From positions 1-20,376 of IMG/VR virus record IMGVR_UViG_3300025087_000338: a stretch of 20,376 nt of DNA. One strand, written 5' to 3'. How positions within the stretch are numbered: the stretch's first letter is position 1; the number at the start of each line of letters is the position of its first letter. Source of the DNA: a virus. A model generated the notes under the pieces. It worked only from the letters and a program-made list of their open reading frames with translations. It made no database searches and had not been told where the DNA came from. Positions 1 through 20,376 of this stretch are shown one piece after another. A program made the position numbers and the translations under genes.

Positions 1-53
1 CTAGATAGTATTGTATGCTCGAATGATTTGGCGTGCCATATTATCTTCTTCAT
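1..53 (-). CDS. partial hypothetical protein, N-terminus only
   Basis: An ATG at 53-51 opens a frame that reads off the left edge after 17 codons (begins MKKIIWHAKSF). It starts two bases after the stop of the upstream gene and follows an AAGGAG-type SD inside that gene's last codons, so it is probably translated as part of the same leftward operon. Nothing can be said about function. Confidence 0.6.
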   Translation of the reverse strand, partial: MKKIIWHAKSFEHTILS

Positions 54-55
54 AT

Positions 56-256
56 TTACTCTCCTTTCTCTTTAAGGTTAGATAAGAATTTCTTATTATC
101 ATCTTCAAGATTAGATACCAACATTAAAAGCATATTTGCAAGATTCTCACCGTTCTTTGCTAGTTGAGGAGGATATGCAATTATTGCCATCTTAATTCCT
201 CGGAGTATTTCTTCTCTCCCCTTTATCCTAGACTCTTCTATTTCTTTCTGGTTCAT
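56..256 (-). CDS. small hypothetical phage protein (66 aa)
   Basis: This is a 66-residue mostly helical, charged protein, beginning MNQKEIEESRIKGREEILRG and ending in a lysine/glutamate-rich segment (NLKEKGE). A hydrophobic stretch around residues 23-31 (MAIIAYPPQ) is too short for a membrane helix. No family is recognised. It is the second-last gene of the leftward operon within the window, 27 bases after the zinc-binding protein gene, and it almost abuts the next gene. The start is supported by a purine-rich stretch (AAGGTTAGAG) just upstream. Confidence 0.65.
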   Translation of the reverse strand: MNQKEIEESRIKGREEILRGIKMAIIAYPPQLAKNGENLANMLLMLVSNLEDDNKKFLSNLKEKGE

Positions 257-283
257 TACTCTAACCTTTAATAATTTAACTAA

Positions 284-496
284 CTATTCCATCCACCCTA
301 CACACTCATTTTCGCAAAAGGCGTGGATATGTCCATTAACACTATTTGCCATTCCATAACGAATCTTTCCTCCACAATAAGGACACTCTAATTCTCCAGA
401 TACATCTTTACCCTTCTTAATCTCTTCTCTATGTTTATCTAAAATCATTTTACGAACCACCCCTATCTTTTCTATTGTTTTATCTATTTCTTTCAT
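284..496 (-). CDS. small putative zinc-binding protein (70 aa)
   Basis: The N-terminal half is helical and basic (residues 1-32). The C-terminal half carries C38-P-Y-C41-G-G, a histidine at 58 and C61-E-N-E-C65, which together look like a single zinc-ribbon or knuckle. The start is well supported: AAGGAGG lies about 6 bases before the ATG, one of the clearest SD sites in the leftward genes. Its role is unknown; small zinc ribbons like this in phage early regions are often DNA- or host-protein-binding accessory factors, but that is inference from the family type only. Confidence 0.7.
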   Translation of the reverse strand: MKEIDKTIEKIGVVRKMILDKHREEIKKGKDVSGELECPYCGGKIRYGMANSVNGHIHAFCENECVGWME

Positions 497-518
497 CTCT
501 ATTCCTCCTTAAATTAAA

Positions 519-1235
519 TTAAACCTTTCTAATCTTTAATTTTTTAACATCTACTCCTAACGCTTTCGCAACCTCGTCCATAGAGTATTCATTACTCTTA
601 ATGCTCAATTCCTTCTCAACGTCTATTCCACTTATCTCCAGGAATAGTTCATTGTTCCAATTAGGCAATGTTAATGTCTTTCTTCTATCCTCATCACTCG
701 CATTTTTCCAACTCTTCCTGAATGCCTCTTGGTATTCATAGCTTCTTAAATAACCACCAGTTGTCTTGTATGTATCGTGTGCTACTTTCTCTTCATCTGT
801 CATAGCCTCTTCTGGTATCCATTCTGTAATATCAAAGTAGAAATAATTAGGGAACTCTAAATCATCTCGTGCAATATCACAATCCATATTAAATATTCTT
901 ACTTTTGGTCTTACAGTGTTTAAGAATCCAGTATTCCCATCCCCAGTATTCCAATCCCCAGTATTCCCATACCCAGTATTCCCATTCCCAGTATTCCCAT
1001 CCCCAGTATTCCCATTCCCAGTATTCCTATCCCCAGTATTCCCATACCCAGTATTCCAATCCCCAGTATTCCCATCCCCAGTATTCCAATACCCAGTATT
1101 CCTATCCCCAGTATTCCCATCCCCAGTATTCCTATTCCCAGTATTCCCATTCCCAGTATTCCCATCTTCTGATACTGTTTTGATAGTGTCTTTCTTTACA
1201 TACTCAACGCCATCTATCACTATTTCGTTCTTCAT
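519..1235 (-). CDS. NTG-pentapeptide-repeat protein with conserved C-terminal domain
   Basis: This is a 238-residue protein in three parts. Residues 1-23 form a short beta-like N-terminus. Residues 24 to about 105 are about 16 tandem pentapeptides of the form N-T-G-(D/N/Y)-(G/W/R), matching the asparagine/glycine-rich class of pentapeptide repeats (the kind also seen in mycobacterial PPE-MPTR proteins), which are expected to form a right-handed beta-helix. Residues 106-238 are a non-repeat domain rich in aromatics (FPNYFYFDITEW) with a TYKTTGGYL segment and a final helix. From memory, similar repeat-plus-tail proteins occur in phages and prophages, but their function is not established. The gene follows structured leader element A with an AT-rich, SD-less start. 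The repeat is unusually uniform at the DNA level (see the repeat entry). Some pentapeptide-repeat proteins mimic DNA; whether this one does is unknown. Confidence 0.85.
   Translation of the reverse strand: MKNEIVIDGVEYVKKDTIKTVSEDGNTGNGNTGNRNTGDGNTGDRNTGYWNTGDGNTGDWNTGYGNTGDRNTGNGNTGDGNTGNGNTGYGNTGDWNTGDGNTGFLNTVRPKVRIFNMDCDIARDDLEFPNYFYFDITEWIPEEAMTDEEKVAHDTYKTTGGYLRSYEYQEAFRKSWKNASDEDRRKTLTLPNWNNELFLEISGIDVEKELSIKSNEYSMDEVAKALGVDVKKLKIRKV
928..1167. repeat. 16 x 15-bp tandem repeat, no indels
   Basis: Sixteen consecutive units of the plus-strand form CCAGTATTCCNATNC keep perfect 15-bp spacing. Thirteen of the fifteen positions are constant in the first fifteen units. Only the two N positions change, to A, C or T and never G. 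In the gene (minus strand) these are the first bases of two adjacent codons, giving GAT/AAT/TAT (D/N/Y) and GGG/AGG/TGG (G/R/W). The last unit runs into unique sequence. All reading frames through the repeat are open, so ORFs in the other frames here are side effects. Confidence 0.95.
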
Positions 1236-1249
1236 ATTAAATAAAATTA

Positions 1250-1362
1250 TAAATTAAATAGCTAATCCTTAATAACTAACGGTGGAGTGCCCCGACATCA
1301 TGAATGTCTACCGCTTACGGTGTGCACCCGCCTTCACTCCCCCGATAATCATTAAAAGAACT
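1250..1362 (-). ncRNA. structured leader element A (upstream of the NTG-repeat gene)
   Basis: On the minus strand this element has a fixed outer frame and a 66-nt core (1281-1346). The frame is a 31-bp block (1250-1280) and a 16-bp block (1347-1362), both repeated exactly at element B. The two blocks can pair through UUUUAAU with AUUAAGG (two G-U pairs). The core closes with GGAGTG (1284-1289) against CACTCC (1335-1340) and contains the hairpins GACAT/ATGTC (1294-1298 with 1304-1308) and ACCG/CGGT (1310-1313 with 1318-1321), so it looks like a three-way junction. It ends about 15 bases before the ATG of the repeat-protein gene. I cannot assign it to a known RNA class. Confidence 0.6.
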
Positions 1363-1652
1363 TTTAGTACACTATATGAGATACTCTGGGTAGGACTCCA
1401 TCATAGTCAACGTACGATTGCGAATCTTCTTGTTGCTACAAATGTAATTTTCATCTACCTACTTGCTCGGTGTTAGGCGAATATTACAATACGCTTTTTC
1501 CTCCTTCTACAACCTGCCCGTGTAAATACAGTGCATTAAATCTGCCACCAAAGTACCTCATAAAATGTACTATTTAACTTTTTAAGAGCAACTAAAAGAC
1601 TATTCCTTGTTCGCAGGTGGCTCGTGACCATCAACAAACAGGGGGCAGGCTT
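1363..1652. other. intergenic stretch without a convincing gene
   Basis: These 290 bases lie between the gene ending at 1653 and element A. The minus strand holds only very short frames, including a 25-codon frame (MRYFGGRFNALYLHGQVVEG...) and a 15-codon frame (MKITFVATRRFAIVR). Neither has a good SD at its own start, although an AAGGAGGA sits near 1500. No strong hairpin or tRNA is visible. It is probably the transcribed 5' region of element A. Confidence 0.5.
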
Positions 1653-2132
1653 CTATGTACCACTCATATTTGACCTTACTCTACTATCAATCAAGGTCTT
1701 AATCTTGCTCTGAGAGTAATTAATTGTTCTATCCGCGTTCTCATATAAACCTCTTAATTTTCTTGCTTGATAATTAGCCTTAATCTCCATTTGTTTAATC
1801 TCATCACACTCTTTCTCTGCCATAGCCTTCGCCATTCCATCAGTAATCTTGTCTCCATTCTTTAACTCTATATACTTATCTCTAACGCTCGATTTATATT
1901 CTTCGCTTAATGCCTCTGCTTTAGTATAAGCATAGTCTTTTAAGTCCCCTAGATTAAACAAGAGGCTTGAGAGTATCATCATAGAATCTGTTACCTTATC
2001 CATCTGCCAACTCTCCACAGGAGTATCTTCAAAGTATTTTTTAATGTGCAAAATCTTCTCTACAATAGGCATTCCCTCAATACCTTTTTGTATATTATCT
2101 ATATCACTCATAATTTCCATACTGTTTATCAT
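1653..2132 (-). CDS. hypothetical helical protein in the recombination block (159 aa)
   Basis: The product is acidic and almost wholly helical, with heptad-like stretches (for example KAMAEKECDEIKQMEIKANY, residues 103-122) and no cysteine motif or membrane segment. No family is recognised. It sits directly downstream of the NinG-like gene and has its own promoter (2140-2168), whose predicted start is at about 2133, so an mRNA from it would be leaderless at the ATG at 2132. Initiation at in-frame ATGs at codon 5 or 8 (2120 or 2111) is also possible. Position suggests a recombination or replication accessory role; this is inference only. Confidence 0.7.
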   Translation of the reverse strand: MINSMEIMSDIDNIQKGIEGMPIVEKILHIKKYFEDTPVESWQMDKVTDSMMILSSLLFNLGDLKDYAYTKAEALSEEYKSSVRDKYIELKNGDKITDGMAKAMAEKECDEIKQMEIKANYQARKLRGLYENADRTINYSQSKIKTLIDSRVRSNMSGT

Positions 2133-2139
2133 ACTTAGT

Positions 2140-2168
2140 ATATTATCAGTTTATATTCTTTTTGTCAA
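2140..2168 (-). promoter_or_regulatory. sigma70-type promoter, leftward
   Basis: On the minus strand a perfect TTGACA (2163-2168) is followed by a 17-base spacer and TAATAT (2140-2145), preceded by TG one base away (extended -10). The -35 overlaps the 3' end of the NinG-like gene. The predicted transcription start coincides with the ATG of the next gene. Confidence 0.6.
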
Positions 2169-2634
2169 TATCCAAATAGACTTGTAGTAATGAATTGTCC
2201 TTCTTGAGTGCATTAAATCTTGTTCTGAATTCGTCTGACAGTTCCTCTAGTTCTGGCACGGAGAGCTTATCAAGCAGATTAGAAATCTTCTCTTTTTCTT
2301 CAAAGTCTTCCAGGCCATATCTCTTTATATACCAGATATGGTATGCGGGGTAATTTCCATCTCTTCCCCCATATATAGAGCTTTTGTTGCAGTCTTCACA
2401 TTGTCCATTTACCAGGCGAGTGTCAAAGAGTATTGATTCGTTTCTTCCGCCAATGCAATGTCCTGCTTGGGTATGTTTGAACTCATACCTCACACCACAG
2501 CTAACACAATAACACTGGTCTGGTTCTCCTGTCGTGAATAGACAATCTCTCAAACGAATATATTTGCTAAACCAGTCCCAAGTTCTTTTCTTAACTGTAG
2601 TCTTCTTTGGGGCTTTGATTTTTGGTATTTTCAT
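2146..2634 (-). CDS. ninG: NinG/Rap-like recombination endonuclease
   Basis: This 162-residue protein has the layout of lambda NinG (Rap), a structure-specific endonuclease that cuts recombination intermediates. It has a basic N-terminus (residues 1-20), a C43-V-S-C46 pair, a QAGHCIGGRN segment (57-65) containing the conserved histidine, then C79-E-D-C82-N, and a YPAYHIWYIKRYG helix region near 95-107. The C-terminal third is helical. It overlaps the 3' end of the exonuclease gene by 44 bases, an unusually long overlap, so translation is probably coupled; no good later start is present before the basic segment. The neighbours (exonuclease, SSB-like) support a role in phage recombination. The family call is from recognisable motifs and the exact activity is inferred. 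Confidence 0.8.
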   Translation of the reverse strand: MKIPKIKAPKKTTVKKRTWDWFSKYIRLRDCLFTTGEPDQCYCVSCGVRYEFKHTQAGHCIGGRNESILFDTRLVNGQCEDCNKSSIYGGRDGNYPAYHIWYIKRYGLEDFEEKEKISNLLDKLSVPELEELSDEFRTRFNALKKDNSLLQVYLDIDKKNIN

Positions 2635-3238
2635 TGCTGATAGTTCGTAATATTAAATCCTGATTTTCTTTAACCCAATCCATTATCTTCTTATCAAACT
2701 CGACTTCTTCTATTACATAGTCGCCATCGTTCTTAAAAATAATAACGGCGAGTTTCCCTTTCCAATCTGTTGCATTTGCATATAGAGTTAGTTGCCACTT
2801 CGTATGCTTAATCTTTTGGTTGTTTCTTTTGTAGGGCTTTTCGTCGTAAGCACCAAAAGTCTTCCAATCTGCCAACATCTCCTCGCCAGTTGCCTTATTT
2901 CTAACTAATCCATCATATCTACCTGCATAATTCAATTCTTCGCAGATTACTTCTTGTTCCGTGTTTACTAATTCCCAATCTTCTAAAAACTTATTCATTC
3001 CCATGGAGAGGTTGTCCTCTAACTTGTCCATCTGCGGGGCTGATAGCCACTCCAATCTGCGATATACGTTGTCGAGGTACTCTGACACCTTGCTACCTAA
3101 AATACGGCTTGTATTGGTTATGACTTGCGGGTCTTTGCCTACTCTTTGACACCAATTCTCAAAAGCCACCCTGTTGAATGGGTCTTTAAGTTCAATGAGA
3201 GAAGTAACTGATAGATATTTGTCGTAATATATCCTCAT
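2591..3238 (-). CDS. RecB/Cas4-type PD-(D/E)XK exonuclease
   Basis: The 215-residue protein carries the nuclease core in order: E100-E101 before the core strand, G106-R-Y-D109-G, then A123-D124-W-K126-T (the D-X-K catalytic pair) and Q149-L-T-L-Y153, the QxxxY motif typical of the RecB nuclease family. Such phage enzymes resect double-stranded ends to give single strands for annealing recombination. It lies between the SSB-like gene and the NinG-like gene. Its ATG overlaps the TGA of a 17-codon frame as ATGA. No SD is visible, so coupling to that short frame may matter for translation. Confidence 0.85.
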   Translation of the reverse strand: MRIYYDKYLSVTSLIELKDPFNRVAFENWCQRVGKDPQVITNTSRILGSKVSEYLDNVYRRLEWLSAPQMDKLEDNLSMGMNKFLEDWELVNTEQEVICEELNYAGRYDGLVRNKATGEEMLADWKTFGAYDEKPYKRNNQKIKHTKWQLTLYANATDWKGKLAVIIFKNDGDYVIEEVEFDKKIMDWVKENQDLILRTISNENTKNQSPKEDYS

Positions 3239-3288
3239 TCTAAAGGAATTAGAACTAAAATTATTACTATTGCTATTAATGTTCCCAT
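3235..3288 (-). CDS. 17-aa hydrophobic micro-protein candidate
   Basis: An 18-codon frame (MGTLIAIVIILVLIPLE, stop TGA) starts one base after the stop of the SSB-like gene and ends in an ATGA overlap with the exonuclease start. Residues 3-15 are entirely hydrophobic and could span or dip into the membrane. The exact fit between both neighbours is the main evidence; the alternative is that it only serves to carry ribosomes to the exonuclease ATG. It is the only visible gene outside the 7907-9617 block ending in TGA. Confidence 0.45.
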   Translation of the reverse strand: MGTLIAIVIILVLIPLE

Positions 3289-3289
3289 G

Positions 3290-3802
3290 TTAAAATGGGA
3301 GTTCGTCTTCTAGTTCTTCCTCTTGTGTCAAAGTCTTAGCTGGTTCTAATGCCTTTTTACTAAAATCTAGGGCGTCCTTGACCTCTACGGTCTTCGCAAC
3401 GCCATTCCATAGTTCCTTTCGTGGTGTAACTATTCCAAGCTTTTCTTCCACGACCTTTAACCTGTTGTCAAACTCCTTAAAGTCTAGTTCTAACGCTTTT
3501 CTGCCACCCTCTTTAGGGGGAAGTTCAAGGTTAAAGTATTTCCTTCCATTGCTTTCTTTCACAACAATTTTTCCCGTCATAGACATACCGTCAACCCAGC
3601 CATTTGTATTGTCAAAATAATCAAAGTAGGTTACTCTGCCCCGAAAATCTGGGTCATTAATAGTTCGTGGGTTAAAATCTAAATTTACTTTCACATAAGG
3701 AAGTTTCTTTTCTTTCGATAATAACGGGTTACCATTAATATCTTTATAATCCTTATATATTTTGTCTATCGTAACATTGTTTAACTCGTATTCTGTATTC
3801 AT
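3290..3802 (-). CDS. ssb: single-stranded DNA-binding protein-like
   Basis: The 170-residue protein has a beta-rich N-terminal two thirds (residues 1 to about 115: alternating strands such as YVKVNLDF, GRVTYFDYF and KYFNLELP, consistent with an OB fold) and a linker ending in an acidic tip, EEELEDELPF. The DELPF end resembles the DDDIPF tip by which bacterial and phage SSBs recruit partners. It probably coats single-stranded DNA made by the neighbouring exonuclease. The OB-fold assignment rests on strand pattern, tail and context, not on a full family signature; a recombination mediator with an SSB-like tail is the main alternative. Confidence 0.65.
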   Translation of the reverse strand: MNTEYELNNVTIDKIYKDYKDINGNPLLSKEKKLPYVKVNLDFNPRTINDPDFRGRVTYFDYFDNTNGWVDGMSMTGKIVVKESNGRKYFNLELPPKEGGRKALELDFKEFDNRLKVVEEKLGIVTPRKELWNGVAKTVEVKDALDFSKKALEPAKTLTQEEELEDELPF

Positions 3803-3803
3803 A

Positions 3804-4070
3804 CTATTTATTGTTTAACTTAGTTAACTCATCATACTCCTTCTCGAGCGTTCCTATTCTTTTATTGTCCCTCTCTATATCCTCGTCTCTCCAGTCTGTC
3901 TCTTTAACGGCCCACTTGGCATATACGAGTTTTTCTCCTTTATTCCACCCTCGTAATTTTGATTTAAGCTTCTCAGACAAAATGAAATTGGTTGTGTCAT
4001 CTATAGACGGTCGCCCTAAATGTTTCACCACAAAACCTTGATACCTTTCTAAAAGGTCTTCCTTACTCAT
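3804..4070 (-). CDS. hypothetical protein (88 aa)
   Basis: This is a basic, helical small protein with a predicted coiled-coil C-terminus (residues 60-88, EDIERDNKRIGTLEKEYDEL). It contains a GWNKGEKLVYAKWAVKETDW segment that may be the folded core. Its ATG overlaps the end of the 55-aa gene upstream, and its stop lies one base before the SSB-like start, so it belongs to the recombination operon. No family is recognised. Confidence 0.65.
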   Translation of the reverse strand: MSKEDLLERYQGFVVKHLGRPSIDDTTNFILSEKLKSKLRGWNKGEKLVYAKWAVKETDWRDEDIERDNKRIGTLEKEYDELTKLNNK

Positions 4071-4230
4071 TCAATTTTTCTTTTAATAATTTAATGTCTA
4101 TCTTTTCTAATATTTCTTTTGATTCGCTCTCTTTACATGGAATGAAATTGGTTCCTATGCTACAACTGTTACCGAGAGAAGGGTAAATAATTAATCCATT
4201 ATCTGTTTTTATAGATATTATTTTTCTCAT
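4063..4230 (-). CDS. 55-aa hypothetical protein
   Basis: The reading frame starts MRKIISIKTDNGLIIYPSLG and ends in a lysine-rich helix (LLKEKLNE). AAAGGAAA lies upstream at a workable distance. The start is one base from the stop of the preceding gene (4232) and its stop overlaps the next start by 8 bases (AATGAGTAAGG), an arrangement typical of real phage genes. The N-terminal half looks beta-rich. Function unknown. Confidence 0.6.
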   Translation of the reverse strand: MRKIISIKTDNGLIIYPSLGNSCSIGTNFIPCKESESKEILEKIDIKLLKEKLNE

Positions 4231-4231
4231 A

Positions 4232-4609
4232 TTATTTACTTTCCTTTAATAACTTATTTTCTTTTCTTAAATCAATAATCATTTCCTTGGCCTTTGCCAT
4301 TTTTGAGGCGTATTCTGCCTCAATTTCAATTCTTAACTTATCAATATCAGGGTTTCTAGTGTTCTTTAACGCCTCAATCCCCAATTTTATTTCTTCCCCT
4401 CCCTCCATTAACATCTCCTTTATATCGGCCACGAGTTCTTTGATTACCTTTCGTGTCTCTAACCTTACTTCGTCCTTGTCAAGACTATCTCCCCCTATTG
4501 TATAGCTTAGGAATTCTGAAGCCTTCTCCTTTGAGAAAGTATCTTTTGAAAGGGGAATATCATACCCCAATGTGACCTTTATCTCCTCATATCTATTTTG
4601 TATTTCCAT
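4232..4609 (-). CDS. hypothetical coiled-coil protein (125 aa)
   Basis: The first 45 residues (GYDIPLSKDTFSKEKASEFL) look globular. The rest is a long charged helix, with heptads clearest from residue 90 on (KLRIEIEAEYASKMAKAKEM). It is probably an oligomer. A GGAGGA SD lies 6 bases before the ATG. The gene is first in the tight run 4609-2146 leading through the SSB-like, exonuclease and NinG-like genes. It could be a recombination or annealing partner, but no annealase motif is seen. Confidence 0.65.
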   Translation of the reverse strand: MEIQNRYEEIKVTLGYDIPLSKDTFSKEKASEFLSYTIGGDSLDKDEVRLETRKVIKELVADIKEMLMEGGEEIKLGIEALKNTRNPDIDKLRIEIEAEYASKMAKAKEMIIDLRKENKLLKESK

Positions 4610-4629
4610 TTTGTCCTCCGTGTCAAATA

Positions 4630-4890
4630 TTAATATATATCCATTTCATCAGCACATCTATTGCAGATATGCCCTGTTCCATAATCAATGGAAACAGCAT
4701 CATTCTCATCGACTATGATTCCACATCTATAACATTGCACGGTTTTGATATCGTCCTCATCATCAAAAAGGATAGGTGGCGTGTCTATGTCCTCACACTC
4801 TATGTCCGACCATATACCGTCCTCCCACTTTCCGACGCCACTTCTAACTCCATTTTCATCAAATCCCTCTGGAATATTGTTGTTGTTCAT
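4630..4890 (-). CDS. acidic zinc-ribbon protein (86 aa)
   Basis: Residues 1-50 are very acidic (DIECEDIDTPPILFDDEDD). Residues 53-79 hold two CxxC pairs, C53-Y-R-C56-G and C76-N-R-C79, spaced like a classical zinc ribbon. A highly acidic N-terminal tail joined to a small zinc ribbon suits a protein-binding adaptor more than a DNA-binder; this is inference. It lies directly behind structured leader element B, which shares its frame with the element before the NTG-repeat gene. There is no SD; the leader is AT-rich. Confidence 0.7.
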   Translation of the reverse strand: MNNNNIPEGFDENGVRSGVGKWEDGIWSDIECEDIDTPPILFDDEDDIKTVQCYRCGIIVDENDAVSIDYGTGHICNRCADEMDIY

Positions 4891-4905
4891 TTGCAGTTTT
4901 TATAT

Positions 4906-5112
4906 TAAATTAAATAGCTAATCCTTAATAACTAACACCAACCTAGCACAATACTGTTCCTGTATTATGCCAAGTGAACTAGGTAATTACTCCTAGTTGA
5001 GAAGTTGGGCACCGCCTGTATCTCCGCTTCGGTCTTCTCATGGACTCTCAATTCCACATTGCTCGTAAGCTAACGAGGTGCGTACAGATTGGTGTCAATC
5101 ATTAAAAGAACT
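4906..5112 (-). ncRNA. structured leader element B (upstream of the zinc-ribbon gene)
   Basis: This element has the same outer frame as element A: identical 31-bp (4906-4936) and 16-bp (5097-5112) blocks that can pair with each other (4923-4929 with 5101-5107). The 160-nt core is unrelated in sequence to core A. It is closed by a 10-bp helix (4934-4943 with 5087-5096, two G-U pairs) and holds four further helices: CTCGT/ACGAG (5062-5066, 5073-5077), a 7-bp perfect stem (4998-5004, 5034-5040), a 7-bp perfect stem (4977-4983, 4992-4998; it shares base 4998 with the previous one), and a 9-bp stem with one G-U (4946-4954, 4962-4970). The result is a compact multi-helix junction ending 16 bases before an ATG. 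It matches no RNA class I can name. Confidence 0.65.
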
Positions 5113-5114
5113 CC

Positions 5115-5264
5115 CTACTCCACAAAATTGGTTTCATAACCAGTTTCAGTCATAAATCTATCACACTCCATCTTAGCCATATATTTGACGATAGAGTTTA
5201 CACCTAAAATTATAATTGCAATGGAGGCACATACAGCAACAATAAAATTCCAAAAATCGTTCAT
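5115..5264 (-). CDS. 49-aa single-span membrane protein
   Basis: The frame begins MNDFWNFIVAVCASIAIIIL; residues 4-26 form a clear transmembrane helix, followed by a charged, probably cytoplasmic tail (KYMAKMECDRFMTETGYETN). It ends three bases before element B. The leader carries an 18-base sequence (5269-5286) identical to the one before the zinc-finger gene at 11762, which supports the start. Tiny membrane proteins of this type are common in phage early regions, but the role is unknown. Confidence 0.65.
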   Translation of the reverse strand: MNDFWNFIVAVCASIAIIILGVNSIVKYMAKMECDRFMTETGYETNFVE

Positions 5265-5737
5265 TCTTCTACTTAATAAAATTATTTACAGTTGCTACTG
5301 CTCCAATGGAATTATGATTCTCACTAGCAGTACGGCATTGCATAACTCAAGCCCACAACCTGTCCTCAACCGTGGGCAAACATATTTCATAGTGGTACGG
5401 GCTAGAATCCGTCTTGGTTTACCATAGCCACTACACAAGCGTGTAATGGGTACTCTATCCTGTTTTCTACTCTAAACTAACCACTACTAATCAAATACAT
5501 TGGTCGGGGTGCTACCCTATATAGTCAGTATAGTTTAACTTTTAGTGCGTATTACAGATGGTGTTGACCAGTATCTCCCATATCAGCAACAAACACTTTC
5601 ACCCCAGTCAATATATTTGATTTTATTGTGTGAACAGGGCTTCTATACGGCATAACTGACGAGCAGTATCGTTTTTCCGATATTTCTACCCTGTTCATTT
5701 CCTAAGTTAAAGAGCTACATTACCTTCCCTATCTTAC
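5265..5737 (-). ncRNA. candidate long structured RNA or leader transcript
   Basis: About 470 bases downstream of a consensus leftward promoter lack a convincing gene but are rich in stems on the minus strand. There is a perfect 9-bp stem (5631-5639 with 5689-5697) enclosing a 5-bp hairpin (5667-5671, 5678-5682). There is also a 9-bp stem with tetraloop and one G-U (5428-5436, 5441-5449), a 6-bp GCCCAC/GTGGGC stem (5351-5356, 5372-5377), and a perfect 7-bp stem (5296-5302, 5326-5332) around a 4-bp hairpin. No tRNA is seen. Competing explanation: two short frames exist here, 49 codons from the ATG inside the 9-bp stem and 31 codons ending near 5299. It may be a stand-alone RNA or the leader of the downstream genes. 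Confidence 0.5.
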
Positions 5738-5743
5738 AATTGC

Positions 5744-5772
5744 ATTATAGCATTTCATTGACATTGTTACAA
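5744..5772 (-). promoter_or_regulatory. sigma70-type promoter with extended -10, leftward
   Basis: On the minus strand TTGTAA (5767-5772), a 17-base spacer and a perfect TATAAT (5744-5749) preceded by TGC. The expected start is near 5737, which leads into non-coding structured sequence rather than directly into a gene. Confidence 0.7.
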
Positions 5773-5790
5773 TAAAGCAATAATAAATTA

Positions 5791-6051
5791 CTATATACTA
5801 AAATCATCTTCTATCTTGTCGCTTGGGTATATATGTATTTTTATCCCGTCAAATTCCCATTCAAAGTCCTCTCCTTCTGATAGCTCCTCTACCTCGCTAT
5901 CATCGAAAGCAACCTGCATTTTATAATCATCTAAAAACACTAGAGTTTTTGAAAGGGCTTTCATGTATCCACGCCAGTACATGAGGTCGTATTCTGTTGC
6001 CTTGGGTTGTAACTCTGCGAACTTCATTTCCTTTTCAATTAGTTTTTTCAT
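5791..6051 (-). CDS. hypothetical acidic protein (86 aa)
   Basis: The first half is helical (KEMKFAELQPKATEYDLMYW, then KALSKTLVFLDDY) and the second half is acidic and strand-like (EELSEGEDFEWEFDGIKIHI). No cysteine motif or membrane segment is present and no family is recognised. It is the last gene of the run 7021-5791, before the promoter at 5744. The start has an AT-rich leader and no SD. Confidence 0.65.
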   Translation of the reverse strand: MKKLIEKEMKFAELQPKATEYDLMYWRGYMKALSKTLVFLDDYKMQVAFDDSEVEELSEGEDFEWEFDGIKIHIYPSDKIEDDFSI

Positions 6052-6068
6052 AGTCTTATTTGATTAGT

Positions 6069-6296
6069 TTAATATTTGTATGCAGGAAATGGCTTATCCT
6101 GTTCGTCGAGTCTAAAATCCCACACATCTAACATCTCCTCTAACGACATTTTTAAGATTGCCTCTCTATCTTGGCCTTCGATATCGTATTCGATATAGCT
6201 CAACATGTCGGTTCTAACAGCGTCGCGACTTGTGTAGTTGTATCCCGTGTCCGTGTATTCTCCCACTTGTTTATCAAAGACTGCGTAGTATTTCAT
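6069..6296 (-). CDS. hypothetical protein (75 aa)
   Basis: I chose the ATG at 6296 (MKYYAVFDKQVGEYTDTGYN) because it gives a typical small-protein beginning and follows an AT-rich leader like those of other genes here. An in-frame ATG at 6326 would add ten residues (MLNLIYKYNT) and overlap the preceding stop by 8 bases, and cannot be excluded. The protein has strand-like segments at its N-terminus and an acidic middle (EYDIEGQDREAILKMSLEEM). No family is recognised. Confidence 0.65.
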   Translation of the reverse strand: MKYYAVFDKQVGEYTDTGYNYTSRDAVRTDMLSYIEYDIEGQDREAILKMSLEEMLDVWDFRLDEQDKPFPAYKY

Positions 6297-6318
6297 AGTA
6301 TTATATTTATATATTAGA

Positions 6319-6513
6319 TTAAGCATTTATAAACTCAATGGCACTTTGTATTGTCTTGAAAGCTAGGTTGTACCCTTCGAATTTTTCGTCCCCATTCATT
6401 ACAGTTTTCGCGTATATGTCGTAGTGGTCGTTCGTATATCTCGAATGTCTTACTTGGTAAACCGTGTAGCATATAGGCGAATTCTGTTTTTTCAATTCAT
6501 AAAATACTCTCAT
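6319..6513 (-). CDS. hypothetical protein (64 aa)
   Basis: This is a small tyrosine-rich protein (MRVFYELKKQNSPICYTVYQ) with a probable beta-strand N-terminus and a final helix (FKTIQSAIEFINA). The strand-then-helix layout resembles many anonymous phage early proteins but no family can be named. It lies 18 bases downstream of the collagen-like membrane protein gene with an SD-less AT-rich leader. Confidence 0.6.
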   Translation of the reverse strand: MRVFYELKKQNSPICYTVYQVRHSRYTNDHYDIYAKTVMNGDEKFEGYNLAFKTIQSAIEFINA

Positions 6514-6531
6514 AATTAGTATTGATTTAAA

Positions 6532-6777
6532 TTATATTAAGCTAAGCAATAGACCCGCCAATGCAAATAATCCGTAGAAAAATATGCACAAGCCGAGTAC
6601 TGCCACAATAAACCCGACTACACCCATTCTGCAACTCTCCCTATCTGCTTTCATGTTGTTTCCTATTGTGTTTATGCCTGTAGCACCACTCATTCCAGTA
6701 GCTCCATTCATTCCGTTGTCGCCTATCGTTGTGGCTTCATATAGTCTATGTAAAAGACTTCCTCTGTTTATCTTCAT
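6532..6777 (-). CDS. small membrane protein with a collagen-like stretch (81 aa)
   Basis: Residues 19-34 read G-D-N-G-M-N-G-A-T-G-M-S-G-A-T-G, five G-x-y triplets with the GAT pattern also seen in the tail fibre at the right of the window. Residues about 52-81 are a strongly hydrophobic C-terminus (FIVAVLGLCIFFYGLFALAG) able to form one long or two short membrane helices. The layout suggests a soluble or surface-facing stem anchored by its tail. The triplet run is too short for a stable collagen helix on its own. Function unknown. Confidence 0.65.
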   Translation of the reverse strand: MKINRGSLLHRLYEATTIGDNGMNGATGMSGATGINTIGNNMKADRESCRMGVVGFIVAVLGLCIFFYGLFALAGLLLSLI

Positions 6778-6781
6778 AGTC

Positions 6782-6880
6782 TTAATGTAACAATTTAATT
6801 ACCAATCTATTTCCCATGTCATACACTGCCATATATTTCTTTTTGGGTAAATATGTCCTAGGGTCTATTTTCAATCTCAT
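6782..6880 (-). CDS. 32-aa basic protein candidate
   Basis: The frame reads MRLKIDPRTYLPKKKYMAVY and continues to a hydrophobic end (LVIKLLH). It starts three bases after the stop of the 45-aa gene and stops a few bases before the next gene, filling the interval exactly. No SD is present, as for most neighbours. Too short for a family call. Confidence 0.45.
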   Translation of the reverse strand: MRLKIDPRTYLPKKKYMAVYDMGNRLVIKLLH

Positions 6881-6883
6881 ATA

Positions 6884-7021
6884 TTATTTCAATATAAGCT
6901 TAGATAAGTCCCCACCCGATATCATTGCTTCATCATTTGTTAAATCTACCATGATTAGAACTCCGCCAATTAGCTCTGCTAATTTCCCTGGATTCATACC
7001 ATTAAGTTTAATTGTATTCAT
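6884..7021 (-). CDS. 45-aa hypothetical protein
   Basis: The product begins MNTIKLNGMNPGKLAELIGG and has a hydrophobic centre (ELIGGVLIMVDL) and a short C-terminal helix. It is the first complete gene downstream of the predicted transcription start of the promoter at 7129-7157, about 100 bases away. The intervening leader includes a TAGGG/CCCTA hairpin around 7065-7085. Function unknown. Confidence 0.5.
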   Translation of the reverse strand: MNTIKLNGMNPGKLAELIGGVLIMVDLTNDEAMISGGDLSKLILK

Positions 7022-7023
7022 AG

Positions 7024-7251
7024 CTATAAATATAAAAACTTAAGTACATATTGAGGTAGTATCGGGTAGGGCGTTATCCCTAAAAAGGTGCCGTTTATCC
7101 TGCTACCCTTTACTATCTTACTATAAATAGTATATAGCTTTGTTAGATAATTGTCAAGTGATATGTATGTACTACTAATATGTTCTAGTGTTATGTTATA
7201 GGTATATTTCCCGCCGATTTGCCTTGCTATATGAGGTGCAATCATACCCAT
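7024..7251 (-). CDS. doubtful hypothetical protein (75 aa)
   Basis: The frame is open from an ATG at 7251 (MGMIAPHIARQIGGKYTYNI) and ends two bases before the 45-aa gene, which favours a gene. Against it, a near-perfect leftward promoter (7129-7157) lies inside it, its tyrosine/leucine/isoleucine-rich composition is what AT-rich non-coding sequence gives, and its upstream neighbour is non-coding. It may be the leader of the downstream operon. Confidence 0.35.
   Translation of the reverse strand: MGMIAPHIARQIGGKYTYNITLEHISSTYISLDNYLTKLYTIYSKIVKGSRINGTFLGITPYPILPQYVLKFLYL
7129..7157 (-). promoter_or_regulatory. strong sigma70-type leftward promoter
   Basis: On the minus strand a perfect TTGACA (7152-7157), a 17-base spacer and TATACT (7129-7134, five of six consensus bases). 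The start is expected near 7122. It probably drives the leftward early genes from 7021 on. Confidence 0.7.
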
Positions 7252-7850
7252 ATAGTTATATCGTACGTTAGAGGGGTTGTTAGGGCTTCGCCTAATGTTG
7301 ATATATCGGGCTTTGTTGAATAGGTTGTGCTGCTACTCGCCGATTAGTACCCTGCTACATATTAGCCTACTCTTACATATGAGGACATATAGCGTATACA
7401 ACCAACAGGCTTTCAGGGTGTAAATCCTGCTCGTTTACTATTCCCGCCGAGTTTACCCCGCTCCCTGTTTATCTACTAACAATCATTATAGAGAGTTGTA
7501 GTGTGTTCGTTACCATAGGTTGTACAGGTTACCAGTTGTATATCATCTTACGAATCCGCCGAATAGTTCCTTAAACCGCCACAATTAGCCAATAAACGGC
7601 TCTAGAGATACTAGAATAAGCCCGAATATATACCCTGCTTACTGATACGAGTTAGCATAAAGTATAGTACCCGCCTACCAGGTGGCCCGCCCCGCCTGTA
7701 GGTGACCAATAGGGGGTAGGGGTGGAACTCATAGGAGGTAGGGGGCCTGAAAATGACGGTGTAGTAAAAGAAAGAAGGGGGTACCCCTCACTCCCAAATA
7801 TATGGAAAGGTAGAAACGCACAAAGGTAGCCCCAGATAGCTGCAGTAAGT
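7252..7850. other. divergent intergenic region, G-rich tracts and hairpins
   Basis: About 600 bases between the leftward and rightward units hold no convincing gene. Visible features are: a TTAGG/CCTAA hairpin at 7279-7294; CGCCGA at 7338-7343, 7445-7450 and 7557-7562 (plus 7212-7217 just outside); an 11-bp hairpin at 7674-7702; a G-rich plus strand at about 7711-7785 with runs of four to five G; and a GGGGTACCCC palindrome at 7778-7787. A 14-base sequence at 7475-7488 equals the joined flanks of leader elements A and B. Such regions often hold control sites or an origin; neither can be shown here. Confidence 0.5.
7674..7702. other. stable GC-rich stem-loop
   Basis: CCTACCAGGTGG pairs with CCGCCTGTAGG across a six-base loop: eleven base pairs with one bulged C and one G-U (on the plus strand). 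There is no T-run on either side, so it is not a standard intrinsic terminator. It may be an RNA structure or a protein-binding site between the divergent units. Confidence 0.5.
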
Positions 7851-7879
7851 TTGATTTAGTCGTGCTTAGTTGGTATAAT
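7851..7879 (+). promoter_or_regulatory. strong sigma70-type rightward early promoter
   Basis: TTGATT (7851-7856), a 17-base spacer and a perfect TATAAT (7874-7879) with TG one base upstream (extended -10). The start is expected near 7886. An AGGAG (7898-7902) and GAGGAG follow just before the ATG at 7907. Confidence 0.85.
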
Positions 7880-7906
7880 AGGGCAATAAAATAAGTAGGA
7901 GAGGAG

Positions 7907-8194
7907 ATGAAGAACACTATTCGGGTTAAAAGGCTTGTTAGCGAGACAAAAATAACCTGTGACTTGTGTGGAAAGCATGGTGGTTCGTTGCAACTGCTTT
8001 ATGATAGTTATGGATATGGTTCAGATGTTTATTCGGTTGAGCTGTGCGATGAATGTATCAAAAAGGTTCTTTTTGGTGCATTATACGACGCCGATATACA
8101 GATATATAAAGAGGAAATTATCGAGGGTGATGGTTTTGGCAGAGAGCCTATGATGAGAGATGATATAGTTAAGTTAATTCGAGAGACAAAATGA
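7907..8194 (+). CDS. zinc-knuckle protein, first rightward early gene (95 aa)
   Basis: The protein contains C18-D-L-C21-G and C47-D-E-C50, spaced like a small treble-clef or zinc ribbon, between strand-forming segments (KRLVSETKITC, DVYSVELC). The C-terminus is acidic then helical (MMRDDIVKLIRETK). It has the best SD in the window and lies directly behind the rightward promoter, so it is expected to be made early and strongly. Its TGA overlaps the start of the next gene. No family is recognised; a small host-directed or regulatory protein is plausible. Confidence 0.75.
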   Translation: MKNTIRVKRLVSETKITCDLCGKHGGSLQLLYDSYGYGSDVYSVELCDECIKKVLFGALYDADIQIYKEEIIEGDGFGREPMMRDDIVKLIRETK

Positions 8195-8760
8195 AGAAAG
8201 TAATGTTGACTGTACCAGAAGATATTTATGAGTTACTGGTGAGGGCTAGTGGGGAGAGTATGAGGCCTATTGCGACGGAGGCGTTGTATAGAATAAAGGA
8301 GGGGTTAGAGGTTCCTGTGGAGTTAGGTGGTGAGAAGAGGATAACAATAACAATCCTGGATAGTGTCTATGAGATGCTTGAGAAGGACAGGGGTACGAAT
8401 TCTCGAAGTGCTTGGATACAGTATCTGATTTTGGTAGGTGGTAAGGAAGAGATAGTGGGACCTAAGAGGGGGTTGGCGGAGATACAGGACAACCGTTCAA
8501 AGAGGGCACAGTTGTATAAGGAAGTAGGTACCATCCCAGATGAAAATAATGAAAAAACGAAGGGTACACAACCTATTGAGGACTATTCAGAGATAATTGA
8601 AGAGATAAACAAGGTCAATGGGGAGGGGTATAATGTGGAACCTAGTGATACTCAGAGGATAAAGGAGATGTGTAAGGAGAAGGGTGTCCAGTATAACAAC
8701 TATAAGAAGACACTAGATAAAAAGGTTAATGGGGAGTGGGTGGTTGTGGCGAGAATATGA
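8191..8760 (+). CDS. putative tandem ribbon-helix-helix regulator (189 aa)
   Basis: Two stretches each look like a ribbon-helix-helix unit. The first is residues 1-38 (strand KKVMLTVP, helix EDIYELLVRAS, helix RPIATEALYRIKEGL). The second is residues 48-85 (strand KRITITIL, helix DSVYEMLEKD, helix SRSAWIQYLILVG). One polypeptide would then supply both halves of the usual RHH dimer. Residues 90-189 are charged and linker-like, ending in a small helix-strand segment (VQYNNYKKTLDKKVNGEWVV). The gene overlaps both neighbours by four bases (ATGA). Position next to the divergent promoters suggests a transcriptional regulator; the operator is not identified. Assignment rests on pattern only. Confidence 0.6.
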   Translation: MKKVMLTVPEDIYELLVRASGESMRPIATEALYRIKEGLEVPVELGGEKRITITILDSVYEMLEKDRGTNSRSAWIQYLILVGGKEEIVGPKRGLAEIQDNRSKRAQLYKEVGTIPDENNEKTKGTQPIEDYSEIIEEINKVNGEGYNVEPSDTQRIKEMCKEKGVQYNNYKKTLDKKVNGEWVVVARI

Positions 8761-8948
8761 GAACACCCCATACCTCAACATACCAGGGCAAAATGGTGGG
8801 GGTTAAGCTAAGAAGTGGGGAGGTGATTAAGGGGAAGTTCTACGGTAAAAAACGGGATTATATTTTACTGGGTTTGAGTGTTGAGGATAGGGTTAAGATT
8901 TTGAAAAAGGACATGGCTACATTTATGATTATAAAAGGAGAACAATGA
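8757..8948 (+). CDS. Sm/Hfq-like small protein (63 aa)
   Basis: From the ATGA-overlap start at 8757, residues 11-60 follow the Sm fold pattern: G-K-M-V-G-V-K-L (strand 1), R-S-G-E-V-I-K-G-K-F (strand 2, the L-x-x-G-x-x-x-x-G signature), K-R-D-Y-I-L-L (strand 3), RVKILKKDMATFMII (strands 4-5). Hfq and bacterial or archaeal Sm proteins form rings that bind U/A-rich RNA. The protein lacks a clear N-terminal helix and the Hfq YKHAI motif, where it has LKKDMATFMI. An upstream in-frame ATG (8736) lies inside the previous gene and is less likely. The alternative is another small beta-barrel (for example Tudor- or SH3-like). Confidence 0.5.
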   Translation: MRTPHTSTYQGKMVGVKLRSGEVIKGKFYGKKRDYILLGLSVEDRVKILKKDMATFMIIKGEQ

Positions 8949-9073
8949 TAATTATACTTTTGGTGATTTGTGGAGTGAGTGCTTTGCTGGGCGTTCCATT
9001 CTGGACAGCCCTGCTTATCATATTCATAGCGATATTTATTTTAGGGACCATTGAGGGTATACGAAGCCAATGA
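8945..9073 (+). CDS. 42-aa double-span membrane protein
   Basis: The frame begins MIIILLVICGVSALLGVPFW and continues with a second hydrophobic run (TALLIIFIAIFILG), then a short polar tail (TIEGIRSQ). Two membrane helices separated by a proline are likely. A strong AAAGGAGAA SD lies upstream, and both ends overlap neighbours by ATGA. Short hydrophobic proteins in early operons can act on the membrane or on superinfection; nothing here decides. Confidence 0.65.
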   Translation: MIIILLVICGVSALLGVPFWTALLIIFIAIFILGTIEGIRSQ

Positions 9074-9279
9074 GAAGATACACCATAACAATTGACGCAC
9101 AGTTTGGAAATGAATCTCAAGAGGAAAAGGGTATTGGAATGCTTAAAATCATGCTAAATGCTTGGGCTATTCACACCCACAACGCCCATAAGGGAAATAT
9201 GGTTAAATACTCCATGAAAGATAAGGGGCTCAAAAAGGAGCTCAGGGTAAAGGACGAGAAGGGGTACCATACACTGTAA
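9070..9279 (+). CDS. hypothetical basic protein (69 aa)
   Basis: Residues 1-10 form a strand (MRRYTITIDA), residues 18-38 a helix (EEKGIGMLKIMLNAWAIHTH), and the remainder is lysine-rich and strand-like (ELRVKDEKGYHTL). This alpha/beta pattern is common in small phage proteins but no family is recognised. It is the last gene of the ATGA-linked early run, and the only one ending in TAA. Confidence 0.65.
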   Translation: MRRYTITIDAQFGNESQEEKGIGMLKIMLNAWAIHTHNAHKGNMVKYSMKDKGLKKELRVKDEKGYHTL

Positions 9280-9296
9280 TTAAAAAGTGATATAAT
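9268..9296 (+). promoter_or_regulatory. possible rightward promoter before the packaging genes
   Basis: A perfect TATAAT (9291-9296) has an extended -10 TG (TGATATAAT) and a weak -35, CATACA (9268-9273), 17 bases upstream. The expected start is near 9303, which is past the GTG start of the next frame, so translation from this transcript would need the ATG at 9351. Confidence 0.5.
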
Positions 9297-9617
9297 GTGC
9301 CATGGGATGTAAGAGAAAAGGTAAGAAAAAATAATTTAGCTACTGCCAAGATGCTAACCCAGTGGAGATACAAAATTCAAAAATCGTTTGCCAGACAAGG
9401 TGAAGATATCTTCGACGGAGAAGAGTTGCAGAGAATCATTCACACAAAACCACGCCCAAAAAGATTGTTTCTTTACAAACCCTCAAAGAAAAAGGTAGAC
9501 TATGTAGATTATACAGGAGAAACTCCGCTTGGAGAAATGGAGATAGGTTTTTTCACCTGTAAGTTAGAGTTGTTAGGGTATATTAAATTCGTTGGTAGAA
9601 GAATTTGCAATGAATGA
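9297..9617 (+). CDS. hypothetical basic protein (106 aa)
   Basis: The protein is basic, with a helical N-terminal half (VREKVRKNNLATAKMLTQW) and a lysine-rich linker (TKPRPKRLFLYKPSKKK) leading to strands (GEMEIGFFTCKLEL). The start is uncertain: a GTG at 9297 or the ATG at 9351; a TGA stop at about 9287 prevents any earlier start. Its TGA overlaps the TerS-like ATG. It sits just before the terminase genes, where a DNA-binding packaging or HNH-like protein could occur, but no nuclease motif is present. Confidence 0.6.
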   Translation: MPWDVREKVRKNNLATAKMLTQWRYKIQKSFARQGEDIFDGEELQRIIHTKPRPKRLFLYKPSKKKVDYVDYTGETPLGEMEIGFFTCKLELLGYIKFVGRRICNE

Positions 9618-10080
9618 ACAATTAACTAAAAAGATTGACGCCTACAAGACAAGTGCAGGACTTTCAAAGTGGGACGACAAAAGTATTTCACGCGAATGTA
9701 AAAGATTACAGGACAAACTTAGCATTGTCCGTATTGAGCCCAAGGAATATAAAATGCTCCGTAAGATTGCCGAAGGACTGAAGGTTGAAGAGAAGGTGGA
9801 TTTGAGTGCCGCTGCAAGATGGGCAGGATACCCTGAGTGGAAGGTCAAACATCCAGAGACTATGATTCTAAGAAACATTCCTAACTCTCTGTTTAATGAG
9901 TTGGTTGGGATTAACAGAAATGAAATTGAAATGGAGCTGGTTAAAGTTATGAAACAAGACGAGAATCTAGCAGCCAAGAACAAGGCTATTGAAATGGGAC
10001 TTCGAGTTACAGGAATGATGGAACCAGAGAAGGGAAATCAAGTCAATATAATAAATGGTGGAATAGGAGTAGCAGATTAA
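9610..10080 (+). CDS. terS: terminase small subunit (putative)
   Basis: The 156-residue product from ATG 9610 has helical N-terminal regions, then a helix-turn-helix-like segment (residues 74-90, LSAAARWAGYPEWKVKH) and the C-terminal pattern seen in small terminases (AAKNKAIEMGLRVTGMMEPE followed by QVNIINGG). TerS recognises phage DNA and delivers it to TerL. A GTG at 9592 would add six residues but the ATG overlaps the previous stop tightly. The TAA stop shares its last base with the next gene's ATG. Position two genes before TerL supports the call. Confidence 0.65.
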   Translation: MNEQLTKKIDAYKTSAGLSKWDDKSISRECKRLQDKLSIVRIEPKEYKMLRKIAEGLKVEEKVDLSAAARWAGYPEWKVKHPETMILRNIPNSLFNELVGINRNEIEMELVKVMKQDENLAAKNKAIEMGLRVTGMMEPEKGNQVNIINGGIGVAD

Positions 10081-10328
10081 TGGGAAAGAAAAGAACCTAT
10101 ACAATAACGGAAGCCGTTAGAAACCCAAGTCATTTTACTAAGGATGTTCCATTTGACATTACAAATAACGGACAGATAGTGGCAACAGTTATAAGTCCAA
10201 AGGGTGCCAACTGGTATGTGTGCGAGAATTGTGGTGAGAATACCCAGAATATTATTGATTACCAGGACGATAAACTAGAGTGGCATAAGTTAATATTATG
10301 TGATAAGTGTGGTGAAGAATTACTATAA
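10080..10328 (+). CDS. Phd/YefM-like N-terminus with zinc ribbon (82 aa)
   Basis: Residues 7-41 read like the core of Phd/YefM-type antitoxins (T-I-T-E-A-V-R-N, then DITNNGQIVATVISP), the region that in that family forms the DNA-binding dimer. Residues 48-77 hold C48-E-N-C51-G and C74-D-K-C77-G, a zinc ribbon in place of the toxin-binding tail. No toxin gene is seen beside it. It lies between the terminase subunits, overlapping the first by one base. A role in controlling or assisting packaging is possible; the antitoxin resemblance may reflect only the DNA-binding fold. Confidence 0.5.
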   Translation: MGKKRTYTITEAVRNPSHFTKDVPFDITNNGQIVATVISPKGANWYVCENCGENTQNIIDYQDDKLEWHKLILCDKCGEELL

Positions 10329-10340
10329 GTAAAAATATAA

Positions 10341-11744
10341 ATGGAAAATCATACAATAAGTACAGATGACCTAAAGATTTCTTTTGATGGCAAGGTTGTT
10401 TACGACCCACTGCCACAACAGAGGAAGTTTCACTTGTCTCCTAAAAAATACAGATTACTAGGAGGAGCTGTAGGTGGAGGTAAAACTGCAGCACTGAAAG
10501 CTGAGGCTATAATGAGAAGCTGTAAATATGATTTTCCTTTGACTGGTGCAATATTTAGAAGAAGTTTCCCAGAGCTGGAATCAACTGTCATTAGGGGAAT
10601 GTTGGATATGTTACCAAGCTGGTTTTATAAGTATAATCAAAGCTCCCACACAATGACACTTAAGAATGGAAGTATCATAGAGTTTTGTTATGCAGAGAGT
10701 GACGCAGACGTTATTCGATATCAGTCCCGAGAGTGGGATTGGCTAGGCCTTGATGAAATGACCCACTTCTCAGAATATCAATTTTCATATCTAGGTTCTC
10801 GTGTAAGAACCACTAAGCCGATAAACACAAAAATATTCGGTGGTACCAATCCAGGGGGAAGAGGACATAATTGGGTTAAAGAAAGATTTATTACTAAGTC
10901 CTGTAGTAATCCAGCATATAATTCTCAAGAATATGATTTTATACCTGCTGGTATTAGAGACAATCCTTACTTGATGACTAACAACCCAGATTACATTAGT
11001 CAGCTTGAGATGTTGCCCGAACTAGAAAGAAAGGCGCTATTAGAAGGGGATTGGAACTTGTTTGCAGGAATGTTTTTCACAGAGTGGGACCCTACTCGAC
11101 ATATTGTAGACGACTTTGAAGTACCAGAAGAATGGAGACTTATTTTAGGTTGGGATGATGGAACTAGGGAGTGGAGGTCAGTACACTTATACGCAGTTGA
11201 TAACGACCAGAGGGTTTGGTGTGTTTGGGAATACTACCAAAAAGAAGAAGACCTCGGTGTCGCTGCAGAGAATATAAAAAGACAGCTTCAAGATTTAGGA
11301 TACTGGGATAGGATTTATAAGTTGGTGGTAGACCCCTCAATGAAGCGAACTGACAGCCAAACTGGATTATCAAGTACTTCCGTATTAGAGGGTTTGGGAT
11401 ATGGGTTTAAGATTGGTGAAGTTGAGTTGGGAAATAATGATAGGGTAGAGGGCTGGAGAATAATGAAGAGTTACTTGTCACACAAACCCTACGAGGAGCC
11501 AATGATGAAATACTTCAGGAGTTGTGATAATATAATTAGAACTATACCGCAATTGATATACTATCAATCAAGGTCTGGTAATGTGAGTAAGAAGGAAGAC
11601 TTAGATAGTTCGCAAGAGGACCATTGTGTCGACGAAAATCGCTATACACTGGTCTCTTTAGATAGACTTCCATCGAGATTTGAAAGCAGTAATTCCTTTA
11701 AGGTTAAGAAGAGGGATTATCGCCCAAGGTCTGGTTATAAATAA
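10341..11744 (+). CDS. terL: terminase large subunit
   Basis: This 467-residue packaging motor has a Walker A at residues 41-49 (GGAVGGGKT), Walker B with the catalytic acid at 135-139 (LGLDE), and a coupling motif at 166-171 (FGGTNPG region). The C-terminal nuclease has candidate metal-binding aspartates at D272/D273, D331 (VVDPS) and the aspartate in HCVDENRY near residue 434. It cuts concatemers and pumps DNA into the prohead through the portal. The start follows an AT-rich leader (AAAAATATAA) without SD; the same ten bases precede the portal gene. Length is normal for TerL. Confidence 0.95.
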   Translation: MENHTISTDDLKISFDGKVVYDPLPQQRKFHLSPKKYRLLGGAVGGGKTAALKAEAIMRSCKYDFPLTGAIFRRSFPELESTVIRGMLDMLPSWFYKYNQSSHTMTLKNGSIIEFCYAESDADVIRYQSREWDWLGLDEMTHFSEYQFSYLGSRVRTTKPINTKIFGGTNPGGRGHNWVKERFITKSCSNPAYNSQEYDFIPAGIRDNPYLMTNNPDYISQLEMLPELERKALLEGDWNLFAGMFFTEWDPTRHIVDDFEVPEEWRLILGWDDGTREWRSVHLYAVDNDQRVWCVWEYYQKEEDLGVAAENIKRQLQDLGYWDRIYKLVVDPSMKRTDSQTGLSSTSVLEGLGYGFKIGEVELGNNDRVEGWRIMKSYLSHKPYEEPMMKYFRSCDNIIRTIPQLIYYQSRSGNVSKKEDLDSSQEDHCVDENRYTLVSLDRLPSRFESSNSFKVKKRDYRPRSGYK

Positions 11745-11757
11745 TTTTATTAAGTAG
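11740..11757 (+). repeat. 18-base leader motif shared with 5269-5286
   Basis: AATAATTTTATTAAGTAG occurs here, four bases before the ATG at 11762, and on the minus strand at 5269-5286, four bases before the ATG at 5264. Shorter relatives precede 14964 (TTAAGTAGTAG) and 1235 (ATAATTTTATT). It replaces an SD in these leaders. Confidence 0.7.
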
Positions 11758-11761
11758 TAGC

Positions 11762-12364
11762 ATGAATAAATTCTATGTTAGTCTGGCCGACAACTATAAG
11801 AGAACCGAACCGTTTATGACGGATTGGGACTACGAGTTGATTGGTGATGTGTTTAGGACCGAGTTCGATGTTTATTTCTCAGAGCAAGAGAAACTTGCAA
11901 ATGCAGGTGGTGGTAAGACAAGACAGTTGTTCAAGGGTGAGTATGTTAAGAAGTTTATGGTTACAAAGAGAATCAATATGGTGGATGACCCAAGTAACGG
12001 AAATTTGAAGTCCGTGTTTGTTCTAAAACCAGGAGAAAAGAAACTTATTGACGAAAGAGCAAAGGGAAGTTTAGCACCAAGATTTGAATATAAGACAAAG
12101 ATAAAAGAGGATGGAACTGAAACACAACCAGAAGGATTTATGAAATTTGAACCACTTCCAGGCAATCAGACCGACGTTCAAAGAGACAGTAAAACTTTGC
12201 AAGTTACAGGAAATGATATATCATATTTTGAAGAAGAGAAGGAAGTTGATGCTGAACCTATAGTTGTTGAAGCTAAGGCAGAAGTATTTACTTGCCCTAA
12301 GTGTGAAAAAGGGTTTGATAGTGCAAAGAAACTGAATGGACATAAAATGAGTTGTAAAGCATAA
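11762..12364 (+). CDS. hypothetical protein with C-terminal C2HC zinc finger (200 aa)
   Basis: Residues 1 to about 145 are a folded, beta/alpha domain with no family I recognise (MNKFYVSLADNYKRTEPFMT; EYVKKFMVTKRINMVDDPSN). Residues 146-175 are an acidic linker. Residues 176-200 are a zinc finger with C178-x2-C181-x12-H194-x4-C198 and the conserved F and L positions (GF, KKLNGH). A eukaryote-like finger on a protein between TerL and portal is unusual but known among phages and prokaryotic proteins. It may bind DNA at the packaging machine or be an accessory head protein. Confidence 0.7.
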   Translation: MNKFYVSLADNYKRTEPFMTDWDYELIGDVFRTEFDVYFSEQEKLANAGGGKTRQLFKGEYVKKFMVTKRINMVDDPSNGNLKSVFVLKPGEKKLIDERAKGSLAPRFEYKTKIKEDGTETQPEGFMKFEPLPGNQTDVQRDSKTLQVTGNDISYFEEEKEVDAEPIVVEAKAEVFTCPKCEKGFDSAKKLNGHKMSCKA

Positions 12365-12365
12365 T

Positions 12366-12647
12366 ATGGGAAACATAATGATAGGAAATCCTATTTCTAC
12401 GGATAACATTCCAAATGCATTTTGGCCTTGGTTTAATGACCTAGGCGAGAAGTATGACCTATGTACAATGGAAGTAAAGGGTGGAGACATTCAGGTTGTA
12501 AGAGTAAAAGTATTTGTAGACGGCCCAAAGGCTGTTAAAAACTTAAAGTATGGCAAAATAACCTCTGATAGTTCGGGAGAATTCTTAGAGAGAACATTCA
12601 TTCCTAGATATAGTAGAGAACGGGACGAAATTATTTTGGAACAATAA
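12366..12647 (+). CDS. hypothetical protein (93 aa)
   Basis: This is a mostly strand-forming small protein (GDIQVVRVKVFVDGPKAVKN; LERTFIPRYSRERDEIILEQ) with no cysteine motif or membrane segment. It starts one base after the preceding stop and ends before the portal, so it is probably co-translated with the packaging and head genes. In-frame ATGs at codons 1 and 5 are both possible starts. No family is recognised. Confidence 0.65.
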   Translation: MGNIMIGNPISTDNIPNAFWPWFNDLGEKYDLCTMEVKGGDIQVVRVKVFVDGPKAVKNLKYGKITSDSSGEFLERTFIPRYSRERDEIILEQ

Positions 12648-12664
12648 TCTAAAAATATAAAAGA

Positions 12665-14941
12665 ATGGAACAATCACTTCCAAAGAGACGTTATACACTC
12701 GAAGAGTCTGGACCAATCGAGAAAGTTAGGTCGGCCTTTGTATCTTCGAGAAATGCAAGGCAGAATAATTCATATCATGCAGAGAAGAATTGGAATGATG
12801 TCTGGGATACGCAAGAAAAGATAGACATTGGGTATAGCGAATTACCTGCAGCAGATGAGTTTGAATCAGATGTTAAATCTCCAATGACCTCGGGAAGAAT
12901 TGAGTCTACTATGCAGAAGCTAAAGAGGCTTAATGTGCAGTATGTTGTTAGACCAGACGATTCAAGAGAGCCAAGAGATAAGAGAAAGGCTAGAGTAATA
13001 CAGGAACTATTAAACAACCTATTCCAGAGAAGAAAATTCAAAGCCAGGTTAATGACTTGGTGGAAAGACTGCTTAACACACGGTTCTGCATTTATGCACG
13101 TTTACTATTTGAGAAAGAAAAGAACTGTACAAATGCCAAAGGTTGATGTTAAGAGCATGACACAGGAGGAGAAGGTGAAGTTAACCAATAAAGAAAAGGT
13201 ATATAAGGAGGAAGTTATTTATGATTATGACGACATTGCTTTTGAACCAGTCAAGAGGCAAGAAATATACGAAGACCCCTCGGCGAGAAGTATGCACGGC
13301 ACGAGTTACGAAGCACAGTGGATTATTAGAAGAATGTTGCCCTCTGTAGAACAGTTCAAAGCTATGTTTAGTGCAGACCCAGAAGCTAAGAATGTTAATA
13401 AAGTAAGACCAGTTTCGTCTTATGTTGGAGAGGATGTAGAGTTCTTCGAACCACCTAAAGATGTTACAAATACAAACTGTGTTGAACTACTACACTACTA
13501 CAACAAGGCTGATGATAGATATATAGTAGTAGCAAACGACATCTTAATTAAGGATGTTCCACTTCCATACAGACACAAACAGTTACCATTCGTTAAGATT
13601 GACGCTTACGAAGTTTTGCACCAGTTTAACGGAATGGGTATTCCAGACAAGCTCAAGAACGTACAGTCCGAGGAGGAAATACTCAAAAATCTTGTTTATG
13701 ATAGGTTACATATAACAGCAAATCCTATAATAAAGGTGAAGAAGTCCATTTACGGGGAATTCAGTAAGGCATACCAAACAGCACAACCTGGACTTATGGT
13801 CCCAGTAAATAATCAGGACGATGTACAGTCACTTGATTATCCAGCTATGAACTTTGATATGTTTAGAGGAATAGATATGCTTGATAGAGATGCAGTTATA
13901 GCAACACAAATTGACCCAACTCAAATGGGCGTGAACCAGAAGTATGTATCTGCAACAACAAGTATGTTCACCAAAGAGCAGGCAGACGCTTTCATAGCTT
14001 CTTTGATAGACACTTGGACAGAACCTTTGATTATTGCAGGTGAGATGTGTATCTCCTTAATGAGCCAGTTTTACACCATTCCTAGAGTCGAGGCCGCAGG
14101 GAAGACCGCTAAGAACAAGAATATGAGACTGCTTGATATTGAGATAAATCCAAACACACTAGAGGTCAGAGAAAAGAGGGGAAAATACTCGTACCTAGAG
14201 ATTAAACCAGAATTCTTCAATATTAATGGAGACTGGGAAGTTGAAATATCTCCAGAGAGTGTTGAGTTACAGAGTCGGGCAATAGAGATGCAGAAGGCAC
14301 AAACAGCCTTGGCACAGTACGCACCATTTATGATAGACCCTAACGACCCAAAGAGTAAGATGTCAAATCCTATGGGATGGGTTGATGGCCCTAAACTCCT
14401 TGAATGGAGTATGGAAGTTCAGAGTATACCAAAGGAGATTATGGCAGTATTGACAGAAGACGAGGACATTTCTACCGAGAGGGCTGAGTTACAGGGTAAA
14501 AAACTACAGGCTGGAGAAGTAGTTCCAGGAATCGCAGGAGAACCAGAAGCTCATATATGGGTTCACGTGGAACAAATGAGAATATTAAACGGTAAGAAGA
14601 AGAACATTGAGAAGCAATTTGAGGACTTTCCACCAGAGGTTATGGAACTTGCTATGCAGACTCCAGAAGCCGAGGAAATGAAGAAACTAGACGGTATATT
14701 ACAGTTATACGTTGAGCATTTAATGGCAGACACGGCACCAAAGGTAATGGATGCACCAGGGGTAATGAAGGATAGTCAACCAGAACCAGCAGCACAAGCG
14801 TCAGTACCAATGCCTCCTGGATTAACACCAGCAGGTGGAGCACAACCTCCAATGCCAGCAGCAGGAAACCAACAGTCAGGAATGACACCAGAAGAGAGTA
14901 GCCCAAGTGGAATGGGAAGACCACCAATGGCAATGCAGTAA
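12665..14941 (+). CDS. portal protein
   Basis: This 758-residue protein sits in the usual place between terminase and scaffold. The N-terminal part carries WNDVWDTQEKIDIGYSELP and a PMTSGRIESTMQKLKRLNVQ segment of the kind seen in large portals, followed by a helical wing and stem region (VELLHYYNKADDRYIVV; GMGIPDKLKNVQSEEEILKN; a DPTQMGVN loop). Residues about 700-758 are a proline/glycine/methionine/alanine-rich, probably flexible tail (MPPGLTPAGGAQPP). Portal dodecamers form the DNA channel at one head vertex. Length fits P22-like rather than HK97-type portals. The leader repeats the AAAAATATAA motif seen before TerL. Confidence 0.85.
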   Translation: MEQSLPKRRYTLEESGPIEKVRSAFVSSRNARQNNSYHAEKNWNDVWDTQEKIDIGYSELPAADEFESDVKSPMTSGRIESTMQKLKRLNVQYVVRPDDSREPRDKRKARVIQELLNNLFQRRKFKARLMTWWKDCLTHGSAFMHVYYLRKKRTVQMPKVDVKSMTQEEKVKLTNKEKVYKEEVIYDYDDIAFEPVKRQEIYEDPSARSMHGTSYEAQWIIRRMLPSVEQFKAMFSADPEAKNVNKVRPVSSYVGEDVEFFEPPKDVTNTNCVELLHYYNKADDRYIVVANDILIKDVPLPYRHKQLPFVKIDAYEVLHQFNGMGIPDKLKNVQSEEEILKNLVYDRLHITANPIIKVKKSIYGEFSKAYQTAQPGLMVPVNNQDDVQSLDYPAMNFDMFRGIDMLDRDAVIATQIDPTQMGVNQKYVSATTSMFTKEQADAFIASLIDTWTEPLIIAGEMCISLMSQFYTIPRVEAAGKTAKNKNMRLLDIEINPNTLEVREKRGKYSYLEIKPEFFNINGDWEVEISPESVELQSRAIEMQKAQTALAQYAPFMIDPNDPKSKMSNPMGWVDGPKLLEWSMEVQSIPKEIMAVLTEDEDISTERAELQGKKLQAGEVVPGIAGEPEAHIWVHVEQMRILNGKKKNIEKQFEDFPPEVMELAMQTPEAEEMKKLDGILQLYVEHLMADTAPKVMDAPGVMKDSQPEPAAQASVPMPPGLTPAGGAQPPMPAAGNQQSGMTPEESSPSGMGRPPMAMQ

Positions 14942-14963
14942 ATAAATTAAGTAGTAGTAAACT

Positions 14964-15287
14964 ATGGAAGTAAGGACAATGGGCCTTAAAAAGGTTCCTA
15001 TACAGGAGCTCACAGGAGACCAGCTAGATGCGTTGGTGTTATTTGGGAAGACAGAAGCTTTCGCAATTCTTAAAGAGTTGGCAGAGAAGGAAAAGTATCA
15101 CAGGTATCAAGAGGAATTTCTTAATGCTCCTAATATGGAGTCTATAAACTATCTCAGAGGAATCAATACTGGAATTGACTTTATAATGGACAGAGTAGAG
15201 GTGGCAAAGGAAGAACTGTTAAACAGAGGGGATAAGAGTGAAGAGACAGAGAGTGATGAAGTTGACAAAGGCGATAAATTAAAATAA
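14964..15287 (+). CDS. hypothetical helical protein (107 aa)
   Basis: The protein is helical, with a middle region (DALVLFGKTEAFAILKELAE) and a very acidic/lysine C-terminus (EETESDEVDKGDKLK). Two starts are possible: the ATG at 14964, which follows the TTAAGTAGTAG leader motif, or codon 6 (14979), which follows a GTAAGGACA that could act as an SD. It lies between portal and scaffold, as small head-assembly accessory proteins do. No family is recognised. Confidence 0.65.
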   Translation: MEVRTMGLKKVPIQELTGDQLDALVLFGKTEAFAILKELAEKEKYHRYQEEFLNAPNMESINYLRGINTGIDFIMDRVEVAKEELLNRGDKSEETESDEVDKGDKLK

Positions 15288-15301
15288 TATGATTTTATAG
15301 T

Positions 15302-15490
15302 ATGGATAAGAAACAAGAAGCAAAATTCGAAGAGATTTATGTGAAATTCATAAAGAAATGCTTGAAGGATAACATAATGCCAAGCCCTGTAATAGTATAC
15401 GGGCCACAGGGAATATTCCCTAAGATTGATTTTACAACAGTGACCGATGAGATAAAGACCGAGATACTTAGCTCTTTAGATAAGAAGTAG
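15302..15490 (+). CDS. hypothetical protein (62 aa)
   Basis: The N-terminal helix (KKQEAKFEEIYVKFIKKCL) is followed by a short beta hairpin-like part (PSPVIVYGPQGIFPKIDFT) and a C-terminal helix. No family is recognised. It is packed between the previous gene and the scaffold in the head operon. Confidence 0.6.
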   Translation: MDKKQEAKFEEIYVKFIKKCLKDNIMPSPVIVYGPQGIFPKIDFTTVTDEIKTEILSSLDKK

Positions 15491-15516
15491 TAAATAAATT
15501 TTTTATAAAAACAAAG

Positions 15517-16344
15517 ATGGACGAAGAGAATAAAGTGGTTCAAACCACAACCTCTCCTACACCTGAGACGGAACCTATAGTTCCTGAGGTAGAGGAGAAT
15601 GTTGAAGGAAGCGATACCGATACCCAGCCAACCAGCGAGGCTGACGTAGTACAAGAGGAATCTGGTGAGGAGACAGTCGATACGCCTGTTTCTAATTGGG
15701 AAAATGATAAGAAGGCGATGTCAGGGAAAATAAGTAGTTTGGAGAAAGAACGAAATGAGTATCAACAAAAGGCGAGATTGCTAGAGGCACTTGATAGTGC
15801 AGCTGCAAACGACCCTGAGTTTATGAGGATAGCAAACAAGAAGTTAGTAGAACAAGGATTGCTTGACGAGTCAGTGTTACAGGAATTTGAGCAGACAGTG
15901 CCCCAGAAAACTGACGGTACAACCCAAAACCCTGCAATATTATGGGCTCAGCAACAAATGCAGAACGAAAAGAATAAAAGAGAGGAGTTTTTCAAAAGTT
16001 TTGAGGAACGACACTCTGACCTAACAGAAGGTAGTCCTGAAATAGTCCGAGCAAACCGAAATGCAATTGGTGCAGCGGCAGCGAGAATTATGGCAAAGGA
16101 CAATGTTTCTGAAGGGGATGCTTACGAACATGCATACAAACTTATAATGAACCCAAATCAATTAATTGAGGACGGTAAGTTACAGGGGATTGCACAAGCA
16201 CAATCTGGTTTACCTTCTGAAGGAGCGGCCTCGGGCGGAGTAGCGAAGTCTTCGGGTGGAGTAATATTAACACCTGAACAAAAAGATGTAGCAAAACGTT
16301 TTGGCATGACAGAAGAAAAATATGCACAAAGTTTAGAGGAGTAA
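15517..16344 (+). CDS. capsid scaffolding protein (putative)
   Basis: The 275-residue protein has an acidic, disordered N-terminus (residues 1-60, rich in E, T, P), a coiled-coil stretch (KKAMSGKISSLEKERNEYQQ, residues 65-84) and a helical remainder with a glycine/serine-rich segment (GAASGGVAKSSGG) before a final helix. That composition and its position directly before the decoration and capsid genes fit a scaffold, which fills the prohead and is removed before packaging. No protease motif is visible, so release rather than cleavage is possible. The call is by context and composition. Confidence 0.75.
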   Translation: MDEENKVVQTTTSPTPETEPIVPEVEENVEGSDTDTQPTSEADVVQEESGEETVDTPVSNWENDKKAMSGKISSLEKERNEYQQKARLLEALDSAAANDPEFMRIANKKLVEQGLLDESVLQEFEQTVPQKTDGTTQNPAILWAQQQMQNEKNKREEFFKSFEERHSDLTEGSPEIVRANRNAIGAAAARIMAKDNVSEGDAYEHAYKLIMNPNQLIEDGKLQGIAQAQSGLPSEGAASGGVAKSSGGVILTPEQKDVAKRFGMTEEKYAQSLEE

Positions 16345-16378
16345 TCTTCTAATATTTTAATTTTGACAATTTAATATC

Positions 16379-16837
16379 ATGTACGGAGCAAGAGTAATCA
16401 AATCCCTTTCGGGACAAGATAGAGTCCACATGGAATTTAACGCTGCAGGAACATTCGCTGCAGGTGATTTCGTAATGTTGGATGGTTCCACAGGTGAAGT
16501 AGTAGTAGCTACTGCAGGTTCAAGTATTTTAGGTGTAGCTTTAGAAGCTGCAACAAACGCAAGCACAAAAGTTATGGTTGATATCACACCAGGAATGGTT
16601 GTTTTGATGGATAACGATAACGACACTGAGACATTCGCAGCAACACATGTTGGAGAATGGGGAGATTTTATTGGTGCAACTGGTGCAATGCAGATTAACT
16701 CAAACACATTGAGTTCTACAAAAGCACAGTTACAATGTTTAGAATATAACCCACAAGGTTATGGACTAGATTCAGATACAAGCATTGGTTTGTTCTATGT
16801 TGCTGAGAGACAGATTTGTGAGCAAGCAGCAGCGTAG
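16379..16837 (+). CDS. head decoration protein (putative)
   Basis: This 152-residue beta-rich, glycine/alanine/threonine-rich protein has segments such as GTFAAGDFVMLDGSTGEVVV and SILGVALEAA that resemble capsid-stabilising decoration proteins placed just before the major capsid gene in many tailed phages. It has no catalytic motif. The sequence around the start (TTGACAATTTAATATC ATG) has a TTGACA but no -10, so I do not call a promoter. Confidence 0.65.
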   Translation: MYGARVIKSLSGQDRVHMEFNAAGTFAAGDFVMLDGSTGEVVVATAGSSILGVALEAATNASTKVMVDITPGMVVLMDNDNDTETFAATHVGEWGDFIGATGAMQINSNTLSSTKAQLQCLEYNPQGYGLDSDTSIGLFYVAERQICEQAAA

Positions 16838-16873
16838 TTTTAGTAGTATTTTTAATTTTAGTAGTTTTAAGTT

Positions 16874-17854
16874 ATGGCAAACAGTTTAGTACCAGTAGCA
16901 CCAGTAACAGTTGCTGCAAATTCAAAACTCATTGACCCAGGGATAAAAGCCGTTTTAGCGGATAGTTATTCTGTGCTGGATGAAAAACTGATGAAGATTT
17001 TCAAGACAGTAGATATGAGGACATTGAGTGAAGAGTTCGCAGGATACGCTGGTTTGGGAAGCATTCCTATAGTTAATGAACTAGGAGAATTCAGTGAAGA
17101 TGCAATAATGCATACTTATGATACGACATTGACCGCATTCAAATATGGGGAACTTTTATCAATTTCTTATGAATTGTTAGAGGACGACCTAAGTGGTGCA
17201 GTTGAAAAAGCAAAGTATGGGACAAGAGCATTGGTAAGAAAAGCAGAAGCTATTGGAGCAAGTGTATTCAACAACGGGTTCAATACATCCTATACTTCAT
17301 ATGGAGATGCAAAGCCTCTATTCTCAGTATCTCACACGAGAGCTGATGGTGGAGCAGCACAAAGTAACGCAAGTGCTACAGGAATCACTCTTACAGAGGA
17401 TAACCTGGAGACAGCTATTTTAGCTATGAGAAGTCAGTTAGATGATAGAGGAAACTTAATCTCTATAGTTCCTGACACATTGTTAGTACCTCCTGCATTG
17501 GAGAAAGAAGCTCTTATTATAACTAAGAGTTCTAATAGAAGTGGTACCGCAAACAATGACGCAAATGTAAACAACATGAGAGAATATACTGGTGGACAAC
17601 TAAAGGTAGTCGTTTGGGACTTCTTAGGTGCAGCCGCTGGTGGTTCTGACACAGCATGGTTCTTACTTTCAAGCACAGACAACCAAATCAAGTGGGGTTG
17701 GAGAAGAAAACCATCTGTAAAGAAGCTCGAAGAGGCAGTTGGAGCAAAGAATGAAACAGCTTACTGGAAGATGTCATTCAGAGCAGCCTTTGGATGGTTG
17801 GATTTCAGAGGAGCTTGGGGGAGCAAAGGAGATGGAGCAACTTACGCAAGTTAG
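16874..17854 (+). CDS. major capsid protein
   Basis: The 326-residue product has features of the HK97-fold capsid class related to Mu gpT. These are an N-terminal arm, a GELLSISYELLEDDLSG helix (spine helix region near residues 95-115), the GDAKPLFSVSHTRADGG segment (about 140-157), and a C-terminal half with PDTLLVPPALEKEALIITKS and a WGWRRKPSV strand. It forms the icosahedral shell with the decoration protein. It is immediately followed by three hairpins (17876-17950), typical of a highly expressed gene. The family assignment is from pattern recognition. Confidence 0.85.
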   Translation: MANSLVPVAPVTVAANSKLIDPGIKAVLADSYSVLDEKLMKIFKTVDMRTLSEEFAGYAGLGSIPIVNELGEFSEDAIMHTYDTTLTAFKYGELLSISYELLEDDLSGAVEKAKYGTRALVRKAEAIGASVFNNGFNTSYTSYGDAKPLFSVSHTRADGGAAQSNASATGITLTEDNLETAILAMRSQLDDRGNLISIVPDTLLVPPALEKEALIITKSSNRSGTANNDANVNNMREYTGGQLKVVVWDFLGAAAGGSDTAWFLLSSTDNQIKWGWRRKPSVKKLEEAVGAKNETAYWKMSFRAAFGWLDFRGAWGSKGDGATYAS

Positions 17855-17875
17855 TTTTGATTTAGCTCTTTAATT

Positions 17876-17950
17876 TCTGATAATAATCAGACGAGTGGTG
17901 GGCGTAACCCACTCGTTAACAATCCGTTGGACACGTTACGATAAGACGTG
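17876..17950 (+). other. cluster of three hairpins after the capsid gene
   Basis: Three stems follow in 75 bases: TCTGAT/ATCAGA (17876-17891), an 8-bp ACGAGTGG/CCACTCGT stem (17891-17916) and CACGT/ACGTG (17932-17950). None has a T-run directly after it, so a classic intrinsic terminator is not supported. They may partly stop transcription or protect the capsid mRNA 3' end, or act in the leader of the next gene. Confidence 0.55.
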
Positions 17951-17985
17951 GTAAATATTAGGATTAATTTTAGGAAACAAACAAA

Positions 17986-18951
17986 ATGGGAGTAACAAAT
18001 TTTGATATTGTGAAAGCTAGCCAATTCTTGGGAGCAACACAATTCTTTACGTTCGGAAATGTATGGTATGTAGACTATACAAATGGTAGTGATGGAAATT
18101 CGGGAAAGTCCCCAATTGAAGCATTTAAGACCATTCAAAAAGCACATGACATGGCAACTACAAACAACCATGATGTGATTTATTTGAGTGCTTATGCAGC
18201 TCACACACCAACTTCAATGATTACTATAACTAAAAACAGATTGCACTTTGTTGCAGCTGACTTTAGACCAGGTAGTATTGGAATGGGTGCAAGATGTAGA
18301 GTAGCTATGGGAGACAGTACTGTCGCAGCAGATATTGCTTTAATGCAAAATACTGGTGTAGGCAACACATTCTCTGGTATCAAATTCGATAGTTCAAGCA
18401 CAGTTGCAGCATCTTTGTATGCAGTAACTGAGGGCGGAGAATATTCAGTTTATGAGGGATGTGAATTCTATAAGTCTTCAGACTTAGATGAAACGGCAGC
18501 GGCAGAAGTCGCAAATAATGGAGATTCAGCACAGTGGGTAAACTGTACATTTGGTTCTAGCGCAAACATAATTGCTGACAATAAAATCAGGCCAAATATG
18601 TTAGTTTCTGGTGGAATAATCTCAGGCAAAAAGTGTAGAGATAATGTAATCCAGAATTGTCTATTCTTATCCAAATCTGCTGGAACAGAGCATGTGGATA
18701 TTTATGGAGCAAATGCAACCGATGTTGAGAGAATGTTACTTGTCAAAAATAGTACATTCATGAGTAATGCCTTGGGTGCAGCAACTCCGGCTCATGCAGT
18801 TGGATTTGGCGCAGCTCAAACAGAAGGTTCAGTCCTATTACAGGATTGTGCATCTGTAGACCATACAGTTATGGCACAGGCAGCAGTCGGAATATATGTA
18901 GCGGGAGCGGTCCCAACATTCGCAACTACGGGAGTAGCAGTGGCTTCTTAA
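17986..18951 (+). CDS. right-handed beta-helix virion protein
   Basis: The 321-residue protein contains near residues 28-50 the segment YVDYTNGSDGNSGKSPIEAF, a signature that begins many phage parallel beta-helix proteins of the pectate-lyase type. Further turns with NCTFG, NCLFLSKS, KNSTFMSN and QDCASVDHT repeat with asparagine/cysteine ladders. There are no obvious catalytic residues. In such gene orders (directly after the capsid) these proteins can be head fibres or attachment proteins, while others act as polysaccharide depolymerases. Confidence 0.7.
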   Translation: MGVTNFDIVKASQFLGATQFFTFGNVWYVDYTNGSDGNSGKSPIEAFKTIQKAHDMATTNNHDVIYLSAYAAHTPTSMITITKNRLHFVAADFRPGSIGMGARCRVAMGDSTVAADIALMQNTGVGNTFSGIKFDSSSTVAASLYAVTEGGEYSVYEGCEFYKSSDLDETAAAEVANNGDSAQWVNCTFGSSANIIADNKIRPNMLVSGGIISGKKCRDNVIQNCLFLSKSAGTEHVDIYGANATDVERMLLVKNSTFMSNALGAATPAHAVGFGAAQTEGSVLLQDCASVDHTVMAQAAVGIYVAGAVPTFATTGVAVAS

Positions 18952-18973
18952 TAGAAGACTGTTCTCAGTTAGA

Positions 18974-19003
18974 GGAGGGGGTAGAAATACCCTCTTTTCT
19001 TTT
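18974..19003 (+). terminator. intrinsic terminator after the beta-helix gene
   Basis: GAGG plus a G-run and TA (18975-18983) pairs with TACCCTC (18988-18994) around a GAAA-type loop and is followed by TTTTCTTTTATT. This is a good rho-independent terminator. Confidence 0.75.
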
Positions 19004-19064
19004 ATTGTAATTTTTGAATTAATCTTGTACTATAAATGAAGTATATAAATTAATATTTTGTCGT

Positions 19065-19439
19065 ATGGGTAATCTTTGGGAAAAAATAAAGGTGCTCGAT
19101 GATGTAACAGCAACAACTACGTCAACAGCGATTTCTATCGCAGGAGCTAAAAAAGTTATTCTTGTCTATAAAAGAGCAGACCACAATGAAGGAAAAACAG
19201 TATTTTCAGCACAGGTTTCTTTAGATGGCGTCAATTACATCACTTATAACAAGTGGATTAGTAACGTAGCAAATACAAATGCTCAGACACTTACTAGGGT
19301 TGCAAGTGTAGATACTGGAACAGCGAATGCCACTGGACTCTTAACAATGTCTCCAGAGGACGGCTTCTTAGACATTAAAGTCACTGCAACAGAAACGACC
19401 GATGGAACTCATAGTGCTTGGTTGTATATAGAATACTAA
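19065..19439 (+). CDS. beta-sandwich virion protein (putative, 124 aa)
   Basis: The protein alternates short hydrophobic strands (TAISIAGAKKVILVYKRA; KTVFSAQVSLDGVNYITY; GFLDIKVTATET; SAWLYIEY) like a jelly-roll or Ig-type beta sandwich. It contains no catalytic or binding motif. It lies between the terminator after the beta-helix gene and the fibre gene, suggesting a head or adhesion fibre decoration. No promoter with clear -35 and -10 is visible in the 60-base leader. Confidence 0.6.
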   Translation: MGNLWEKIKVLDDVTATTTSTAISIAGAKKVILVYKRADHNEGKTVFSAQVSLDGVNYITYNKWISNVANTNAQTLTRVASVDTGTANATGLLTMSPEDGFLDIKVTATETTDGTHSAWLYIEY

Positions 19440-19491
19440 TATAATTTAAGAATCCTCAAGTAGAAGTAGGTAGTAGGTATAACATTAAAAC

Positions 19492-20376
<885 letters not shown>

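Follow-up and report, generated by a model that had tools for sequence, protein, structure and literature searches.

The window analysed here, a 20,376-nucleotide stretch of DNA (IMG/VR record IMGVR_UViG_3300025087_000338), comes from an uncultivated phage; a second contig of 38.5 kb, identical over the 5.8 kb compared, extends its sequence rightward. Relatives were found through portal, small-protein and anchor-gene searches. They have structural genes in common (portal identity 55-74%), and the sequences of three extend to the early region: L010/L027 (a single virus), L030/L014, and L074, the last being distant from the window phage (capsid 25% identical). In the leftward early operon of the window, structured non-coding units (C, B, D and A, in the order of transcription) stand amongst the genes. 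The relevant features are as follows, the promoter and the 49-aa open reading frame being read from the sequence.

5744 to 5772, minus strand: sigma70-type promoter of the leftward operon, TTGTAA-N17-TATAAT.
5290 to 5716, minus strand: unit C, with boxA-like AGCTCTTTAAC at 5716-5706, then several folded domains.
5390 to 5486, minus strand: cloverleaf in C, with acceptor TAGTGGT/ACCACTA, TA linker, D-like arm and T-like arm.
5115 to 5264, minus strand: 49-aa open reading frame between C and B, probably encoding a small membrane protein; B begins 2 nt past its stop.
4906 to 5112, minus strand: element B, with head 5112-5097 and 3' flank 4936-4906 identical to those of A.
5096 to 4937, minus strand: core of B, 160 nt, multibranched.
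4630 to 4890, minus strand: gene downstream of B, 86 aa with C-x2-C motifs, the anchor gene conserved in relatives.
1366 to 1589, minus strand: unit D, with boxA-like GCTCTTAAAAA at 1589-1579, long closing stem GGTACTTTGG/CCAGAGTATC and variable interior.
1250 to 1362, minus strand: element A, an exact repeat with B, in the same place after D as unit U3 in L074; boxA-like head 1362-1347 AGTTCTTTTAATGATT, 66-nt core 1346-1281, 3' flank 1280-1250 GTTAGTTATTAAGGATTAGCTATTTAATTTA.
519 to 1235, minus strand: gene downstream of A, encoding a Pentapeptide_2 repeat protein (Pfam 2.6e-19).
15471 to 15478, plus strand: GCTCTTTA, upstream of the gene at 15517 and joined directly to a AAGNAGTAG-type leader, with no core.

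Elements A and B share one frame around different contents. The flanks are exact direct repeats (1250-1280 equals 4906-4936, 31/31 identical; 1347-1362 equals 5097-5112, 16/16 identical), and similarity between the 66-nt and 160-nt cores is undetectable, in agreement with the initial annotation, which had described identical flanks around unrelated cores. On the transcribed strand the 16-nt side, AGTTCTTTTAATGATT, comes first and the 31-nt side, GTTAGTTATTAAGGATTAGCTATTTAATTTA, last. Only these two exact copies of the frame are present in the 38.5-kb contig, and a 20-nt part of the long flank gave no further match in the window at up to three mismatches, nor any in 100 shuffles. The leftward transcripts of A and B are more stable than shuffled sequence (z -2.95 and -4.26, respectively, against a mean of -0.17 for ten 200-nt coding windows of the same strand and arm), and the two elements lie 14-15 nt from the start codons of leftward genes (1235 and 4890), so that the good folding and the position just before gene starts noted earlier are both confirmed. 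The head pairs with the 3' flank, which places the boxA-like word inside the closing stem, and the closing helix of each element runs on into the core with a different sequence in each. The terminal core helix of B is 9 bp long, a length reached by 10 of 3000 shuffles; that of A, taken alone, is 6 bp and not significant (230 of 3000).

Besides A and B, the interval 1250-5112 contains unit D (1366-1589), and unit C (5290-5716) lies just outside it. D (fold z -2.94) fills the non-coding gap ahead of A and adjoins it, its closing helix ending at the start of A. C (fold z -4.24) occupies the non-coding gap upstream of B, its head about 30 nt after the TTGTAA-N17-TATAAT promoter; a homologue of C is present in L010, where a similar TTGTAA-N17-TATTAT precedes it. 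At the right end of the longer contig (L072, 18726) there is one more unit, GCTCTTAAAAATTTAATACACCAG...CTGGTGTATT, which brings the non-coding RNAs of this design, with variations, to at least five: this one and the four of the leftward early operon.

In sequence the shared 5' flank, AGTTCTTTTAA, is similar to the NusB/S10 antitermination signal boxA. BoxA is the word bound by NusB-S10 in rRNA leaders and lambdoid nut sites, its consensus being approximately (T)G(C/T)TCTTT(A/G)A, and boxA antitermination operates in rRNA, in lambdoid early operons and in a few host genes. Sense-strand words close to this consensus are found in A and B (GTTCTTTTAA), C (GCTCTTTAAC) and D (GCTCTTAAAAA), as well as in the copies in L030, L010 and L074, the heads of A and B having one extra T and that of D one T too few; the consensus used is the general one, from which the rRNA boxA of the phage host may differ. 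A host search with two conserved phage proteins against 84,980 bacterial and archaeal genomes gave no match. All four structured units of the window (A, B, C and D) are headed by a boxA-like word, and in the sense strand of early non-coding DNA such words number 4 in the window against 0.05 expected and 6 in L030 against 0.09 expected, with none antisense in either. Since the pattern was chosen after reading the sequences, all 8-mers were ranked as an unbiased check, using 4.3 kb of early non-coding DNA from four related phages. The most enriched 8-mer of the sense strand was AGTTCTTT (8 seen, 0.1 expected, 0 antisense), and TTATTAAG, a word of the 3' flank of the frame, also ranked high (5 against 0.4 expected). 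The recurrence of a boxA-like head over structured RNAs in this phage group is an addition to the earlier reading of the locus, as is the 3' flank as a gene-leader motif.

The late operon gives a further indication, distinct from these counts, of a function for the boxA-like word in the phage group: there, GCTCTTTA precedes the 15517 gene in 13/13 phages (the window and the 12 relatives inspected) and is kept also in 4 relatives where the open reading frame overlapping it elsewhere was undetected. The leader of the L074 cloverleaf has no boxA-like word in front of it, and L077, a more distant phage with the anchor gene, has no AGYTCTTTRA in its 49 kb. Because the word lies within the closing stem in A, B and the D unit of L010, it would be accessible for no more than a short time as transcription proceeds, and its conservation may stem from pairing and not from NusB binding.

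The fixed closing stem with exchangeable cores that had been proposed for A and B recurs in the related phages. One non-coding stretch of L074 carries a boxA-headed RNA, then a D homologue, then U3, which is the A/B frame around a third core, with an 18-bp closing helix; the order of D followed by an A-type unit is thus common to L074 and the window. In L010/L027 the D RNA itself lies inside the A/B frame (AGTTCTTTAAT...ATTAAGG..AG.TATTTAAT). The frame can be aligned across A, B, L074 U3 and L010 D, and three phage lineages between them supply it with four or more distinct contents. In L030, 1.1 kb of non-coding DNA accommodates a tandem row of five units, all headed by a boxA-like word. Closing helices measure 18 bp in L074 U3, 16 in L074 D, 15 in L010 D, 14 in L030 U3, 11 in the L072 unit and 9 in B, each length being reached by 0-10 of 3000 shuffles; L030 U2, U4 and U5 and L010 C show no clear gain in stability over shuffled sequence (z +0.2 to -1.7). 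The ATTAAG word of the 3' flank stands 38-39 nt from the ATG in A, B and L074 U3, and a close version of this flank occurs alone before an L074 gene (6444), at an ATTAAG-to-ATG distance of 34 nt. B is absent upstream of the homologue of the 4630-4890 gene in L010, L030 and L074, and is therefore probably a newer gain than A.

The earlier suggestion that a structured element inserts at the frame sequence is weakly supported: MITE-like or intron-like mobile inserts with shared ends, inserting at a target, would account for identical ends that pair together and for the lack of B at the orthologous place in relatives, but we consider them very improbable, as the halves of the frame occur separately (the coreless word and leader before gene 15517, and the lone 3' flank at L074 6444), only two exact copies exist in 38.5 kb, an Rfam intron match is absent, and 25 other contigs with a 16-nt flank piece show no element. 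The last figure derives from searching IMG/VR for 16 nt of the long flank; none of the 25 contigs had a second flank of such kind, and the 16-nt matches are consequently taken as chance. A MITE or IS-derived identity was rejected on the two copies, the separated frame halves, and the lack of a transposase in those window genes to which Pfam was applied; target-site duplication was likewise not found. Local duplication followed by functionless decay is scarcely credible. The identity of the frames, present in just two exact copies, would fit a recent duplication or conversion, but the cores are replaced rather than decayed, the stems are maintained, and both the frame and D are conserved in distant phages.

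Conservation at the level of structure is seen in D and C. D is conserved in the window, L010, L030 and L074, preceded by a boxA-like head in the four phages, and its closing stem has 15 pairs, 100% paired, with 2 double changes, values that 55 of 500 shuffles also reach, so that with four sequences the stem stands out only weakly from the control. For the cloverleaf in C, 16 pairs are 100% paired in four phages and 7 have compensatory changes (0 of 500 shuffles), these figures relating to three arms chosen by eye, with the variable anticodon-arm region cut before alignment. In the window and L010, 49 nt take the place of that region, and the minimum-energy fold of L030 U1 includes the complete cloverleaf. 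A pattern for the D-like arm with six tolerant positions matched only the phage of the window, L010/L027 and L030 in the whole of IMG/VR; the L074 arm is one base off this pattern. Neither ARAGORN nor the Rfam tRNA model detected a tRNA here, and this identity was rejected despite the cloverleaf geometry.

At the gathering threshold, Rfam matched nothing in the window and relatives except two ordinary tRNAs, with no group I or II intron, ROOL, GOLLD or riboswitch among the matches, and a permissive search of 1236-5790 returned chance-level matches only. The statement that no described family has this layout therefore holds at Rfam gathering thresholds, and riboswitch and intron identities were set aside on the same result. 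BLAST of A plus D and of B plus C against cultured phages gave no real match (33-nt Lak-phage hits, E = 0.3). RtcB in L010 hinted at RNA ligation or repair, but no RtcB appeared in the window genes scanned, and the idea has no place in the interpretation given below.

The initial annotation had regarded A and B as leader or regulatory RNAs, and their position does fit a leader. Cis-regulatory leaders of riboswitch or translation type, in which the frame would be a shared expression platform and the core a sensor, would be consistent with this placing before start codons, with the strong folds, and with the likeness of the 3' flank to gene leaders elsewhere in the phage group (L074 6444). A riboswitch-type role, however, is not borne out. 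Neither a terminator nor a switch at the ribosome site was seen; three relatives have a homologue of the gene downstream of B without B itself in front of it, and not every one of D and the tandem units adjoins a gene. The genes behind A and B are, moreover, unrelated, which favours RNA products over leaders of particular genes, and we regard the cis-regulatory explanation as distinctly doubtful.

We read A and B as putative RNA cassettes, each with a boxA-like head, a closing helix, a core open to exchange, and a 3' flank serving in addition as leader for the gene that follows. That they are copies of one cassette design yielding Nus-protected, persisting structured RNAs is an interpretation for which we judge the chances to be about even. 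The main and serious rival is a cis-acting antitermination relay, in which a nut- or put-like unit would reload an antitermination complex before the next gene, its core being structural or binding a phage factor. The boxA-like heads, the location of units right before genes at the ATTAAG-ATG distance of 38-39 nt, and the placing of C after the operon promoter, as nutL would be, all suit such a relay, which we nonetheless hold to be unlikely: a boxB-like hairpin common to the units is absent, the cores range from about 65 to 208 nt with nothing in common except for the D family, and the five L030 units are consecutive with no genes between them. RNA products fit these five tandem units in non-coding DNA better than single-gene regulators do. 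The units also depart from a lambdoid nut site, there being no conserved boxB hairpin and the helices after the head being of unequal length and sequence in the various units.

For protected RNA products, the course of events might be envisaged as follows. Once the head is transcribed, host NusB-S10 would bind it and render the elongation complex resistant to Rho, which would otherwise be drawn to untranslated structured RNA. The core would then fold, and the emerging 3' flank would pair with the head, closing the RNA in the manner of the pre-16S rRNA leader-trailer helix and at the same time taking the boxA-like word away from NusB. The closed unit could persist as a structured RNA, possibly excised by a double-strand RNase and conceivably acting in trans, with the 3' flank serving as leader of the next gene; cores would be exchanged between frames through recombination.

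We tentatively suggest, as a possibility short of probable, that these units form a new class, in which a standard frame is loaded with varied structured RNAs to give antitermination-protected non-coding products, one of them tRNA-shaped. If so, phage non-coding RNAs would be linked to the rRNA transcription machinery, and the boxA-like word with its closing stem could be used as a simple sequence handle in searching uncultivated phages for RNAs of this sort. The replacement of whole cores within a fixed frame would provide a direct case of modular RNA evolution, traceable in more genomes. The single pieces are precedented (boxA, the leader-trailer helix, phage non-coding RNAs); no precedent for a frame with exchangeable cores as a combination was found in the open-licence literature, and there is a fair chance that the combination merits a class of its own.

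Amongst known systems, the lambdoid nut sites (boxA-boxB) resemble these units in belonging to a phage early operon in which a promoter is followed by a boxA-like word and hairpins, but the present phages have several units per operon, large variable cores and no conserved boxB hairpin. The C cloverleaf resembles tRNA, including that of phage tRNA arrays, in its 7-bp acceptor, 2-nt linker, 4-bp D-like arm and 5-bp T-like arm (with a 7-nt loop in 3/4 phages), and differs in being undetected as tRNA, lacking CCA, and having 49 nt for the anticodon-arm region in the window and L010. ROOL and GOLLD are likewise structured phage non-coding RNAs with no assigned function (PMC12286853), whereas the units described here are much smaller, boxA-headed, built on a modular frame and without an Rfam match. 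In rRNA operons, boxA-recruited Nus factors keep polymerase going through untranslated RNA and the leader and trailer form a long helix; in Enterobacteriaceae boxA precedes boxC, a component of that helix, by 18-19 nt (PMC10250234). Both systems have a boxA-type word followed by structured RNA closed by a long leader-trailer helix, but the boxA-like word of A, B and L010 D is itself within the helix, and the units are phage-borne, with cores that are exchangeable and not rRNA. BoxA also works outside rRNA, for example at suhB, where it represses a gene (PMC5725501); the phage units would share with suhB a use of boxA beyond rRNA, the boxA-like words here heading structured RNAs.

The terminase gene, which is uninterrupted in the window, is split in several related phages by inserts of approximately 850-1200 bp, at the following positions.

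Inserts in the terminase gene of related phages (contig, coordinates)
L011, 3291-4159, terminase insert
L016, 4375-5276, terminase insert
L017, 4373-5217, terminase insert
L019, 645-1546, terminase insert
L009, 211-1407, terminase insert

Comparison of these inserts with Rfam returned no intron match; they are likely to be introns or inteins carrying endonuclease genes. At the right end of the longer 38.5-kb contig that extends the window (L072, 18440-18575), the 3' end of an anaerobic ribonucleotide reductase-like gene was seen by eye to lie immediately behind another ORF, an arrangement that suggests an interrupted gene.

Features related to tRNA were also present among the relatives. In L010 (2830-4017 and 4114-4187) a gene for an RtcB RNA ligase (Pfam 1.5e-117) adjoins a tRNA-Pro gene. 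U4, one of the boxA-headed units of L030 (671-1037, minus strand), contains two stretches resembling tRNA, in which canonical T-arms (GTAGG TTCGAAT CCTAC; TTCGATT) are accompanied by large inserts, neither a tRNA nor a tmRNA match being obtained when these stretches were scored as such.

Within the window, 15-bp DNA repeats at 920-1165, immediately behind element A (the RNA element with a boxA-like head at 1250-1362, minus strand), encode a pentapeptide-repeat protein. The gap behind the capsid gene (17855-17985, plus strand) contains GCTCTTTAATTTC followed by two hairpins; GCTCTTTAATTTC was not found at the matching position in relatives. Repeated words, e.g. GAGCAGGGTATCAATCGG, occur in the divergent early region of relatives (L010, 2280-2620; L030, 4390-4700), and similar words are found at 7270-7640 of the window; these are possibly operators.

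Follow-up and report, generated by a model that had tools for sequence, protein, structure and literature searches.

tRNA-like folds outside tRNA genes are already known, both in leaders, as in the yjdF riboswitch (PMC9142559), and in non-coding RNAs such as YrlA (PMC7790460). In the mRNA leaders of bacteria such folds are few. Here we describe a tRNA-like module, which we call TLS1, in a 20,376-base stretch of DNA (hereafter the window) that is a fragment of a tailed phage. A preliminary description of positions 5265–5737 had proposed either a ROOL- or GOLLD-like large phage RNA or a very long leader. Comparison with related phages indicates that the region is very probably a conserved structured leader that carries TLS1.

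The start of the 38,509-base IMG/VR contig 3300001242_000055 is identical to window positions 606–20376. The minus strand carries early genes (about 56–7021); those for terminase, portal and capsid lie on the plus strand, from position 7907 onwards. A peptidase M23 gene was identified by Pfam farther along the contig, which fits a bacterial host. Two conserved phage proteins have no relative in the genomes scanned (one genome per species, 84,980 species), and among 50,697 phage records neither a relative of the portal protein nor a match to the DNA of 5265–5737 was found. In Rhizobium phage RHph_TM16, blastn matched 33 nt (E 2) within a gap, on the other strand from the neighbouring genes; this match was dropped. 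Relatives were gathered with the portal protein (55–74% identity), with a few more via a small terminase-associated protein, and an exonuclease search added L070 and L071 at 53–54% identity; overall, the relatives share 53–73% protein identity with the window phage. Four of them reach far enough to include the homologous region. These are L059, which is the nearest relative of the window and represents one phage with L046; L050 (the same as L062); L070; and L071.

Several features of these genomes were observed in passing. The terminase large-subunit genes of L047 (2002–4278), L052 (3110–5413) and L061 (1626–4010), and also those of L045, L053, L055 and L066, contain in-frame inserts at more than one site, with a Pfam Intein_splicing match above the cut-off in L047 (4.9e-10) and below it in L052 (3.8e-5); the copy in the window has no insert. 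In L046, a gene for the RNA ligase RtcB (2830–4017; PF01139, 1.5e-117) adjoins a tRNA-Pro gene (4114–4187). The window itself has a 15-base tandem repeat array that encodes a pentapeptide-repeat protein (519–1235, minus strand; PF01469), and a collagen-like tail gene that is open at the window end (19494–20376, plus strand). About 770 non-coding bases at 7115–7885 are flanked by divergent promoter-like sites and carry AGCAGGGTANNNNTCGG repeats on the minus strand, with an exact copy at 7340–7356 and one with 2 mismatches at 7623–7639. This repeat is also present in L059 (5 matches with at most 2 mismatches, 0.19 expected) and in L062 (1 match), and a looser copy lies inside the 5' hairpin (Table 1). 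The gap at 7115–7885 is perhaps an origin or operator array.

A probable long leader on the early strand

The TATAAT promoter with an extended -10 that had been described upstream of the region is present (Table 1), and its aligned counterpart in L059 reads TTGTAA-N17-TATTAT, spacer included. Promoter-grade sites are no rarer in the window than expected by chance (42 at up to 3 mismatches, 42.0 expected). At the homologous places in L070 and L071, TTGACA-type promoter-like sequences were read shortly 5' of the RNA.

Four ORFs lie in or overlap 5265–5737, of 47 and 48 aa on the minus strand and of 80 and 36 aa on the plus strand. A tblastn search with these four against 16 related loci gave nothing better than E = 0.15, and the frames across the homologous RNAs of L059, L070 and L071 are interrupted by stops. 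Small proteins encoded in the region were therefore rejected, in agreement with the initial view of about 470 bases that hold no convincing gene. The predicted minimum free energy (MFE) of the minus strand is -133.1 kcal/mol, compared to -114.6 +/- 6.5 kcal/mol for 100 shuffled sequences (z -2.85; 2 of 100 as good), which bears out the structured stems seen at first. Because the plus strand has a similar value (z -2.60), fold energy alone cannot tell the strand. Between 4600 and 5900 no terminator-like site was found on the minus strand, the sole one being on the plus strand. The tiny ORF and the structured leader B that had been noted downstream are as described.

Searching the whole window against Rfam at the gathering score identified no family. 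At E <= 10 with permissive filters, the interval 4880–5800 gave six weak matches, none of them to ROOL, GOLLD, OLE or tRNA, and the best of the six (SdsR_RyeB, E 0.085) scored 24 bits where the gathering score is 38; the interval 370–1460 of L050 gave zero matches at E <= 10. ROOL, GOLLD and OLE, which had been named for this comparison, and every other Rfam family were ruled out by the absence of credible model matches. Of the two possibilities proposed initially, the ROOL/GOLLD kind thus falls away and the very long leader stands. The simplest reading is a leader whose transcript would run on through the 49-aa ORF and leader B into the gene for the 86-aa zinc-ribbon-like protein, as the promoter is conserved, no ORF is conserved, the minus strand has no terminator-like site, and in the relatives the homologous RNA is found just upstream of the zinc-ribbon-like gene.

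Table 1. Positions of the leader elements and neighbouring features in the window.
Feature	Position	Strand	Basis and remarks
Promoter TTGTAA-N17-TATAAT, TG before -10	5772–5744	-	10/12 matches; predicted start near 5737
boxA-like AGCTCTTTAAC	5706–5716	-	10/11 to consensus GYTCTTTAANA; could pair with the stretch before the next ATG (MFE)
5' hairpin, 10-bp closing stem UGAACAGGGU/GCCCUGUUCA region	5631–5697	-	z -3.55
Module closed by 14-bp helix	5489–5622	-	MFE and centroid
TLS1, tRNA-like cloverleaf with hairpin insert in anticodon-like arm	5389–5487	-	Alignment, pair counts, RNAalifold, cmsearch
Hairpin GCCCAC...GUGGGC	5351–5377	-	MFE
Hairpin UACUGCU...AGCAGUA	5296–5332	-	MFE
49-aa ORF, hydrophobic N-terminal half	5115–5264	-	ORF list; no convincing relative found
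Leader B, structured, untranslated, boxA-like AGTTCTTTTA at 5103–5112	4891–5114	-	z -4.17
Small zinc-ribbon-like protein gene, 86 aa	4630–4890	-	Alignment across five TLS1 lineages
EL2, second tRNA-derived element with retained acceptor helix and enlarged body	1372–1564	-	Homologues in relatives
Leader A, boxA-like AGTTCTTTTA at 1353–1362, closing helix as leader B	1240–1362	-	Repeat, motif, fold
boxA-like AGCTCTTTAA and hairpins, gap after capsid gene	17864–17960	+	Fold z -1.61, not significant

The tRNA-like cloverleaf TLS1

TLS1 was aligned with its homologues in L059 (5615–5712, minus strand), L050 (1328–1398, minus), L070 (2178–2247, plus) and L071 (8442–8509, plus), and is thus present in five phage lineages, counting the window. 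It comprises an outer stem of 7–8 bp, a 4-bp D-arm with an 8-nt loop, a variable middle arm and a 5-bp third arm that abuts the outer stem. The cloverleaf can be formed in all five sequences, with the D-arm GUUY/RAAC, its loop AGANNRGA and a 7-nt loop on the third arm, and the end of the third arm (column 93) directly adjoins the outer stem (column 94) in every row, as in tRNA. Within the five-row alignment 93.1% of 101 cells are paired. Both sides have changed in 13 of the 21 pairs, compared to a mean of 4.7 in shuffled alignments (0/500 reach 13) and to 0–3 double-changed pairs when the partners were slid by 1–3 columns. The structure scored in these counts was written down after reading the sequences; RNAalifold, run without a supplied structure, arrived at these four helices by itself, with a total of 21 pairs and double changes in 13.

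Pair types at single positions of the outer stem include A-U, G-C and U-A, and the D-arm stretch UAGUUYAGA..GA.AAC is nearly invariant. The middle arm forms 2 of its 4 pairs in the window and in L059, and has an insert of about 30 nt, which is a hairpin in the window copy. Single-sequence MFE predictions give the cloverleaf for L050 and L059, and another interior for the window, L070 and L071. Comparison of the five lineages shows that TLS1 keeps its predicted tRNA-like cloverleaf by compensatory changes, and it is in this module that the covariation in related phages, suggested initially as a check on the RNA, is seen.

A covariance model (R1) built from the five sequences refinds them by construction at 72–85 bits, and found nothing else convincing in 26 loci (331,150 bases). 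Over 16 whole records R1 identified TLS1 in 6, two of which are the same phage; most of the other 10 end before that part of the genome. R1 also matched L007 weakly (E 0.13), as it did L012 (E 0.33, inside an ORF); both matches were rejected. The same zinc-ribbon-like gene is found beside TLS1 in all five lineages. The spacing ranges from about 50 nt up to about 500 nt with an intervening ORF; L050 is an exception, as TLS1 is located after this gene and not before it. L079 contains the zinc-ribbon-like gene without a TLS1 match to R1. In the window, L059, L070 and L071, TLS1 follows a promoter-like sequence at a distance of between a few dozen and about 250 nt.

TLS1 shares with tRNA (RF00005) the order of the arms and the 7–8 bp outer stem that abuts a third arm of 5 bp whose loop has 7 nt, and by pair counts and RNAalifold it has the cloverleaf secondary structure of tRNA. 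The positions that we take to be equivalent to U8, A9, G10-C25, A14, G15, G19 and A21 of tRNA are identical in all five sequences, and the equivalent of G18 in four. In contrast to tRNA, the T-loop is non-canonical (column consensus RNKCYRR, not UUCRANY), there is no usable anticodon loop (8–10 nt or a hairpin insert, not 7 nt), and CCA is not encoded. ARAGORN at default settings did not call TLS1, the Rfam tRNA model at E <= 10 did not report it in the window, L050 or L070, and a strict scan for canonical T-arms found none at TLS1. Only at a setting relaxed to 85%, where ARAGORN made 70 calls in 15 sequences, did these include the L062 copy, given as tRNA-???. An intron-containing tRNA gene, as read by ARAGORN, was rejected; relaxed settings produce a flood of false calls, and at 70% the window by itself yielded 101. 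With a T-loop unlike that of tRNA, no CCA or normal anticodon loop and no default ARAGORN call, TLS1 is tRNA-like and not a tRNA. The predicted fold is well supported by the alignment; its function we infer.

EL2, boxA-like sequences and other leader elements

The second tRNA-derived element, EL2, has homologues in L059, L069, L070 and L050. Its outer 15-bp helix shows little variation (98.7% of cells paired) and covariation is weak: both sides have changed in 2 of its 15 pairs, a number reached in 37 of 500 shuffles. The syntenic EL2 of L069 is plainly tRNA-derived, as it combines a D-arm with the acceptor ACUUUGG/CCAGAGU and the canonical T-arm GUAGGUUCAAAUCCUAC. With the Rfam tRNA model it scores 17.3 bits, below the gathering score of 29. 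The canonical T-arm of EL2 is kept in L069 only and is lost in the window, L070, L059 and L050. A further canonical T-arm is found in L062, where the acceptor that matches it lies at a distance of about 160 nt. Strict canonical T-arms are present at four distinct places in 16 pieces, namely EL2 of L069, L062, a tRNA-Pro (L059) and a tRNA-Trp (L049).

Other parts of the leader are less widely shared. The inner block CGGAAAAACNATACTGC of the 5' hairpin and GTCAG..TTATGCC are common to the window and L059, and in the stem these two differ by one double change and G-U changes, as read from the sequences. The module closed by the 14-bp helix occurs in this phage only, with no counterpart in L059. 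The 3' arm of the closing helix of leader B is repeated exactly in leader A (31-nt repeat, 4906–4936 = 1250–1280). The zinc-ribbon-like protein itself has a weak match to DUF7685, below the cut-off. A leader in L070 (5445–5585) has a long closing helix (z -5.28), in which a boxA-like 5' arm pairs just before the next gene, like leaders A and B.

The published boxA consensus is GYTCTTTAANA (PMC5725501). The related motif AGYTCTTTWA occurs without mismatch four times in the window, each time in an untranslated gap on the transcribed strand; such gaps make up 2,009 of the 20,376 window bases. Exact GYTCTTTAANA is absent from the window and from L071, and is found once each in L042, L059, L069 and L070 and three times in L062, always in gaps. 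These seven occurrences in seven sequences compare to about 1.1 from the summed shuffle means. Eight other contigs together contain it three times, at coding-looking places (by ORF overlap, or for L061 by likeness to coding copies). Matches of the AGCTCTTTA type that follow the portal gene were not retained as boxA, since by eye they encode the conserved end of a small ORF. A gap of about 470 bases in L042 (18461–18933), 5' of the next gene on the same phage contig, holds hairpin-like sequence and an exact match to the boxA consensus at 18554. Folding predictions for several leaders pair the boxA-like stretch with sequence close to the start codon that follows, so that the stretch may be an arm of a helix instead.

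Possible roles and relation to described systems

We estimate a probability of roughly 50% that the region is a long untranslated 5' leader of the early minus-strand operon in which TLS1 acts in cis by mimicking tRNA. The stacked acceptor and T arms are the part of a tRNA that RNase P and other tRNA-end enzymes recognise; the anticodon arm is dispensable to them. The acceptor-like outer stem and the third arm of TLS1 would stack in the fashion of tRNA, and may be read by host RNase P, perhaps by RNase Z, or by another reader of the tRNA shape; recognition by one of these is favoured because the two arms are predicted to stack and only the anticodon arm varies. A base-paired 5' end protects mRNA from decay, and cutting 5' of TLS1 would leave the downstream mRNA with such a decay-resistant end. 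The boxA-like sites could keep RNA polymerase going through the untranslated RNA. That processing or stability is the main job of the leader module we propose tentatively, at less than even odds. More speculative is the suggestion that this uncultured phage group punctuates its early transcripts with decoding-less, tRNA-derived cloverleaves and boxA sites, a form of 'tRNA punctuation' by which processing or elongation would be controlled in mRNA leaders.

Antitermination would give the boxA-like sequences the leading part: such a site together with the structured RNA would load NusB/S10 or act directly on RNA polymerase, and transcription of the early operon would thereby continue across the untranslated gaps. 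The four mismatch-free AGYTCTTTWA sites in transcribed-strand gaps of the window, and the excess of exact consensus matches in gaps across the window and six relatives, are consistent with this. The window itself nevertheless lacks an exact GYTCTTTAANA, the motif had been noticed before it was counted, the boxA-like stretch can be an arm of the closing helix in several leaders, and L071 has TLS1 without a boxA-like site at that place; we consider antitermination somewhat unlikely. The constant pairing of TLS1 with one gene in five lineages and the near-invariance of its D-arm stretch could instead point to a ligand- or protein-sensing translational operator, riboswitch-like or a tRNA mimic, that acts on the zinc-ribbon-like gene; yjdF is a published example of a riboswitch folded like tRNA (PMC9142559). 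The variable distance to the gene, the ORF that lies between and the reversed order in L050 speak against an operator, which seems unlikely to us.

A tRNA mimic without a usable anticodon might also serve as a decoy or inhibitor that occupies host tRNA-binding proteins or defence nucleases. RtcB in L046 suggests RNA damage during infection, and a similar idea has been raised for YrlA (PMC7790460), but TLS1 lies within an mRNA leader and is not a free gene, and RtcB is absent from the window. We regard a decoy as quite improbable, yet worth testing because of the RtcB ligase in one relative. Least probable, and in our view very unlikely, is that these elements are decaying tRNA genes or a chance fold without present function. 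The retention of a canonical T-arm in EL2 of L069 only and the weak covariation of the EL2 helix would agree with decay, but decay would not make the pairs of TLS1 keep co-changing in five lineages.

If TLS1 does act as a cis mimic, decoding-less tRNA-derived modules in phage leaders would offer a testable case of viral reuse of the tRNA shape to steer the processing, stability or elongation of transcripts. TLS1 is open to simple experiments, with a working covariance model (R1) and clear mutants that break and restore the outer stem. The TLS1 family is absent from Rfam 15, and no tRNA-like leader module of this kind in phages was found in the open-licence PMC literature, which is weak evidence that it is undescribed.

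With ROOL and GOLLD, the RNA of 5265–5737 has in common that it is a large structured phage RNA of unknown role with a connection to tRNA (PMC12286853); it differs in having no match to their models and in a cross-lineage conservation that is limited to about 100 nt. The boxA antitermination sites of rrn leaders and lambdoid nut sites are resembled in that an RGYTCTTTAA-type sequence lies near the start of an untranslated structured RNA; the boxA-like sites here are candidates identified by sequence. YrlA and other bacterial Y RNAs are non-coding RNAs that likewise have a tRNA-like domain, and RtcB is part of such systems too (PMC7790460), whereas TLS1 lies within an mRNA leader and has no Rfam match; no Ro60-type (Rsr) protein was found among the subset of genes scanned with Pfam. 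The yjdF riboswitch differs from the window RNA in that the latter has no Rfam match, and is like it in being a leader RNA of tRNA-like shape located upstream of a gene (PMC9142559).
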